From assembly GCF_002709775.1 (NCBI RefSeq), contig NZ_PAQR01000002.1:1-64000 (forward strand): 64,000 nt of DNA. Reading direction: 5' to 3'. Shown here piece after piece: positions 1 to 64,000 of the stretch. Numbering within the stretch: position 1 is the first letter of the stretch; the number at the start of each line of letters is the position of its first letter. Origin of the DNA: Thalassospira sp. GTDB lineage: Bacteria > Pseudomonadota > Alphaproteobacteria > Rhodospirillales > Thalassospiraceae. The notes beneath the pieces were generated by a model that saw only the letters and a list, made by a program, of their open reading frames with translations, had not been told where the DNA came from and searched no databases. The translations under genes were made by a program, and so were the position numbers.

Positions 1-43
1 CGTTGCGGCGAATGCGCTTCTTGGCCGATTTATGGTGAGCCAT
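1..43 (-). CDS. rpsT: 30S ribosomal protein S20 (5' end only)
   Basis: Read on the minus strand, the first 14 codons give MAHHKSAKKRIRRN, the characteristic basic N-terminus of ribosomal protein S20, a primary 16S rRNA-binding protein of the small subunit. The rest of the gene lies outside the window. Its position next to enoyl-CoA hydratase and mutM resembles a gene order often found beside dnaA in alphaproteobacteria, so the replication origin may be close (inference). Confidence 0.9.
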   Translation of the reverse strand, partial: MAHHKSAKKRIRRN

Positions 44-228
44 TGCGAACCTGTCTCTTCAAACAAATGTTACGTAATTCGGAGCGCGGCTTATAGCTCT
101 GTCCGAAACCCTCGTCAACCCCCGATACAGCCATAACGCCTCAATTTCTGCGGCTTCTGAGTCTTTTGCCCCGCAAGGCAGATATGCAGGCACGGAATCG
201 GGGGTCAAGTTGACCGCTGATTAAACAA

Positions 229-1005
229 TCAACGGTGCTTGAACTCTGCCTTGCGCTTCTCGCTAAAGGCTTTCATGCCCTCGGCGCGATCTTCGAGTGC
301 GAAGGTCGAATGGAATTCGCGACGCTCGAACATCAGGCCTTCGGTCAGGGTCATTTCATAGGCCTTGTTGACCGATTCCTTGACCTTCATCGAAACCGGG
401 CCCGAGAAGCAGGCGATCTTTTCGGCCAGCTGCAGCGCTTCGTCGAGAAGCGAGTCGGCCGGAACGATTCGCGCGACCAGGCCGGCACGTTCCGCTTCTT
501 CGGCATCCATCATACGTCCAGTCAGGCACATTTCCATCGCCTTGGACTTGCCAACTGCGCGCGTCAGGCGCTGGGTGCCGCCGGCACCGGGGATGGTGCC
601 GATGGTGATTTCCGGCTGACCGAACTTGGCGGTGTCAGCTGCAATCATGATGTCGCACATCATCGCCATTTCACAGCCACCGCCAAGTGCGAATCCGGCG
701 ACTGCGGCAATGGTCGGCTTGCGGCAGGATGCAACGCGCGTCCAGCCTTTGGTGATGAAGTCGTTTTTGTAGACATCCATATAGTCGTAATCGGCCATTT
801 CCTTGATGTCGGCACCGGCCGCAAAGGCCCGTTCCGACCCGGTAATGACAATCGCACGGATGTCTTCATCGGATTCGAAATCATCAAGTGCCGCACCAAT
901 ATCCTTAATCAGCGCATCACACAGCGCATTGAGCGCCTTGGGGCGGTTAAGCGTGATCAGGCCGACATTGCCCTTTTTCTCGGCGATGATGTTTTCATAA
1001 GACAT
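229..1005 (-). CDS. Enoyl-CoA hydratase (crotonase)
   Basis: A 258-aa crotonase-fold protein that hydrates 2-trans-enoyl-CoA in fatty-acid beta-oxidation. It is very close to mitochondrial short-chain enoyl-CoA hydratase: the oxyanion-hole segment AAGADIKEM is near residue 62, the catalytic Glu in GGGCEMA is Glu112, and the second catalytic Glu in [19 protein letters not shown] is Glu132. Both glutamates being present argues for a true hydratase rather than an isomerase or hydrolase. The ATG has an AGGA-type site upstream. It lies downstream of mutM on the same strand with a 268-nt gap in which I see no further gene. Length is normal for the family. Confidence 0.93.
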
Positions 1006-1273
1006 GCAAGTGATCCTTTATTCGCTGTTCGGTCCGTGGGACTCCGGTGCGGATTCCTGTGGCGTGATTGGACCGATTCGGCTGAAACCATATTTTGATA
1101 CTGTTTTACCGATTTTACCCGCGCGCCGCAACCGAACCTGTCAGTGATTTTGCCAAGCCCGAATGCCGGCATGGCTTGGAGATATGCCACCCCGTCAGAA
1201 TGACGTTACAGCAGTCTGGCACATCCGCCAGCAAAGATGGTGTGGCGATACGAAGACGGTTTGATGACGCGGC

Positions 1274-2113
1274 TTATTTCTGGCAGCTGGGACAGAAGAA
1301 GGTCGACCGCCCGGCCTGCACGATGCGTTCGATCGTGGCATCACAGCCATCGGCAATGCAGGTTTCACCTTCGCGGCCATAGACGCGGAAATTGTGCTGG
1401 AAATAGCCAAGCTCGCCATCGCTTTGGCGATAGTCTTTAAGGCTTGAGCCGCCAGCGGCAATTGCATCTTCAAGGACAAGGCGAATTTCGCGGTAAAGCC
1501 GTTCGATCTCGCCAGGTTTGAGATCCTTTGCCAGACGGTCCGGGGCAATGCCGGATCGAAACAGCGCTTCGCAGACATATATATTGCCAAGACCGGCGAC
1601 CAGTTTCTGATCCAGCAACACGGTCTTGATCGGGCTTGCGCGTTTGGCGATGCCCGCGGCCAACACCGTGGCGTTAAAGGCATTGCCAAGTGGCTCCGGC
1701 CCGATGCCCGCCAGCATCTTGTGGGTTGCGACCTCATCCCCATTGATCAGGGTAATCACGCCAAAGCGCCGCGGATCGTTAAACCGCACCACCGCCCCGT
1801 CGTCCATGACGAAATCGACATGATCGTGCTTGCCCGGTTCAGGCACTCCCACAGCCGGATCATTGTGGATGGTCATGCGGCCGGACATGCCAAGATGGAC
1901 CAGCAACACCTGACCATCATCAAGATAGCCGAGGATGTATTTCGCCCGCCGGGTCAGCTGATTGATGCGGCGCCCGGCCATGCGGTCGACAAAGCCATCG
2001 GGAAACGGAAACCGCAGGTTTGCGCGCCGCTGCACGACATGATCGACAACCTGTCCTTCCATGACGGGTGTCAGACCACGGGTAACTGTTTCGACCTCTG
2101 GCAATTCGGGCAT
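1274..2113 (-). CDS. mutM: Formamidopyrimidine-DNA glycosylase (Fpg)
   Basis: A 279-aa bifunctional base-excision repair glycosylase/AP lyase that removes 8-oxoguanine and formamidopyrimidines. The start MPELPEVETV gives the catalytic Pro2 and Glu3 after Met removal. A conserved Lys lies in RRAKYILGYL near residue 57. The C-terminus carries the zinc finger (ETC-IADG-C, then FFCPSC), a C-x4-C variant of the first knuckle, with the invariant QAGRSTFFC segment. Start and length are normal. The divergent TSUP gene begins about 175 nt beyond the start codon, so the two may share a promoter region. Confidence 0.96.
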   Translation of the reverse strand: MPELPEVETVTRGLTPVMEGQVVDHVVQRRANLRFPFPDGFVDRMAGRRINQLTRRAKYILGYLDDGQVLLVHLGMSGRMTIHNDPAVGVPEPGKHDHVDFVMDDGAVVRFNDPRRFGVITLINGDEVATHKMLAGIGPEPLGNAFNATVLAAGIAKRASPIKTVLLDQKLVAGLGNIYVCEALFRSGIAPDRLAKDLKPGEIERLYREIRLVLEDAIAAGGSSLKDYRQSDGELGYFQHNFRVYGREGETCIADGCDATIERIVQAGRSTFFCPSCQK

Positions 2114-2288
2114 GTCTGGAACTCATATAAAGAACGGTGTTTCACTTTCTAGACCAGCACTTGCAGGCAATTCAACGACTGAAATCAATCCCACTGGACG
2201 CGTACGCGCAAAGCCATATGATGTGCGCTGTTTTGACAGACTGTATCGCCCCCACCGTACAGTCGCGCCCCTTTGTGAAAGCCCCCCG

Positions 2289-3092
2289 ATGGAATTTGGT
2301 TTTGATCTTCTTCTGATCCTGTTTGCAGTTGCCACCTTTGCCGGCTTTGTCGATGCGATTGCCGGGGGTGGAGGGTTGATTACCATCCCGGCCCTGCTGT
2401 GGGCGGGTGTGAGCCCGGCCCAGGCATTGGCGACCAACAAGCTGCAAGGCAGCTTTGGCAGTTTCAGCGCATCGCTTAATTTCATTCGCAAGGGACATGT
2501 TAATCCGCGCGATATGGTGCTGGCGATTGTTCTGACCTTTGCCGGGTCGGCGGTCGGCACGGTTCTGGTGCAGATGCTCGACCCCGGCATTCTGATGACC
2601 ATCCTGCCGGCTCTTTTGATCCTGATTGCGCTTTATTTCCTGTTTTCGCCACGCGTGGGCGACATTGATGCGCATCAGATCATCGGCAAGACGACCTTTG
2701 CCTTTACCGCCGGGTTTGCCATCGGTTTTTATGACGGCTTTTTCGGGCCGGGTACCGGGTCGTTCTTTTCCATCGCCTTTGTCGCCCTGCTTGGTTTCAA
2801 CATGACCAAGGCAACCGCCCACACCAAGATCCTGAACTTCACGTCGAACTTTGCGTCGCTTGTGATGTTTATCGCCGGGGGTGAGGTCGTCTGGATTGTC
2901 GGTGGTGCTATGGCCGTGGGTGCCTTGATCGGCGCGCAGATCGGATCGCATATGGTGATGAAGGTGGGTGCGCGTCTGGTACGACCGCTGCTTGTCGTCA
3001 CCTCGATTGCGATATCGATCAAGCTGATCATTGATCAGTACGGCACGACCATCAGCCAAAGCTGGGATCAGGTGCGCCATTGGATCGGATAG
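2289..3092 (+). CDS. TSUP (TauE/SafE) family membrane transporter, YfcA-like
   Basis: A 267-aa polytopic membrane protein of the TSUP family, which exports sulfite, sulfoacetate or other organosulfur anions; the substrate here is not evident. The signature AGGGGLITIPALL is at residues 25-37, and the duplicated half shows GFYDGFFGPGTGSFF. I place the start at MEFGFDLL because the reading frame upstream is not hydrophobic and runs back into the mutM promoter region. It is divergent from mutM and convergent with the MFS gene, from which a hairpin separates it. Confidence 0.88.
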   Translation: MEFGFDLLLILFAVATFAGFVDAIAGGGGLITIPALLWAGVSPAQALATNKLQGSFGSFSASLNFIRKGHVNPRDMVLAIVLTFAGSAVGTVLVQMLDPGILMTILPALLILIALYFLFSPRVGDIDAHQIIGKTTFAFTAGFAIGFYDGFFGPGTGSFFSIAFVALLGFNMTKATAHTKILNFTSNFASLVMFIAGGEVVWIVGGAMAVGALIGAQIGSHMVMKVGARLVRPLLVVTSIAISIKLIIDQYGTTISQSWDQVRHWIG

Positions 3093-3115
3093 TTAAGCCT
3101 GCAGCGGACAAAAGA

Positions 3116-3147
3116 AAAACCCGTCAGCCCCATGGTTGACGGGTTTT
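3116..3147. terminator. Bidirectional Rho-independent terminator
   Basis: Inverted repeat with arms AAAACCCGTCA and TGACGGGTTTT around a short loop. It is flanked by A-tract and T-tract, so it works in both directions. It lies between the convergent TSUP (+) and MFS (-) genes. Confidence 0.85.
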
Positions 3148-3168
3148 GTATTTGATCAGGCACCTAAC

Positions 3169-4377
3169 TCAGGCGCTGGCACCGCTTTCGGCAAAGACTT
3201 CGTCGCGACGATCCAAAAGATGGCTCCAGACTGTGCATAGCAGGGCCAGAACCGCAATCGCGGCCCCCAGCCACGGGATATGCTGATAGGAAACGCCCTG
3301 GGTAATGGCGATACCGCCAAACCAGGCACCCGCCGCATTGCCGAGGTTAAAGGCCCCCTGATTAAGGGTGGAGGCCAGGTTGGGCGCATCGGATGCCTCG
3401 TTCACCACGCGCATCTGAAGCGGGGAGACCAGCGCAAAGGCCACCACACCCCAAAGCACCACGGTTGCGACGGCCGGAATGACCGAGCTTAGCGTTTCGG
3501 TAAACATGGCAAGGATCGCGATCAGCAGCACAAAGGCGATGATGATCGCAGGCATCAAACGCCAATCGCCCAGACGCCCACCAATATAGTTACCCAGCGT
3601 CAAGCCAACCCCGAACAGCAACAGGACATAGGTGACCTGACGCGGGGTGATGCCGGTAATTTCCTGAAGCATCGGGGTGATATAGGTAAAGACGCTAAAC
3701 AGGCTGGCCGCAGAGAGCACAGAGATCAGCATCGCCAGCAGAACCTGCGGCTTGCCAAGTGATTTTGCTTCAAGCAACAGGCTTCCGGTCGAGGCGGCAA
3801 TCTTGCGCGGAAGCGCAATATAAAGGGCACCCGCAGCAAAGACACCAATCGCCACCACTGCCCAGAAGGTCGAGCGCCAGCCAAGTTCCTGACCAAGGGC
3901 GGTGCCAAACGGCACACCCAAGACATTGGCCAAAGTCAGGCCGGAAAACATCAGGGCAATCGCCTGCACGCGTTTATGGGGTGCGACAAGGTTGGAGGCC
4001 ACAACCGCCCCCAGACCAAAGAACGCGCCATGGCAGAAGGCCGTAACCACACGGGCCGCCATCAGAAGCCAGTAATCCGGGGCAATCGCACAGAGGAAGT
4101 TGCCGAGGATAAAGATCGAGATCAGCAGCAGCAAAGCGCGACGGCGGTCCATCCGCGCCGTGGCAATCGCCAGAAACGGCGCGCCAAAGGTCACGCCCAG
4201 TGCGTAACCCGTCACCAGCAAGCCCGCATCGGGAATGCTGACGCCAAGATCAAGCGCAACATCGGGCAGAAGCCCCATGATGACAAACTCGGTCGTGCCG
4301 ATCCCGAAAGACGCAAGAGCGAGCGCCAGAATCGGCAGGTTCCCGAAAAATCCGGGGCGGGTGGCGGTATTCGTCAT
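3169..4377 (-). CDS. MFS transporter, DHA1 family (AraJ/YdhP-like)
   Basis: A 402-aa major facilitator protein with about 12 hydrophobic segments. The N-terminus shows the DHA1 efflux pattern GIGTTEFVIMGLLPD, and the loop after TM2 carries a motif-A-like ATARMDRRRALL. The closest remembered relatives are AraJ/YdhP-type efflux permeases of sugars or drugs; the substrate cannot be read from sequence. No regulator is adjacent, but a short palindrome lies about 110 nt upstream. It has its own leader, since pyrF ends 238 nt upstream. Confidence 0.88.
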   Translation of the reverse strand: MTNTATRPGFFGNLPILALALASFGIGTTEFVIMGLLPDVALDLGVSIPDAGLLVTGYALGVTFGAPFLAIATARMDRRRALLLLISIFILGNFLCAIAPDYWLLMAARVVTAFCHGAFFGLGAVVASNLVAPHKRVQAIALMFSGLTLANVLGVPFGTALGQELGWRSTFWAVVAIGVFAAGALYIALPRKIAASTGSLLLEAKSLGKPQVLLAMLISVLSAASLFSVFTYITPMLQEITGITPRQVTYVLLLFGVGLTLGNYIGGRLGDWRLMPAIIIAFVLLIAILAMFTETLSSVIPAVATVVLWGVVAFALVSPLQMRVVNEASDAPNLASTLNQGAFNLGNAAGAWFGGIAITQGVSYQHIPWLGAAIAVLALLCTVWSHLLDRRDEVFAESGASA

Positions 4378-4486
4378 GTCAGAATATCCAGAACAACGTT
4401 GGCGCGGGCAATAGCTTTGGATCAGGTGACGCAGGCTGCTCGGCCAAACTTTTGTGCAACTGCGAGATACGCATCATGCACCAATT

Positions 4487-4502
4487 ATTGAAACGATTCA
4501 AT
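4487..4502. promoter_or_regulatory. Candidate operator upstream of the MFS gene
   Basis: A short perfect inverted repeat ATTGAA-n4-TTCAAT in an A+T-rich stretch, about 110 nt before the MFS start. It is compatible with a LysR- or TetR-type site, but no regulator gene is adjacent, so its role is a guess. Confidence 0.25.
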
Positions 4503-4615
4503 TCTGAGATAATGTCTGGCGCAAATCCATCGCGAAATTTGCATGGCAGCTTGTCACCGCCCGACCACATCAGACGCTGGACAAGCTGCACGCTTTTACG
4601 ATGCAGGACGAAGAA

Positions 4616-5338
4616 TCAGGAGAGTTCGGCGACGATTTTTTGCGCTGCGGCAACGGGGTCATCGGCCTTGGTGATCGGACGGCCAATTACCAGAACGTCA
4701 CTGCCCATGGCGACCGCATCAGCCGGGGTGACAATGCGTTTCTGATCGTCACTTGCGGCCCAGCTTGGACGAATACCTGGCGTAATCAGTTTGAAGTCGG
4801 GACCAAGGGCCTTGCGCACCGGGGTGATTTCCTGTGCGGAGCAGACAACCCCATCGAGGCCCGCCTTCTGGGTCAGTTCGGCCAGTTTGACGACGCGTTC
4901 TTCGATCGGGCCTTTCAGGCCGACATCATCAAGATCGCCCTGATCCATGCTGGTCAGGATGGTGACCGCAATCACCCATGGCACCTCAACACCGGCCTTG
5001 TCGGCAGCTTCGCGCGCCGCATCACCTGCACGTTTCATCATTTCCAGACCGCCGGCCGCGTGGACATTGACGATCTTAAGGCCCAGCGGCGTTACCGCGC
5101 GCACCGCGCCCGCAACCGTATTGGGGATATCGTGATATTTGACATCGAGGAAGATCGGCATGCCGGCCTTGGCAACCGCCTTGACGCCCTGTGGCCCGTG
5201 GGCAGCGAAGAATTCCTTGCCCAGCTTGGCCCCGCCAATAATGCCCGACAGACTTGATGCCAGCGAGATCGCATGATCAAGGTCGGTGGTATCAATCGCA
5301 CAGAAAATACGGTCTTTGGCGGCAAGGGTCTGGGTCAT
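4616..5338 (-). CDS. pyrF: Orotidine 5'-phosphate decarboxylase
   Basis: A 240-aa TIM-barrel enzyme that decarboxylates OMP to UMP, the last step of pyrimidine synthesis. The catalytic signature FLDVKYHDIPNT covers residues 63-74 (Asp65, Lys67, Asp70). The phosphate-binding end shows LITPGIRP and VIGRPIT. The start was set at MTQTLAAK because a GGAGG site lies just upstream; the open frame extends a further 40 codons with no domain signal. It lies downstream of lapA and ihfB, the usual alphaproteobacterial order, but no trpF follows here. Confidence 0.95.
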   Translation of the reverse strand: MTQTLAAKDRIFCAIDTTDLDHAISLASSLSGIIGGAKLGKEFFAAHGPQGVKAVAKAGMPIFLDVKYHDIPNTVAGAVRAVTPLGLKIVNVHAAGGLEMMKRAGDAAREAADKAGVEVPWVIAVTILTSMDQGDLDDVGLKGPIEERVVKLAELTQKAGLDGVVCSAQEITPVRKALGPDFKLITPGIRPSWAASDDQKRIVTPADAVAMGSDVLVIGRPITKADDPVAAAQKIVAELS

Positions 5339-5562
5339 GCGGTCCTCCATCAAACGGGCGGTGGCAAACGGTAGTGGGCTGGCAGTTTCTTGGCCCACAT
5401 CCGTTAAAAGAACTGGCAGAAGGACTGGCAGATTTCCCTGCGCGGGCGGACCGGACATGGCTTAGCCGATTTGGGCGCAAAGGCCAATGTCAAATCGGGC
5501 GGTTATCCTGCAACGGCGCCATGCACCGGATCACCAGCGCGCAACCGAGTCCTGGCTCCAGA

Positions 5563-5591
5563 CAGCAAAAGGGCCCCGAAACGGAGCCCTT
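5563..5591 (-). terminator. Terminator downstream of lapA
   Basis: Minus-strand hairpin AAGGGCTCCG / CGGGGCCCTT with a 3-nt loop, followed by TTTTGCTG. It lies just beyond the lapA stop, so pyrF probably has its own promoter between 5340 and 5560. Confidence 0.65.
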
Positions 5592-5599
5592 CAAATCGC

Positions 5600-5908
5600 C
5601 TAGCTGTGGCCAATCGCCTTTTGGTCGGTATTTGGCGTGGCGAGCGTTGGATCGTCGGTCTTGATGCGCTTGAGCTCGCTATCCATGCGGCGTGCTGCCC
5701 GGCGATGCTTGCCCTGAAGCAACCATTCAAAGGCAAAGCCGATGCCAAGCCCGATCAACAGTGCAACCATGATCGGCAGGAACAGCGGCAGATCGACTTC
5801 AAACGGCAAGGGCCAGAGCGAAATCGTTACCAAAGCCCGGTTGGACACAGCGAAGACCGCAATCAATACGGCAAGCGGAATGGAAATAATCCAGTACAGG
5901 AAGCGCAT
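5600..5908 (-). CDS. lapA: LapA-domain membrane protein
   Basis: A 102-aa inner-membrane protein with two hydrophobic segments (about residues 5-25 and 42-65) and a basic, cytosolic C-terminal tail rich in Arg and Lys. The pattern RFLYWIISIP...AVSNRALVTISLWPLPF is that of the DUF1049/LapA family; in E. coli LapA works with LapB in regulating LPS assembly. The start was set at MRFLYW because AGGAG precedes it at good distance; upstream in-frame codons lack such a site. It follows ihfB on the minus strand, as in many alphaproteobacteria. Confidence 0.85.
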   Translation of the reverse strand: MRFLYWIISIPLAVLIAVFAVSNRALVTISLWPLPFEVDLPLFLPIMVALLIGLGIGFAFEWLLQGKHRRAARRMDSELKRIKTDDPTLATPNTDQKAIGHS

Positions 5909-6143
5909 TCTTAAGCTCCTTGTGCCGCGCCTTGCCATCCCGAAAACGGGACGGGTCAGAACCCGGCAGCAGGTCACGTTTGATCAATGTTCTGATCAGT
6001 ATGGGGCAAGAACCGGACAAATGCCATGGTGACGGTCACACAGTTTTTGTGTGTCCCACACAGGCAGACTGGATCGGACGGGTTGCGGGTGACGCAAATG
6101 CGAGACACGCCCGATCGCCGGTCGGAAACAGATCAGGCAGGGA

Positions 6144-6419
6144 TCAGTTCAAACGTTCGCGAAGCTGTTTGCCGGTTTTGAAATAGGGAACCTTTTTCTC
6201 ACCGACAGGGACGGCATCCCCGGTACGCGGGTTACGGCCGACACGGGCGTCGCGCTGTTTTACGGAAAATGCGCCAAAGCCGCGAAGCTCGACCCGGTCG
6301 CCGCGCGCAAGCGCGTCGGTGATCTCGTCAAAGATCGTGGCGACAATCCGCTCAACGTCGCGCTGATAGAGATGCGGGTTCATCTCCGCAAGGCGGGCAA
6401 TCAATTCAGATTTTGTCAT
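6144..6419 (-). CDS. ihfB: Integration host factor, beta subunit
   Basis: A 91-aa DNA-bending protein of the HU/IHF family. [17 protein letters not shown] and [12 protein letters not shown] (the beta-arm tip with the intercalating Pro) identify the IHF beta subunit rather than HU or IhfA. The start is the internal MTKSEL, which matches the family N-terminus; the longer frame adds 12 unrelated residues. It lies between sppA and lapA, as is usual downstream of rpsA. It pairs with IhfA (not in window) for recombination, replication and transcription roles. Confidence 0.95.
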
Positions 6420-6490
6420 TTCCAGGCCCCATCCTGTTGGTGCTGACAGTCTCACTCAACCACGGATTAGATTATATCTTAGAGAAGCTA

Positions 6491-7414
6491 TCACTCAGGT
6501 TGCCAGACCGTCAGCAAACCGTCAAGTTTAAGCCCCTCAGATGACAGCACTTTTCCAAGGTTTCCCTCAAGAACAGCACTCATAAAATCGTCTTCCGGGT
6601 ATTCGATTTCAAGCGGCACTACCTGCGCATCCGTCGTGACACCGGCTTCCTCTTCGAGCCAGCGCAAGGCTTCACGACGGCCTCCAATTTCGTCAATCAG
6701 TCCGTTCGCCACCGCCTGCTGACCGGTATAAACCCGGCCATCGGCAAGGGTGGTCACGGTATCCACCGGCATATCGCGGCGGGTTGCAACCATCTCAACA
6801 AACACGTCAAACATGTCCGAAATCAGGCCCTGCATGGCCGATTTTGCAACATCATCAACGGGTTCGAACGGATTGGGTGCAGCTTTCAGCGGACCGCTTT
6901 TCACGGTCAGCGGTTCAACACCGAGTTTCTCAAGGGTTCCATTGAAATTCATCGACTGGAAAATCACCCCGATCGACCCGGTAATTGTCCCACGGCGGGC
7001 AATGATGTGGTCCGCGGCAATCGCGGTCATGTAACCGCCGGACGCCGCAACCGTCCCCATTTCAGCAACAATCGGACGGGTTTCCCCGATCCGGCGCAGC
7101 GCTTCAAACAGCGTTTCGCCGCCAACCATGGTGCCGCCCGGGCTGTTGATATGAACAATCACCCCGACAACGTCGCTGTCTTCTTCGATCGCGCTGAGCG
7201 CATCCAGAAGATAGGGATCTTCGGTGATCACACCTTCGATGGTGACTTCAACAATCCGCGACCCGAGACCGCCAAGAACACTGTCCTTCACACCGGTGCC
7301 CGACAAGCCGACGACGATCACCGCAAGCACGGCAATCACCGCCACCACGCGCCAGCGAAAGATGGATTTTTTCAGTCGACGTCGATCAAGCAGAATATCG
7401 GCATCAAGCGCCAT
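6491..7414 (-). CDS. sppA: Signal peptide peptidase SppA, S49 family
   Basis: A 307-aa membrane-anchored serine protease that degrades cleaved signal peptides. One membrane segment spans about residues 20-42. The catalytic Ser is Ser125 in TVAASGGYM, and the general-base Lys is Lys177 in VKSGPLKAAPNPF; the 52-residue spacing equals that of single-domain SppA enzymes such as the Bacillus one. HINSPGGT (residues 89-95) forms the oxyanion region. An ATG at 7414 directly follows an in-frame TTG; I chose the ATG. It lies between rpsA and ihfB on the same strand. Confidence 0.93.
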   Translation of the reverse strand: MALDADILLDRRRLKKSIFRWRVVAVIAVLAVIVVGLSGTGVKDSVLGGLGSRIVEVTIEGVITEDPYLLDALSAIEEDSDVVGVIVHINSPGGTMVGGETLFEALRRIGETRPIVAEMGTVAASGGYMTAIAADHIIARRGTITGSIGVIFQSMNFNGTLEKLGVEPLTVKSGPLKAAPNPFEPVDDVAKSAMQGLISDMFDVFVEMVATRRDMPVDTVTTLADGRVYTGQQAVANGLIDEIGGRREALRWLEEEAGVTTDAQVVPLEIEYPEDDFMSAVLEGNLGKVLSSEGLKLDGLLTVWQPE

Positions 7415-7797
7415 CAAGGTATTCCGGTTCTAATTGTTCAATCAAATACTTAGAAGAGTGTGACCCCTTAAACCTGTCTCTTCAAATGGTTTTTCTCTTC
7501 GCGGAAGGCAAGAACAAAAAGCGTTTAAAATCAAAATTTTCGCGAAAAACACCGATATCAGCAGAGTCGGCGGAAAAATCCGGCCCATAAACCTGATGAT
7601 ATACAATTTGGCGACCTGAAAGCGCCCACCTAGCGCATCAGGCGGGTGCGTTCCCGGACCGGTCAGCATCGGTCTGCTGCATCAGAATTCAGCATCAGAC
7701 TGCGGCCGCAAAATCCGGACAAAAGAAAACGGGCCGCGCAAAGCGCGACCCGTCTTTTCGTTCTGCAATGTTGCAGAGCGTATTCCCGGAGGGTGGC
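7415..7797. other. Intergenic region between rpsA and sppA
   Basis: No convincing gene. It holds the rpsA terminator near its right end and, by position, the sppA promoter. The open frames here have no recognisable protein and no ribosome-binding site. Confidence 0.6.
7722..7757 (-). terminator. rpsA terminator
   Basis: Minus-strand hairpin with 11-bp arms ACGGGTCGCGC / GCGCGGCCCGT and a TTT loop, followed by a T-rich tail (TTTTCTTTT). It ends the rpsA transcript about 45 nt after the stop codon. Confidence 0.9.
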
Positions 7798-9501
7798 TTA
7801 TTCGCCGCCTTCCTGTTTCTTGCGCAGAGCTTCGCCGAGGATGTCACCGAGCGATGCACCGCTGTCTGCCGAACCGTAATCCGCCATTGCTTTCTTCTCG
7901 TCAGCAACTTCAAGAGCTTTGACAGAGAGGGAAACCTTGCGGGTTTTGGAGTCGATTGCGGTAACGCGTGCGTCGACTTTTTCACCAACTGCAAAGCGTT
8001 CCGGACGCTGTTCAGAACGCTCGCGCGCCAGCTCAGCTTTACGGATGAAGCCTTTGAGTTCGGTGTCGCCAACAGAAACCTCGATGCCACCGTCGTTAAC
8101 TTCGGTAACTTCACAGGTTACAGCGTCGCCACGTTTGATACCGACAACGGCATCTTTGAACGGATCGCCAGCAAGCTGTTTGATGCCGAGCGAGATGCGT
8201 TCTTTTTCGACGTCAACGTCAAGAACCTTGGCTTTGACGATGTCGCCTTTTTTGTATTCCTTGATGACTTCTTCACCAGCGCGGTCCCATGACAGGTCCG
8301 AAAGGTGAGCCATACCGTCGATACCGCCCATGAGGCCGATGAACAGACCGAATTCGGTGATGTTCTTGACTTCGCCTTCGATCTCGGACTCGACCGGATG
8401 AGCTGCCAGGAAGGCATCCCACGGGTTCGAGGTGCACTGCTTGAGGCCAAGCGAGATACGACGCTTCTGGGCATCGACGTCGAGCACCATGACTTCGACT
8501 TCCTGCGAGGTCGAAACGATTTTGCCCGGGTGGATGTTTTTCTTGGTCCAGGACATTTCGGAAACGTGGACCAGGCCTTCGACACCAGCTTCGAGTTCGA
8601 CGAATGCGCCGTAATCGGTGATGTTGGTGACACGACCTTCGAACTTCGAACCGACCGGGTATTTGGCTTCGACACCTTCCCACGGATCAGCTTCAAGCTG
8701 CTTCATGCCAAGCGAGATACGCTGGGTTTCGCTGTTGAAGCGGATAACCTGGACTTTAACAGTCTGGCCGATCTGAAGGGCTTCGGACGGATGGTTGATA
8801 CGTTTCCAAGCGATGTCGGTAACGTGCAGCAGGCCGTCAACGCCGCCGAGATCGACGAACGCGCCGTAATCGGTGATGTTTTTGACAACGCCGTCAAGAA
8901 CCTGACCTTCCTGAAGGTTCTGGATCAGTTCAGCACGCTGTTCTGCACGGGTCTCTTCGAGAACGGCACGACGCGAAACAACGATGTTGCCGCGCGAACG
9001 ATCCATTTTCAGGATCTGGAACGGCTGCGGGTTGTTCATCAGCGGGGTGACGTCACGAACCGGACGGATATCAACCTGGGAACCCGGAAGGAACGCAACT
9101 GCGCCCGACAGGTCAACGGTGAAGCCGCCTTTAACACGACCAAAGATGGTGCCGTCGACGCGTTTGCCTTCGGAGAACTGTTTTTCCAGCTCAACCCAAG
9201 CTTCTTCGCGGCGCGCTTTTTCGCGCGACAGGACGATCAGGCCATCCTTGTTTTCATAGCGGTCGACATAAACATCAACGGTATCGCCAATGTTTACTTC
9301 GCCTGCGCCAAATTCTTTAAGCGGAACGCGGCCTTCGGATTTCAGGCCGACATCGACGATGGCATCATCGTCAGTTTTTTTAACGACCGAACCGGTCATT
9401 ACGCGGCCAACAAAACCTTCGTCTTCAGAACCAAGGGTTTCAGCCAGCAGGGCGGCAAAATCTTCGCCAGTCGAGAATTGTGCTTCTTCAGCGGTGGTCA
9501 T
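7798..9501 (-). CDS. rpsA: 30S ribosomal protein S1
   Basis: A 567-aa protein with six OB-fold S1 repeats; DYGAFVDLGGVDGLLHVTD and DYGAFVELEAGVEGLVHVSE mark the central ones. S1 binds mRNA leaders on the 30S subunit and is needed to start translation on structured messages. The start was set at MTTAEEAQFS because AAAGGAAG precedes it; the longer frame adds 24 residues unlike S1. The length is typical of alphaproteobacteria. It lies downstream of aroA and cmk, and the intervening hairpin at 9637-9669 suggests it also has its own promoter. A strong terminator follows. Confidence 0.97.
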   Translation of the reverse strand: MTTAEEAQFSTGEDFAALLAETLGSEDEGFVGRVMTGSVVKKTDDDAIVDVGLKSEGRVPLKEFGAGEVNIGDTVDVYVDRYENKDGLIVLSREKARREEAWVELEKQFSEGKRVDGTIFGRVKGGFTVDLSGAVAFLPGSQVDIRPVRDVTPLMNNPQPFQILKMDRSRGNIVVSRRAVLEETRAEQRAELIQNLQEGQVLDGVVKNITDYGAFVDLGGVDGLLHVTDIAWKRINHPSEALQIGQTVKVQVIRFNSETQRISLGMKQLEADPWEGVEAKYPVGSKFEGRVTNITDYGAFVELEAGVEGLVHVSEMSWTKKNIHPGKIVSTSQEVEVMVLDVDAQKRRISLGLKQCTSNPWDAFLAAHPVESEIEGEVKNITEFGLFIGLMGGIDGMAHLSDLSWDRAGEEVIKEYKKGDIVKAKVLDVDVEKERISLGIKQLAGDPFKDAVVGIKRGDAVTCEVTEVNDGGIEVSVGDTELKGFIRKAELARERSEQRPERFAVGEKVDARVTAIDSKTRKVSLSVKALEVADEKKAMADYGSADSGASLGDILGEALRKKQEGGE

Positions 9502-9636
9502 AAACCAGACTTCCTTTCGAGTATCGTCACTATATTCTGGCCAACCGGTTGTGTCCGGTGGTCTTTGCCGCAAAATCGCGGCGATGTGTCATTCACTGTT
9601 CAAACCCGAACGCATGTGAAGGCGAACCTTCCATAC

Positions 9637-9669
9637 ACGAAAAGGTGAACGCACAAGTCGTTCACCTTA
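9637..9669 (-). terminator. Terminator after cmk
   Basis: Minus-strand hairpin AAGGTGAAC / GTTCACCTT with a 9-nt loop, followed by TTTTCG. It lies about 65 nt beyond the cmk stop and separates aroA-cmk from rpsA. Confidence 0.7.
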
Positions 9670-9733
9670 GGGACAGGCCATGTGACCGGTACCTCGGGAT
9701 CGTTCAACGCCTGACGGTTAAAACGCCTTTTGA

Positions 9734-10378
9734 TCAGTCATCCGCACCCATATGGGTATGGATATGTGCCATGACGGCATCAAACACTGCGTTGGCATTC
9801 AGACGGTCCGTATCAATATGGATTGCGTCATCTGCCATCTTGAGCGGTGCGACATCGCGAGCACTGTCTCGGGCATCCCGTTCTTCAAGCTCTTTAAGAA
9901 CGCGCTCGTATATAGCAGCGGGATTTTTTTCCTGCAACTGTTTGAACCGACGGTTTGCACGTTCTTCCACACTCGCTGTCAGGTAAAACTTGATCGGCGC
10001 GTCCGGGCAGACCACGGTTCCGATGTCACGTCCATCAAGAACCGCACCGCGTTTACCGCCCGGCGGGGTGGTGGCAAGGGTGCGTTGGAAATCAAGCAAC
10101 ACCTCGCGAACCCTTGGAATCGCTGCAACTTTTGAGGCGGCCGTGCCGACTTCCTCGCTGCGAAGCGCGTCACCTTCAAGATCGGCGGCACTGAGATTTT
10201 CTGCCGCACGAACCGCGACGGCTTCATCCGCCGGGTCGCCATTTTCGGCCAGAACTTTCGCACCGGTCGCACGATAAAGCAGGCCGGTATCCAGATAGGC
10301 ATAGTCCATTGCCTCTGCGACTCGACGTGCCAAGGTCCCCTTGCCGGACGCGGCCGGCCCATCAATGGCGATGATCAT
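9734..10378 (-). CDS. cmk: Cytidylate kinase
   Basis: A 214-aa P-loop kinase that phosphorylates CMP and dCMP. MIIAIDGPAASGKGT holds the Walker A loop at residues 7-14, LDTGLLYRA the CMP-binding region, and LDGRDIGTVVCPDAPIKFYLTAS the typical NMP-binding insert. The start is the ATG at 10378: a GGGAG site sits 8 nt upstream, whereas the in-frame GTG three codons earlier abuts it. aroA lies 95 nt upstream on the same strand, so the two are probably co-transcribed. Confidence 0.95.
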   Translation of the reverse strand: MIIAIDGPAASGKGTLARRVAEAMDYAYLDTGLLYRATGAKVLAENGDPADEAVAVRAAENLSAADLEGDALRSEEVGTAASKVAAIPRVREVLLDFQRTLATTPPGGKRGAVLDGRDIGTVVCPDAPIKFYLTASVEERANRRFKQLQEKNPAAIYERVLKELEERDARDSARDVAPLKMADDAIHIDTDRLNANAVFDAVMAHIHTHMGADD

Positions 10379-10473
10379 ATGGGTCACTCCCTGTGATTGA
10401 TGCTGCTTATATAAGTGCCGGTCAGAATGGTCGCTGTGACTTACATCAGTGACTTATATATTGGTCGGCCCGA

Positions 10474-11817
10474 TCAGGAATGCAGGGCAAATTTTGCGCC
10501 CATATCCCCCATCAGGGTTTCAAAGTTCGGGAAGCTTGTCGCAATCGGGTTGGCATCATCGACCGCAACCGGCTTTTCAGCGCCAAGACCCAGAACCAGG
10601 AACGACATCGCAATACGATGATCAAGATGGGTTTCCACCATGCCACCGCCCGGCACCACACCGCCGGTAACGATCAGATCATCGCCTTCGATCCGGTGGA
10701 TCACGCCATTGGCTTCAAGACCGGCTGCCACCGCCGCCAGACGATCAGATTCCTTCACACGCAGCTCTTCAAGATCGCACATGCGGGTTTCACCGTCCGC
10801 ATAGGCCGCAGCCACCGCAAGCACCGGATATTCATCAATCATCGACGGGGCGCGTTCGGCCGGAACGACAATGCCCTTGAGCCGGTTTTTGCCGGTCACC
10901 ACCAGATCGCCGATGGTTTCACCAGCTTCTTCACGCTCGTTGGTGATGGTGATGTCGCCGCCCATTTCAACAAGGGTGGTGATCAGACCGGTGCGCAGCG
11001 GGTTCAGGCATACGTCACGAATGGTAACGTTGCTGTCTGGGTTGATCAGGGCCGCAACCAAGGGGAAAGCGGCCGAGCTTGGGTCGGTCGGAACGACAAT
11101 GTCGGCAGCCTTCATTTCGACCGGACCGGTCAGGCTGACGGTGCGACCGCCATCGTCATTGACCTTCACATCAACATCCACGCCAAAGTGACGCAGCATG
11201 CGTTCGGTATGATCGCGCGACGGTTTGGGTTCGATCACGGTGGTGGTGCCCGTCGTATTCAGACCCGCCAGCATCACGGCCGACTTCACCTGCGCAGATG
11301 CCATCGGCAGGGTATAGGTCACGGGCTTTGCCTCATCCGTGCCAATCACTGCCATCGGCGGACGACCACGATCACGGGTGATGAATTGCGCGCCAAATTC
11401 GGAAAGCGGATCGGCAACACGGCCCATCGGACGTTTGCAGAGCGACGCGTCACCCGTGAAGAACGTCGTGATCGGATGGGTGGCAACGATGCCGGCCATC
11501 AGACGAATGCCGGTTCCGGCATTGCCCATGTCAATCACGCTATCGGGTTCACGCAGTGCGCCAACACCAACACCGGTCACATGCCAGGTGCCATCGTCAT
11601 CGCGGGTGACGGTTGCGCCCAGCTTGCGCATGGCGTCTGCGGTTGCCAGAACGTCTTCGCCTTCGAGCAGACCGGTGACCTTGGTCGTACCGATTGCCAG
11701 ACCACCAAACATCAGGGAGCGATGGGAAATGGATTTGTCACCCGGAACCCGGATATCACCCGAAAGCGGCCCGGCCTTGGCCGAGGAAAGCGGGCGTTTG
11801 GTTTGCGAAGAACTCAT
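10474..11817 (-). CDS. aroA: 3-phosphoshikimate 1-carboxyvinyltransferase (EPSP synthase)
   Basis: A 447-aa enzyme joining shikimate-3-phosphate and PEP in aromatic amino-acid synthesis. GDKSISHRSLMFG covers the N-terminal substrate-binding Lys and Arg. The PEP-binding segment reads MGNAGTGIRLMAG, the class II-like form rather than the class I NAGTAMRPL. C-terminal motifs include DEYPVLAVAAAYADG and LDHRIAMSFLVLG. I chose MSSSQTKRP, with CAGG upstream; a GTG seven codons earlier is an alternative. It is first in the aroA-cmk unit and divergent from the TIGR02300-type gene. Confidence 0.96.
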   Translation of the reverse strand: MSSSQTKRPLSSAKAGPLSGDIRVPGDKSISHRSLMFGGLAIGTTKVTGLLEGEDVLATADAMRKLGATVTRDDDGTWHVTGVGVGALREPDSVIDMGNAGTGIRLMAGIVATHPITTFFTGDASLCKRPMGRVADPLSEFGAQFITRDRGRPPMAVIGTDEAKPVTYTLPMASAQVKSAVMLAGLNTTGTTTVIEPKPSRDHTERMLRHFGVDVDVKVNDDGGRTVSLTGPVEMKAADIVVPTDPSSAAFPLVAALINPDSNVTIRDVCLNPLRTGLITTLVEMGGDITITNEREEAGETIGDLVVTGKNRLKGIVVPAERAPSMIDEYPVLAVAAAYADGETRMCDLEELRVKESDRLAAVAAGLEANGVIHRIEGDDLIVTGGVVPGGGMVETHLDHRIAMSFLVLGLGAEKPVAVDDANPIATSFPNFETLMGDMGAKFALHS

Positions 11818-12178
11818 GGGCGCGTACCTGCCAGTCACTGTTTTACCATCAACAAAATCGCTGATTGAAAACCCACTGCGCAGCGGCCATGTTTTCAGGC
11901 GCGCGCGGGCCTTTCAATCAGGGGACCAATGCTCTAGCACAAGCGGTTGGCAGGCACCAGTATCGAACCCGAAATTCGGTATGGGAATTTGCATCAATGT
12001 GAGGCAAATTTAACCCAGCACCCTACCAAAGGTAAAAACGCGCAATTTCCTTTTGACAAGGGGTCAACAAGATGGCAATTGGGCCTTTCGGACAAGACGC
12101 TGTGCGCAGCCTTGCTGCGCGTTTGCGACACACAGTCTTTTTCTTAATTGATAACGGTAATTAAGAGGATTTGCCGTA
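11818..12178. other. Divergent promoter region, aroA / TIGR02300 gene
   Basis: No gene in 361 nt. A TTGACA at 12053-12058 could be a plus-strand -35 box, but the hexamer 17 nt further on is poor. A G+C-rich imperfect hairpin lies at about 12100-12140, before the ribosome-binding site AGAGGA of the plus-strand gene. Confidence 0.4.
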
Positions 12179-12484
12179 ATGTCAGCACGCGGTAAGAAAC
12201 GTCACTGCCTCGCTTGTGGTACCAAGTATTACGACTTGAACCGGACCCCGGTTGTCTGCCCGAAATGCAAAACGCCTGACGGGGTAACCAAGGTCAAGAA
12301 ATCCGCTGTTGCCAAACCGGCACCGGAAGAAGACGAAGACGTCGATGACGTCAACGATCTTGACGATGATACCGATGTCGATGTCGACGATGATATTCTC
12401 GAAGATGCTTCCGATCTTGGCGAAGATGATGATGATCTTGGCGAAGTCTATGAGCATGTCGAATCAGACGACGACGATCGCTAA
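12179..12484 (+). CDS. TIGR02300-type (FYDLN acid) zinc-ribbon protein
   Basis: A 101-aa protein of unknown function found in alphaproteobacteria. Two Cys pairs (HCLAC at residues 9-13, VCPKC at 26-30) flank the family hallmark YYDLNRTPVVCP and probably form a zinc ribbon. The second half is extremely acidic: long runs of Asp and Glu from about residue 50 to the end. AGAGGA lies about 11 nt before the ATG. It is divergent from aroA and is followed by tRNA-Ala. Function is not established; an RNA- or protein-binding role is only a guess. Confidence 0.88.
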   Translation: MSARGKKRHCLACGTKYYDLNRTPVVCPKCKTPDGVTKVKKSAVAKPAPEEDEDVDDVNDLDDDTDVDVDDDILEDASDLGEDDDDLGEVYEHVESDDDDR

Positions 12485-12580
12485 GAAATTTTGAAAAAGG
12501 GTCTTGCCAACATTTGGCGAACCTTCTAAATATGCGCCGCGCCGCAGAGCCTGCTTGCCAGACTGCGTCGCGGACAAAGT

Positions 12581-12656
<76 letters not shown>

Positions 12657-12659
12657 TTC

Positions 12660-12688
12660 AAAACCCGTTGCCTTTGGCGACGGGTTTT
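12660..12688 (+). terminator. tRNA-Ala terminator
   Basis: Hairpin AAAACCCGTTGCC / GGCGACGGGTTTT with a TTT loop and T tail, directly after the CCA end of the tRNA. Confidence 0.85.
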
Positions 12689-12741
12689 GTCGTTTTAGGG
12701 TCTGACATACCCCATCATAACGACCACCAAGGGAGAGAAAG

Positions 12742-13206
12742 ATGAGCAAAGTCTGGACCGTTTATTTGTCGGGCGAAATTCACAGTGACTGGCGCGAGCG
12801 CATTGAAACGGGTGTGAAAGAAGCTGGCCTTCCGGTCGAGCTGGTAGCACCGATCACCGTGCATGAAGATTCAGATGATTGCGGCGTTGCCGTGTTTGGC
12901 GCGGAAGACAACAAGTTCTGGCACGACCGCAAGGGCGCGCAGCTCAACGCCATGCGCACGAAGACCTTGCTGGCAGAGTCCGACCTTGCCGTCATCCGCT
13001 TTGGCGAGAAATACAAGCAATGGAATGCGGCCTTTGATGCCGGTCAGGCGTCCGCCCTTGGCATTCCTTATATTACGCTGCACCCCGCCGAGCATGATCA
13101 TGCGCTTAAGGAAGTTGATGGTGCGGCCAATGGTGTTGCCCGCGAACCCGAACAGGTGGTTGCGGCACTTGCCTATATCATCCGTGGTGATATGCCCAAG
13201 GCGTAA
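12742..13206 (+). CDS. YtoQ family protein
   Basis: A 154-aa cytosolic protein matching the YtoQ family (named after B. subtilis YtoQ). The N-terminus WTVYLSGEIHSDWRE and the segment FGEKYKQWNAAFDAGQASALGIPYI are the conserved parts and resemble nucleoside 2-deoxyribosyltransferase-type folds. The biochemical role is not known. A strong GGGAGAG site precedes the ATG. It stands alone between the tRNA and a convergent aminotransferase gene 23 nt away. Confidence 0.88.
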   Translation: MSKVWTVYLSGEIHSDWRERIETGVKEAGLPVELVAPITVHEDSDDCGVAVFGAEDNKFWHDRKGAQLNAMRTKTLLAESDLAVIRFGEKYKQWNAAFDAGQASALGIPYITLHPAEHDHALKEVDGAANGVAREPEQVVAALAYIIRGDMPKA

Positions 13207-13229
13207 GCCAAAACGTTTACAACCGGGCC

Positions 13230-14399
13230 TTAGGCCGATTTTTCGGCGAAGGCCCGGATGCGTTTGATGGCTTCGCGTAGTTCGTCGTCGGGCACGGTGA
13301 GGGCCACGCGGATCAGGTTTTTGGCGTTTTCGCCAAAGGATGCACCGGGCATGACCGCGACATTTTGAACATCAAGAAGTCCCCAGGCGAATTCTTCGCC
13401 ATTCATGCCGGTGCTGCCGACATCGATCATGGCGAACATGCCACCTGATACCTTGCCCGGTTTCAGGACGGTGCAACCGGCAAGCTCGGTTTCGATCATG
13501 TCAACGCGGGCGGCGTAGCTTTTGCACATGCGTTTGGCAGTATCGAAATTGCCGCGAAGGGCGACCTCAGTCGCATCGGCGATGAAGGGCTGATTGCCAA
13601 ACAGGATGGTCTCGGAAATCGGCAGCACCTTGGTGCAGAGTTCCGCGGGACCAGCGGCCCAGCCACTGCGAAAGCCGGTGGCGGCATAGGTTTTCGAGAT
13701 CGAGGATGTGACGATGGTGCGATCACGCAGTTCTGCGATTTCAAGCGGGGATGCGAAGGTGCCTTCAAACACCAGATCTTCATAGACCTCGTCACAGACA
13801 ATCCACAGATCATGTTCAATGGCGATCTTGCCAAGTTCGACCAGTGTTGCGCGATCAAGCAACGCGCCGGACGGATTGTGCGGCGTATTGAGCAGCAACA
13901 CGCGGCTTTCGCTGGTGATGGCGGCGCGCAGATCATCCGGTTGCATGATAAAGCCATGCTCGATCGAGAGCGGAACGGATTGCAGTTCCGCGCCCGACGC
14001 GCGGATCACCCCGGCATAGGTCGCATAATAGGGATCGCCGACCAGCACCCCTTGCCCGGCATCCACAAGCGCGGTCATGACGGTATAAAGGGCGGTCTGC
14101 GTGCCCGGGAAACACAGGATGTTTTCGGGGGTAATTTCCGGCCAGACGGGTTTGTATTTTTCGACCAGTGCATCGAGCAACCCCACCTCACCGCGGCCAT
14201 TGGAATAGTGGGTGCGCCCGCGCCGCATGGAGGCCTCGCACGCGTCAATCAGGGCCGGGTCGACGGGAATGTCAGGCTCGCCAATCGTCAGTTCGATGAT
14301 TTTTGCCCCTTCGGCCTCGCGATCACGCGCGGTGTTATGAACGGCCCATTTCGCCCCGCCCAGTTCGGCAAGGCGATCGGTAATCTTGGCATATCTCAT
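13230..14399 (-). CDS. Class I/II PLP-dependent aminotransferase
   Basis: A 389-aa fold-type I aminotransferase, aspartate-aminotransferase-like. Visible PLP contacts are Tyr124/125 in GDPYYATYAG, Asn175 in NTPHNPSG, Asp203 and Tyr206 in VCDEVYEDL, and the Schiff-base Lys236 in SSISKTYAATGFRSGW. It ends with an Arg-containing NLIRVALTV for the alpha-carboxylate. The start ATG overlaps the stop of the upstream TetR gene by 4 nt, so they are translationally coupled. The amino donor and acceptor cannot be told from sequence. It is about 5 kb from mmtN, too far to assign it to sulfonium metabolism. Confidence 0.9.
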   Translation of the reverse strand: MRYAKITDRLAELGGAKWAVHNTARDREAEGAKIIELTIGEPDIPVDPALIDACEASMRRGRTHYSNGRGEVGLLDALVEKYKPVWPEITPENILCFPGTQTALYTVMTALVDAGQGVLVGDPYYATYAGVIRASGAELQSVPLSIEHGFIMQPDDLRAAITSESRVLLLNTPHNPSGALLDRATLVELGKIAIEHDLWIVCDEVYEDLVFEGTFASPLEIAELRDRTIVTSSISKTYAATGFRSGWAAGPAELCTKVLPISETILFGNQPFIADATEVALRGNFDTAKRMCKSYAARVDMIETELAGCTVLKPGKVSGGMFAMIDVGSTGMNGEEFAWGLLDVQNVAVMPGASFGENAKNLIRVALTVPDDELREAIKRIRAFAEKSA

Positions 14400-15094
14400 G
14401 ACGGCTTACTTTGTTGTTCGCGGTGTGTCGGATGGCCGGTTGATTGAAGCGCAATATCGGGCACGGATAGCGCCCCGGCAGGCAATTCAAGCAGGCGTTC
14501 AGCAGCCCCCGTGATCAGGTCGGGCAGGATATCCTGGGCATAAAGACCAGAATTGATCGCCCCTTCCATCCAAAGGCCATCAATCAGGCCATTGAGCGCA
14601 ATCGCATGGTTGCGGCAAATTGCCACGCTGTACGGGCAGCCGTGATGGATCAGGACCGGCTCGATCAGGGTTTCAAGGACGCTTAGAAATTCGCGGTAGC
14701 CATCACGGTGAATTTCGGCAAAACCCGGATCATGACGCACACGACCAATGAAGGTCGCCCACAGCGACACGGTTTCTTCGTCCATGTTCGGACGGGTCAT
14801 GTTGGCGCGCAGGAAGCTTGCCAATTGGGCCTCGGGCGTGCCTTCGGCGGCACGTGCGCTTTCGCTGGCCTGCGCGGTTAACTGGCCGACCAGATAGGCA
14901 TAGGCATTGCGGATCATGTCATCCTTGCTGCCGAAATAATGGCGCACCAGCCCGACAGTGACCCCGGCTTCCTCGGTAATCCGGCGCACCGATGCCCCGT
15001 GCAGACCGTGGCGGGCAACACAGGTCAGCGTTGCCTCCATCAAACTGCGGCGGCGCACATCAAGCGACAGGCGTTGAAATGTTTTTCGGCTCAT
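14396..15094 (-). CDS. TetR family regulator (BetI-like)
   Basis: A 232-aa repressor-type protein. The helix-turn-helix spans about residues 33-54 (GASVRRITEEAGVTVGLVRHYF) after RRRSLMEATL, and the C-terminal half is a ligand-binding helical domain. The overall pattern is nearest to BetI-type TetR proteins, but no betaine genes are present. Stop and start overlap (ATGA) with the aminotransferase that follows, so it probably controls that gene and itself. The 126-nt region upstream contains an A+T-rich stretch with partial dyad symmetry that could be its operator. Confidence 0.9.
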   Translation of the reverse strand: MSRKTFQRLSLDVRRRSLMEATLTCVARHGLHGASVRRITEEAGVTVGLVRHYFGSKDDMIRNAYAYLVGQLTAQASESARAAEGTPEAQLASFLRANMTRPNMDEETVSLWATFIGRVRHDPGFAEIHRDGYREFLSVLETLIEPVLIHHGCPYSVAICRNHAIALNGLIDGLWMEGAINSGLYAQDILPDLITGAAERLLELPAGALSVPDIALQSTGHPTHREQQSKPS

Positions 15095-15220
15095 TCCCGG
15101 TTCCCGAAAGGCTGACGGATCGTGTGCCGACAGCTTTGCCTTCGCACACTGTTATACAATTGATTAATTTTAATCGGGTTTCAAGACTGCAATCGGATTT
15201 ACCCAACCCGACCAAGCTGC

Positions 15221-16177
15221 TCAGTAGCCCTGCCCGCGGCTAATCGCCAGGCTGAGCGGTTGGCCTCTATGCAGCTCGCGTGCCGATTGCAAGGCTTGCT
15301 CGGCAACGATGCGCGGTGTTGTATCACTGGCGATATGCGGCGTGATACGCAGGCGCGGATCCGCCCAGAAAGGATGATCGGACGGCAGGGGTTCGGTGCG
15401 AAAGACATCAAGGGTCGCGCCACTGAGTTGTCCGCTATCAAGGGCGGCAACCAGATCATCCTCGACCAGATGTTCGCCGCGACCGATCTGGATCAGCCAG
15501 GCACCCATGGCGACTTTGGCAAACAGGTCGGCATCAAGGACATTTTCGGTTTCGTCCGTCAGTGGCAAGACGTTGATCACCACATCCTGACCCACGACGG
15601 ATTTCAGAACCGAATCGTTGCCGGTGAAATAGTCCACGCCCTCAACCGGGTCGGTCGGCGCACGGCGACAGGCGACCGAGACGCTAAAACCACATGCCGC
15701 CAACGCCTTGACAACACTGGCCCCCATGGAGCCGTGACCAAGTACCGCAACCTTGAGATCGCGCGGTGGGCGAATCGCAGGTGGCGCCCATTCCGCCTTG
15801 GCCTGACTTTGCTGCATCCGGGCGAAGCCACGTTCAACATGCACGACTTCATGGACCGCATAACCCGCCATCAGATCGGCCTGATTGGGATCGCGCACGC
15901 GGCAAATGGCGACGTCTTTGTTCAAGCCCGGATGTTTCAGCAAGGCATCCACCCCGGCCCCGACAGACATCGCCATTTCGATGTTGGGATAGGGCGAAAA
16001 GGCCGCTGGCCCCGGCAGCCAGCAGACGGCAAAGCGGATCAGATCCGGGTTGGTGACTTCATCAGGATTAAGCAGGCGGACATCAGGGGCCGCATCACCG
16101 AAATCAAGCGAGTAATAGCTTTTGAGATCCATCGCATCGCTAAGAAGAACACCATAAATTGGTTCTGCCGCCGCCAT
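15221..16177 (-). CDS. ghrA: D-2-hydroxyacid dehydrogenase, GhrA-like glyoxylate/hydroxypyruvate reductase
   Basis: A 318-aa NAD(P)-dependent dehydrogenase. The nucleotide-binding loop is VLGHGSMGASV. The catalytic triad is visible as Arg in IQIGRGEHLV, Glu in DVFRTEPLP and His in ITPHIAS. The short N-terminal substrate domain (CWLPGPAAF, SVGAGVD) is as in E. coli GhrA, which reduces glyoxylate and hydroxypyruvate. A GGGGGC site precedes the ATG. It is divergent from the class II aldolase gene with about 160 nt between them, so the pair may be co-regulated. Confidence 0.85.
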   Translation of the reverse strand: MAAAEPIYGVLLSDAMDLKSYYSLDFGDAAPDVRLLNPDEVTNPDLIRFAVCWLPGPAAFSPYPNIEMAMSVGAGVDALLKHPGLNKDVAICRVRDPNQADLMAGYAVHEVVHVERGFARMQQSQAKAEWAPPAIRPPRDLKVAVLGHGSMGASVVKALAACGFSVSVACRRAPTDPVEGVDYFTGNDSVLKSVVGQDVVINVLPLTDETENVLDADLFAKVAMGAWLIQIGRGEHLVEDDLVAALDSGQLSGATLDVFRTEPLPSDHPFWADPRLRITPHIASDTTPRIVAEQALQSARELHRGQPLSLAISRGQGY

Positions 16178-16340
16178 TCGTAAAAGCCCCCTGAACAGTC
16201 ATTTTCAACGCTTTAGATCCCGCGTAGCGCACCCGGTTTACGGGCGCCGACACAAGAAAATTTGCGCTTTGGTTTCATCGTCAGTTAAACAAGTGTATAT
16301 CAAAGAGTAAAGCCGTTTGATCAGATCACAGGAGGCCGGG

Positions 16341-17129
16341 ATGCATATCGCGACACAAAAGGACGCCGAGAGCAGCGTCATGAGCGACCCAGATATCAGA
16401 GAGGCTGAAAAGCAGTGCCGGATTGAGCTGGCCGCCTGTTACCGGCTGGCCGCGCACTACAAGATGACCGATACGATCTATACCCACATTTCGGCCCGCG
16501 TGCCGGGCGAACCGGGGCACTTTCTGATCAATCCTTATGGCCTGATGTGGGAGGAAATTACCGCGTCCTCGCTGGTCAAGATCGATGTCGATGGCAACAA
16601 GGTCGCAGACAGCCCCTATCGGGTGAACCCGGCCGGCTTTACCATCCATAGTGCTGTGCATATCGGCCGCCATGATGCAGCCTGGGTGATGCATACCCAC
16701 ACGCGGTCGGGATTTGCGGTTTCGTGCCTTGAAGAAGGGCTGATGCCACTTAATCAGATCGCGCTGCAGTATTATGGCCAGATCGGCTATCACGATTATG
16801 AGGGCATCGCGCTTGATCTTGAAGAACGCGAGAGAATCGTTGAAGCGCTTGGCGACAACATCGCGCTGATCCTGCGCAATCATGGTCTTTTGACGGTGGG
16901 GGCAACCGCCGGACAAATGTTTTCCAATATGTTTTATCTAAACCGCGCGTGCGAGATTCAGGAGTCCACGCTGGCTATGGGTCGACCGCTTCGCAAGATC
17001 GATGATGCGGTGATCAAACGCGTCTCCGAACAGTTCAGCCAGATGGCCTATGACGATGGTGATGTGGCGCTTGAGTGGGACGCACAAATGCGCCTTGCCG
17101 ACCGCCTGGACCCCGGTTTCCGCGATTAG
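16341..17129 (+). CDS. Class II aldolase/adducin family protein
   Basis: A 262-aa protein of the L-fuculose-1-phosphate aldolase / adducin-head family. Metal-binding histidines are expected in VMHTHTRSGFAVSC and in the NHGLLTVGAT segment, and the substrate loop is GLMWEEITASSLVKID. Members are aldolases, epimerases or uncharacterised; the substrate here is unknown. A perfect AGGAGG lies 5 nt before the ATG at 16341, which fixes the start. It is divergent from the ghrA-like gene. The sequence turns A+T-rich directly after its stop. Confidence 0.86.
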   Translation: MHIATQKDAESSVMSDPDIREAEKQCRIELAACYRLAAHYKMTDTIYTHISARVPGEPGHFLINPYGLMWEEITASSLVKIDVDGNKVADSPYRVNPAGFTIHSAVHIGRHDAAWVMHTHTRSGFAVSCLEEGLMPLNQIALQYYGQIGYHDYEGIALDLEERERIVEALGDNIALILRNHGLLTVGATAGQMFSNMFYLNRACEIQESTLAMGRPLRKIDDAVIKRVSEQFSQMAYDDGDVALEWDAQMRLADRLDPGFRD

Positions 17130-17807
17130 GCTATTGCGCCAAAAGTTTTTTCTTTGATGAAGGCAGCTCCCTGACAATTCTAAATCATGGTTATCAGGGG
17201 AGTTGCGCTTAGTGATTTTATGTGAACGAAAATTGCGAACATGATCATACCCATCAAAATGATCACGAAAAATCTGCTGATTGGCCTCAACAAGAATCTG
17301 GCCGATGAAGGATCCTTTTCTGAATCTGAACGGCTTAAGAGTAGCAAAACGGCTTAAGAATAACTAAAAGACACCCAACATTAAACAACCCAAGCTCTTT
17401 CTACCAACTTGAGGCACTTAAAACCGGGAAACAATAGCTCTACTAACATGTTTTGTGAATTTTCAGCCAAGACGCAACCAATCCGTCAAATTCGTATTGA
17501 ACAATTTTCCTTGTTTGGAGAGTCGCGCTCATGGCAAGATAAGGTGGGCTTCCTTAGATTTGATGCTTCAGACAAGAAGCTCCTTCTTACCAAGCAAAAA
17601 AACTATAAGCGTGCTTAAGAAAGCTATTCAAACAGCAAAAAACGGCATTCGGCCGTCCAAAGACATGATAAAAATGAAAATCGAACTGAAGATACGAAAA
17701 TTAAATGAAATCAAAACGAAATATATTATACTGTCTTTAGTATAGATGATTAATTTTTACTCTTGTAGTTATTGATAAAATTTTTCTCCATTTATGAAAG
17801 AAGAAAT
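17130..17807. other. A+T-rich intergenic region upstream of the TylF-like gene
   Basis: A 678-nt stretch with no supportable gene. It starts with an imperfect hairpin (CAGCTCCCTGA / TCAGGGGAGTTG, about 17164-17210) that may end the aldolase transcript. It contains a short direct repeat ACGGCTTAAGA at about 17330 and 17350. Small Lys-rich open frames at 17409-17745 lack homology and good ribosome-binding sites. Base composition differs sharply from the flanks and matches the following gene, suggesting joint acquisition. Confidence 0.5.
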
Positions 17808-18581
17808 ATGAAGACGTTCCTCAAAGAAATTGATGCTAAATACTTAAATGGATTCCTTAGAAACGTCCACGGAATAATACCGGCATTACACCTGAAATAC
17901 AAAGAGTCCCAAGTTACAAGTATTCCGAAAAAATTCGAGGTAATTTTTTCCCTATCTGCTCGCTATGATTTTTTCAAACAAGCCCAATATTACTTACAAG
18001 TTAATAGAGTAGATGGTATCTATGCAGAGTTTGGATGCCACGAAGTAAATACTTTCCGGATGGCATTAAGAACTCTTGGCCTACCTGGAAGGCCAAACAA
18101 AATAAGCAAATTCTATGCATTTGACTCTTTTGAGGGAATGCCAGAACCTGAGGGCATAGACCGGCAGAAGATTTGGCGGAAGTCGATGAACGCAACTAGC
18201 GAGGAGGCCTTCTTACGCACCGTAAAAAAAGACCAACATCGTGTACGAACAGTAAAAGGTTTTTACGAAAACACGCTACCAAACTTCAGCTTTGAAGAAC
18301 ACGAAAAGATTGCCCTAGCTTATCTTGACTGCGACTATCACTCTTCCACAAAAGCTTGTTTAGATTTTCTGAATGGAAAATTTCAGCACGGATGCTTGTT
18401 AGCCTTTGACGATTGGGATTGCTACTACTCTGATCCGAAGCGAGGCCAAAAGCTCGCATTCAGCGAGTTCAAAGATAGCACTAAATCGCAATACTACTTT
18501 GAAGAGCTTTGCAATATCGCAAGTGGCGGGAAATGTTTTGTGGTTTTGGAAATAGATAAACTTGGCGTTGAAATACTGTAG
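17808..18581 (+). CDS. TylF/MycF-like SAM-dependent O-methyltransferase
   Basis: A 257-aa class I methyltransferase-like protein. The glycine motif is YAEFGCHEVNTFRMA; an acidic residue for SAM follows in YAFDSFEGMPEPEG; metal or active-site acids appear in LAYLDCDYHSST and LLAFDDWDCYY. This combination is that of the macrocin O-methyltransferase (TylF) family, often linked to glycan or natural-product modification. The start at ATG 17808 follows GAAAGAAGAA; an in-frame TTG lies 36 nt earlier. The gene is markedly A+T-rich with codon use unlike its neighbours, and stands alone: a probable horizontal acquisition. Confidence 0.8.
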   Translation: MKTFLKEIDAKYLNGFLRNVHGIIPALHLKYKESQVTSIPKKFEVIFSLSARYDFFKQAQYYLQVNRVDGIYAEFGCHEVNTFRMALRTLGLPGRPNKISKFYAFDSFEGMPEPEGIDRQKIWRKSMNATSEEAFLRTVKKDQHRVRTVKGFYENTLPNFSFEEHEKIALAYLDCDYHSSTKACLDFLNGKFQHGCLLAFDDWDCYYSDPKRGQKLAFSEFKDSTKSQYYFEELCNIASGGKCFVVLEIDKLGVEIL

Positions 18582-19095
18582 ATACCCAGTCAGCAAATCC
18601 TGACGCAGGTGATTAAAATTTAATCTTCGCGTCAAGTTGCGTAAAATATGATCAAATCCCTCCTTGACACCCACCCGCCGACTGCTACGATTGAATTCAA
18701 CAAGGTCGATCCGGAGAATTTTCCGGTGTGTTCTGGTCATGGTTTTGCACCCATCACGCGATGTGATTTTGCAACCTACCGCATTGAAAAGAATGACTTG
18801 TGCTGATGCGCGACAGTCGCAATGCGAAATGACATTCAAGACCAGAACGGGTTGATTGCCAAAATTGACCCTTGAGACCGCCCAGCCGACAGAGCCGGTC
18901 CTGAACAAGGCCTTCTGTCACGCCAAGGACGCCACCGTAGGGTGGCTTGATGCTGGGATCGCGCAAAGGTCGAGAGTGTTTCTGTTCGGTTGTCCGCAGG
19001 TTCTTGTGGGCATTGGGAACACGTCATGCTTTGGCATTCATCACCGTCCCGACGGTGTGCCGGAGCTCCTGTTTGCCAGACAAGGAGAAGACGAC
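18582..19095. other. Intergenic region, no confident gene
   Basis: 514 nt in which composition returns to normal. Small hairpins are visible (CCGGA/TCCGG at 18711-18726; GCCACC/GGTGGC at 18931-18946). A TTGACA at 18664 followed 16 nt later by TACGAT could be a promoter. Open frames on both strands look like non-coding shadow. A small RNA is possible but unsupported. Confidence 0.4.
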
Positions 19096-19314
19096 ATGCA
19101 AGTATCGAACACAATTGATTGCAACGGTTTGTCACCGGCCCCGACCCTTCTGCGGATCATGCAGGCACTGGTTGGCCGCGAAGACAGCGCATCGCCGCTT
19201 AATGTTCTGGTTGGGGCAGACTGCAATTGTGAACGTCTGGCGGACTCGCTTGGCGAACTGGCCGATGAGGTGCAGCTGGCAAGTGATGCAAAACAGTTTG
19301 CCCGCATCAACTGA
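19096..19314 (+). CDS. Small TusA/YedF-like protein lacking the catalytic Cys
   Basis: A 72-aa protein. The N-terminus IDCNGLSPAPTLLRIMQAL follows the pattern of TusA-family sulfur carriers (D-x-x-G-L-x-C-P-x-P then a helix), but the Cys-Pro motif is replaced by Ser-Pro and one residue is missing. Other cysteines occur at residue 9 and in GADCNCERLAD. The second half matches the beta-alpha layout of the family. A good AAGGAGAA site lies before the ATG. Longer in-frame extensions start at TTG and have no support. It lies about 290 nt before mmtN on the same strand. Family assignment is moderate; function unknown. Confidence 0.6.
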   Translation: MQVSNTIDCNGLSPAPTLLRIMQALVGREDSASPLNVLVGADCNCERLADSLGELADEVQLASDAKQFARIN

Positions 19315-19606
19315 TAGCGATTAACGGGCACGCCTTCGACCTGCCCACACCGCCGGCATGCCATTGCCGGCGCAACTCCCGCCCATGATGCTTATGGCAT
19401 CGCGTCGCGTAGCTGAGCGCGGCGAGAATAAAATAAAGCGCTGCGCATCGGCACAGGGGTGTGGATCACGGTAGCCCGCACCTTGCGGGTGGTGTGTCGC
19501 GCCAAAGCCATCTGGTTACCTTGTCACCGGGTCGTTTGGCGCATTTGACATGCTTGGCTTATGCCCGCGACCGGCTGATGCGACAGACGAAATAACAGGA
19601 AGCATT
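19315..19606. other. Leader region of mmtN
   Basis: 292 nt without a gene. It contains a GC-rich hairpin GCCGGCA / TGCCGGC at 19352-19371 without a T-tract, and further G+C-rich self-complementary stretches at 19440-19520. I did not recognise a known SAM or SAH riboswitch pattern. Confidence 0.4.
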
Positions 19607-20524
19607 ATGTTAGAAGATCCCGCCGACGAGAGCAGCGAGACACCCAGCCCATACGAAAACGATCCCGAGCGACCCGACTTTGCCTTTGATCCCGATGACC
19701 CCTGGACACAGACGTTTCAGGAAGGTCTTTCGCGCGCTAATCTTGCAGGCAAGACCGTTTATGAAGTCGGGGTCGGGACCGGCATCAATGTTGCCTTTAT
19801 CTTGCGAAACTGCGGTGCCAAGCGCGTTTATGGCAGCGACCTTGATCCCCGCCTTGTCGTTTTGGCAGAGCGCAACATCAAAAGCCTGTCGCCCGAACAT
19901 GCCAAACATTTCGAACCGGTCCATGGCAGCGTCAGCCTTGTCGATACCGACGAGGCGCGTGAAAAGGTTGCCAATACCGATGTGGTGATTGCCTGCATCC
20001 CGCAGGTGGGTGAGCCGGGCGACGAACGCCTGACCGCCTTTCGCGAGGCCCAGTCGATTGAGCTTGCCGAAGGCGCTGGCGACGAGGCCGAAGACCATAT
20101 CGCGCATTATTACCCCTGGAGCCTGTTTGACGAGTATCCTTATAACTCCGTCGGGCTGGGGCTCAATGAAGCATTGATGCGCCGCATTCGTGAACATGCG
20201 CCCAATGCCGAACTGGTGATGAATTTCGGCTGTCGCATCGGCACGGAGATCATCTGCGAATGCTTTGAAGCCAATGGCTATAAGCCCGAAAAGATCGCCT
20301 CGAAAATCGTGCTGCAGCATGCGGGCACCGATATTTCGTTCTTTGTGACCCTGGAAAAGGCACTGAGCGGAACCGGGCTTGAAAAGCAGCTAGTCTGTAA
20401 ATTCTATGCCGACCCGGAAGGCACGCAGCCGCTTTCAGCCACCAAGGCCCAGCAAATGATCAATAAGGATTCGAATGTGCCGCTCTATCACGAAGTGGCG
20501 GTGATTCGCGGCGTGCCGGTTTAA
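19607..20524 (+). CDS. mmtN: Probable methionine S-methyltransferase (MmtN-type)
   Basis: A 305-aa single-domain class I methyltransferase. Motif I is VYEVGVGTGINVAF (residues 51-64), with the SAM acid in YGSDLDPR. The motif IV position reads IACIPQVGEP (residues 128-137), matching the unusual GCIPQ seen in the methyltransferase domain of plant methionine S-methyltransferase. A Tyr-rich loop ending VGLGLNEALMRRI and then MNFGCRIGTEIICECFEANGY also parallel that enzyme (from memory). Bacterial MmtN makes S-methylmethionine, the first step of one DMSP route, and occurs in marine alphaproteobacteria. The start at 19607 has AGGA upstream. A strong terminator follows, so it is monocistronic or co-transcribed with the TusA-like gene. 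Confidence 0.75.
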   Translation: MLEDPADESSETPSPYENDPERPDFAFDPDDPWTQTFQEGLSRANLAGKTVYEVGVGTGINVAFILRNCGAKRVYGSDLDPRLVVLAERNIKSLSPEHAKHFEPVHGSVSLVDTDEAREKVANTDVVIACIPQVGEPGDERLTAFREAQSIELAEGAGDEAEDHIAHYYPWSLFDEYPYNSVGLGLNEALMRRIREHAPNAELVMNFGCRIGTEIICECFEANGYKPEKIASKIVLQHAGTDISFFVTLEKALSGTGLEKQLVCKFYADPEGTQPLSATKAQQMINKDSNVPLYHEVAVIRGVPV

Positions 20525-20553
20525 GACCAAGCAATATCCCGATCAGAAACAAC

Positions 20554-20586
20554 AACACCCCGTGACCGATGGTTACGGGGTGTTTT
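20554..20586. terminator. Bidirectional terminator after mmtN
   Basis: Hairpin AACACCCCGTGACC / GGTTACGGGGTGTT with a GAT loop and flanking A/T tracts. It separates the convergent mmtN (+) and TPR-methyltransferase (-) genes. Confidence 0.9.
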
Positions 20587-20615
20587 GTGTTTGGATCGCG
20601 TAAAAGCCGCCTTGA

Positions 20616-21590
20616 TTAATGCAGGATCTGACCCGATGCCTGATCGGGATCACCTGGCATGATCAGATCGCCGGCCATCAGGCCAAGGGCGTCAGTGGCG
20701 CGGGCAACAATAATCCGGCCTTCGACCGGGTTGCCCTTTTCCTGACGCAGGACACCCAGCGTATCGGACAAGACATCAAAGCCGCATTCTGCCAGCCATT
20801 CGCCAATCGCGCGCTGGTGATGGCGGAACCGCTGGCCGGGGCCAAGGTCAAACGGGAAGGCTTCGCCATGTTCGAGCGTGAAGACCAAAAGCGCGCCGGG
20901 CCGCATTCGTGCATGTGCAGCACGCAGGGCCGGTACCAGATCGCCAAGATAGTTCAAAACGTCTGCCGCAATCACCAGACTGTATTCCGTGCCCATTTCA
21001 GCCGGGATGTCGGTAATGTCACCGGCAACGAGCGTGCGATAAAGCCCCTTGGCGCGCGCCCGGTTGATCATGCGCGGTGACAGATCGATGCCGTCAATGG
21101 CATCGACGTGGCCCGCAAATACTTCGGCCACGAGACCCGTACCGCAGCCAAGATCAAGCACCTCAAGCGGGCGCAGCATGTCGGGCAAATGCGAACGCAG
21201 GGCTTCAAAAAGAAGCTCCGGCCCGCGATAGGCCAAACGATCCCGCAGGCTGATTTCAAAGCGCGGGGCATAATCGTCAAACAGCGCACGAACATAATCG
21301 GGCGGCAGACGATCACGAAGGGCGGCAGCACCCAGCAATGTCAGGCGGACTTCCGCCCCCATGCGATCCTTGGGATCAAGCATCAGATACTGACGGAAAG
21401 CTTCGATGGCGTTATCGGTTTCGCCGGCGCGTTCATAGATATCGCCCAGGGTAAAATGGGCTTCGTCCCATTCCCCGTCGGCTGCCAATGCAGCACGCGC
21501 AACATCAATTGCCGCGATGTAGTCGCCCTGCGATACCAATGCCAGTGCGACATCAAGCCGCCGACTGGCCGACACACGATCTTTGCTCAT
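20616..21590 (-). CDS. TPR-repeat SAM-dependent methyltransferase
   Basis: A 324-aa protein with two parts. Residues 10-75 form about two TPR-like helical repeats (AIDVARAALAADGEWDEAHF; ETDNAIEAFRQYLMLDP). Residues 125-300 form a class I methyltransferase with motif I VLDLGCGTGLVAEVF at 144-158, the acidic residue in DGIDLSPRM, and a motif IV-like VIAADVLNYLGDL. The substrate is unknown. The start codon lies 1 nt from the right-hand side of a MITE-like element, whose inverted repeat provides the only plausible ribosome-binding site (AGGTCC). The ancestral promoter, and possibly a few N-terminal codons, may have been displaced by the insertion. Confidence 0.85.
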   Translation of the reverse strand: MSKDRVSASRRLDVALALVSQGDYIAAIDVARAALAADGEWDEAHFTLGDIYERAGETDNAIEAFRQYLMLDPKDRMGAEVRLTLLGAAALRDRLPPDYVRALFDDYAPRFEISLRDRLAYRGPELLFEALRSHLPDMLRPLEVLDLGCGTGLVAEVFAGHVDAIDGIDLSPRMINRARAKGLYRTLVAGDITDIPAEMGTEYSLVIAADVLNYLGDLVPALRAAHARMRPGALLVFTLEHGEAFPFDLGPGQRFRHHQRAIGEWLAECGFDVLSDTLGVLRQEKGNPVEGRIIVARATDALGLMAGDLIMPGDPDQASGQILH

Positions 21591-21591
21591 C

Positions 21592-21615
21592 TTGGGTCAG
21601 GACCTGTCCATTTTG
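21592..21615. repeat. Left terminal inverted repeat of the MITE-like element
   Basis: 24 bp, perfectly complementary to 21834-21857. Read on the minus strand it carries AGGTCC about 9 nt before the ATG of the TPR-methyltransferase gene. Confidence 0.85.
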
Positions 21616-21833
21616 CTGCAATGGCAGCCGTTATGTTTGTGAAATCCAAGGAAAAGCCCGCAGAGCGGGTTGGCATCCCGGACAAGGGATTTGACGCAGG
21701 AGGTCGCAAACATAACGGCTGTCCTGCGGATCGCTCGGATCTGTACGGCAACTTTGTCGCAAAACCTTGAAAGATATGTATCTTCCTGCGGTTTTGCTTC
21801 GCGTATCCGTAAAGATCTGAGCGACCATTTCAA

Positions 21834-21857
21834 CAAAATGGACAGGTCCTGACCCAA
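21834..21857. repeat. Right terminal inverted repeat of the MITE-like element
   Basis: 24 bp, the exact reverse complement of 21592-21615. Confidence 0.85.
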
Positions 21858-22001
21858 CTGAGAAATCCGAAAAAAAGGGGGTTTGGGCGATGTGCCGAAA
21901 CCACAACCAAAGATAATGCTATATCTTCCTATTTTCGGAGTTTGGCAAGATAGATTAAATCATTTGAAATCAGCCTTTTAGCCGACCTCAAGGATTTTGC
22001 C

Positions 22002-22661
22002 TCAGGACAAAGCGGCCCTGGCATCAAGTGTGCGGCGAATCCATGGGATAAAACCATAGAGAAAGCGCGTAGTGGCCGGCATGAACCACGCCCCGTGGTG
22101 ATACATCGGATCAAGCGAGGTGACGATGAGATGACCGGCAAAGCTGGTCGTGTCTTCATAAAGCACCGACCGACCGTCCTTGTAATCCACAAGTGATCTG
22201 GCATGGGGCGGCACATCAAACAGATCATGCAGATGCCAACTGACATCGGCCTTGCCGAGATCGGCAAACATGTCGTGTTCGCGTGCCGCGATTTCGAGGC
22301 CAAGGTCCGCGCCCGGTTCCAGCCACCACCAGAAATTGGTTTCGACCTGCTCGCGCGATACATCGGGCAGCCATTTTTCCTGCTCCGTATCGCCCATGGC
22401 GACCACCATGCCACCGCGATCAAGGAATGCACGTATGCGCTTGGCGTGCGGTACGATGACCTCGGCCGGTGTGCGGCATGAAATGATCAGGCCAGCGGCA
22501 TCTGTCAGATCCTCGTCACGCAGATCGCGGATATAGATGACTTCATCGATATGCGGCGCAATCCGGGGATCCTCGAGCGTTGCCTTGTGATAGCCCATGC
22601 CGCCATCAAGGGCGATCAGCTTCGGGCGGGATGGATTTGAAGTATTCATGGCCGTGCTCAT
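22002..22661 (-). CDS. Unknown protein, ThuA/class I GATase-like fold (second of an overlapping pair)
   Basis: A 219-aa cytosolic protein I do not recognise by name. The layout resembles ThuA or GATase1-like proteins: an N-terminal strand IALDGGMGYHK, DAAGLIISCRTPAEV, then FLDRGGMVVAMGDTEQEKW (a beta strand and Gly-Gly turn as in YVEAGGGLV of ThuA). Trp-rich segments follow (ETNFWWWLEPG) and a basic C-terminus. No nucleophile-elbow Cys with a His-Glu partner is obvious, so enzymatic activity is uncertain. The start is fixed by AGGAGG and an ATGA overlap with the upstream gene's stop. The pair forms its own operon between the MITE and the PmpAB-type transporter. Confidence 0.8.
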   Translation of the reverse strand: MSTAMNTSNPSRPKLIALDGGMGYHKATLEDPRIAPHIDEVIYIRDLRDEDLTDAAGLIISCRTPAEVIVPHAKRIRAFLDRGGMVVAMGDTEQEKWLPDVSREQVETNFWWWLEPGADLGLEIAAREHDMFADLGKADVSWHLHDLFDVPPHARSLVDYKDGRSVLYEDTTSFAGHLIVTSLDPMYHHGAWFMPATTRFLYGFIPWIRRTLDARAALS

Positions 22662-23317
22662 ACCCGTTCCTCCTGCCTTGCTGTTGCCTGCACCTGAATT
22701 GTCAGCCATTTGGCAAAGTTCGGGGCAAGCCTGTCTGCCGTCGTGCCAACACCGGCCTGGGCAAAGGTCAGAAAATCATTTCCCGCGTGACAGATGATAA
22801 TCCCGCCTTCCGGGCGGTGCCAGATCCAGTCGATGGGGGCCTGCATCGGATCTTCATCCATCCCGTTGAGCAGCACGGCCCCATCGGGTGCCGGATTATG
22901 ACCGCGCCCCCAGAAACCGGCAACGCCACGACGGAATGTCAGATCTTCGTCGGTTACACCGTCAAACAGCGGGGGATCTGCCAATCGGGTAATCCTGAGC
23001 CCCGCCAGATTGCGTTTCGGGCGCGGGATGAATTCACCAACCCCGTCAATCACCGGATAGGCCATCGGGCCGCTCCAAAGCACAACACCGCCGCAATCAA
23101 GATAGCGCGCCAGCACATCCTTGTTGGCGAGCAAGAAGCGCAAATCGGCATGAATGGAAATCGCAAGGGCGGCATAACGCGTCAGATCAACATCGGGCAG
23201 CTCATATTGGCCGAGCCGTTCAAAAATCACCGGGGCGAAGCGGTCCCGATCGGCAAGTGACGGGGCCATTTTATCAGGCCCGATACAGGCAACATGGATG
23301 TTCTGATCCGGATGCAC
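22658..23317 (-). CDS. Unknown protein, ThuA/class I GATase-like fold (first of an overlapping pair)
   Basis: A protein of about 219 aa of unknown function. An N-terminal strand IHVACIGPDKM, then YAALAISIHADLRFLL, then VLARYLDCGGVVLWSGPMAYPVI place the same fold order as in its downstream neighbour, suggesting two subunits of one complex or an old duplication. Later segments contain FWGRGHNPAPDGAVLLNG and GIIICHAGNDFLTF. The start is uncertain: I favour GTG at 23317 after GGATAAAG; an upstream GTG at 23347 and an ATG at 23269 are alternatives. It overlaps the next gene by 4 nt (ATGA). Confidence 0.75.
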   Translation of the reverse strand: MHPDQNIHVACIGPDKMAPSLADRDRFAPVIFERLGQYELPDVDLTRYAALAISIHADLRFLLANKDVLARYLDCGGVVLWSGPMAYPVIDGVGEFIPRPKRNLAGLRITRLADPPLFDGVTDEDLTFRRGVAGFWGRGHNPAPDGAVLLNGMDEDPMQAPIDWIWHRPEGGIIICHAGNDFLTFAQAGVGTTADRLAPNFAKWLTIQVQATARQEERV

Positions 23318-23715
23318 GTTCTTTATCCGTCTTGTTGATGTTCGCACCCGATGCCGGGGGTCAAGCAGACCCGCCCAAACATTTGTCAGGGTCTTTCGGG
23401 GTTATCACCGGCACCCCCGAATTGCAATTTATTTTGCGAACCATTCGCATATTTAAACATCAAGATGGTCTGTTGTGTATTGGCAGGGAACGGTTACGCC
23501 ACGTCCAAAAGCCCGCCACTCTCTCAGAACGGCTTCAACCCTGCCTTGCAGGATCATCATCTTCTTATCTTGAATTCTGCCTTAGCATCCCCAGTTTAAA
23601 AATGTTCTGAAACAGCGCGCTATCTCAGCGTTCCCTTATGGATGAGACAAAAATTTATCGACGCCCATTGATAAAATTAATGCATTCTCATACATTAATA
23701 TAAATTTCGATTTCA
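23318..23715. other. Divergent regulatory region upstream of the PmpAB-type operon
   Basis: About 400 nt without a supportable gene. The last 100 nt, before the YeeE/YedE gene, are strongly A+T-rich and contain the inverted repeat at 23676-23699. The rest shows nothing recognisable. Confidence 0.5.
23676..23699. promoter_or_regulatory. Candidate operator of the PmpAB-type transporter operon
   Basis: Inverted repeat ATTAATG-n10-CATTAAT, 17 nt before the start codon. The YeeE/YedE pairs of alphaproteobacteria are often controlled by ArsR-type sulfide sensors (BigR/SqrR) that bind A+T-rich dyads of this kind; that link is inference, and no such regulator is adjacent. Confidence 0.4.
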
Positions 23716-24162
23716 ATGGATTGGATGATGGAAAACTTCACGCCGGTTTCCGCCCTGATTGGCGGCGGACTTATTGGTTTGGCCTCTGGCCTTTATCTTT
23801 TGCTCAATGGCCGGATTGCCGGTATCAGCGGCATTCTTGGCGGCTTGTTGACCCCGACCAAGGGTGGCTCGGCCGTGTTTGAACGCCTTGCCTTTGTCAT
23901 CGGTCTGGTTGTCGGTCCGTTCATTCTGATGAATGCCACCGAGATCGCAGCCCAGAGTGTTGTGACAAGCTCGCTTCCGGTGATCATTGTTGCCGGTCTT
24001 CTGGTCGGTCTTGGCACCACGATCGGCAGTGGCTGCACCAGTGGCCATGGCATTTGCGGCCTGTCGCGCTTTTCGCTGCGTTCGCTGGTTGCGACCCTGT
24101 CCTTCATGGCGGCTGGTTTTGTCACCGTCCTTGTCACCCGTCATCTGATGGGAGGCATGTAA
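23716..24162 (+). CDS. YeeE/YedE family transporter subunit (PmpA-type)
   Basis: A 148-aa membrane protein with about four hydrophobic segments. It carries the family signature GLGTTIGSGCTSGHGICGLSR (Cys in GSGCTSGHG), with FSLRSL after it. Full-length YeeE transports thiosulfate; here the transporter is split into two half-size genes, as in PmpA/PmpB pairs, which handle sulfur-containing ions. The stop overlaps the next ATG by one base (TAATG), so the two are coupled. Start choices within the first five codons (three Met) cannot be separated. A probable operator lies just upstream. Confidence 0.88.
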   Translation: MDWMMENFTPVSALIGGGLIGLASGLYLLLNGRIAGISGILGGLLTPTKGGSAVFERLAFVIGLVVGPFILMNATEIAAQSVVTSSLPVIIVAGLLVGLGTTIGSGCTSGHGICGLSRFSLRSLVATLSFMAAGFVTVLVTRHLMGGM

Positions 24163-24587
24163 TGCGTACGATTGTTTCCCTGATTTGCGGCATGATTTTC
24201 GGCTTTGGCCTTTATATTTCGGGTATGATTGACCCGCAGAAGGTCCTTGGCTTCCTTGATATCTGGGCGATTGCCGATGGTGGCTGGGACCCGAGCCTTG
24301 CCTTTGTCATGGGCGGTGGTCTGGCAGTTGCCATTCCGATCTTCCAGTTTGCCAAGAACCGTACCGAAGCTGTGTGTGGCGGTGAGATGAGCCTTCCGAC
24401 CAACCGTGCCATTACCACCAAACTGATCGCAGGCGGTCTTCTGTTCGGGACCGGTTGGGGTCTGGTCGGCTATTGCCCCGGTCCGGCCCTGAGTGCGCTG
24501 GCATTCGGACATACCGATACGATCATTTTTGTTGTGGCAATGATTGTCGGTATGGGCGGTGCCCGTGCGGCCGGTCTGAACAAATAA
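24162..24587 (+). CDS. YeeE/YedE family transporter subunit (PmpB-type, DUF6691)
   Basis: A 141-aa membrane protein, the second half of the split sulfur-compound transporter. It shows the partner signature FGFGLYISGMIDPQKVLGFLD near the N-terminus and GTGWGLVGYCPGPALSAL in the second half, with the conserved Cys in GYCPGP. The start is the ATG overlapping the stop of the first half; longer upstream frames are shadow. It probably forms a heteromeric channel with the preceding protein. No sulfur dioxygenase or rhodanese gene is adjacent. Confidence 0.88.
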   Translation: MRTIVSLICGMIFGFGLYISGMIDPQKVLGFLDIWAIADGGWDPSLAFVMGGGLAVAIPIFQFAKNRTEAVCGGEMSLPTNRAITTKLIAGGLLFGTGWGLVGYCPGPALSALAFGHTDTIIFVVAMIVGMGGARAAGLNK

Positions 24588-24820
24588 GCCCTAACCTATA
24601 ATCTGCTGCCGGTTTGGTCCCCCCGGCCTTTGGCCGCAGGTTTTGCAACCGCCCGTGTGTTCCACCGGGCGGTTTCGCATTTCCGGTCAAAATTTGGCTA
24701 AATTCTCGCAGCACCGGGCTTGTCTTTGGCGTTAAAATCCCATAACTGAGCTTCAGGGTCGATTATGTGACTGAGCTGTGACCCTTGTAGCGCCATATTG
24801 ACGTCCATAAAGGTTTCCAA

Positions 24821-25546
24821 ATGAAGATCGGCATTCTTGAGACCGGATTTGCCCCGGAAGAACTTCGCAGCGATTTCGCATCCTATCCCGGGATGCTTGA
24901 AAAGCTGCTTGGCGATGTTGACCCGAGCCTTGAGTTCGAAACCTGGACCGTCCTTGAAGACGTTTTCCCGGCCTCCATCGGCGATGCTGATGGCTGGGTG
25001 ATCATGGGTTCCAAGCATGGCGTTTACGAAAACACCCCGTGGATGATCCGCCTGCAGGAATTCCTGCGCAATGCAGTTGATGCCGGTCAGCCGGTCTTTG
25101 GCATCTGCTTTGGCCATCAGATCCTTGCAACCGCACTTGGTGGCAAGGTGATCAAGTCTGACAAGGGCTGGGGCGTTGGTGTGCATGAATATGCGGTCGA
25201 TGCCAGCAACAGCGACTGGCTTTCTGATAGCCCGGCGACCATCCGTATCAACGCCTTCCATCAGGATCAGGTTGTCGAACCGCCAAAAGGTGCAAGCGTT
25301 TGGGCAAGTTCGGATTTCTGCCCCTATGCCGGTTTGCAGTACGGACCCAATGCCGCGTCCATCCAGCCGCACCCAGAATTCATGAAACCTTATGAAACCG
25401 CACTTCTGCAGGCGCGCTATGATCTTATCCCGGATGATGTGCATGCTGCTGCCATGAAGTCGCTTGAAACGCCGATCACCAGCGTTGATTTCGCACGTTC
25501 AATCGTCAAATTCATGACCCGGAAGCGCATCAAATCGGCCGCCTGA
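24821..25546 (+). CDS. Class I glutamine amidotransferase (GMP synthase-like, stand-alone)
   Basis: A 241-aa protein with a complete GATase triad: nucleophile Cys96 in FGICFGHQILA, His184 and Glu186 in SIQPHPEF. The Gly-Gly oxyanion region is WVIMGSKHGVYE. Stand-alone proteins of this type are annotated as glutamine amidotransferases; the acceptor substrate is unknown (some family members act on gamma-glutamyl compounds). AAAGG precedes the ATG. It is followed by a good terminator and appears monocistronic. Confidence 0.9.
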   Translation: MKIGILETGFAPEELRSDFASYPGMLEKLLGDVDPSLEFETWTVLEDVFPASIGDADGWVIMGSKHGVYENTPWMIRLQEFLRNAVDAGQPVFGICFGHQILATALGGKVIKSDKGWGVGVHEYAVDASNSDWLSDSPATIRINAFHQDQVVEPPKGASVWASSDFCPYAGLQYGPNAASIQPHPEFMKPYETALLQARYDLIPDDVHAAAMKSLETPITSVDFARSIVKFMTRKRIKSAA

Positions 25547-25585
25547 TCCAGGACTGATTTCAGCCGCGTGCCGACATACAATTTC

Positions 25586-25616
25586 AAAAGCCATCAGTTT
25601 TGCTGATGGCTTTTTT
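25586..25616 (+). terminator. Terminator after the amidotransferase gene
   Basis: Hairpin AAAAGCCATCAG / CTGATGGCTTTT with a short loop and six T's following. Confidence 0.9.
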
Positions 25617-25770
25617 CGTGCCTGAACAGATAAAACACTTTATCAACCAAAGGTGTTGCATGATCCTGTCACAACAGGACTACGCCAAAAGGACATGATC
25701 GACCACAGAATGTCGACGCCCGATTGGACTGCGTGAGAGACGAGCGAATAAACAACGGGCACCTGAACCG

Positions 25771-27441
25771 ATGATCCAGAATTTGCGGCTGTATTCCGGC
25801 CTGACCATGTTTGCCTATGTGCTGATGCATCTGTTGAACCATGCCGCAGGCATCGTTTCACCGGAATTGATGCAGGCATTCGGCGAATACACCACCGAAG
25901 TCTGGCAGTTCCTGCCGCTTGAAATTCTGTTGCTGTTGTCGTTGGTGACGCACTTCTTCCTTGCCACCGGGCGCCTGACCAGCCGCCGTACCCTGCGTCT
26001 GCGCAAATCCGAATGGGCGCAGATGATTTTGGGTCTGTGCATTCCGTTTCTTATATTTCGCCATATCATCGCGACCCGGGTCATTGATCTTGGCTTTGAT
26101 GTCGATTCCCCGCATGAGCGTGTCTTGCTCGATCTGGCGGTATTCATCCCGTTTCAGGGGATTCTTCAGGCCATCACCGTCATTGTCGTCTGGGCGCACG
26201 GCTGTATCGGCATTCATTTCTGGCTTCGGGTTAAACCGTTCTATCCGAAATGGCGCAACACGCTTGGTACCCTTGCCATCCTGATCCCGACATTGTCACT
26301 GGCGGGCTATGCGGCCGCCGCCGCCGAAGTTGTCCGGCGGGCCGAGGAAGGCGGGCGCAAATACGTGTTTGGTGTGATTGATGCCGCCAATGTCAATCAG
26401 GCCGCCATCACGTTTTATGAAAACGCGATTGTGCCTTTCACGATCATCAGTATCGCCTTGGCCCTGGCACCGTTTGGCGTGCGGCAAATCCGCCAGACCA
26501 TTGATCGAGTCAAACGTGGCCCGATGCTAAGCCTGCCCAATGGGCGTTTTGTGCGTGTCCCCCCCGGGGCCACCGCACTTGAAGCGCTGCGCGATGCCGG
26601 GGTTCCGATGGCATCGGTCTGTGGCGGGCATGGGCGCTGCACCACGTGCCGCATTCATTGCGGATCGGGCACCGATCAGCTGGCAGCCCCCGGCCAGATC
26701 GAGGCAGCAGCGCTTAAAAGCATCCAGGCGCCCAAGGGCATGCGCCTTGCCTGTCAGATCAGGCCGCAAAATGATCTGGCGGTCGCACCACTCTTGCCGC
26801 CCAATGCCACCGCGCGCGATGGCCGCCGCCCCGGCGGGCTTTCGGGCAGTGAAAGACAGGTTGTCTGCATCTTTATCGACTTGCGCGATTCGACCAAGCT
26901 TGGCGAAAGCAAGATGCCCTATGACGTGCTTTTCATCTTAAACCAGTTCTTTGCCGAGATGACCGAGGCGCTGCGTGCGACGGGCGGTTATTACGCGCAG
27001 TTCACGGGTGATGGCCTGATGGCGCTTTATGGTCATGAAAGTGACGATATCGAACGTACCATCCTGCAAGCGTTCGAAGGCGGGGCTGAAATGCTGCGCC
27101 GGATCGAGGGGTTGAATGAACATCTGCAATCCGAACTGCCCCATCCGCTGCGCATCGGGATCGGCATGCATATGGGCAAGGCGATTGTCGGGGAAATGGG
27201 CCCGCCCGGCCGCGAAAATATCAGCGCGATTGGCGATACCATCAACACCACCGCCCGCCTTGAAGCCCAGACCAAAGGACATGGCGTGCCATTGGTGATT
27301 TCAAAGGCACTGTTTGATCATGGGCCGATTCCCTTGCCGGAAAACGCCGCCGTGCATGAGGTTGCATTGCGTGGCAAGAACCAGTCGGTGGCCTATTACG
27401 CACTTGATGCCATACCCGATCTGACAAAGACCAAGAAATAG
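25771..27441 (+). CDS. cyaC: CyaC-type redox-sensing class III adenylate cyclase
   Basis: A 556-aa protein with three modules. Residues 1-240 form a six-helix membrane domain with histidines at 20, 24, 61, 98, 143 and 149, resembling the diheme-B anchor of succinate dehydrogenases. Residues 250-345 form a [2Fe-2S] ferredoxin domain with Cys284, Cys290, Cys293 and Cys328 (C-x5-C-x2-C-n34-C). Residues 362-545 form a class III cyclase with metal Asp370 (FIDLRDST) and Asp414 (FTGDGLMALYG) and the transition-state Asn/Arg in GDTINTTARLE. The architecture is that of Sinorhizobium CyaC, whose heme is reported to respond to the quinone pool. It makes cAMP in answer to respiratory state (inference here). 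Confidence 0.88.
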   Translation: MIQNLRLYSGLTMFAYVLMHLLNHAAGIVSPELMQAFGEYTTEVWQFLPLEILLLLSLVTHFFLATGRLTSRRTLRLRKSEWAQMILGLCIPFLIFRHIIATRVIDLGFDVDSPHERVLLDLAVFIPFQGILQAITVIVVWAHGCIGIHFWLRVKPFYPKWRNTLGTLAILIPTLSLAGYAAAAAEVVRRAEEGGRKYVFGVIDAANVNQAAITFYENAIVPFTIISIALALAPFGVRQIRQTIDRVKRGPMLSLPNGRFVRVPPGATALEALRDAGVPMASVCGGHGRCTTCRIHCGSGTDQLAAPGQIEAAALKSIQAPKGMRLACQIRPQNDLAVAPLLPPNATARDGRRPGGLSGSERQVVCIFIDLRDSTKLGESKMPYDVLFILNQFFAEMTEALRATGGYYAQFTGDGLMALYGHESDDIERTILQAFEGGAEMLRRIEGLNEHLQSELPHPLRIGIGMHMGKAIVGEMGPPGRENISAIGDTINTTARLEAQTKGHGVPLVISKALFDHGPIPLPENAAVHEVALRGKNQSVAYYALDAIPDLTKTKK

Positions 27442-27472
27442 GTGCGCGGAAGGCGGCCACACGCAGGCAAGG

Positions 27473-27500
27473 CTTGACTATTGCGGGGAAAACCACATTT
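27473..27500 (+). promoter_or_regulatory. Candidate RpoH (sigma-32) promoter of hsp20
   Basis: CTTGAC, a 14-nt spacer, then CCACATTT, close to the heat-shock pattern CTTGAA / CCCCATNT. It lies 120-150 nt before the hsp20 start, leaving a long leader. Confidence 0.6.
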
Positions 27501-27507
27501 ATTTGAA

Positions 27508-27621
27508 TAGATGAAAATGTCTGGTGCCGAATGCTTCGGGTCGGACGCCCGGATGCCCAAAACGCAGATTGCGCGGGATCCGAATATAACCACACTCGCT
27601 CTGACGGAGGAGGTGCTGCAA
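27508..27621 (+). promoter_or_regulatory. Candidate ROSE-like RNA thermometer in the hsp20 leader
   Basis: The about 110-nt leader contains several short hairpins (for example CCGAA/TTCGG at about 27528-27540). It ends with TCGCT at 27596-27600, facing the Shine-Dalgarno GGAGGA at 27606-27611. ROSE thermometers of alphaproteobacterial small heat-shock genes carry the conserved U(U/C)GCU that pairs with the ribosome-binding site at low temperature. The folding was judged by eye only. Confidence 0.5.
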
Positions 27622-28119
27622 ATGTCGCGAATTTCAATGTTCAACAGCCCGCTGCTTTTGGGTTTCGATCAGATCGAACGCGTTCTGGATCAGGTCTCGA
27701 AAACCAAGGCCGAGGGTTATCCGCCCTATAACATCGAGCAGATCGGTGAAAACAAACTGCGCATTACCGTCGCGGTCGCCGGATTTGCCGAAGAAGACCT
27801 GTCGGTAACCACCGAAGACAATCAGCTGATCATCCGTGGCAAACATACCGACGATGACAGCGAACGTGTCTATATCCATCGTGGCATTGCGTCACGCCAG
27901 TTCCAGCGCTCCTTCGTTCTTGCCGAAGGCATCGAAGTTGTCGGCGCGCATCTTGATAACGGTCTTTTGCATGTTGATCTCAACAGACCTTTGCCGGAAC
28001 CGGTCGTGCGTGAAATCGCGATTGGATCGAACAAGAAAAAAGCTGTGCCTTCCCGCACCATAGACATGAAGGTCGAGGAAGAGGACAGCACTGCCGATAC
28101 AGAAAACGGCAAAGCCTAA
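27622..28119 (+). CDS. Small heat-shock protein Hsp20 (IbpA-like)
   Basis: A 165-aa alpha-crystallin-domain chaperone that holds unfolding proteins for refolding by DnaK/ClpB. The crystallin domain spans about residues 35-125, with YNIEQIGENKLRITVAVAGF at its start and NGLLHVDLNRPLPE containing the G-x-L-like C-terminal core. The N-terminus MSRISMFNSPLLLGFDQIERVLD is of the IbpA type. The start is fixed by GGAGGAGG upstream; an earlier in-frame ATG would consume the probable thermometer leader. It is followed 16 nt later by a DUF1150 gene, a common pairing. Confidence 0.93.
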   Translation: MSRISMFNSPLLLGFDQIERVLDQVSKTKAEGYPPYNIEQIGENKLRITVAVAGFAEEDLSVTTEDNQLIIRGKHTDDDSERVYIHRGIASRQFQRSFVLAEGIEVVGAHLDNGLLHVDLNRPLPEPVVREIAIGSNKKKAVPSRTIDMKVEEEDSTADTENGKA

Positions 28120-28135
28120 CCAAGGAGTGGTTAAA

Positions 28136-28402
28136 ATGACAAACCGGACAGACAACCACGACACAAAGAGCCCGCAGAGGATCGGTCAGGATACCGGCCT
28201 TCTGTCAAATGGTGACTTCGCCCTGTTGGGTATCCATGACTTTGCCTATGTGCGTCAGGTCCCCAATACCGAAGAAGACAGTGATGAACTGGTCTATGGC
28301 GTATTTACCGCTGACGGGACGCATATCGCGTCCTTTGAAAACCATGCTGTTGCGGATGCTGCCATCCGCCAGCACGACATGGAACCGCGCGCGGTCCATT
28401 GA
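28136..28402 (+). CDS. DUF1150 family protein
   Basis: An 88-aa protein of the DUF1150 family, recognised by DFALLGIHDFAYVRQV and the C-terminal GVFTADGTHIASFENHAVADAAIRQ arrangement. The function is unknown; the gene typically follows hsp20 in alphaproteobacteria, so a role in heat or stress response is inferred. AAGGAG lies 9 nt before the ATG. It is in the same transcript as hsp20, with a terminator just downstream. Confidence 0.85.
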   Translation: MTNRTDNHDTKSPQRIGQDTGLLSNGDFALLGIHDFAYVRQVPNTEEDSDELVYGVFTADGTHIASFENHAVADAAIRQHDMEPRAVH

Positions 28403-28430
28403 TCAGACACGGCTATCGTGAAATGCAAGG

Positions 28431-28458
28431 ATGCCCGGCCATGTGCCGGGCATTTTTT
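28431..28458 (+). terminator. Terminator of the hsp20-DUF1150 operon
   Basis: Hairpin ATGCCCGGC / GCCGGGCAT followed by six T's. Confidence 0.9.
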
Positions 28459-28492
28459 ATATCTGTGAGATGTTTTCGGGAACTTCCGCCAC

Positions 28493-29245
28493 CTAGCGGA
28501 TTTCAATCACTTCACCCGGCACGGCCATGCGGACCTGCTCATTGCCGTGAATGACCTGGGCCATCTCGGCCCGCACATCGCGTTTGACATGATAAAGCCA
28601 GAACCGCGCACCGGGCATGTCGGATGCCAGTTTCAAAACCGTTTCAAGATCACAATGGGCCGCATGTTGCGGATCATGTTTGATCAGATAGGTTTCCTGA
28701 AACACCAGATCCGCACCGGTAAACAGCGCTGCGGTATCGGCCGTGACATTGCCATCGCCGGAATAGGCAAAGCCCTTATCGGCATATCGGAGCAGGATGG
28801 CATGGTTCTGGACACTATGGTCGGACCGCGCAAAGCGACATTCAAACGGACCGATTTTTGATGTATCGGCAATCGAATGCCAGATGATGGTAAACGGCCA
28901 GGCCGATCCCAGACCGGTAAAGCCAAGCTCCATCAGTTTTTCAAGATGGGTCCGCAATTGCGGCGAGCACAGAATGCGGAGCGGCTTGGAACGCCCGTCA
29001 TCGCGCCAGTTCAGCATGATCGGCACCAGACCAAAAATGTGGTCGGGATGCATATGGGTAAAATAGATCGCATCAATTGCATCGGGATCAGGGAATTTAC
29101 CCATCAGATGGCCGGCCGCCGTCGCCCCGCAATCAATCAGCAGACGGAAATCGCCCGCAGACACGACAACAGATGAATTTTCAAAATTCGGATCGAATGC
29201 CTCGCCAACGCCAAGAACATCAATGCGCAGATGATCGCTGTTCAT
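28493..29245 (-). CDS. MBL-fold metal-dependent hydrolase (RNase Z-like)
   Basis: A 250-aa metallo-beta-lactamase-fold protein. The metal motif THMHPDHIFG is at residues 63-72 (His64, His66, Asp68, His69), and further ligands are expected in FARSDHSVQNHA and FAYSGDGNVTADT, with a final His in LYHVKRD. The order of segments resembles RNase Z/arylsulfatase-like members, but the long exosite arm of tRNase Z is not seen, so the substrate is open. It has its own AAGG site. It is convergent with the hsp20 operon and lies downstream of no obvious partner. Confidence 0.87.
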   Translation of the reverse strand: MNSDHLRIDVLGVGEAFDPNFENSSVVVSAGDFRLLIDCGATAAGHLMGKFPDPDAIDAIYFTHMHPDHIFGLVPIMLNWRDDGRSKPLRILCSPQLRTHLEKLMELGFTGLGSAWPFTIIWHSIADTSKIGPFECRFARSDHSVQNHAILLRYADKGFAYSGDGNVTADTAALFTGADLVFQETYLIKHDPQHAAHCDLETVLKLASDMPGARFWLYHVKRDVRAEMAQVIHGNEQVRMAVPGEVIEIR

Positions 29246-29380
29246 TGCCTTATCGCCCCGCCATTGCCCCTATCGGGATCAACTATACCAGTTTCAGACC
29301 GACATTCTTGTGATTTCGGGCATCACAAGGCAAGGGGTTCTGCGTTTGTCACAATGATCATCTTCGAACTGTCATATTCC

Positions 29381-29418
29381 AAAAGGAAGGGGCGGAACCA
29401 AACGGTCCCGCCCCAAAA
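29381..29418 (-). terminator. Terminator after the first PAS chemoreceptor
   Basis: Minus-strand hairpin GGGGCGGGACC / GGTTCCGCCCC with a 4-nt loop, followed by TTCCTTTT. It lies just beyond the chemoreceptor stop. Confidence 0.75.
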
Positions 29419-29445
29419 GGCATTTTCAAAGTGATTTGGCCGGAT

Positions 29446-30936
29446 TTAACGCGCAAGCACCTCGGCAGCTTCACGGGTCCGCTGTACCGAGGCTGCAACG
29501 GTATGGGTCGTTGCACGGATCGCTTCTAGGTTCTGCGACATGTCTTCGACAGAATGTGCCATCTCACGCACGCTGGCACTGACATTTTCAGTAACCGCTG
29601 TCTGTTGGGTCACGGCCGAAGAGATGTTTGTGACATCATTGCGGACCGTTTCAACAGAACCACGAATGGTCTCAAGCGCACCTGCCACTTCGGCGGAAAT
29701 ATCCTGAATACCGGTGATTTCCTGGGTAATATCCTCGGTCGCACGGGCAGCCTGATTGGCAAGGTTCTTGACCTCGTTGGCGACCACGGCAAAGCCTTTG
29801 CCAGCTTCGCCAGCACGCGCACTTTCGATCGTCGCGTTCAGCGCCAGCAGGTTGATCTGACCTGCAATATTACGAATAACCTCAACGATATTGCCCATTT
29901 CATCGACCACACCGGTCATGCGTTGGGTCATTTCGTTAGCGGTGTTGGTCTGCTCATAAGCCCGTTCGGTTTCACCTTGGGACTGCGCCATACTCTGCGA
30001 GATTTCAGCAATAGATGCCGCCATTTGCTCTGCACTGGCGGCTACGTTCCGAGTGAGGTCCATTGTGTTGCTTGAGGCATCAACACTTTTGGCAGTGCGG
30101 TCGTTCAGCTCGTCGATATTGCCGGTGATTTCGGCAAAGTTGCCATCGATCATCTGTTTGAGATCAATCAAAAGCTTGGTCTGCTCGGTAATGTCCGTGG
30201 CGAACTTGATAACCTTGATCGGGTTGCCGACGGCATCAAGAACCGGGTTATAGGTGGCCTCAATCCATACCGGATTGCCATTCTTGCCAACACGCTGGAA
30301 CTGACCGGACTGGAATTTACCCTGATTAAGGTTCTCCCAGAATATCCGGTATTCGGAAGAATTGCGCTGATCAGCCGGAACAAACATGCTGTGATGCTTG
30401 CCTTTGATTTCATCAAGGCTGTAGCCGAGAACAGACAGGAAGTTTTCATTGGCAGTCAGAATCGTGCCGTCCAGATCAAATTCGATCACGGCCTGCGACG
30501 TGCTGATGGCGTCAAACACGCTTTGCAGCAAAGCCCGCTCGTTGCGGCGTTCGGTAATATCGGTAGCAAATTTGACGACTTTAGTAACCCGACCTTTTGA
30601 GTCAAAAATCGGGTTATAGGTTGCCTCAAGCCATATCAAAGATCCGTCCCGGCGTTTGCGCGGAAATGCACCGCTCAGAAACTCACCAGCCGCGAGCTTC
30701 TTCCAGAAGTCTTTGTATTCTGCCGAATTGACGATTTCTTTGGGAACAAACATCGCATGGTGTTTACCGATGATATCGGACGCCTTGTAACCCATCAACT
30801 TTTCGAAATTTTCGTTAGCGCCCAGAATATTACCGTTGGCATCAAATTCGATGCGCGCCATTGAGCGTCCGAGCGCGGCAGCAACCTGCTGTTCGCTGCG
30901 CGCTTCCTTCTCACCCTTAAAAATTCCAATACCCAC
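29446..30936 (-). CDS. Soluble PAS-PAS methyl-accepting chemotaxis protein
   Basis: A 496-aa cytosolic chemoreceptor without membrane segments. Two PAS domains (about residues 20-135 and 142-258) each contain the same core, [24 protein letters not shown] and GKHHxMFVP, followed by [10 protein letters not shown] or [11 protein letters not shown] short linker leads to the signalling domain with the hairpin tip [23 protein letters not shown]. It resembles BdlA-type receptors, with PAS domains that could bind heme or flavin. The start is a GTG with AAAGGG 8 nt upstream. A close paralogue lies upstream at 31697-33175. Confidence 0.92.
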
Positions 30937-31696
30937 TTCGATACCCTTTTGGTTGACGGGACTTTCCCGTTTATCCCGTCATTTTTTGCGGGATCATTTT
31001 GTTCGACCGTTTGGTCAAGATTGTACTTAAGCAAAAATCCCGACACACATGCGGGACGTGTGACCGGGACTACAGCAACGCTGTTCTATGCATCGTTACA
31101 GGTTATACGGCTCGCTCTTGCAGGAAGATCATAACTTCTCACCAACCCAAAATAGGTGGCTCACAGTCAGTATCGGAACAATTGACGGTTCTTCGACCTT
31201 TGCGCCGGAAATCCTGAATGATCTGAAATGCTGCACGAACGGCGGAAAACTGCACCGAAGATCAATTACCCCACCCCGGAGCAACTGATCACTAGATCAA
31301 ATCATATACATTAGTGTAGCGCAAGAAAAATTGAACTTTTGCCCCTTGAAAACCAACCTATGATATCCAGTGGCAAGCAAGAACGAAGCAATTCCAACAA
31401 CTGTTTCAATTATTACAGCCTGTTGTTTCACAAATTATAGTAATTTAATAAATAGCCCTTATCCGCAGAAATCTGCGTTGTTCATTCTGTCGAAACAGTC
31501 ATTTTCCAAAACACACTTCTTTTGTATAGTATTCCGGTTGCATTAATGAGTATGGGTCATCTTTGAAGTTGTCCGGGGATTTTTGATCGGGTCGAGTCTT
31601 GGAGGATTCGTCTTTGAAAATTGACACCGCCGCCACGCGATTCAAACCGCACGGGCACCGTGACGTGCCGATGCCTTCAGACGATTTTGGTCAGCG
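30937..31696. other. Long intergenic region between the paired chemoreceptors
   Basis: 760 nt with no confident gene. It is A+T-rich between about 31290 and 31560, where promoters for the downstream receptor would lie. A short frame at 31614-31727 (37 codons, TTG start with GGAGG) overlaps the 3' end of the upstream receptor and has no support. A small hairpin GGCAC / GTGCC lies at about 31658-31673. Confidence 0.45.
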
Positions 31697-33175
31697 TTAT
31701 TTGGCCAGGACAGAGGCCGCTTCCTGAGTTTTCTTGACCGATTCCGCCACCCGTGAAGTTGATACACGAATGTTTTCCAAGTTGCTGGTCAACCCTTCTA
31801 CGGATGACGCCATCATACGCATATTTTCGGTCACACCGCTCGTCACAGCACTTTGCTCTTCGACTGCGGAAGAAATGCTGGTCACACCATCACGGACCGT
31901 TTCCACTGCCCTTTGAATGGTTTCCAATGCGCCGACAACCTCACCCGAGATGGCCTGAATACCTGAAATCTCTTCGGAAATATCCTCCGTCGCCTTGGCC
32001 GCCTGATTGGCAAGGTTTTTGACCTCGTTTGCGACCACGGCGAACCCTTTGCCCGCCTCGCCCGCGCGAGCACTTTCAATCGTTGCGTTGAGCGCCAGAA
32101 GGTTGATCTGCCCGGCAATATTGCGGATCACTTCGACAATATTGCCCATGGCATCGACAACTTGGGCCATGCGCTGGGTCGATTCATTGGCTGTCACCGT
32201 TTCGGCAAAGGCACGTTCAGTTTCCGAGCGCGACTGGCTCATGCTTTGTGAAATTTCAGCAATCGACGCCGCCATCTGCTCGGCACTGGCCGAAACCGTA
32301 TGCACCGTGTTTGAGGTCTCCTCGGACATCGAAACACTTTGATCAGCGGTGCTGTTGAGCTCGCCCAAATTGCCGTCGATTTCTCTGAAGTTGGTGTCGA
32401 TGATGCGTTTCAGATCAAGCAGCAGCTTGGTTTGCGCGGTAATGTCGGTGGCAAATTTGACAACCTTGAACGGTCGCCCGACCGGATCAAGAACCGGGTT
32501 GTAGGATGCGGAAATCCAGACTTCCCTGCCGCCTTTGCCAATGCGTTTGAATTCGCCGGAATTGTATTCACCGGCATTCAGGGTTTTCCAGAAATCCTTG
32601 TATTCCTGAGAGTTCCGATATTCGGGTTCGATGAAGATGCTGTGATGCTTGCCCTGGATTTCCTCAAGCTTGTAGCCCATGACATCGAGAAACATCTGGT
32701 TGGCCGAAATGATCGTGCCATCAAGCTCAAACTCGATGGTTGCCTGTGATTTTTCGATGGCCCTGAAAACGCTTTGCCACATCGCACGTTCAACGCGGCG
32801 CTCTGTGATATCAGAGGCAAATTTCACCACCTTCTTGGGCTTGCCATGGCGGTTCAGAATCGGGTTGTAGCTTGCCTCAAGCCAGATCATGTCGCCATTC
32901 TTCTTACGCCTTGGCATGGCGCCAGAAACAAACTGGCCGGAACGGAGTTCTGCCCAGAAGGCTTTGTATTCCGTTTCATCAAAGATTTCCGGCGGCATGA
33001 AGATGCGGTGATGCTTGCCGACAATCTCGTCGAGCGTATAGCCCATGGTTTGCAGGAAGTTTTCGTTGGCAGTGATAATGTTGCCATCCAGATCGAACTC
33101 GATAATCGCCATCGACCGATTGAGCGCATCGAAGATCTGGGTTTTTTCTCTCACACTGTCATTGCTGCCAAACAT
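31697..33175 (-). CDS. Soluble PAS-PAS methyl-accepting chemotaxis protein (paralogue)
   Basis: A 492-aa cytosolic receptor with the same order as its neighbour: two PAS domains ([12 protein letters not shown]...[11 protein letters not shown] and [12 protein letters not shown]...[11 protein letters not shown]), each ending in KFASDITE or KFATDITA, then the MCP signalling hairpin [18 protein letters not shown]. The two proteins are clearly duplicates but diverge in linker and first PAS, so they may sense different inputs. AGGAACG precedes the ATG. No che genes are nearby, so signalling must go to a pathway encoded elsewhere. Confidence 0.92.
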
Positions 33176-33296
33176 CGCCCGTTCCTGATGATTTCAATTT
33201 CTGATTTCATTCAGGTGGGAAAGCACGGCACCCATTGCAAGGAAACGTAACGTCATCCTGCTGATAGCCTAAGGCCCCCTACAACGCCAAATCGTA

Positions 33297-33761
33297 TCAG
33301 GCGGGCCATTTCACAATATAGCGGGTCAGGTCCGGGTGGGCTTCGTCTTCGGGGATGGCCATGCCGCGCACCGACATGCCCGCCATAATGGCTGAGTCCG
33401 GGAAACCGGTCTTTAGCGGGTGCCAGTCGGGCAATGGTTTGCCTTCTGCCATCAGGCGATAGGCACAGGTTGACGGCATCCATGTCAGGGTTTCGACATT
33501 TTCCTTGGAAAGCTGGACGCAATCGGGAACGTGTTCGGTACGATTAGGATAATCCTTACAGCGGCAGCTATGACAATCAAGCAGCCGGCAGGCGACAGAG
33601 GTGTAATAGACGAAATCGTCTTCTTCATCCTGAAGCTTGTGCAGGCAACATTTGCCACAGCCATCGCACAGGGATTCCCATTCTTCCTGCGTCATTTCCG
33701 CAAGTGTCTTGGTTTCCCAGAACGGTTCAGGTCCTATCGCAGCAGGGGCTTTTTTATCCAT
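33297..33761 (-). CDS. YcgN-type cysteine-cluster protein (UPF0260)
   Basis: A 154-aa protein of the YcgN family. Cysteines cluster in SLCDGCGKCCLHKL (about residues 30-43), in VACRLLDCHSCRCKDYPNR, and again in PDCVQL and PSTCAYRLM, a likely metal or Fe-S site. The sequence GKPLPDWHPL is the family signature. The function is unknown. The start is the ATG at 33761; the frame begins four codons earlier at TTG. It lies 88 nt downstream of cobB on the same strand. Confidence 0.88.
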   Translation of the reverse strand: MDKKAPAAIGPEPFWETKTLAEMTQEEWESLCDGCGKCCLHKLQDEEDDFVYYTSVACRLLDCHSCRCKDYPNRTEHVPDCVQLSKENVETLTWMPSTCAYRLMAEGKPLPDWHPLKTGFPDSAIMAGMSVRGMAIPEDEAHPDLTRYIVKWPA

Positions 33762-33849
33762 GGTCTCTCTCAATCGGGCCGTCGATCAGACATAACACAG
33801 TCTAGGCACCACGTATGCCCCGATGAATTCACGTCTGATACCGCTTTGA

Positions 33850-35202
33850 TCAACTCTGTGCGATCATATGGAAGAAGGAGCCGAAAATACGGCCTTCCAC
33901 CAGCCCCGCTGGCCCCAGATCAAGACCGGTTGCCGTTTTCATCCGGCAAAACGGCATACCGTCTTCCGAGAGCGTCGTCGCATAATGAAATTCATGGCCG
34001 CGCAACTTCATGCCCGCCGGACCAAACGGGGTCGGAATGCCCAGCTGCGCTTCCCGGTAGCCAAGATGCAGCCGACGAGAGGCGAAGCTTGTTTCAAGCG
34101 GCAATAGTCCCAGCATTTCATGGCGCGTGCCACTGGCATCGACAAGGCCCTTGCCAAGAGTCATATAGCCCCCGCATTCACCGTAAATCAGGACACCCTT
34201 TTGGGCTGCATCCCGCATCCCGGCCTTGAAAGCCTTGGCTGCGGCAAGTGTTTTGGCGTGAAGTTCGGGGTAGCCCCCGGGCAGATAAATCGCATCGCAA
34301 TCGGGGTTGGGTGCCTCATCGGCCAGTGGCGAGAAAAAGGAAATCCTGGCACCGCTTGCGCGCCAACCATCCAGAAGGTGTGGATAGCTAAAGGCAAAGG
34401 CCGCATCCCGCGCCACCGCGATATAGCTCCCAAGCGGGGCAATCAGCGGGGCGCTTTGTTCAGCCTTCGCGGATTCTCCAGACTTTCCGGCTTTCTTGGT
34501 CTTCCCGGCCTTCTGATTGATCAGTGCGATCAAGGCATCAAGATCGACATCTTCGCTGATGATATCAGCGGCACGATCGAGAAATGCATCAAGTTCGGAA
34601 TGTTCACCCGCCTGCACCAGACCAAGATGGCGTTCGGGCAGGATCAGATCTTCGCTACGCCGGACCGCGCCCAGAACCGGCAGGTCGGGCAGATGTTTGG
34701 CGCAGGCATCAACGATCATTTGTTTGTGGCGGTCACTGCCAACACGGTTAAGGATCACACCGGCGACATTGATGTCATCGCGAAATTTGGCAAAGCCTGA
34801 AATGACGGCTGCGGCTGATGCCGACTGCCCTTTGACATCGACCACCAGAACAATTGGCCACCCGGCAAGGGCCGCAAGATCAGCGGTTGAGCCATCGCCA
34901 TTCGCCGCCCCGTCAAACAGGCCCATCACCCCTTCACACATCAAGAAGGCTTTGCCTTTGACGTGGTCGGTCGCAAGGCCCTTGATCTGATCGGGCGTCA
35001 TCGCCCATGGATCAAGATTGATGCAGGTATCGCGGCAGGCAGCAGCCTGAAATGCCGGATCAATATAGTCCGGACCGGTTTTGGCCGCGGCAACCGTGTG
35101 TCCGTTACGTGTCAGGGCGCGCAAAAGCGCCAGTGTAATCACAGTTTTTCCGCTGTTGGACGCGGGGGCCGCGATCACGATCCCCGGAATGGTGTCAGGC
35201 AT
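33850..35202 (-). CDS. cobB: Cobyrinate a,c-diamide synthase
   Basis: A 450-aa ATP-dependent amidase of the CobB/CbiA family. The N-terminal P-loop is APASNSGKTVITLALL. AKTGPDYIDPAF is the corrin-binding hallmark. The C-terminal class I GATase domain has its nucleophile Cys in IYGECGGYMTLG and His in GHEFHYAT. In the aerobic route it amidates hydrogenobyrinate before cobalt insertion by CobN. The ATG is preceded by AGGTCC from a repeat remnant with the same outer sequence as the MITE-like element at 21.6 kb. Low-complexity Lys-rich insert at about residues 230-255 (KKAGKSGESAKA). Confidence 0.94.
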   Translation of the reverse strand: MPDTIPGIVIAAPASNSGKTVITLALLRALTRNGHTVAAAKTGPDYIDPAFQAAACRDTCINLDPWAMTPDQIKGLATDHVKGKAFLMCEGVMGLFDGAANGDGSTADLAALAGWPIVLVVDVKGQSASAAAVISGFAKFRDDINVAGVILNRVGSDRHKQMIVDACAKHLPDLPVLGAVRRSEDLILPERHLGLVQAGEHSELDAFLDRAADIISEDVDLDALIALINQKAGKTKKAGKSGESAKAEQSAPLIAPLGSYIAVARDAAFAFSYPHLLDGWRASGARISFFSPLADEAPNPDCDAIYLPGGYPELHAKTLAAAKAFKAGMRDAAQKGVLIYGECGGYMTLGKGLVDASGTRHEMLGLLPLETSFASRRLHLGYREAQLGIPTPFGPAGMKLRGHEFHYATTLSEDGMPFCRMKTATGLDLGPAGLVEGRIFGSFFHMIAQS

Positions 35203-35290
35203 TTAGGGTCAGGACCTACTAATTTGGTGTGACTGGTTCACCGAACCGAACTCATTTGCCATGATCATGGCATTGCGCGGCTTGGGAGCC
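35203..35290. repeat. Partial repeat end related to the 21.6-kb MITE-like element
   Basis: The 12 nt GGGTCAGGACCT (from 35207) match the outer terminal repeat of the element at 21592, then the sequence diverges. Further in are small dyads (GGTTC/GAACC; GCCATGATCATGGC). No second end is found. Like the MITE, it lies directly before a start codon (cobB) and forms its ribosome-binding site. Confidence 0.5.
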
Positions 35291-35306
35291 AAACTCAATC
35301 ACATCC

Positions 35307-35921
35307 TCAGCCGTTCTTTTTGACGGCCTCGGTCACACCCTTTGCCATGTCTTCGGGGCTGGTGCCGTAATTGAAGTGACGGACAAATTTGCCGTCGCGA
35401 TCCATCAGATACACAAACGATGAATGGTCCATCAGATAGCTGTCGGTGTCTTCGGGCTGACCTTCGGGGATCGCCTTGGCGTAATAGACCCGATAGGCCT
35501 TGGCAGCCGCCGTCGTCTGTTCGACCGTGCCGGTCAGGCCGACCATGCGTTCATGGAAATAGGGGACGTATTCGGCAACTGCTTCGACCGTGTCGCGTTC
35601 GGGATCGACGGTGAAGAAGACCGGGGTGATTTCATCGGCGATGTCCTGGGGTATCATATCAAGGGCGGTGCCCATGACCTGCAATTCGGTCGGGCAGACA
35701 TCCGGGCAGAAGGTATAGCCGAAATAGGCCAGCATGTATTTGCCCGCAAAGTCTTCCTGGGTGACGGTTTCACCATCCTGATTGACCAGTTCGAACGGCC
35801 CGCCGATGGCAGCCGAACCTGATGATCCGGTTTCGGTTCCCATCATCATCAGACGATAGGTCAGTCCGATCCCAAGAACCAGGGCAATACCCAGAATTGC
35901 CAGAAGCGTCTTTTTGCTCAC
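35307..35921 (-). CDS. SCO1/SenC family copper-binding protein
   Basis: A 204-aa thioredoxin-fold protein anchored by one N-terminal membrane segment (about residues 5-24). The copper site is Cys72 and Cys76 in FGYTFCPDVCPTEL plus His in MDHSSFVYL near residue 166. SCO proteins deliver copper to the CuA centre of cytochrome c oxidase or act as thiol reductases. Start GTG with AGGGTGG upstream. The next gene on the strand upstream is a UreH-like membrane protein, also connected with copper handling in many proteobacteria. Confidence 0.93.
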   Translation of the reverse strand: MSKKTLLAILGIALVLGIGLTYRLMMMGTETGSSGSAAIGGPFELVNQDGETVTQEDFAGKYMLAYFGYTFCPDVCPTELQVMGTALDMIPQDIADEITPVFFTVDPERDTVEAVAEYVPYFHERMVGLTGTVEQTTAAAKAYRVYYAKAIPEGQPEDTDSYLMDHSSFVYLMDRDGKFVRHFNYGTSPEDMAKGVTEAVKKNG

Positions 35922-36099
35922 GCGTCCACCCTCATGTCTTTGCCGGTTATGTCGTTACGGACAACCGATCTTTGTGCGTCACAAACTGACCCGGCACTAT
36001 AAATATCCCGGTCATTCTTGCAAGGTCAGCCCCTGTGGGAAAGCTCACACTTGATCACAATCCCCTGAAAACATGGGGCTTTGGTATGCCGGCCATTCG

Positions 36100-36876
36100 T
36101 TAGGCAAGTGTCGCTGCCGCCAAGGCAAACAGGATCACACCGTTAATAATCATAAGCCCACGCCCAACCGGCACCATCAGGGCCCGGAACCGCTGTGCGG
36201 CATATTGTCCGACAAAACCGGTGACAAACAGCATCGGCACGGTGCCAAGGCCAAAGACCAGCATCACCACCCCGCCATTGAGCGCCGCCCCGGTGGCAGC
36301 CGCCATGACAAGCGCGCCATAGACCAAACCACAGGGAATAAAGCCCAGCATCACACCGAGCAAATAACCCCGCCAGCCATAGGGGGCGGCAAATAGCCCA
36401 CGGGCATGATTGCCCACCAGTTTGTTCCACCAGCGCGATTCACCGGTTGATGGCAACAAGCCGCCCAAATGGGGCATGAGGCCGAGAATGCCAAACAGGA
36501 GGAAAAACAAACCGGCTGCAATCAGCAGGACCGGCCCGATCCACCAGACACGGGTCAGGGCACTGATGCTGTCAGTGAAATAGCCGGCGAGAATGCCCAG
36601 CAGGCAATAGGTCGACAAACGGCCAAGCTGATAGGGCAGCAGGGCCGCACCGGTGAGACGGCGGAACTCGCTCATTTTCTCGACCGGGAGCTGTTCCATC
36701 CGGCTGGTGACCTGACTGATGACGAACGGACCACACATGCCGACACAATGGGTCGCACTGCCGACAAGGCCCGCCACAAGCGCCGTCAAAAGCACGCCGC
36801 CATCCGTGCGCACGATATCGGCACATTGTGCCCAACCGCTTTCAAGGATGCGTATCAATACCTGCTGTTCGTCCAT
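36100..36876 (-). CDS. TauE/SafE (UreH-like) membrane protein with HCxGMCGP motif
   Basis: A 258-aa protein with about six membrane segments. The motif GSATHCVGMCGPF (His43, Cys44, Cys48) near the first segment marks the UreH/DsbD-like branch, whose members are linked to metal transport and cytochrome oxidase assembly, rather than the sulfite exporters. A second conserved region is FGIPCGLVYGALV-like (GFIPCGLVYGALVMA). The proximity to SCO suggests copper supply to cytochrome oxidase (inference). It precedes the SCO gene by about 180 nt on the same strand. Confidence 0.85.
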   Translation of the reverse strand: MDEQQVLIRILESGWAQCADIVRTDGGVLLTALVAGLVGSATHCVGMCGPFVISQVTSRMEQLPVEKMSEFRRLTGAALLPYQLGRLSTYCLLGILAGYFTDSISALTRVWWIGPVLLIAAGLFFLLFGILGLMPHLGGLLPSTGESRWWNKLVGNHARGLFAAPYGWRGYLLGVMLGFIPCGLVYGALVMAAATGAALNGGVVMLVFGLGTVPMLFVTGFVGQYAAQRFRALMVPVGRGLMIINGVILFALAAATLA

Positions 36877-36978
36877 GATCCATCCGGGTCAAAAGAATTG
36901 CTGCGATTGTACAATCGCCAATCGCCCCGGCAACGATATATATCAATCTGTTGCCGTCCTGAACGGATGGCTCGAAAA

Positions 36979-37842
36979 CTAGTCTTTTAGGGGATCAGCC
37001 GGTGTGGTGATCAGGTCAAGCACCTGTTCGAACGGCACATGGCGCACGGCGGTCACATCATCCTGCGGCGAAAGCCAATTCAGACGATCCCGCAGACCGA
37101 CAACCTTGCCCAGGATGCACACCGCAGGCGGTTCAACGCCTTCGCGTTCAACATCATCAGCCGCCTTTTCAAGGGTAGTGATCAGAATACCCTGCCCCGG
37201 TGTGGTGGCCTGACTGATCACGGCAAGCGGTTCATCCGCCGCCCGACCATTTTTCATCAGTTCTGATGAAATCCGGCGCAGATGTTTCATCGCCATATAC
37301 ATGACAAGAACCGGCGCACCCTTGGCAAGGGCCGCCCAGTTGATGTTGTCCGGAACATCGCCACTTGATCCGTGGCCGGTGACAAAGGTGACCGACGAGT
37401 TGCAATCGCGATGGGTGGTCGGAATACCGGCATAGGCCGCACCGGCGATGCCCGCGGTAATGCCCGGCACAACGCGGAAGGGCACATTGTGATCGACAAG
37501 CGTCATGCCCTCTTCCCCGCCGCGGCCAAAGACGAACGGATCGCCGCCCTTTAGGCGCAGAACACGCAGGCCCTTTTTGGCCAGTTCGACAAGCTGCAGG
37601 GAAATATCGGTTTGCTTGGATGACGGACGCCCGCCGCGCTTGCCGGCATAGATGCGTTCGGCATCACTGCGCAGAAGGTTCAAAATCCGTTCATCAACCA
37701 GCGCATCATAGACAACGACATCGGCCTGTTGCATGGCATTGACGGCATGCAGCGTCAACAGACCGGGATCACCCGGCCCCGCGCCAACAAGCCATACCCA
37801 ACCCGGTTCAAAAACCGGAAAATCAACACCAAGGTTCGTCAT
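36979..37842 (-). CDS. cobA: Uroporphyrinogen-III C-methyltransferase
   Basis: A 287-aa enzyme that twice methylates uroporphyrinogen III to give precorrin-2, the branch point to cobalamin and siroheme. The SAM-binding loop is VGAGPGDPGLLTLHA, followed by VVYDALVD, the family sequence LKGGDPFVFGRGGEE and the GITAGIAGAAYAGIPTTHR segment. It is the stand-alone form without a CysG oxidase domain. An in-frame GTG directly precedes the chosen ATG. It is divergent from cbiD with 225 nt between them; no cobalamin riboswitch was recognised there. Confidence 0.95.
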   Translation of the reverse strand: MTNLGVDFPVFEPGWVWLVGAGPGDPGLLTLHAVNAMQQADVVVYDALVDERILNLLRSDAERIYAGKRGGRPSSKQTDISLQLVELAKKGLRVLRLKGGDPFVFGRGGEEGMTLVDHNVPFRVVPGITAGIAGAAYAGIPTTHRDCNSSVTFVTGHGSSGDVPDNINWAALAKGAPVLVMYMAMKHLRRISSELMKNGRAADEPLAVISQATTPGQGILITTLEKAADDVEREGVEPPAVCILGKVVGLRDRLNWLSPQDDVTAVRHVPFEQVLDLITTPADPLKD

Positions 37843-38067
37843 CACGTATTACTTCTACTTAAATGGAATGCAGCCCTCTGTGCAGGACCACATCAAGAAG
37901 ATATGTTAAACAGCAATCAAACGATACGCACAACATATTTCCGATATTTTTTCGTATAACTTTTAAAACAACATAATTAATGATGTTTAATTGAGTTTCC
38001 CAAGCGAATCTCACCCGCGCCCTCAATAGCGAAAACACCGGCAGGATTGACAGGAAAAAATCATCTG

Positions 38068-39186
38068 ATGACGCGAAAACCGGACGGACCACTGCGCAAG
38101 GGATGGACGACGGGGGCCTGTGCCACCGCCGCAACCCGTGCCGCGTGGCAGGCATTGCTGTCCGGCGCATTTCCCGATCCGGTTACCATCATCCTGCCGC
38201 GTGGGGAAACCCCGTCCTTTAAGTTGGTCAAGGCGGAAAAGGGCGATGGTTGGGCGCGGGCCAGTGTGATCAAGGATGCCGGTGATGATCCCGATGTTAC
38301 GCACGGGGCGGAAATCATATCGACCGTGCGCATTGGAAAGCCCGGAAGCGGCATCACATTTCATGCCGGTGACGGGGTGGGCACCATCACCAAACCGGGA
38401 TTGCCATTACCGCCGGGCGAGCCCGCGATCAATCCTAAACCGCGCGAAATGATGATCGGACAGATCGAAGATCTTTGCGATCAGTTTGGCGTAAATCCTG
38501 ATGTCGAGATCGAGATATCCATTCCCGGCGGTGCCGAGATCGCCACCAAGACATGGAACGGGCGCCTTGGCATTGTTGGCGGATTATCGGTTCTGGGCAC
38601 GACGGGGATTGTCATTCCGTTTAGCTGTTCGGCGTGGATTCATTCGATCCATCGCGGGATTGATGTGGCACGCGCCACAGGACGGGGACATGTGGCCGGG
38701 GCAACTGGCAAAACGTCGGAAGCCGCCATTCGCGCGTTTTACGGCCTGCCCGAGGAAGCCATTCTGGATATGGGCGACTTTGTCGGCGGGATGCTGAAAT
38801 ATCTGCGCAAAAATCCCATCCCCTTTGTCAGCATTGCCGGCGGCTTTGCCAAGCTGGTCAAGCTTGCACAGGGCCATCTTGATTTGCATTCCAGCAGGTC
38901 ACAGGTCGATTTCGACCGGCTGGCGCAAATAGTGGGGGCATGTGGCGGTGATGAAAGCCTGCAAGAGCAATGTCGCAGCGCCAATACAGCCAAACAGGTT
39001 CTGGAACTTTGTCAGGCGAAAAACGTTCCTATTGCAGATGCCATCGCCCGTCAGGCCTGCGAATCCGCACGTGCCACACTTGATGGGGCATCAGCGGTCG
39101 AAATCGTCATTACCGATCGCAGCGGCACCATCGTTGCCCGCCACGGCATTGGCGATTTTGATCGGTTCCGACCGGTGCCATCGTAA
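38068..39186 (+). CDS. cbiD: Cobalt-precorrin-5B C1-methyltransferase
   Basis: A 372-aa protein with the CbiD signature LRKGWTTGACATAATRAAW near the N-terminus and the GRGHVAGATGKTSEAAI segment in the middle. CbiD methylates C1 of the macrocycle in the anaerobic pathway; in this otherwise CobN-type (aerobic) gene set it may stand in for CobF (inference). The ATG at 38068 is the likely start; AGGA lies somewhat far (about 14 nt), and a TTG lies seven codons earlier. cobK follows 83 nt later on the same strand. Confidence 0.93.
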   Translation: MTRKPDGPLRKGWTTGACATAATRAAWQALLSGAFPDPVTIILPRGETPSFKLVKAEKGDGWARASVIKDAGDDPDVTHGAEIISTVRIGKPGSGITFHAGDGVGTITKPGLPLPPGEPAINPKPREMMIGQIEDLCDQFGVNPDVEIEISIPGGAEIATKTWNGRLGIVGGLSVLGTTGIVIPFSCSAWIHSIHRGIDVARATGRGHVAGATGKTSEAAIRAFYGLPEEAILDMGDFVGGMLKYLRKNPIPFVSIAGGFAKLVKLAQGHLDLHSSRSQVDFDRLAQIVGACGGDESLQEQCRSANTAKQVLELCQAKNVPIADAIARQACESARATLDGASAVEIVITDRSGTIVARHGIGDFDRFRPVPS

Positions 39187-39269
39187 CGATTGGATCGTTA
39201 AACTGGTCCCGCAGCCCGGTTATCAACTGATCCGACCAAACGACAAAGCAACAAAAAGGTTTTCTGCCC

Positions 39270-40055
39270 ATGTCCCTCGCCCGTCCTGCCAGCCGTCCGA
39301 AACACATCCTTATTTTTGGCGGGACCGGAGACGCAAATCGCATTGCCGAAGACCTCCTGCATGAATTTGGCGGCGATATCCGCCTGCAGCTTTCGCTTGC
39401 CGGGCGCACCAGCGCCCCCAGCCTGCCCGATGGGGTGCCGGTCCGGATTGGCGGTTTCGGCGGACCCGAAGGCATTATTTCCTATGTCAAAAGCGAACAG
39501 ATTGATCTGGTGATTGACGCCACCCATCCCTATGCCACCGAGATATCGCACAATGTCGCCCAGGCCTGTCACGCGGTCGCCATGCCCTGCATTCAATTCC
39601 ACCGCCCGGCATGGGAAAAGACCGACAAGGACAACTGGATTTCGGTAAAATCGATCGAGGAAGCCGCGAAAATCCTGCCCGAAATCGGCACGCGCGCCTT
39701 GATTGCAAGCGGGGCAAAGAACCTGCATGCCTTTGAAGGGCTTGAAAAAACATGGTTGCTTGTCCGTACCGTAGATGCCCCGCGCGATCCGTTCGATCTG
39801 GAACATGGCGAATGGCTGTTTGCCCGTGGCCCGTTCAGCGTTGAAAGCGAAACCGAGCTTCTTGAACGCCACGAGGTCAATGTCATTGTCAGCAAGAATA
39901 GCGGCGGCGATGCGACCTATGCCAAGATCGAGGCTGCACGCAATCTGGGCATCCCGGTCATCATGATCGAACGTCCCGGTGGTGAGCCGGTCATTCAGGC
40001 GCCGTCACGCGAAGAGATCATCAAGCGCGTGCATGAGATTCTTGATCAAATCTGA
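39270..40055 (+). CDS. cobK: Precorrin-6A reductase
   Basis: A 261-aa NAD(P)H-dependent reductase of the CobK/CbiJ family that reduces the contracted macrocycle. The N-terminal nucleotide-binding loop is LIFGGTGDANRIAEDLL, followed by DLVIDATHPYATEISHN, the family hallmark. The C-terminal half has NVIVSKNSGGDATYAKIEAARN. AAAAGG precedes the ATG. It is likely co-transcribed with cbiD. No terminator with a T-run follows, only a hairpin at 40086-40123. Confidence 0.92.
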   Translation: MSLARPASRPKHILIFGGTGDANRIAEDLLHEFGGDIRLQLSLAGRTSAPSLPDGVPVRIGGFGGPEGIISYVKSEQIDLVIDATHPYATEISHNVAQACHAVAMPCIQFHRPAWEKTDKDNWISVKSIEEAAKILPEIGTRALIASGAKNLHAFEGLEKTWLLVRTVDAPRDPFDLEHGEWLFARGPFSVESETELLERHEVNVIVSKNSGGDATYAKIEAARNLGIPVIMIERPGGEPVIQAPSREEIIKRVHEILDQI

Positions 40056-40395
40056 CGCCGGAGCTGCTTGCACGATCTTTTAGTGATTCTACCCAATGCA
40101 GACGTAACGCCCTTGGGTAGAATTATTCCGAATATTAAAAATCCATAGATAGTCATTTCCCGGCCCAAAAGGCCGGAATTCTCAAACATTTCACGAAACT
40201 GTTCCACGCGAGACGATTAATCTTGCCAGCGCATTGCCGCTTCTGAATAGTTTTTCCCGTGGGGCGGGTAACGCGTTTACGCAGCAATATCAAATTGCGC
40301 GATCCGTTGCCTGACACAGGGGAAAAACGTCCTTAGGTCCGAAGCAAAGGCAAAAGCCGCCGGACAGGATATGTGCCTTTGGGGGAATTTAAAGA
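40056..40395. other. Intergenic region between cobK and a chemoreceptor gene
   Basis: 340 nt without a gene. It contains an 11-bp perfect inverted repeat at 40086-40096 / 40113-40123 (ATTCTACCCAA / TTGGGTAGAAT) that may end the cobK transcript though it lacks a T-run, and a small GGCC-type hairpin at about 40160-40180. The chemoreceptor promoter should lie in the right half. Confidence 0.45.
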
Positions 40396-42543
40396 ATGAC
40401 TGGCAACCTTGGTTTGCGAGGACGCTTGATGATGGCGATTGTGCCCATCGCGTTGCTCGCCGTTATTGCCGCTGCTTTGGCCGTTTTTGCCTTTCGCATC
40501 ACACAATCACAACAATCGGTCGTGGCCGATGAAGCCATTCCGGCCCTTGTCACCGGACAGGGCCTTTATGCGCGCAGCAATCTGGTGAGCAACATCGCGC
40601 GCAACGTTGCTGTTGCGCAGAACGCCGATGAAATCGAAGCCGCCAGCGCCGAACTTGATCAGATCGCATCTGCGCTCAATGAAGACATTGCCGCCCTTGG
40701 CGCACTTGGCGTTGATGCCGGCATTCTTGGCGAGTTTTCCAGTCAGACGGAAACGCTGGTCGGTAATATCCGCGACCTTAAAGACATGCAGACATCCCTG
40801 TTTGCCAATGAAGTGACGACCCGGGCGTTGCTTGATCAAATCGTGACCGGTGCCAATGCGATCGAGGCATCAGCACGTGGGCTTAATACCGATGCCAACA
40901 TGTCGCTGACCAACAGCGCATCCGCACTTTATGCGCTGGTCGGACGGCCGGAAGAGTCAGACGAGGCGTTTGATACGCTTGATAAGCTTCTCGATGTCGA
41001 TGCACTTGATGCCCAGAACATGAGCGATCTGCGCGCGATTGCGTTTCAGATCCCGGGCCTTGCCGAACAGGTCGTTGCCGCACGTGACAAGGATGCGCTT
41101 GATAAGGTCAAGTTCGCCATCAACCCGATCCTGACCCAGTTGCAAAAGGGCATTGATCTGATGCCCGACCCCGAAGCCAAAGAAGCCGCAAAGGCCACAC
41201 TGACCGAATTGCAGGCCGCCCTTGATCCGTCAAAGCCCAAAAACCTGTTCTCGCTGCGCGAGGCAGAATTTGCCACGGTGGCGGAACTCAATACCATTCT
41301 TGATGAAAACGCGGCGATCACCGAACAGATTGCCCTGACGGCCGAGCGCCTTCTGGGCGAAATGCGCGCAAAGATCGATGTCGCCAATAGCGGCGTCGCA
41401 TCAACGATTGCCACCGCCGAGATCATCATGATCGTTGTCGCCATTGCCGCCATCGTCATTCCGACCCTGATCCTGTGGCTTTATGTCAGCCGCAATCTGT
41501 TGCGCCGCCTGATTGGCCTGAATGGTGCGATGACGCGTCTGACCAAGGGTGACCTTGATGCCGAGGTCAAGGATAACGGATCAGACGAAATCGCCCATAT
41601 GGCCCGTTCGGTCGAGACGTTCCGCGAAAACGCCCGCGAGGCCGAACGCCTGCGCGCGCAAAACAAGGAAGCCGAAGAACGCGCCGAAGAACAACGGCGT
41701 ACGGCACTGCATGAAATGGCCGACGGGTTTGAAAGTTCGGTCAATTCGCTGGTGGCGGAGCTTCTGACCGCGGTCAATGAAATGCGCGACACCGCCGACA
41801 ATATGGAACGCAATGCCGGGGATAACGTCACCCGCGCAGCAGAGGTCAACGAGGCATCCCAGAACGCATCGAGCAATGTGAGTTCTGTCTCGTCCGCGAC
41901 CGAGGAACTGTCGGCGTCGATCCGCGAGATCGAACGACAGGTCGCCAAGGCCGAAGAGATTTCACAAACCGCCGTCACCGAAGCCCAGAAATCCGATGAA
42001 ACCGTTCGCCAGATGTCGGAAACGGCGGATCGGATTGGCGAGGTGATCGAACTGATCACGACCATTGCCGATCAGACCAACCTTCTGGCACTTAATGCCA
42101 CCATCGAAAGTGCCCGTGCGGGTGATGCTGGCAAGGGCTTTGCCGTTGTCGCCAACGAGGTCAAAAACCTGGCTTCCCAGACCCAGCGCGCGACCGAGGA
42201 TATCAGCGAGCAGATCAGCGAAATGCGCGCGGTCAGCAGTCAGGCAGTTGAAATGATTTCAACCATCGCCCGCACCATTTCCGAAATCGACAGCATTTCA
42301 AGTTCGATCGGGGAAGCCATGCGTCAGCAAGGGGCGGCAACCGGCGAAATTGCCAACGGATCGGAAGAAGCCGCAAACGGGGTGCGCCATGTATCGCAAA
42401 ACATGGCCGACGTTTCGCGTGCCGCCGAACAATTCCGTGAAATGTCGGGATCGGCACGCACAGTTTCCGAGAACCTTCTGGCCAAGGCCCACAGCCTGCA
42501 GACGGAAGCCAACAATTTCGTCGCCCGGGTTCGTAGCGAATAG
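40396..42543 (+). CDS. Transmembrane methyl-accepting chemotaxis protein
   Basis: A 715-aa chemoreceptor. TM1 is at about residues 12-34; a large helical periplasmic domain (35-335) rich in Ala, Asp and Glu follows; TM2 is at about 338-362. HAMP spans 365-420, and the signalling domain 455-710 has the tip [31 protein letters not shown]. The periplasmic part is all-helical, like helical-bundle sensor domains; the ligand is unknown. Coiled-coil segments occur at about 415-445. It is monocistronic, with a terminator after it. Confidence 0.93.
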
Positions 42544-42564
42544 GCAGGCGTACAATCCCCCATC

Positions 42565-42599
42565 AAAAAACCCCGCCGAGAGATCGGCGGGGTTTTTTT
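42565..42599. terminator. Bidirectional terminator
   Basis: Hairpin AAACCCCGCCGA / TCGGCGGGGTTT with flanking A and T tracts. It lies between the convergent chemoreceptor (+) and NDUFA9-like (-) genes. Confidence 0.92.
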
Positions 42600-42619
42600 G
42601 AATCTTTCGCTTTCTCGCC

Positions 42620-43627
42620 TTAGACAAAACGACGGAACTCGCCTGATTTGCGCGGCGGGCAGAAGCGTTTCAGATAGGACGGTGCGATTGCTTCCAGGCT
42701 ATTGGGGGTAATGCCAAGTTCAGCAAAACCGTCCGCACCTTCGGAAACAACGTTATCGGTTTTCAGCAACCGGACCTGATCCGGGGTAATCGGCGGTACC
42801 GGCAGGAACTGCAGGAAGAATGCCTTGATCGAGGCCAGCCAGAACGGAACCGGCATCAGAATGGCTCGCTGCCGGGTGATGCGCAGCATGTCTTGCAGCA
42901 GTGCCATGAAGGAATAGGTTTCCGGTCCGCCAAGCTCATAGGTCTTGCTGGCAGATTTGCCTTCGGTCAGGGCTGCGACAAAGGCATCGGCAACATCGCC
43001 AACATAGACCGGCTGGAATTTCGGACCACCTTCGCCGTGCAGATCAACCTTGCCTTCGCCGAGATCAACTTTCGGCAGGCCCGGGGCGCCAACAACCGGC
43101 AGAACCGGCGAGAAACGCGCCATGGTGGCGAACTTGTTCAGGAAGTTGTCATTCTGGCCAAAGATAACCGACGGGCGGAAGATCACCGCATCCGGGAACA
43201 CTTCGCGCACGGCCTTTTCACCAGCCAGCTTCGAGGTCGCATAATTGGCCGAGCTGTTTTTATCCACACCCAGTGCCGACATGTGCAGAAGGGTTTTTAC
43301 GCCGGCTGCCTTGGCTTCCTCGGCAATGCGTTTGGCCGCCTTGACGTGGATGTTGAGGAAATTCTTGCTGCCGCGCTCATAAAGAATGCCCAGCAGGTTG
43401 ATCACTGCTTCGGATCCTTCAAGCGCGCCCTTGATGCTGTCCTCGTCGCGCACGTCGCAATGGACCGGGACAACCTGGCCCAGATAGCCCATCGGCTTGA
43501 GTTTCTTGACGCGTTCAAAGCTTCTGGTCGGGACGCGAACAATATAATCGCGCTCAAGCAGACGCTTGACGATATGACGTCCGACAAATCCGGTGCCGCC
43601 AAAGACGGTTACAATACGACGATCCAT
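42620..43627 (-). CDS. NDUFA9-like NAD(P)-binding protein of the atypical SDR class
   Basis: A 335-aa protein with a Rossmann start VTVFGGTGFVGRHIVKRLL, the segment LLGILYERGSKNF, and an active-site-like Tyr/Lys in ANYATSKLAGE. The C-terminal region FQPVYVGDVADAFVAAL matches the family of complex I accessory subunit NDUFA9, which alphaproteobacteria carry as a homologue. Its role in bacteria is unclear: a complex I assembly factor or a ubiquinone-related factor have been proposed. The ATG has upstream GGAGAGAG. No nuo genes are adjacent. Confidence 0.87.
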   Translation of the reverse strand: MDRRIVTVFGGTGFVGRHIVKRLLERDYIVRVPTRSFERVKKLKPMGYLGQVVPVHCDVRDEDSIKGALEGSEAVINLLGILYERGSKNFLNIHVKAAKRIAEEAKAAGVKTLLHMSALGVDKNSSANYATSKLAGEKAVREVFPDAVIFRPSVIFGQNDNFLNKFATMARFSPVLPVVGAPGLPKVDLGEGKVDLHGEGGPKFQPVYVGDVADAFVAALTEGKSASKTYELGGPETYSFMALLQDMLRITRQRAILMPVPFWLASIKAFFLQFLPVPPITPDQVRLLKTDNVVSEGADGFAELGITPNSLEAIAPSYLKRFCPPRKSGEFRRFV

Positions 43628-43838
43628 GCTTGCTCTCTCCTTGCCGGTCGGGAAGATGCGGACGATATCCTCATCACGTGCCGGTACTCGGTGGCCTTGG
43701 GGTCCGGACTGCTCAGGCGATCCGGTCCGAAACGGGTCCTGTGGAAAATCATATTGTGCTAAAACAGGCGACGATATGATTTTCCGCAGGCTCTTGGGTT
43801 ATATACGACCCGCTATTGTCGTCAACAATGCGGTTTTA

Positions 43839-44741
43839 TTAAACATTTTCGTCCCTGGCCTGCAATTTGGCCAGAATTTCATCATGAAGTGCCATCAAAC
43901 CGGCCCGATAATCCGGATAGCGCAGCTTTATACCCAGTTCCTGCTTCATCCGCGCATTTGAAACCCGTTTGTTGTCTTCATAGAAGCTTGCTGCCATCGG
44001 GCTGAGCTTGGCGGTGGCGAAATCCTGTTCGGGCGGCGGATCGACACCCAGCAACCCGCAAGCATGGGCAATGACATCCTGCGGCGGGGCCGCGTCATCA
44101 TCACAGACATTATAGGCCGCCCCGCAATTGGGTTGTTTGATCGAGGCCAGAACCGTCTGGGCGATGTCTTCGACATGAATGCGTGAAAAGACCTGACCGG
44201 GTTTGACGATCCGGCGTGCCCGACCTGATCGCACGGTTTCAAGTGCATTGCGCCCCGGACCATAGATCCCGGCCAAGCGGAAGCTTTGCACACAGAGGTC
44301 ATGGCGACGGCCAAGATCAAACCATGCCTTTTCCGCCGCCACACGCCGACGCCCGCGCTTGCCACTCGGTGTAAGTTCATCTTCCTCGGTCACTTCGGCA
44401 CCGTCGCGATCACCGTAAACTCCGGTGGTCGAAAGGTATCCGATCCAGGTGCCAGACGGCAGGGCTGCAAGGTCGCTGCCATGGTGATGGATCACTGGAT
44501 CACCCTGCCCACCGGGTGGGGCAGATGCCAGAACATGCGTTACGCCCTTAAGGGCCGTCGCGACATCGGCAATCGGTTGATCATCGGCAAAGATGAAAGG
44601 CTCGATACCCTCGGCCTTCAGCTGCTCGGCCTTATCGGCACTTCGGGTGGTGCCAGCAATTTCCCAACCCTCTGCCTGAAGCGCTTTGGCGACAAGGCGG
44701 GCAGAAAACCCCAATCCGAAACAGAACAGCTTATTGGTCAT
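43839..44741 (-). CDS. SDR-family NAD-dependent epimerase/dehydratase (YeeZ-like)
   Basis: A 300-aa extended SDR-type protein. The N-terminal dinucleotide loop CFGLGFSARLVAKAL is unusual (GLGFSA rather than GGTGFIG), and the central sequence is YLSTTGVYGDRDGAEVTE, where the catalytic Tyr-x3-Lys is not preserved in canonical form. YeeZ-like proteins have no established reaction. The ATG at 44741 is preceded by AAAGG; a TTG lies one codon earlier. It is downstream of no partner and upstream of the NDUFA9-like gene by 210 nt. Confidence 0.83.
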   Translation of the reverse strand: MTNKLFCFGLGFSARLVAKALQAEGWEIAGTTRSADKAEQLKAEGIEPFIFADDQPIADVATALKGVTHVLASAPPGGQGDPVIHHHGSDLAALPSGTWIGYLSTTGVYGDRDGAEVTEEDELTPSGKRGRRRVAAEKAWFDLGRRHDLCVQSFRLAGIYGPGRNALETVRSGRARRIVKPGQVFSRIHVEDIAQTVLASIKQPNCGAAYNVCDDDAAPPQDVIAHACGLLGVDPPPEQDFATAKLSPMAASFYEDNKRVSNARMKQELGIKLRYPDYRAGLMALHDEILAKLQARDENV

Positions 44742-44981
44742 CAAGGCACCTTTTATAACGGCGATTTAGTTTGAAGGCACAGTAGCGGCCTTGCCACATA
44801 CAGACAAAACCTTTTGGCAGGGGGATTTGTTCCCGCAAACGCCCGCTTTGGGAACAACAATCATTATCTTGCCGTTTTCATGTTGTGAGACTTCAGATAT
44901 GCGCAATCAATCATGGTGGATCGACCGATTGATCTTCTATGGTGGCTGCAAGAAATTTTTGCCAAAGACGGAGCTTTTTTC

Positions 44982-45797
44982 ATGTCACCACTTTCCGGTA
45001 CCTCGCTACGCGCGCGCGCCACAGGCTTGCTGTGTCTGGCGGGGGTGGTTGGCATCGGCGCAACCATGCCCGATGCCCGTGCCCAGACCGAAAGCAACGG
45101 CGGCATGACACAGGAAGAAAGCCAGCAATATCGCGACTGCATCAAGCTTGCCCAGCTTAAACCCGAAGACGGGTTTGAAAGTGCGATTGCCTGGCGTGAT
45201 CTGGGCGGCGGGGAACCGGCCCGCCATTGCGTTGCTGTCGCCCTGATATCGCTTGGCAAATATGAAGAGGCCGCGACACGCCTTGATGCGCTGGCCAAGG
45301 ACAGTACGGCCGGACCGGGTGTGGTTGCCGGTATGCTGGCGCAGGCCGGGCAGGCCTGGATGATGGCCGATAACCTTGAATTTGCTTGGCGCGATCAAAG
45401 CCGCGCGCTTGAGCTGGTGCCCAACAACCCGCAGCTTTGGGTCGATCGTGCCATGGCGCTTGGTCTTGCCGGGCAGTATTGGGAGGCGATTGATGACCTG
45501 AACGCCGCCCTTGATCTTCAGCCCGATCATAGCGAAGCCCTGATTTACCGGGCATCGGCGTGGCGCCTGCTTGAAAGTTACGATTTGGCAATGACCGATA
45601 TCGAATATGTTCTGGGCCGAGAACCTCAGAATGTGCAGGCACTTTTTGAGCGCGGCAAACTTCATCAGATTGCTGGTGACAAGGATCTGGCGCGGCGTGA
45701 TTGGCTAACTGTCATAGAACTTTCAAACGGAACCCCTGTTGCCGATGCGGCAAAAGCGAATATAGAGAAGATGGATGTTCGCACCGGATCGGACTGA
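44982..45797 (+). CDS. Secreted tetratricopeptide-repeat protein
   Basis: A 271-aa protein. The N-terminus has a Sec signal peptide (basic start, hydrophobic LCLAGVVGIGA, cleavage probably after ARA at about residue 35). Several TPR units follow, for example VALISLGKYEEAATRLDAL, DRAMALGLAGQYWEAIDDLNAALDLQP and YRASAWRLLESYDLAMTDIEYVL. TPR proteins of this kind serve as periplasmic scaffolds; the partner is unknown. The start at 44982 follows GACGGAGC; an upstream in-frame ATG would break the signal peptide. The phosphate-binding protein gene lies 108 nt downstream. Confidence 0.85.
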   Translation: MSPLSGTSLRARATGLLCLAGVVGIGATMPDARAQTESNGGMTQEESQQYRDCIKLAQLKPEDGFESAIAWRDLGGGEPARHCVAVALISLGKYEEAATRLDALAKDSTAGPGVVAGMLAQAGQAWMMADNLEFAWRDQSRALELVPNNPQLWVDRAMALGLAGQYWEAIDDLNAALDLQPDHSEALIYRASAWRLLESYDLAMTDIEYVLGREPQNVQALFERGKLHQIAGDKDLARRDWLTVIELSNGTPVADAAKANIEKMDVRTGSD

Positions 45798-45904
45798 CGG
45801 TTCTCCGTCAGTTCAGAAAACAGGTTCACGGTGATCGATTTCCTTGTATATGACCGGTAGAACCATTTGCCGGTCCATCACCGGAAAGTTTTTTGGGGGA
45901 CGAA

Positions 45905-46933
45905 ATGCGTCGCACGCTTGCCTTGGCTACCCTTGCCGCATCAATCGCACTTCTGGCGGCACCGGCTGCAGAAGCCCGCGATCAGATCAGGATTGTCGGA
46001 TCCTCGACGATCTTTCCGCTGACCACCAAGGTCGCCGAGCATTTCGCCAAGACAACCGGCGCGCCAGCCCCGGTGGTTGAAAGCACCGGATCTGGCGGCG
46101 GCTTCAAGCTGTTTTGTGGCGGCATTGGCGAACAGTTCCCCGATATTGTTGATGCATCGCGCCCGATTACAGGGTCGGAAACCGCGATTTGTGCGGCCAA
46201 CTCTGTCCGCGATATCAGCGAAATCAAGATCGGCTATGACGGCATTGTCATGCTGGGCTCACGCGAAGCGCCGGCCATGGAACTTACCGCCCGCCAGCTT
46301 TATCTGGCGCTAGCGCGCACAGTCCCAGTTAATGGCGCAAGCGTTCCGAACCCGCATGAAAAATGGTCCGATATCGACCCGAGCCTGCCGGATCTTAAAA
46401 TCCGCGTTTATGGCCCGCCGCCGACATCTGGCACACGCGATCTTATGGGTCAGCTTTTGCTTGATCAGGGCTGCGCGACATTTTCCGATATCGCAAGCCT
46501 TGAGGCATCCGACCCTGACAGCTTCCGCCTGCTGTGCCGTACGCTGCGCGAAGATGGCGCCTATATCGAGGCTGGTGAAAATGACCGCCTTGTCATCAGC
46601 AAGCTTGAAAAAGACCCGACCTCATATGGCGTGATGGGCTTTAACAATCTGGATCGCAACCGCGAGCGCCTGCAGGGCGTTCCGATCAACGGCATCGAGC
46701 CGGATTACGAAACCATCCTTGATGGCAGCTATCCGGCATCGCGCGCGCTTTATCTTTACGTCAAGGATGACCACCAGCAGCTGGTCCAGAGCCTGGGCGA
46801 GTTCATCTCGACCTATGTCTCCGAAGCAGTGATTGGCGAAGAAGGCTTGCTTGCTGATAACGGTCTGGTGCCGCTAACCAGTGACGAACGTGCGGAAACC
46901 ATGACCAGTGCCGAGAAGTTTGCCGGAAACTGA
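45905..46933 (+). CDS. PstS-family phosphate-binding protein, orphan
   Basis: A 342-aa periplasmic solute-binding protein. The signal peptide covers about residues 1-24 (ALLAAPAAEA). Phosphate-contact segments IVGSSTIFPL (near 34), ESTGSGGGFKLF and TSGTRDLMGQLL are present. PstS feeds phosphate to the PstCAB transporter, but no pst genes are nearby, so this may be a second copy, a sensor, or a protein for another anion. GGGGGA lies 4 nt before the ATG. Confidence 0.88.
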   Translation: MRRTLALATLAASIALLAAPAAEARDQIRIVGSSTIFPLTTKVAEHFAKTTGAPAPVVESTGSGGGFKLFCGGIGEQFPDIVDASRPITGSETAICAANSVRDISEIKIGYDGIVMLGSREAPAMELTARQLYLALARTVPVNGASVPNPHEKWSDIDPSLPDLKIRVYGPPPTSGTRDLMGQLLLDQGCATFSDIASLEASDPDSFRLLCRTLREDGAYIEAGENDRLVISKLEKDPTSYGVMGFNNLDRNRERLQGVPINGIEPDYETILDGSYPASRALYLYVKDDHQQLVQSLGEFISTYVSEAVIGEEGLLADNGLVPLTSDERAETMTSAEKFAGN

Positions 46934-46970
46934 TCGCCAAACCGATCAAAGCCAATATACCTGATAATAG

Positions 46971-46996
46971 CGGCCGGGCATCAGTCCGGCCGTTTT
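46971..46996 (+). terminator. Terminator of the PstS gene
   Basis: Hairpin CGGCCGG / CCGGCCG followed by four T's. It overlaps the last codons and stop of the convergent methyltransferase gene on the minus strand. Confidence 0.7.
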
Positions 46997-47793
46997 GCCA
47001 TCCAGACCTGATTGCTGGCATATTTCGGCGGATTGCCCTGAAAATCCGAAAATTCCGTTATCGAAACGAAACCGGACAACTCCAACATAAGGCGCATTTC
47101 ACTGCGATGAACCCAGCGCAGATGATGCCAGCAATCCTCGCGCTTAATCACTTCATCCAGATCATTGATTTCTTCAAAGCGCCAATGTTCGCTGAACTTC
47201 TGGGTCAGGGGATCATTGGTGCGTTCCATCGCCGTGATACGAAGGCGACTGCCCGGCTTACCGACACCATCAGGCATTGGAAAGACGGGAAGCTCCAGCG
47301 GGTCCGGATCGCCTTCGGGCAAGCAATAGCGCAAATCGGGATCCATCAGATCAAGCGCAATTGCCCCGCCCGGTTTCAGATGGGCAAAGGCGCGCTCAAG
47401 GGCACGTCGCTGATCGGTTGCATCGGTGACTTCCTGAAGCCCGCGAAACGGGATGATGACCAGATCAAATTGACGTCCCAGATCGAAGTCGCACATATTG
47501 CCAAGATGCCATGTCAGATCGGGGTAATTGGCACGCGCCTGATCCAGCATCGCAGGCGATAGATCAAGCCCCTCGACCGCGATACCGAGCCTGGCAATCG
47601 CGGCACTGATCCGCCCGGTGCCGCAGCCCAGTTCAAGCACACCGTTCTCGTGTGCGAGGCTTTCTGCGAGACGGGAATAGAAGGGAATGGGATCTTCGAA
47701 AATCTTACGATCAAGATCAGCGCGAAGATCGTAACTGGCCGTATTGAGGCCTCCGGCAGGGTAGAATTCATCAGATATGGATGAATTCGTCAT
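46981..47793 (-). CDS. Class I SAM-dependent methyltransferase
   Basis: A 270-aa methyltransferase. Motif I is LELGCGTGRISAAI (near residue 55), the acidic SAM residue is in VEGLDLSPAMLDQA, and post-motif segments IPFRGLQEV and GGAIALDLMDPDLRYC follow. The substrate is unknown; the Trp-rich C-terminal half suggests a small-molecule acceptor. Its start overlaps the stop of the GST gene by 4 nt, so the two are coupled. The 3' end overlaps the PstS terminator. Confidence 0.87.
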   Translation of the reverse strand: MTNSSISDEFYPAGGLNTASYDLRADLDRKIFEDPIPFYSRLAESLAHENGVLELGCGTGRISAAIARLGIAVEGLDLSPAMLDQARANYPDLTWHLGNMCDFDLGRQFDLVIIPFRGLQEVTDATDQRRALERAFAHLKPGGAIALDLMDPDLRYCLPEGDPDPLELPVFPMPDGVGKPGSRLRITAMERTNDPLTQKFSEHWRFEEINDLDEVIKREDCWHHLRWVHRSEMRLMLELSGFVSITEFSDFQGNPPKYASNQVWMAKRPD

Positions 47794-48464
47794 TCAAAAT
47801 CCAGTTCCGCATAATGGCTGGATGGCGGGAAGCTGGCCTGTCGGTCTGCGAGAATATCGCGCATCGCGGGGCGGCTTTTGATCCGCATGTACCAGTCCTT
47901 GGCGCGGGGATGTTTGGACCAGTTGATATCGCCCATATAGTCGATCACGGATACCTGTGCGGCAGCCGCCAGATCGGCCATGGTCAGGTGATCACCGGCC
48001 AGCCAATTGCGGCGTTCAAACAGCCAGCCGATATAGTCCATGTGATAGGCCGCATTGGTGCGCCCGGCGCGCAGGACCTTGGTATCGGGCGTGCCGGTTG
48101 AAAAGAAGCGTTTGAGAAGCTTCTCACCGAGTAAATGGTCGGTGACCTCGCGATTGAATTTACCGTCAAACCACGCGACAAGGCGGCGGATTTCGGCACG
48201 CTGCTTGGCATCCGATCCGAACAGTTTCGGCTCGTCCTCATAGACCTCGTCGAGATACTCGCAAATGACGGTGGAGTCACAAAACACCGCGCCGTCTTCT
48301 TCGACAAGAACAGGGACCTCACCCGCCGGATTAAGCAGCAGGAAATCGTCACGCCGCTCCCAGACCGGTTCGGCCGTGAGTTCGAAATCGAGCTTCTTCT
48401 CGGCCAGGACCAGACGGACTTTGCGCGAAAAAGGTGAGAGCCAAAAATGATATAACTGACGCAT
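47790..48464 (-). CDS. Glutathione S-transferase family protein
   Basis: A 224-aa GST. The N-terminal thioredoxin-like domain has YHFWLSPFSRKVRLVLAEK, where the Ser in SPFS is the likely glutathione-activating residue, and NPAGEVPVLVEEDGAVFCDSTVICEYL, which binds glutathione. An all-helical domain follows from about residue 90 (WLAGDHLTMADLAAAA). Function could be detoxification or reductive dehalogenation; it cannot be told. It is first of a two-gene unit with the methyltransferase. Confidence 0.9.
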   Translation of the reverse strand: MRQLYHFWLSPFSRKVRLVLAEKKLDFELTAEPVWERRDDFLLLNPAGEVPVLVEEDGAVFCDSTVICEYLDEVYEDEPKLFGSDAKQRAEIRRLVAWFDGKFNREVTDHLLGEKLLKRFFSTGTPDTKVLRAGRTNAAYHMDYIGWLFERRNWLAGDHLTMADLAAAAQVSVIDYMGDINWSKHPRAKDWYMRIKSRPAMRDILADRQASFPPSSHYAELDFE

Positions 48465-48684
48465 GAACGTGAAGATACCCGACCAAGGATGAACGTTTTA
48501 CAAAGACCCTTCCCGGGGTCGCAAACATTCCCAAAACCGCAAATAACCCGGTTCGTTTCCAACCCGGAACTGCAAGATATCTCAAACCATGCAACGCGTG
48601 CGAAGTAAAGAGCTTCAAGCGCCGGGAAGTGCAATTTTGCCATACGTACCGGTCATGACTGACAGAAAGCTTAAACCCGGCCTG

Positions 48685-50205
48685 TCAGGCGCGGCTTTTT
48701 GCCAGTTCCAGCATACCATCCAGATCAAGGCAGGCTTCCAGATGATCGGCCAGTTCATCAAGGGCAGCGTCAATGCCAGCCTCGAAATGCGTCGTCTGAT
48801 GGGCATCACCCGAGCGTAACCGCCCCAGAAAGGCATGGCGGAAATCATCGCTGCCAAACAAACCATGCAGATAACAGCCCAGAACCCGGCCGTCACTGCT
48901 GATCGCGCCATCAGAAACACCATTCAGATCAAGCCAGCTGCGCGCCCGATCCGGTCCATCTGTTTGACCCATATGGATTTCATAGCCATCGACAGGTGTC
49001 CCGGCAGCAAGCCCGGCATCATCGCCGATGGTCAGACCACGCGTCTTGCGCAGCGTCTTGTCGCCAGCCATCACCGTTTCAATATCAAGCAAGCCAAGCC
49101 CGGCCTCGCTGCCGGCGGCACCTTCGACGCCATTGGGATCATGGACCATACGGCCCAGCATCTGATAGCCGCCGCAAATACCAATCACATGCCCGCCACG
49201 CCGGTGATGGGCGAGGATATCGATATTCCAGCCTTGTTCTTTCAGGAACCGAAGGTCGGCCATGGTCGATTTTGAACCCGGCAACAGCACCAGATCGCAA
49301 TCACCCGGGATTACTTGCCCCGGTTTGATCACCAGCAGTTCGACATCATCCTCGGCCGCCAGCGGATCAAGGTCATCAAAATTGGCAATGCGCGGCAGAT
49401 GCGGCACGGCAATGCGCAGAACTGCGCCCGCCTCTTCCCCGGTTTCGCGGTGATATTTCCCGGCCTTCTCAAGCGCCACACCATCTTCGGCGGGGAGTTT
49501 ATGGGCATTCAGCCAGTATGTTGCGATACCGTAACTTTCAAGGCCGCAGGTTTCAGCAATGATGCCAGTCGCCGGCTCAAACAGGGAAACATCGCCGCGA
49601 AACTTGTTGATCACATAGCCCTTAAGCCAACGGCGATCATCCTCGGACAATAACGCATGCGTCCCAACTATCGAGGCAATCACCCCGCCGCGATCAATGT
49701 CACCCACCAGAATGACCGGAACACCCACCGCCTCGGCAAAGCCCATATTGGCAATGTCGGATGCCCGCAGATTGACCTCGGCCGGTGAGCCGGCCCCTTC
49801 GATCAGGACAAGATCGGCATCCGATGCCATGATCTCGAAGCTTTCGATCGCTTTGGGCAGAAGATCGCGTTTCAACCGGTAATAATCGCGTGCCTTGGCG
49901 CTGGTCAGGACCTTACCCTGCACGACCACCTGCGCACCGATATCGCTTTGCGGTTTGAGCAGGACCGGGTTCATATGAACCGTCGTCGCAACCCCCGCCG
50001 CACGCGCCTGAAGCGCCTGCGCACGACCAATCTCGCCGCCATCATCGGTGACGGCGGCATTGTTCGACATGTTTTGCGGTTTGAATGGTCGTACCCGTAG
50101 ACCCCGGCGGGCATAGGCCCGGCACAATCCGGCCACCAGCAAGGATTTCCCGACATCGGAACCGGTACCTTGCAACATCAGGGCGGGAACAGATTGCGCA
50201 CTCAT
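48685..50205 (-). CDS. cobQ: Cobyric acid synthase
   Basis: A 506-aa ATP- and glutamine-dependent amidase that adds four amides to adenosylcobyrinic acid a,c-diamide. The N-terminal P-loop is QGTGSDVGKSLLVAGLC, with RPFKPQNMSNNAAVT the family signature. The C-terminal GATase domain has its Cys in IGICGGYQMLGRM and His near GCYLHGLFGSD. It follows cobO by 39 nt on the same strand, matching the order of reactions (adenosylation, then amidation). Confidence 0.95.
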   Translation of the reverse strand: MSAQSVPALMLQGTGSDVGKSLLVAGLCRAYARRGLRVRPFKPQNMSNNAAVTDDGGEIGRAQALQARAAGVATTVHMNPVLLKPQSDIGAQVVVQGKVLTSAKARDYYRLKRDLLPKAIESFEIMASDADLVLIEGAGSPAEVNLRASDIANMGFAEAVGVPVILVGDIDRGGVIASIVGTHALLSEDDRRWLKGYVINKFRGDVSLFEPATGIIAETCGLESYGIATYWLNAHKLPAEDGVALEKAGKYHRETGEEAGAVLRIAVPHLPRIANFDDLDPLAAEDDVELLVIKPGQVIPGDCDLVLLPGSKSTMADLRFLKEQGWNIDILAHHRRGGHVIGICGGYQMLGRMVHDPNGVEGAAGSEAGLGLLDIETVMAGDKTLRKTRGLTIGDDAGLAAGTPVDGYEIHMGQTDGPDRARSWLDLNGVSDGAISSDGRVLGCYLHGLFGSDDFRHAFLGRLRSGDAHQTTHFEAGIDAALDELADHLEACLDLDGMLELAKSRA

Positions 50206-50244
50206 TCCGGTTTCAAAACTTTCCTGTAAAAGATCGAAGTCTGA

Positions 50245-50871
50245 TCAGAACTCGACGCCGATCTGTGCCTTGATGCCCTGTTCGCGGAACGGGTGTTTGA
50301 CCATGGTCATTTCCGTGACCAGATCGGCGGCCTCAATCAGGGTATCCGGGGCATTGCGGCCGGTAAGCACGATATGCTGATCGGGGAGTTTGTTGGCCAG
50401 TGCTTCGAGCACATCCTCGAGCGGTAGGAAATCATAGCGCAGGACGATATTGATCTCATCAAGGATGACCATCGAGTAGCTCGGATCACGCAGCATTTCC
50501 AACGCCTTGTTCCAGGCTTCACGCGCCAGCGCGACATCCTGCGCGCGATTCTGGGTTTCCCAGGTAAAGCCCGCCCCCATGGCGTGGAATTCACAAAGAT
50601 CGGGGAATTTTTTCAGAAGCTTGGCCTCTCCGGTTTCCCAACCGCCCTTGATGAACTGAACAACGCCGACTTTCATGTCATGGCCGACACAGCGCATCGC
50701 CATGCCAAAGGCCGAGGATGACTTGCCCTTGCCTTTGCCGGTATGGACAATGATCAGGCCCTTTTTATCGATCTTCTGGGCCATCATCTTGTCGCGCGCG
50801 GCCTTGATTTTCTTCATTTTTTCATCATGGCGCGCGTTGACATCGACGTCTGGCTGGCTTTTGTCAGTCAT
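50245..50871 (-). CDS. cobO: Cob(I)yrinic acid a,c-diamide adenosyltransferase
   Basis: A 208-aa ATP:corrinoid adenosyltransferase of the CobO/BtuR (CobA of Salmonella) family. The modified P-loop HTGKGKGKSSSAFGMAMRC is diagnostic. Downstream are MGAGFTWETQNR and VILDEINIVLRYDFL, which contact ATP and corrinoid. The start was set at MTDKSQPDV, with AAGGGAAG upstream; the longer frame adds 19 residues of no known domain. It lies 53 nt after a secreted GH114-like gene and before cobQ. Confidence 0.95.
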   Translation of the reverse strand: MTDKSQPDVDVNARHDEKMKKIKAARDKMMAQKIDKKGLIIVHTGKGKGKSSSAFGMAMRCVGHDMKVGVVQFIKGGWETGEAKLLKKFPDLCEFHAMGAGFTWETQNRAQDVALAREAWNKALEMLRDPSYSMVILDEINIVLRYDFLPLEDVLEALANKLPDQHIVLTGRNAPDTLIEAADLVTEMTMVKHPFREQGIKAQIGVEF

Positions 50872-50924
50872 TGTTTCTTCCCTTTGAAATGCCGCCCCAG
50901 AATGCGGCGAAAGCACCTCCGGGA

Positions 50925-51746
50925 TCAAGGGCAGTTTTGCGGTGCGTGATCAAGCTCCGTGCGTGCAATCACGCCCTGAAATCCGTGGACATCCGCCGCC
51001 GGACAAAAGGCCGCTGCATCGGCCCCTTCATCGATATATTCGACAGCAAAAACCGGCTTCCCCTGCGCGACATAGGGATCAAATTCACCCATGAAACCAA
51101 GACGGTGGGCCGATTCCAGCAGGGCAAAATCCATCTGATCGACAAGATCCGGCACAAGGTCGGCAGCATTTTTCTGCCCGATGGCAAGGCCGCGCGTATG
51201 GGCCTCTTTGATCAACCAGTTCACATAGCGCAGCTGATCACTACGTGTGATGTCAAAACCGGTTGGTTTGCTGCTTTGATCCGCTTCAAAGGCATCAATG
51301 TTATCGGGCTCAACGGCCAAAAATCCCTTGTCCCGGCACAGATCAAGACGGGCCGTGATCACATCGGCAAACCGTTCGAACCGGCTGATATCAAGCCAGT
51401 TTTCGCCATCCCACCCCCAATAAGGGCTGCCAATCACGTCTTGCGGGAAGTCGTTGGCGTCACCCCGCCAGTCCTCAACCGCGCCAATATTAATATAGCA
51501 AATCGGATAAAGCCCGGCCGCGCGCCAGGCTGCGACCTGATCAGCCGACGTATCGAACAGATCAGCACCGACCACGCGGATGACGTCATCGACATCAAGC
51601 GTTCCCTGAAGCTGCCAGTGAAACCGGCCGTTTGGCACAGATGTCCAGTGCAAGGCGTCATCAGCCTGCGCCAATGAACCATTCGCCAGCAGACCGGCAA
51701 CCATCACTGCCGGGAGCAAAAAGGATTTTGAAATCAAGTTCTTCAC
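50925..51746 (-). CDS. Secreted GH114-like (endo-alpha-1,4-polygalactosaminidase-type) protein
   Basis: A 273-aa TIM-barrel protein with an N-terminal signal peptide (VMVAGLLANGSLAQA). Segments GLYPICYINIGAVEDWR, KGFLAVEPDNIDAF and GLAIGQKNAADL match the GH114/TM1410 family, which includes polygalactosaminidases that act on exopolysaccharide. The catalytic Glu/Asp pair is plausible in EPDN and in the Asp-Phe-Ala region. The start is a GTG with AGGTGG 8 nt before; the longer frame would place the signal peptide internally. Its position directly upstream of cobO is unexpected and may be chance. Confidence 0.8.
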   Translation of the reverse strand: MKNLISKSFLLPAVMVAGLLANGSLAQADDALHWTSVPNGRFHWQLQGTLDVDDVIRVVGADLFDTSADQVAAWRAAGLYPICYINIGAVEDWRGDANDFPQDVIGSPYWGWDGENWLDISRFERFADVITARLDLCRDKGFLAVEPDNIDAFEADQSSKPTGFDITRSDQLRYVNWLIKEAHTRGLAIGQKNAADLVPDLVDQMDFALLESAHRLGFMGEFDPYVAQGKPVFAVEYIDEGADAAAFCPAADVHGFQGVIARTELDHAPQNCP

Positions 51747-51817
51747 GCGATACGCCACCTGCCATGAAACGTTGCAGATCGATTTTGCCCGCCTGCATCG
51801 GCCAAGACAATCCCGCA

Positions 51818-51850
51818 AACAAAAAGCGCGACCCGTAAGATCGCGCTTTT
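51818..51850 (-). terminator. Terminator between the cobN-distal gene and the GH114-like gene
   Basis: Minus-strand hairpin AAAAGCGCGA / TCGCGCTTTT with a 9-nt loop, followed by a T-rich tail. It ends the transcript of the gene at 51875-52576, so GH114-cobO-cobQ form a separate unit. Confidence 0.85.
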
Positions 51851-51874
51851 GAAATCGGTTGGGCCGGGACGCAG

Positions 51875-52576
51875 TTACCAGCTGGCACTTTCGCCGGTGG
51901 TCAATCCAAGATCGCCGGTCACCAGATCGGCCCATTTATCGGGTTCGCGCATGTCGATATTGCGCAGTTCCGGGCGGCGCATCCGGGCCTTGTTAAACAG
52001 CTGCAGGCGATCCCCCGGCGACATGCGGCGCAATCGATGCAGCGCCTTGCGAACCGCGTCGTTGCGCGGGGTTGCCGGGCTCTGGAAGCTTTTCTCAACC
52101 ACCTCAAGGCGTTTTTCCAGCCAGTCACGGCTGATCGCGACCTGTTCGATCAGGGTTTTGAAATCCCGCACCACCGGGAAATGATCAAGGCGCAGGTGGG
52201 CTACGGCAATGGCAGTACGCCAGACCTGACGTTCGACCCCTTGCAGGTAGCGCCAGTAGATCTTCACCTTGGCATTGATTTCAAATTTGGTTTGATCCGG
52301 ACCGGGAAGATGGTGGGCAAGTTCCGTCATGCCTGCATGAAATTCATCGAACGTTACCGGGCGATGCACGCCGTTGAAACGCTCGCGGACCTCAAGAACC
52401 GCGCGAATGGCCCCACGGGCAGGGCGATAGCGGCCATTGCCGTGCAAGTCGGCGCGCAGCCAGCCGGGCATGTCAAAATCAGAAAGCAGGAAGTTGATGA
52501 TATCTGCATGCCTGTCATGGGCAGGCATTGGAGTTTGCAGATAATCAGGCAAACGAACGTTGGTCTTGATATCCAT
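51875..52576 (-). CDS. Unknown protein downstream of cobN
   Basis: A 233-aa cytosolic, Arg-rich, mostly helical protein I do not recognise. It has no signal peptide or membrane segment. Notable stretches are FLLSDFDMPGWLRADLHGNGRYRPARGAI near residues 30-60 and a central helical, basic region (KVKIYWRYLQGVERQVWRTAIAVAHLRLDHF). The start is fixed by GGAGG. It follows cobN with a 186-nt gap and ends at a terminator, so it may be the last gene of the riboswitch-led operon. A cobalamin link is only positional. Confidence 0.75.
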   Translation of the reverse strand: MDIKTNVRLPDYLQTPMPAHDRHADIINFLLSDFDMPGWLRADLHGNGRYRPARGAIRAVLEVRERFNGVHRPVTFDEFHAGMTELAHHLPGPDQTKFEINAKVKIYWRYLQGVERQVWRTAIAVAHLRLDHFPVVRDFKTLIEQVAISRDWLEKRLEVVEKSFQSPATPRNDAVRKALHRLRRMSPGDRLQLFNKARMRRPELRNIDMREPDKWADLVTGDLGLTTGESASW

Positions 52577-52762
52577 CGCGGCCTCCGATCTGTTCAATCA
52601 ACCTGCTTCCCGTGCAGGCGATCCGATAGGGGTGCCCCGTCCCTCACAACTTATTAACAGTTGGTTAATTGAGATATGGTGCGAAAACGTAACGTTTCAA
52701 CTGCCCGGTTTGTTCCGACGGTAAAATTCCCGTGATTCCAATAACAAGCAGCAGTTGACCCG

Positions 52763-55700
52763 TTAGCTTCCCAGATCGGCGGAAACACTGTTGCGCCGCG
52801 GCTGCCAGAGCCCGCGTTCAATCGCCTCACGCAGCCGATCCTTGATATCGCGCAACGCATCCGCATTGTGATCGGCAATAAAATCGCGCACCTCGGCATC
52901 GCCAAGATAGGCGTCATAGACCAGATCGAAGTGATGATCGGCAACGCAACGCGCCGTCGCGGCAAAGGCAAACAGATAATCAACTGTTGCTGCCATCTCG
53001 AATGCGCCCTTATAGCCGTGGCGCATCACGCCCTTGATCCATTTGGGATTAACCACGCGTGCGCGCACAACACGGGCGATTTCTTCTTCCAGCGTGCGGA
53101 TTTTCGGGCTTTCCGGGCGGGAATGGTCACTGTGGTAAACTGTCGGCTGCTTGCCTGATAGATTGCGTACAGCCGATGTCATTCCACCTTCGAACTGATA
53201 ATAATCATCCGAGTCCAGAAGATCATGTTCGCGGTTGTCCTGATTATGGACGATTGCGTCGACCTTCGAAAGCCGGGTTTCAAACAGATCGCGTGCCGCC
53301 GTGCCCTCTGCCCCGTTGCCATAGGCGTAGCTGCCCCAGGCAAGGTAGGCATCGGCAAGATCGTCTTCATCTTCCCAAAGCTTTTCATCAATCATCGCCT
53401 GCAGACCGGCACCATAAGCACCGGGCTTTGAGCCAAACACGCGGAAACCGGCCTGTCGGGCAGCCTGATCATCCGCGACACCTTGGCTGCGGAGTTTTTC
53501 GGCCTCGGCCTTCACACGCACGGCAATCGGATTGGTATCAGCCGGTTCATCGGCTTGATCGGCCACCGCACGCACGGCACTGTCGAACAGATCAATCAGG
53601 CCCGGAAAGGCATCGCGGAAGAAGCCGGAAATGCGCAGGGTCACGTCCACACGCGGCCGACCCAGTACCGATGCCGGCATGATTTCAAAACCGGTTACCC
53701 GGCGCGATGCGCTATCCCAAGTCGGGCGCACCCCCATCAGGGCAAGTGCCTGCGCGATGTCATCTCCGCCCGTGCGCATGTTGCTGGTCCCCCAGACCGA
53801 CAGGCCAAGCGCAGTTGGCCATTCGCCATGGTCCTGCACATGGCGTTCCAGCAACAACTCGGCCGATTTCCAGCCCAACTGCCAGGCCGCCGGGGTTGGC
53901 ACGGTGCGGGTATCGACCGAATAGAAATTGCGCCCGGTCGGCAATACATCCGGGCGCCCACGGGTCGGAGCACCAGATGGGCCGGGTTCAACAAACTTGC
54001 CAGCAAGACCCCGCAAAAGGCCCTCGATCTCCGCCGGGCCACAGCCGGTCACAGAGGGGCGAATATTTGTTTCGATATCAGAAATAACGTCACATACAGC
54101 AAACCATGCCGGATCAGCCTTCACCGCGCCCTTGATCAGATCGCGTGCCAGAAGCTCGATCCGTTCCACGGTATCGCCGGTGGTGCGCCATGGACCAATA
54201 TCACCCGCATCATAGGCTGCCAGCACGTCGGGCTTGGTCCCCGGCCAGAATTCGGCAAAGGCGCAATCAAGCGGGTCAAAGGCCGGATCATCAAGGATGT
54301 CCTTGGCAATTGCGCGATGCAGGGATGCCTTGGGGCCGGTGTCCGACCCGCGCGGCAGACGAGCGAGGGCAACCAGCAGATCGGTCAGAAGATCACCTTC
54401 AGGGGCCTTGCCATAGATATGCAGGCCATCGCGGATCTGAAGTTCCTTGAGCTCGCACAGATAGTTATCAAGCTTGGCAAGCGCACTTTCTTCGTCTTCG
54501 CCGGCCTCAATCCCGCAATCACGGTCAAGCCCGATGCGGATCGCCAGTTCAAGGATGTCACGTTTGAGGATCACAAGGCGGCGCGGATCAACTGCAGCGG
54601 CGTCATAATATTCATCAACCAGCGCTTCGAGATCCTTGAGCGGCCCGTAACTTTCCGCCCGCGTTAAAGGCGGAGTCAGGTGATCAAGGATGACTGCCTG
54701 TGCGCGGCGCTTGGCCTGTGTGCCTTCGCCCGGATCATTGACGATAAAGGGATAAAAATGCGGGGTCGGGCCAAAGACGGCCTCAGGGAAGCATTCCTCG
54801 GAAAGTGCCAGTGATTTGCCCGGCAACCATTCCATATTGCCATGCTTGCCAAAATGAATGATCGCATCGACGCCAAACACATGTCGCAGCCAGATATAAA
54901 ACGCGAAATAGTTGTGCGGCGGCACCAGATCGGGCGAGTGGTAACTTTCAAGCGGATCGATGTTATAGCCGCGCGCGGGCTGCAAGCCGACCACCACATT
55001 GCCAAGCGGCAAGATCGAAAGGGCAAAGGCATCCTGATCGGCGAGATAGAACGGATCGTTCTTTGGGTCACCCCAAGCCTCTAACACCTGATCGCGGATA
55101 GATTGCGGCAGGGCATCAAACGCCGTTTGATAGTCCGTGCGCGATAGGGTCACACGAATATCGCGGGTCGCAAGCGATTTGAAATCATTGGTTGGCCCGG
55201 CCTTGATCGCCGCAATCAGGGCATCGCCATCGGCTGGCAGATCATCAAGCGCATACCCTTCGCCCTGCATGGCACGAAGGGTTTCGATCATGCCGGCCGG
55301 TGTATCAAGCCCGACGCCGTTGCCCAGACGGGCATCCTTGTTGGGATAGTTCGCCATAACCATCGCAACCTTGCGCGAAGCTGTATCAGTTCTGCGCAAG
55401 CGTACCCAGTTGGCAGCAAGTTCGGCGGTAAAGGCCACGCGATCACGCACCGGGATGTATTTCACCAGATCGATCTGGGTGAGCTCGTCCTTGCCAGCCG
55501 ATCCCTTGAACGACACGGCACGCGCAAGGATACGACCATCGACCTCGGGCAGGGCGACATTCATCGCGATATCGCGCGCGGCCAGACCATTGACGCCGTC
55601 ACGCCAAGCTTCCCCGCCACCGCCCGATAGCACCACCTGAAAAACCGGGGCGTCCACCGCGTCGAACGGCCCGCCTTTTCGTTCCACTCCCGGAACAGAT

Positions 55701-56527
55701 ATCGCAAAGCCGGTGGTATTAAGGATCAAATCCGCGCTGGTTTCGGCCAGCCAATCCTCGACCAATGCTGCTGCCACCGGATCCTTGAGGCTGGCGACGA
55801 AAATCGGCAATGGATTCATGCCATTGGCACCAAGTTCCTCAACCAGCGCGTCAATAACATCCAGATTGGCGGCCTGCACCAAAGAGCGATAGAAGATGAT
55901 CGGTGTAACTGGTTGATTTTCAAACCAATTCGCGCGGATTTCATCAAGACCGGCTTGCGCCTTTCCCGGCCAATATCCCCCGGCCTTGACCAGCGGGGCG
56001 GCGGGCGACCAGTTCCAGTTCACGTTTGAATTTAGGTTTTCGTATATAAGACGAAGTAAATTCTCGGAATTTTGTGGTCCGCCTTCGATCAGGTAGCGCC
56101 AGATATTCTGATATTCACGCCCCTTGACGGTCGAAAGCGATAAAAGCTCCGCATCGGGTTGATCATCACCGGGCAGCAGGACCAGCGGGATGTCCTTGGC
56201 ACGCGCAAGGGCGACCAGTTGTTCGATGCCGTAATCCCAATAGCCGCGCCCACCCAAGATGCGCACGATGATGAATTTGGCATCAGAGAGCACATCGTCG
56301 ATATAGAGATCGACCGACATGTTGTGGCCAAGCTGCAGCAAACTTGCCAAACGCAAGGAAGGGGTCGCGTCCCCGAATGCCTCGAACAAACGCCCCTGCG
56401 CCCCGGCAAGACAGGCCAGTTCAGACTCCGCGGCTGACAGGATCACCACATCGCCGGGTTGCTGTCCGAGGTCGACGGCCTCACTGCCGTCCGTGACCAT
56501 TCCGGGCTGGGCTGCCAAAAGATGCAT
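52763..56527 (-). CDS. cobN: Cobaltochelatase subunit CobN
   Basis: A 1254-aa protein of normal length for the aerobic, ATP-dependent cobaltochelatase large subunit (homologous to magnesium chelatase BchH). It inserts cobalt into hydrogenobyrinic acid a,c-diamide together with CobS and CobT AAA+ partners, which are not in this window. Diagnostic segments include [19 protein letters not shown] near the middle and [28 protein letters not shown] in the C-terminal third. It lies between cobW (99 nt upstream) and an unknown gene. A 13-bp perfect hairpin lies just upstream of its start. Confidence 0.97.
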   Translation of the reverse strand: [1254 protein letters not shown]

Positions 56528-56568
56528 CGCGCGATCCGTATCCTTGCGTCGGTATGTCGAAAAGGGTG

Positions 56569-56602
56569 CCCTGACCGGATGGCTGTTTGCATCCGGTCAG
56601 GG
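56569..56602. other. Intercistronic hairpin between cobW and cobN
   Basis: A perfect 13-bp inverted repeat CCCTGACCGGATG / CATCCGGTCAGGG with an 8-nt loop, 24 nt after the cobW stop and about 42 nt before cobN. No clear T-run follows on the minus strand. It could be a weak terminator, an RNA-processing or stabilising structure. Confidence 0.55.
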
Positions 56603-56626
56603 TAGGTTTCACTAGATCAAATGGGA

Positions 56627-57667
56627 TCAGGCGGCCTTGATGGCGGCTTCGATCGCATCGCGATCCAGGCCATGCAGACCAATTACCACCAGTTCCGAGC
56701 GGCGGGTTTCCCCGTCCGCCCACGGGCGATCGAAATAGCGCTGGAAACGTTCACCAACACCCTGAACCACATGGCGCATCGGTTTGCCCGGCACATCAAG
56801 GAAGCCCTTGATCCGCAGAACGTCAAACTGGCGCACAACATCAATCAGACGCTTTTCAAGGCTTGCCGGATCACTGATCGCATCAAGCAAGACAACAAAG
56901 CTGTCGAAATCATCATGATCATGTTCATGACCATCGTCATGATGGCTCGGACGGCTATCAAGATCGTCTTCAGCCGCCGCACCAAGCCCCAGCAGGATGG
57001 CATTCTCCACCCGTGAATGAGCGGTCGCGATGATCTTGACCGACGGCTTTTTCAGCTCTGCCCGGATGTCGGCCTCGACCTTGCTGCGTTCTGCATCCGT
57101 CAGAAGGTCCGTCTTGTTCAGAACCACCATATCGGCACAGTGAAGCTGCTCTTCGAACAATTCTTCAAGCGGGCTTTCATGATCAAGATTGTCATCAGCT
57201 TCGCGCTGGGCCTGCACCGCATGATGATCATGGGCAAAAAGGCCATCACGAAGCGCTGCACCATCCAGAACAGCCACCACACCATCAACCGTCACGCGCG
57301 ATCGGACTTCCGGCCAGTTAAACGCCTTTACCAGTGGCTTTGGCAGGGCAAGACCAGAAGTTTCGATAACGATATGATCTGGCGGCGTTTCACGATCAAT
57401 CAGGCTTTGGATGGTTGGCAGGAAGTCATCGGCCACCGTGCAGCAGATGCAGCCATTGGCCAGTTCAACCACATCATCCTCCGCGCAACCTTCGATTCCG
57501 CAGCCATTGATGATGCCGCGATCGACACCGAGATCGCCAAATTCATTAATGATCAGCGCAATGCGTTTGCCATCAGCATTTTCCAGCATGTTGCGGATCA
57601 TGGTTGTTTTGCCAGCGCCCAGAAAACCGGTAATGACGGTTGCCGGGATCTTGCCCAATTGTGCCAT
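56627..57667 (-). CDS. cobW: CobW GTP-binding cobalt metallochaperone
   Basis: A 346-aa G3E GTPase. Walker A is TGFLGAGKTTMIRNML near residue 14, the metal site GCICCTVADDF (C-x-C-C) is near residue 72, NKTD is in VVLNKTDLL, and a His/Asp-rich stretch SHHDDGHEHDHDDFD lies at about 235-250. CobW is thought to deliver cobalt to the CobN chelatase; the adjacency to cobN fits. It lies 34 nt downstream of cobU in the riboswitch-led operon. Confidence 0.95.
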   Translation of the reverse strand: MAQLGKIPATVITGFLGAGKTTMIRNMLENADGKRIALIINEFGDLGVDRGIINGCGIEGCAEDDVVELANGCICCTVADDFLPTIQSLIDRETPPDHIVIETSGLALPKPLVKAFNWPEVRSRVTVDGVVAVLDGAALRDGLFAHDHHAVQAQREADDNLDHESPLEELFEEQLHCADMVVLNKTDLLTDAERSKVEADIRAELKKPSVKIIATAHSRVENAILLGLGAAAEDDLDSRPSHHDDGHEHDHDDFDSFVVLLDAISDPASLEKRLIDVVRQFDVLRIKGFLDVPGKPMRHVVQGVGERFQRYFDRPWADGETRRSELVVIGLHGLDRDAIEAAIKAA

Positions 57668-57701
57668 TTGTAAAATCCTTAAAAATCAATTCTTTATGTT
57701 A

Positions 57702-58241
57702 CTATTTGACCTGCATCGGAATGCCGGCGACCACCAGAGTGACCTTGTCTACCCGTTCCGCGATACGTTGATGAAGGCGCCCGGCATGATCGCGAAAGGC
57801 ACGTGCCATTGCATTTTCCGGCACGATGCCAAAACCGACCTCGTTCGAAACAAAAAGGACCGACACGACAAGCGTTGGTACCAGATCACAAAGGGCCCTG
57901 ATTTCGTTATCAATGTCGCGATCTTCGAGCATCAGATTGGTCAGCCACAAGGTCAGACAATCGACCAGAACCGGCTTGCCGTCCGCGACATTACAGGTCT
58001 GCAAGGCCGAACAAAGTTCAAGCGGCTCTTCAAGAGTCTGCCAAAGGTCGCCGCGCGATTGTTTGTGAAGATCAATGCGGTTAGCCATTTCATCATCCCA
58101 GGCCCGCCCGGTTGCGATATAGGTTCCGCCGCCTGCCTGATTGATGATGTTTTCAGCAAACCGGCTTTTGCCGGATCGTGCCCCACCAAGGATAAGATGC
58201 GTCGCGCCAAGGGGGGCTGTGGGGGGTAAATTCTGGGTCAT
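57702..58241 (-). CDS. cobU: Adenosylcobinamide kinase / adenosylcobinamide-phosphate guanylyltransferase
   Basis: A 179-aa bifunctional enzyme (CobU of enterics, CobP of Pseudomonas) that phosphorylates and then guanylylates adenosylcobinamide. The P-loop is LILGGARSGKSRFAEN, followed by YIATGRAWDDEMANRI, and the later VLVDCLTLWLTNLM and VLFVSNEVGFGIVPEN are family signatures. The start at MTQNLPP has GAGGAAG upstream; the longer frame runs into the riboswitch platform. It is the first gene after the cobalamin riboswitch. Confidence 0.95.
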   Translation of the reverse strand: MTQNLPPTAPLGATHLILGGARSGKSRFAENIINQAGGGTYIATGRAWDDEMANRIDLHKQSRGDLWQTLEEPLELCSALQTCNVADGKPVLVDCLTLWLTNLMLEDRDIDNEIRALCDLVPTLVVSVLFVSNEVGFGIVPENAMARAFRDHAGRLHQRIAERVDKVTLVVAGIPMQVK

Positions 58242-58311
58242 CCCGTTTCTTCCTCGCCATGGCCTCCCACCGAGGCCCGATTGCGTCGCCACCATCTAAA
58301 GAATAGTGACA

Positions 58312-58490
58312 CCTTCGGCAGGTTTCCTGGCTGCGGGCATGAAAGCGATCCGCCTTCCCGGTTGCCCGGTGGCTGGTCTGGCACCATAGCGCCGACCCGG
58401 ATCTCCCAACCCGATACAGTTGCGGGGGCAGCATCGGCCTTGCACCGATTTCCCATCACCGAACGGTGCGGCGAACCTATCAGGTTTGCC
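58312..58490 (-). promoter_or_regulatory. Cobalamin riboswitch upstream of cobU
   Basis: On the minus strand the leader contains the core elements of a cobalamin riboswitch in order: GGTGATGGGAAATCGGTGC, then GCTGCCCCCGCAACTGT, then GCCAGACCAGCCACCGG, and finally the B12 box AGCCAGGAAACCTGCC at 58332-58317. A 6-bp GGCCTC/GAGGCC hairpin (58261-58277) next to the cobU ribosome-binding site is a possible expression platform. It should repress cobU, cobW and cobN when adenosylcobalamin is plentiful. Outer ends are approximate. Confidence 0.93.
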
Positions 58491-58739
58491 AAAAATGCCA
58501 AAGGTCATTCTGGGTACTTAACCCTTCGTTGTGCACGCACCCTAATCGGAAGGTCAGTATTTGTAAGAATTGTCTTCTTGAGAGGTCATACCATTTCAGC
58601 CAACATCATATTGTTGAACTGGAGTCAGAGACGGAAAAATCCGCGATCTGGTGAAACCCGGGGTTAAAGACATCTCCCGGCTGGCCAAGGAACACGCTTG
58701 GCCGAAACTACTTGGGGTAATCTGGATTTTTCAAGACCA

Positions 58740-59414
58740 ATGGCTATTCGTTCTCATCTAACCAAAATCCGACAGTTGAACGCGCCAACCTGGACCACGT
58801 CGTCTCGCAAGGACATGTGGCTGGGGTTGCTGGGCCGTCTGAACAGCCCGGATCAATCCTTTCAGGAATTTCTCGAACAATACGCGACCGAAGGCGAGAT
58901 TACGCTGGCACGGCGCGATGTACGTGAAATCTTTGCCAAGGATGCGGGAAAAGGCGTGATCGCGACCATCATCTGGTCCCATGAACGTGGCATTCGGGTG
59001 AACGCACTGTCGCTGCTTGTCCGCGATATGCCGACCCTTGTGACCCTGATGTCGATTTCGGATTTTGGTCAGGAAGAGTTGAACGAACTTCTTTCCCAGC
59101 CTGGTATTTCGGTTCCGACCGCGAGCAAAATGTTGTCCGCCTGTGGCAAGACTTATTGCGGGATGCCGGCCGCAATCATTGATGACACCGTCATTCAGGT
59201 GATTGAAAACGCATCCTTTGCTGGTGATTTTCCCAATGTTGCCAAGCTGCGCGGCAAATCGCGCAGCCGTCCGGTACCCTATTATCAGGCCTATCTGCGC
59301 GATGTTTTCGACATCTGCGAAAAATATGATCTGAGCCCGGATATGGTCGACCGCTATCTGGCGGAACATGCGCTTGATGATATGGCGTCCGACATCGAAC
59401 TGGCTTCAGCCTGA
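58740..59414 (+). CDS. Unknown protein with a helix-hairpin-helix, OGG-like glycosylase pattern
   Basis: A 224-aa helical protein. The segment LLSQPGISVPTASKMLSACGKTYC near residues 125-150 looks like a helix-hairpin-helix, and IIDDTVIQVIEN after it resembles the GPD Asp loop of base-excision glycosylases. The catalytic Lys position of OGG1 is not a Lys here, so activity would differ or be absent. This family call is weak. The start is uncertain: ATG at 58740 has no clear ribosome-binding site; a TTG lies 42 nt earlier. Its last 61 nt overlap the convergent cobC gene. Confidence 0.65.
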   Translation: MAIRSHLTKIRQLNAPTWTTSSRKDMWLGLLGRLNSPDQSFQEFLEQYATEGEITLARRDVREIFAKDAGKGVIATIIWSHERGIRVNALSLLVRDMPTLVTLMSISDFGQEELNELLSQPGISVPTASKMLSACGKTYCGMPAAIIDDTVIQVIENASFAGDFPNVAKLRGKSRSRPVPYYQAYLRDVFDICEKYDLSPDMVDRYLAEHALDDMASDIELASA

Positions 59415-60028
59415 CCAAAAAAGCGCTGATTGACCCCGGTCACGCGCCAGCCCGGCTCCTCGACCCCGTCGATATATTCAAGCGTGGTCAGGCCAAGGGT
59501 GTCGATATGAAACGCCAGTGCGGTTTCAAGTGACAAGCCCAACGCATTGGCGAGCATCGCCCGCACCGTGCCGCCGTGAACGACCGCAACAATATCGCGT
59601 CCGGCCCAATCCGCGCTGAGACGCCCAAAGACAGGACCGACGCGCGCAACCACATCAGCAAAGCTTTCACCATTTGGCGGTTGTTGACGGGCAAAATCCG
59701 TCCAGAACCGGGTTGTTTCGCCCTTGGGCAAATCGTTCCAGTTCTGTAATTCCCAATCACCGAAATGTTGCTCGGCAAAACCGCTTTCTGCCTGTGGCGA
59801 TATGTCCTTATCCATAAAGCCCTGAAGACTGCGGGCTGTTGCATGTGTACGCGACAGGTGGCTTGTTACCCATGCTGCATCTTTCGGCAGTTGACGTGCT
59901 AACGCTGCAAGCGCCTTTTGATCGGAAAGGTCGGCTGGCATATCACTTTGGCCATAGACCAGCCGTCTGGGATTTTCGACCGGGGCGTGACGCACCAGCC
60001 ACCAGCGGGTTGTTTTCAAAGTACTCAC
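59354..60028 (-). CDS. cobC: Histidine phosphatase, probable alpha-ribazole phosphatase
   Basis: A 224-aa member of the phosphoglycerate mutase-like superfamily. The catalytic LVRHAPVEN (His near residue 13) replaces the usual RHGE, with VTSHLSRTHATA, the Glu-bearing FGDWELQNW, and the second His in IVAVVHGGTVRA. CobC removes phosphate from alpha-ribazole phosphate or cobalamin phosphate. It follows cobS by 30 nt, which supports the assignment. GTG start with AAAAGGA upstream. Its 3' end overlaps the opposite-strand gene by 61 nt. Confidence 0.86.
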   Translation of the reverse strand: MSTLKTTRWWLVRHAPVENPRRLVYGQSDMPADLSDQKALAALARQLPKDAAWVTSHLSRTHATARSLQGFMDKDISPQAESGFAEQHFGDWELQNWNDLPKGETTRFWTDFARQQPPNGESFADVVARVGPVFGRLSADWAGRDIVAVVHGGTVRAMLANALGLSLETALAFHIDTLGLTTLEYIDGVEEPGWRVTGVNQRFFGQAEASSMSDAISSSACSAR

Positions 60029-60058
60029 GGCTTTCCTTTTAATTGCTGTGCTGGCTGA

Positions 60059-60907
60059 TCAAAGAATGGCGATAAAGGCGATGCCGATAAACAGTTCGGT
60101 CATAATCTGGGTCGCGCCCAGGACATCGCCCGTCTGACCACCGATCTGCCATTTCGCCACGAGAGCGACAAGACCAACCGCCAAAATCCCACTAAGCAGA
60201 ATGGCCAGCGTCGCCAAGACCCCCGATAAAACAAGCGCAAGAATCGCGGCTAGGCTAACGCCAAGCCCCACCATCATCAGATTTGGTCTGCCAGCCCCCT
60301 GGCTCAAACCATCAGCGCGTGCCGGGGGCAGGACATGCATCACAACCGGCATGGCTGCGCGCGATACGATTGCCATAACCAGAAACAGAATGGCTGCCTG
60401 CCCGGCATCACCCGCCGCAGACAGCAGGATCAGCCGCAGGCCAAAACACAGGATCAGGGCAACAACGCCGTAAGTGCCGATATGGCTGTCGCGCATGATT
60501 TCAAGTTTCCGCGCGCGTTCAAACCCGCCACCAAATCCATCGGCACAATCAGCCATGCCATCTTCATGCATTGAGCCGGTCAACAAAACCATGCCAGCCA
60601 AAGCTACAATCGCAAAAATCAGTGTATTGGCCGTCAGGGTATAGACCAGCATGGCGGGCAGCAGGGCAAACCCGGCCAACAAAAGCCCGACCAGCGGCCA
60701 GGACCAGACCGACCGTGCGATCAGCTCGGCGCGGAAATCATCAATCCCCCGAACCGGAACACGGCTTAGCAACGCCGAAGCACGCCAGAAGTCGGAAATC
60801 GGCGAAACCGTAATTGGTACATCTGCCCCGGTGTCGTGGGTGGATTGGCCCGATGAATCTGCGCTTTGCATATTTGTTTCGTTTTGGTTATGATCTTTGG
60901 ACACCAT
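60059..60907 (-). CDS. cobS: Adenosylcobinamide-GDP ribazoletransferase (cobalamin synthase)
   Basis: A 282-aa membrane enzyme (CobS of enterics, CobV of Pseudomonas) with about six hydrophobic segments. It joins adenosylcobinamide-GDP and alpha-ribazole in the last step of cobalamin synthesis. The signature GSMHEDGMADCADGFGGGFERARKLEIMRDSHIGTYG spans the Asp-rich active loop. An extra polar N-terminal stretch of about 35 residues precedes the first conserved part. The gene is divergent from cobT and is followed by cobC. Confidence 0.94.
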   Translation of the reverse strand: MVSKDHNQNETNMQSADSSGQSTHDTGADVPITVSPISDFWRASALLSRVPVRGIDDFRAELIARSVWSWPLVGLLLAGFALLPAMLVYTLTANTLIFAIVALAGMVLLTGSMHEDGMADCADGFGGGFERARKLEIMRDSHIGTYGVVALILCFGLRLILLSAAGDAGQAAILFLVMAIVSRAAMPVVMHVLPPARADGLSQGAGRPNLMMVGLGVSLAAILALVLSGVLATLAILLSGILAVGLVALVAKWQIGGQTGDVLGATQIMTELFIGIAFIAIL

Positions 60908-61065
60908 AAATTTCCGATTTTCAAACTGGCAATCTGTTGCGCCCGGGCCTAGTTTGGGCTGACTTCCTGAACCGCTTTAATAAATTGGTTTCCGAGCCTA
61001 ATCCTTACCATCGCGGAAGCCAAGCGGAACACATCAAGCACCGATGCCGCCAGCCGGAGACCCAC

Positions 61066-62100
61066 ATGTTCAATCCGAAACACCCGCCGCAAAATCTTGA
61101 GGAAATTCGCGCCCTTCTCGCCGAACTTCCCGATGTCGATCAGGAAGCGCAAGCCGCTGTTCGTGAACGCGAGCCGACATTGACCAAGCCTGCAGGGTCG
61201 CTTGGACGGCTTGAGGATTTCAGCCTGTGGCTCGCGGGTTGGCAGGCCACATCACGCCCGCGTATGTCGCGGCCGCGTGTCACGGTTTTTGCCGGTAGTC
61301 ACGGTGTCGTGGCGCAAGGCGTTTCGGCCTTCCCGGCCAGTGTGAACCAGCAGATGGTCGAAAACTTCATAAATGGCGGGGCTGCGATCAACCAGATTTG
61401 CAAATCGGTCGATGCGGAACTGCGTGTCATGGAAGTCGCGCTTGAAATTCCGACCAACGATTTTGCCAATGAGCCTGCGATGGATGATGAAGGCTGTGCC
61501 GAGGCGATGGCCTTTGGCATGAGCGCGATTGAAAAGGGGCTGGATCTGTTTGTGCCTGGCGAAATGGGTATCGGCAACACCACCTCGGCGGCGGCAATTT
61601 CGCACGCGCTTTATGGCGGAGACGCCGCAGACTGGACCGGGCGCGGCACCGGAATTGATGACACGACCCTGAGCCGCAAGACGCGCGTGGTGGGCGATGC
61701 CATCATCCTGCATAAAAACCAGATGCATGACGGCCTTGATGTTTTGCGCTGTGTCGGCGGGCGTGAAATTGCCGCCATGGCCGGTGCGATCATTGCCGCA
61801 CGTTTTTCACGGGTTCCGGTCTTGCTTGATGGGTATGTTTCCTGCGCTGCGGCAGCTGTTCTGGCCGCGATGCGCCCGGATGCCCTTGATCATTGTCTGG
61901 TCGGGCATGTGTCGGCAGAACCCGGCCATGCAAGGTTGATTGAAAAGCTCGGCAAGGAAGCGCTGATCAATTTCGGCATGCGCCTTGGCGAAGGGTCTGG
62001 GGCAGCACTTGCCATCCCGCTTTTGCGTGCTGCTGCGGAATGCCACACCGGTATGGCGACCTTTGAGAAAGCCGGGATCGATGGCAAGGACGACGGTTGA
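61066..62100 (+). CDS. cobT: Nicotinate-nucleotide-dimethylbenzimidazole phosphoribosyltransferase
   Basis: A 344-aa enzyme (CobT of enterics, CobU of Pseudomonas) making alpha-ribazole phosphate. LTKPAGSLGRLEDFSLWLAG near residue 40 and FAGSHGVVAQGVSAFP near 80 are family hallmarks, GEMGIGNTTSAAAI binds the base, and the catalytic Glu is in MRLGEGSGAALA near the C-terminus. The start at 61066 has GGAG 6 nt upstream; the longer frame adds 43 residues of no domain. It is divergent from cobS with 158 nt between. Confidence 0.95.
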   Translation: MFNPKHPPQNLEEIRALLAELPDVDQEAQAAVREREPTLTKPAGSLGRLEDFSLWLAGWQATSRPRMSRPRVTVFAGSHGVVAQGVSAFPASVNQQMVENFINGGAAINQICKSVDAELRVMEVALEIPTNDFANEPAMDDEGCAEAMAFGMSAIEKGLDLFVPGEMGIGNTTSAAAISHALYGGDAADWTGRGTGIDDTTLSRKTRVVGDAIILHKNQMHDGLDVLRCVGGREIAAMAGAIIAARFSRVPVLLDGYVSCAAAAVLAAMRPDALDHCLVGHVSAEPGHARLIEKLGKEALINFGMRLGEGSGAALAIPLLRAAAECHTGMATFEKAGIDGKDDG

Positions 62101-62135
62101 TGCCTGATCGCCCGACTTGATTGATCAAACGCCCA

Positions 62136-62166
62136 ATAGCGCCGGGTATCCGGCGCTATTTTTTTG
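62136..62166. terminator. cobT terminator
   Basis: Hairpin ATAGCGCCGG / CCGGCGCTAT with a GTAT loop, followed by seven T's. Its right end overlaps the stop codon region of the convergent gene at 62156. Confidence 0.92.
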
Positions 62167-63385
62167 TCCGCTCGTTCATAAGCTGCTCGACATGGCGGCC
62201 CTGGAACATGGTGATGTTGATCGAATGACCGAACTTGATCGCACGTTCATCATCACAGCGGCACAGAATAACGCGGGTATCACCGGATTCAGCCACGGCC
62301 GCGCGCATCGTTTCTCGATGTTCGTCATCCATGTTTTCCATTTCCGGATCCCACAGCATCTTGATCATATCAACGCCAAGTTTGTTGCGGTTGATATAGG
62401 GCAGGGACAGGTGGCTGATGCCATCAATACAGATGCGATAACCGCGATCACGGCAGAAATCACGGGCAAAGAAGAACGCGCCAAGATCGGCAAAGATATC
62501 GATCTTTTGCAGCTCAAGCACGATTGTGCCACGTTGACCGGCCTTGACGTTACTGTCAAAGGTCAGGAAATCGGGTGACAGCAGGGTCGAAACATTCAGA
62601 TTGATACTGACCGAACCCGTTACCGATGCGTCATTTGATCGCGTCAGAAGCGAGAGCATCCGGCGATCAAGAATTTCGGTCAGATGCTGAAACAGCCAGC
62701 GGTTTGACAGCACATTGACATCAGGCAGCAGGGTATCCTGCAAATCCTTGATAGAAATAAACAATTCATGGAAAACCGGCGTCGGGTGCGCGTCACCCAC
62801 CACGGCACAGATCGCCTGACGCCGCATCAGGTTGGACAAATCGGCACGGCGGAGCGACTCATCAATTCGTCCCAAGATTTTCGGAGTCAGCGGTGCGCGA
62901 TCGTCGCTCAGTTCCGGATGGTCATTGTGACGTTCGGCCGCCTTGCTGACTATTTTCGGGCGATTGGCATTGGCCCGGACCAGCATCTGGGTCAGATGCA
63001 GGAATTCCTTATATTGCTGACCGACGTCGTAATAGTCGGTGAAGGTGGCAGGCGCGCCGCTTTCATCCTTGCCATCACTGATCAGCGGATCATCATTAAA
63101 CAGGAATTTCAGCCGGAAGATGACGGCATTGACCTCGTCCATCTCTGCTGCATCAAAGATGAAAATCAGATCCTGGTTGGACAGGGTGAAGATACGCCCG
63201 GTGACTTCGGGGACGATTTCCTCAAACGCGGTAATGGCTGTCCGGATGTGGTGATCACGGCGGTTAAAGGGCAACAATTTGGAAAAATGCACATGGATTG
63301 CACCAACGCCGTCCTTGCGCCGCTCAAGGCGTCGCACATAGTCAACGAGGAAGGCTTCGGGCGATGGAAGTGAGCTATCAGACAT
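62156..63385 (-). CDS. Degenerate EAL-domain-like protein
   Basis: A 409-aa cytosolic protein. The C-terminal half follows the EAL fold order: SINLNVSTLLSPDFL, then GTIVLELQKIDIF where EAL should stand (E-L-Q), then YRICIDGISHLSLPYIN where the D-D-F-G loop should be, and KLGVDMIKMLWD. The catalytic acids for c-di-GMP hydrolysis are largely missing, so it may bind c-di-GMP or act as a protein scaffold. The N-terminal half (about 1-210) resembles no domain I know, apart from a possible degenerate GGDEF/PAS-like region. It is alone on the minus strand. Confidence 0.72.
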   Translation of the reverse strand: MSDSSLPSPEAFLVDYVRRLERRKDGVGAIHVHFSKLLPFNRRDHHIRTAITAFEEIVPEVTGRIFTLSNQDLIFIFDAAEMDEVNAVIFRLKFLFNDDPLISDGKDESGAPATFTDYYDVGQQYKEFLHLTQMLVRANANRPKIVSKAAERHNDHPELSDDRAPLTPKILGRIDESLRRADLSNLMRRQAICAVVGDAHPTPVFHELFISIKDLQDTLLPDVNVLSNRWLFQHLTEILDRRMLSLLTRSNDASVTGSVSINLNVSTLLSPDFLTFDSNVKAGQRGTIVLELQKIDIFADLGAFFFARDFCRDRGYRICIDGISHLSLPYINRNKLGVDMIKMLWDPEMENMDDEHRETMRAAVAESGDTRVILCRCDDERAIKFGHSINITMFQGRHVEQLMNERTKK

Positions 63386-63618
63386 GAATGCAATAACCAG
63401 AAGATTGTTTTGACGGAATCACAGCCGCTAATCTGCCCAAACCACGATAACGCCCGTCCATTAACAGGTTATGTATTTAGCATTCATACAAGTTGAAACC
63501 AAACGGGAATATCGGGCAATTTCAGACATGTCGACGAAACGATAAGTCGTAGCTTTCCACCAACCAAGCTGCTAGTTTCAGGCCGTTTTGATATCAGAGC
63601 GATAAGGTTGAAGACGAT

Positions 63619-64000
63619 ATGTGGCGACGCAAACGCGTTTTGGTAACGGGTGGCGCAGGGTTCCTTGGTTCTCATTTGTGTGAACGCCTGCTTGAAGAAG
63701 GCAATGACGTTCTGTGCGTCGATAATTTCTTTACCGGCACCAAAGACAACATTGTCCATCTGCTCGACAAACCGCATTTCGAGCTGATGCGCCACGATGT
63801 CACCTTTCCGCTCTATCTGGAAGTGGACGAGATTTATAACCTTGCCTGCCCGGCATCGCCGATACATTACCAGCACGATCCGGTCCAAACAACAAAGACC
63901 AGCGTGCATGGCGCGATCAACATGCTGGGCCTTGCCAAACGCGTGGGCGCCAAGATTTTCCAGGCTTCGACCAGCGAAGTTTATGGCGATCCGGAAGTCC
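63619..64000 (+). CDS. UDP-glucuronate decarboxylase-like NAD-dependent epimerase (5' part)
   Basis: The first 127 codons of an extended SDR. The NAD loop [19 protein letters not shown] is at residues 7-25, with the acidic [12 protein letters not shown] next. [24 protein letters not shown] is the signature of UDP-xylose synthase (UXS) and close sugar-nucleotide decarboxylases, and [13 protein letters not shown] follows. The catalytic Tyr-x3-Lys and the rest lie beyond the window. The role would be making UDP-xylose for cell-surface polysaccharide. AAGG precedes the ATG. Confidence 0.88.

Follow-up and report, generated by a model that had tools for sequence, protein, structure and literature searches.

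The gene mmtN is a marker for bacterial production of DMSP, a major marine sulfur compound, and the question raised by the present locus is whether the enzymes for the later steps to DMSP are encoded close to it. The window, i.e. the whole stretch of 64,000 nucleotides that was analysed, originates from a Thalassospira sp., in agreement with the nearest relatives of the genome (98% protein identity to Thalassospira sp. HJ), and for one of its genes the original prediction had proposed the function of MmtN, a methionine S-methyltransferase. That mmtN occurs in Thalassospira is already known, such that the gene itself is not new and adds little: in the text available of these publications, Thalassospira is counted among the typical DMSP-producing genera that possess mmtN (PMC8543147, citing Williams et al. 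2019), DMSP rose in seawater in the case of the mmtN-containing Thalassospira tepidiphila (PMC8004995), and the mmtN sequences of the Tara data are mainly from Thalassospira (PMC10989797). Knowledge is described as lacking for the decarboxylation of 4-dimethylsulfonio-2-hydroxybutyrate (DMSHB), the enzymes for which, DsyD apart, are unidentified in DMSP-producing bacteria according to the accessible part of PMC11306096. The genes analysed here provide a concrete candidate for this step.

The mmtN gene

The following two features were assigned to the gene and its 3' end.

19607..20524, plus strand: mmtN, putative methionine S-methyltransferase, 305 aa; phmmer E 1.2e-122 to 7vvv, 181/286 residues identical, 11/11 checked residues kept
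20554..20584, plus strand: terminator-like hairpin directly 3' of mmtN, 14-pair stem; from a consensus scan, which found 8 such hairpins compared to 5.2 expected in shuffles

The open reading frame lies exactly where it had been predicted, begins with an ATG at 19607 and encodes 305 residues up to the stop codon ending at 20524. The ATG is directly preceded by AACAGGAAGCATT. A longer in-frame alternative starts at 19550; position 19607 is preferred because nine of 15 aligned relatives have a Met at the same position, which is a partial test of the start, the rows of the relatives having been trimmed to the extent of the query. All sequence motifs on which the identification had originally been based (CIPQ, GLGL..A...I and NFG.R.G) were found again: the protein contains GVGTG at 55, CIPQ at 130-133, GLGLNEALMRRI, and NFGCRIG. 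Residues C130, P132, Q133, G183-L186, and N206-G208 do not vary across 16 aligned rows, which were drawn from 19 mmtN rows by omitting L006 and L015 (98% identical to L005) and the fragment L018.

A search against characterised MmtN sequences had been suggested as a check. Among solved structures, the top phmmer match was MmtN from Roseovarius indicus B108 (7vvv, 7vvw, 7vvx; E 1.2e-122), with 63.3% identity over 286 gap-free residues; the runner-up had an E-value of 0.026. In the available text of the structural paper (PMC9135737), roles are assigned to residues of the R. indicus enzyme, and the 11 positions compared, which comprise ligand, gating, and trimer or phosphate-pocket residues (Asp69, Ser101, Leu102, Cys121, Glu127, Arg132, His158, Tyr160, Pro169, Arg183, Glu250), are all conserved in the window protein. 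The SAM ligands Asp69, Ser101, Leu102, and Cys121 correspond to D78, S110, L111, and C130, and the Met ligands Glu127, Arg132, and Glu250 correspond to E136, R141, and E259. Across the 16 rows, Glu127 is replaced by Asp in seven and by Thr in one, and Arg132 by His in two. The phosphate pocket of the trimer, Pro169 and Arg183, corresponds to P178 and R192, with His and Gln in place of Arg183 in one row each. One detail of the same paper is at variance with the coordinates: the loop is given as His158-Tyr162, but the deposited chain has a Trp at 162, which is probably a slip in the text.

Group I MmtN enzymes share more than 50% mutual identity, as stated in the available part of PMC9135737; they produce S-methylmethionine (SMM) from Met and SAM and are inactive on MTHB or MMPA. 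The window protein, which shares 181 of 286 residues with the R. indicus enzyme, lies above this identity value. In a tree of 17 rows, which was rooted at the midpoint without an outgroup and contained no Group II or Group III sequence, it falls within Thalassospira; the enzyme of R. indicus clusters with the sequences from Roseovarius confluentis and Pseudoruegeria. In contrast to the Group III enzyme MMT, which carries an additional C-terminal aminotransferase domain and has a mass of about 115 kDa, the window protein matches methyltransferase families only. Searches of Pfam and NCBIfam with this protein did not yield a model for MmtN; the families matched were methyltransferases of a generic or unrelated kind, one of which, PrmA (PF06325), scored narrowly above the cut-off (23.5 bits compared to 22); annotation pipelines may therefore overlook mmtN. 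On the basis of the close relationship to the crystallised enzyme and its retained ligand residues, the gene is almost certainly mmtN. Its product would transfer the methyl group of SAM to the sulfur of methionine and thus yield SMM.

Gene content and conservation of the cassette

The identification as MmtN made in the original prediction has thus held. Its remark that no later DMSP genes lie next to mmtN, from which it had been considered that SMM could feed DMSP or serve as a sulfonium store, is probably wrong, as candidate genes are located at 13230-17129, which is 2.5 to 6.4 kb upstream of mmtN. Together with mmtN, the upstream genes form a six-gene cassette coding for an aminotransferase, a BetI-like regulator, a D-2-hydroxyacid dehydrogenase, a class II aldolase-fold protein, a protein of 72 residues, and MmtN.

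13230..14399, minus strand: member of the class I/II PLP aminotransferase family, 389 aa, proposed to act on SMM; PF00155 E 5.1e-54; same 12/29 genomes as mmtN
14396..15094, minus strand: TetR-family regulator with BetI-type C-terminal domain; PF13977 E 5.6e-16, PF00440 E 4.5e-12; present in 15/15 cassette loci L002-L016
15149..15169, minus strand: predicted operator 2, 5' of the TetR gene; in 16/16 cassettes the top-scoring site beyond the training region
15221..16177, minus strand: D-isomer 2-hydroxyacid dehydrogenase, GhrA-like, 318 aa, proposed reductase of 4-dimethylsulfonio-2-oxobutyrate (DMSOB); PF02826 E 3e-38, GhrA model E 7.7e-51, below the equivalog cut-off
16283..16303, plus strand: predicted operator 1, AGTTAAACAAGTGTATATCAA, in the intergenic region of the divergently oriented dehydrogenase and aldolase-fold genes; dyad-like box kept in 16/16 cassettes
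16341..17129, plus strand: class II aldolase/adducin-fold protein, 262 aa, proposed to decarboxylate DMSHB oxidatively with iron; NF005451 (PRK07044 subfamily) E 1.1e-107, above the cut-off
19096..19314, plus strand: small gene, 72 aa, divergent TusA-like, lacking the CPxP cysteine, companion of mmtN; 16/16 cassettes and 4/4 decarboxylase-type clusters

By means of tblastn with the window proteins, the gene order aminotransferase(-), TetR(-), dehydrogenase(-), aldolase-fold(+), mmtN(+) was found in 15 of 18 named mmtN loci: all nine from Thalassospira and six of the nine from other genera, namely Flavimaribacter, a Pararhizobium MAG, a Rhizobiaceae MAG, Novosphingobium indicum (L013), Croceicoccus, and Jiella. 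The right-hand Thalassospira flank genes tested by tblastn were not found in these six loci. The window and L002-L016 constitute the 16 cassettes compared below. The three loci without this order are L017 and L019, which represent another cluster type, and L018, a Rhodospirillum MAG, in which an aminotransferase fragment containing a stop abuts an mmtN devoid of its first 68 residues (9424-10711). L018 is apparently a relic of the cassette; a misassembly would also be possible.

Within the genus, orthologues of mmtN, aminotransferase, dehydrogenase, aldolase-fold, and small gene with at least 73% identity (73-100% for the dehydrogenase) occur in the identical 12 of 29 Thalassospira genomes. 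The remaining 17 contain none of the five genes, or distant paralogues only (thresholds: E 1e-3 for mmtN and the small gene, 1e-80 for the aminotransferase, 1e-40 for the dehydrogenase and for the aldolase-fold protein). Given the conserved cassette and this co-occurrence, the assumption of a mere store is unsupported.

Part of the distance between the enzyme genes and mmtN is due, in the window strain, to an insert of approximately 1.4 kb (about 17255-18609, bounds approximate; GC content 0.389 compared to 0.553 for the window), with the aldolase-fold gene on one side and the small gene and mmtN on the other. The insert carries a gene for a TylF-like methyltransferase (17808-18581; PF05711 E 8.9e-13) and was not found in L002-L019.

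A similar arrangement has been noted in the literature. For the mmtN cluster of the Novosphingobium sp. BW1 type, the neighbours are said to encode likely downstream DMSP enzymes, the functions of which are not named in the available text of PMC9135737; N. indicum bears the same cassette as the window, and the comparison with the BW1 type is based on genus and description. In the text of the literature covered, no function is assigned to the cassette and the small protein is not mentioned; the founding mmtN paper (Williams et al. 2019) may already describe the neighbouring genes. What can be read from the sequences is homology, conservation of residues, of the cluster and of the operators, and co-occurrence, and on these grounds the cassette probably makes DMSP. 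We propose that MmtN is its committing enzyme.

Possible routes from SMM to DMSP

The homology of the aminotransferase and the dehydrogenase suggests the sequence SMM to DMSOB to DMSHB: the former enzyme would convert SMM to DMSOB, which the latter would reduce to DMSHB. Both compounds are named in the abbreviation list of a pathway figure in PMC9135737, as far as that source was available. In the last step, the aldolase-fold protein would act as an Fe(II)/O2 enzyme resembling NovR/CloR and convert DMSHB to DMSP by oxidative decarboxylation. NovR/CloR offer a precedent for this chemistry; they bind iron via three His residues and use O2 to decarboxylate oxidatively first a 2-oxo acid and subsequently a 2-hydroxy acid. 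The aldolase-fold protein shows the structural features of this oxygenase type, i.e. the class II aldolase fold and three metal-binding His residues (H118, H120, H181), which do not vary in 17 rows. Fold and three-His motif are common to NovR/CloR, TqaM, and pyruvic oxime dioxygenase (POD), whose identity is 23-29% and whose substrates are unlike DMSHB.

In a structural comparison of its AlphaFold model (pLDDT 79, pTM 0.82), the uncharacterised protein 3ocr had the highest Z-score, followed by NovR, 4xxf (labelled fuculose-1-phosphate aldolase, Z 27.3), TqaM, POD, and adducin (Z 26.0), all ranking before FucA, with Z-scores within 1 regarded as a tie. Sorted by Foldseek E-value, the order was 3ocr, adducin, TqaM, 4xxf, POD, and NovR, the latter at rank 20. 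Among the matches is TqaM in a structure that contains the 2-hydroxy acid D-3-phenyllactic acid. FucA possesses an identical His triad; the fold match therefore leaves the chemistry of the aldolase-fold protein unfixed, and iron and zinc cannot be distinguished from the sequence.

Several observations count against this exact route. The best NCBIfam match of the aminotransferase is the PLP cyclodehydratase GntC (236.6 bits compared to a cut-off of 415), and the match to the methionine aminotransferase model is weaker and likewise below the cut-off. Functions are diverse among class II aldolase-fold proteins, and members of the wider family, at most 59% identical, occur in 99 of 384 other alphaproteobacterial genomes, which lack mmtN (E <= 1e-70). 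A functional link between dehydrogenase and aldolase-fold protein is supported by a second locus of the same genome (contig C14, 12000-31000), where paralogues of both (38% and 50% identity, respectively) are paired; C14-type paralogues of the two proteins both occur in the identical 10 of 29 Thalassospira genomes. The C14 locus also contains a class III aminotransferase and, as judged by eye, deacetylase-like, ABC peptide-type transporter, amidase, and FAD oxidase-like genes, and perhaps serves the catabolism of an amino compound. Taken together, the order SMM, DMSOB, DMSHB, DMSP is put forward tentatively, at somewhat below even odds.

The same conservation and co-occurrence of the cassette would be expected if the steps followed in a different order, with DMSOB as the substrate of the aldolase-fold protein, which would decarboxylate it either to DMSP-aldehyde or, in an oxidative reaction, to DMSP, and with another role for the dehydrogenase. 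That NovR/CloR act first on a 2-oxo acid is consistent with such an order. The dehydrogenase, however, belongs to the D-2-hydroxyacid family and not to the aldehyde dehydrogenases, and the matches listed for the six cassette proteins include no aldehyde dehydrogenase family, which makes this order unlikely.

Another route to DMSP is indicated by the second type of mmtN cluster. In all four loci of this type (L017, L019, L066, L067), genes for a diaminopimelate-decarboxylase-like (DAPDC-like) protein and a class III aminotransferase lie upstream of mmtN. They were assigned by means of Pfam in L017 and L019 and, in the plasmids of Rhodovulum sp. P5 (L066) and Rhizobium lusitanum (p_4, L067), by using the L019 proteins as tblastn queries; the identities of decarboxylase and aminotransferase were 78% and 66% in the former, and 51-65% and 58% in the latter. 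Roseovarius confluentis and Pseudoruegeria, whose MmtN sequences group with that of R. indicus, have these two genes beside mmtN, instead of the Thalassospira cassette genes. The gene set matches SMMDC and DMSPAAT of Streptomyces mobaraensis, which, together with DMSPADH, also leads from SMM to DMSP, but with decarboxylation first and via DMSP-amine and DMSP-aldehyde (PMC12542666, as far as available). The two cluster types agree with the division of Group I mmtN clusters into a Novosphingobium and a Streptomyces type, which is given in the available text of PMC9135737. As decarboxylase-type clusters reach DMSP otherwise, the presence of mmtN does not dictate the route proposed here.

Two side observations concern the plasmids. 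The mmtN gene of Rhodovulum sp. P5 (L066 8001-8857) and the aminotransferase gene of R. lusitanum (L067 5009-6375) were each matched in two frames, which may point to disrupted genes or to errors in the sequence. In R. lusitanum, a root-nodule strain, polyketide synthase genes are found within a few kb of mmtN, the small gene, and the decarboxylase gene, such that a secondary metabolite of this strain may draw on SMM or DMSP.

On the model of these clusters, a plant- or Streptomyces-like route could also operate in the window strain, the genes for SMM decarboxylase, DMSP-amine aminotransferase, and aldehyde dehydrogenase lying at other sites and the cassette being unrelated to DMSP. The matches of its genome to the Roseovarius decarboxylase are only 27% and 30% identical, as for ordinary LysA-type enzymes, and the exact co-occurrence of cassette and mmtN would be left unexplained; we regard this as very unlikely.

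Still less probable is that the pathway stops at SMM or forms an SMM cycle and thereby stores methyl groups or sulfur, with recycling by a homocysteine S-methyltransferase. Two PF02574 proteins are encoded in the genome, neither within the window; the stronger one has the length of the MetH N-terminal part, lies beside a metF-like gene, and is probably a housekeeping enzyme, while the second (contig C34), which has no NCBIfam match at E <= 1e-20, remains a candidate. Moreover, mmtN-bearing Thalassospira make DMSP (PMC8543147, PMC8004995, in the text available). Another sulfonium product, for example DMSHB itself as an osmolyte, would result from aminotransferase and reductase alone, and a physiological role of DMSHB is suspected in a cyanobacterium (available part of PMC11306096), but the accumulation of DMSP in mmtN-bearing relatives, as reported in the same two Thalassospira sources, makes it equally improbable.

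We thus favour MmtN as part of a six-gene DMSP cassette that follows the proposed route, is controlled via the two operators, and includes a small protein assisting MmtN. This combined statement is assigned a probability of roughly 0.5; its MmtN part is much surer than the remainder, in which all downstream substrates, the metal, the ligand of the regulator, and the role of the small protein are inferred.

Regulation and the small companion gene

Compared to the NCBIfam equivalog models of BetI, the regulator scores below the cut-offs (98.9 bits compared to 118, and 98.7 compared to 201.3); it is not assigned as BetI proper and is hence called BetI-like. A matrix was built solely from the boxes in the intergenic region of the dehydrogenase and aldolase-fold genes and was scored outside this training region. 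It placed the best site upstream of the TetR gene in all 16 cassettes, which are related and hence not independent but come from Thalassospira and at least five other named genera, whereas 300 column-shuffled matrices did so in at most 13 of 16 (mean 0.62). Copies near mmtN or the small gene were not among the four best sites per locus. The BetI-like protein may be a repressor that controls its own promoter and the divergent dehydrogenase and aldolase promoters via two conserved operators. A betaine-like ligand, e.g. DMSP or SMM, would suit such a regulator.

The small gene lies between the aldolase-fold gene and mmtN, and in each of the 16 cassettes it has an ATG and a GGAG within 20 bases upstream. 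Differences between the copies accumulate at third codon positions in all 16 cassettes (for example 0/0/6 compared to L002 and 12/8/32 compared to L008 for the three positions). When six-frame translations of five further loci were searched with a profile of the protein, each of the four loci of the decarboxylase type yielded a homologue (E 3.7e-20, 1.6e-18, 2.9e-18, 1.1e-7), and the best match in L018 had an E-value of only 0.81. In the four loci, the small gene is located directly upstream of the decarboxylase gene, the start of which is overlapped by its end by a few bases in L017, L066, and L067. The small gene is therefore present in 20 of 21 mmtN loci examined (window, L002-L017, L019, L066, L067), and it and mmtN are the only genes found common to both cluster types. 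Among 385 alphaproteobacterial genomes, the family was detected in one, the window's own, which is also the sole mmtN genome of this sample (E <= 1e-4; among the matches listed, at most 14 candidates scored). This suggests that the family is uncommon without mmtN; with its single mmtN genome, the sample says little on companionship.

A likeness to TusA/SirA (PF01206) consists in the N-terminal pattern DCxGLS...LRxxQAL and in the order of helices and strands of the model. The sulfur-carrying residue of TusA is the Cys of the CPxP motif. This Cys is absent from the small protein: in 17 of 18 aligned rows GLS is followed by Pro, Thr, Asn, Glu, or Ala, and in one row GLT is followed by Ser. PF01206 matched two of 18 members with E-values of 3.8e-4 and 6.6e-4, two with 0.12 and 0.2, and 14 not at all; the best score, 20.7 bits, lies below the gathering score of 28.6. 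Foldseek with the model gave no match at E <= 0.001. Kinship to TusA is accordingly weak.

The 72-residue protein might assist MmtN itself, and its occurrence with mmtN in both cluster types makes it a possible partner, for which we see a slightly less than even chance. Purified R. indicus MmtN has poor KM values in the millimolar range, 15.3 mM for Met and 6.2 mM for SAM (PMC9135737, in the part available); a conserved partner missing from such assays could be one reason. Taken one step further, the small partner would be a TusA derivative that has lost its Cys and stays with mmtN on either route, and the Thalassospira-type cassette would represent a further methylation-first DMSP route consisting of transamination, reduction, and iron-dependent oxidative decarboxylation, with the aldolase-fold enzyme as a bacterial DMSHB decarboxylase distinct from DsyD. 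This joint reading is less likely than not. The 72-residue gene and the conserved operator pair look new.

Some further genes were noted downstream of mmtN. Two adjacent minus-strand ORFs of 235 and 229 residues at 22002-23347, which overlap by about 50 bases, have no Pfam match at E 0.001; among L002-L019, strong homologues exist in L002 only, besides one weak match (36%) in L007. A pair of sulfur-transport-like membrane proteins (PF04143, PF20398) is encoded at 23716-24587, 3.2 kb after mmtN. The protein encoded at 25771-27441 combines N-terminal hydrophobic segments, as judged by eye, with a 2Fe-2S ferredoxin domain and an adenylate/guanylate cyclase domain, and is retained in all nine named Thalassospira loci.
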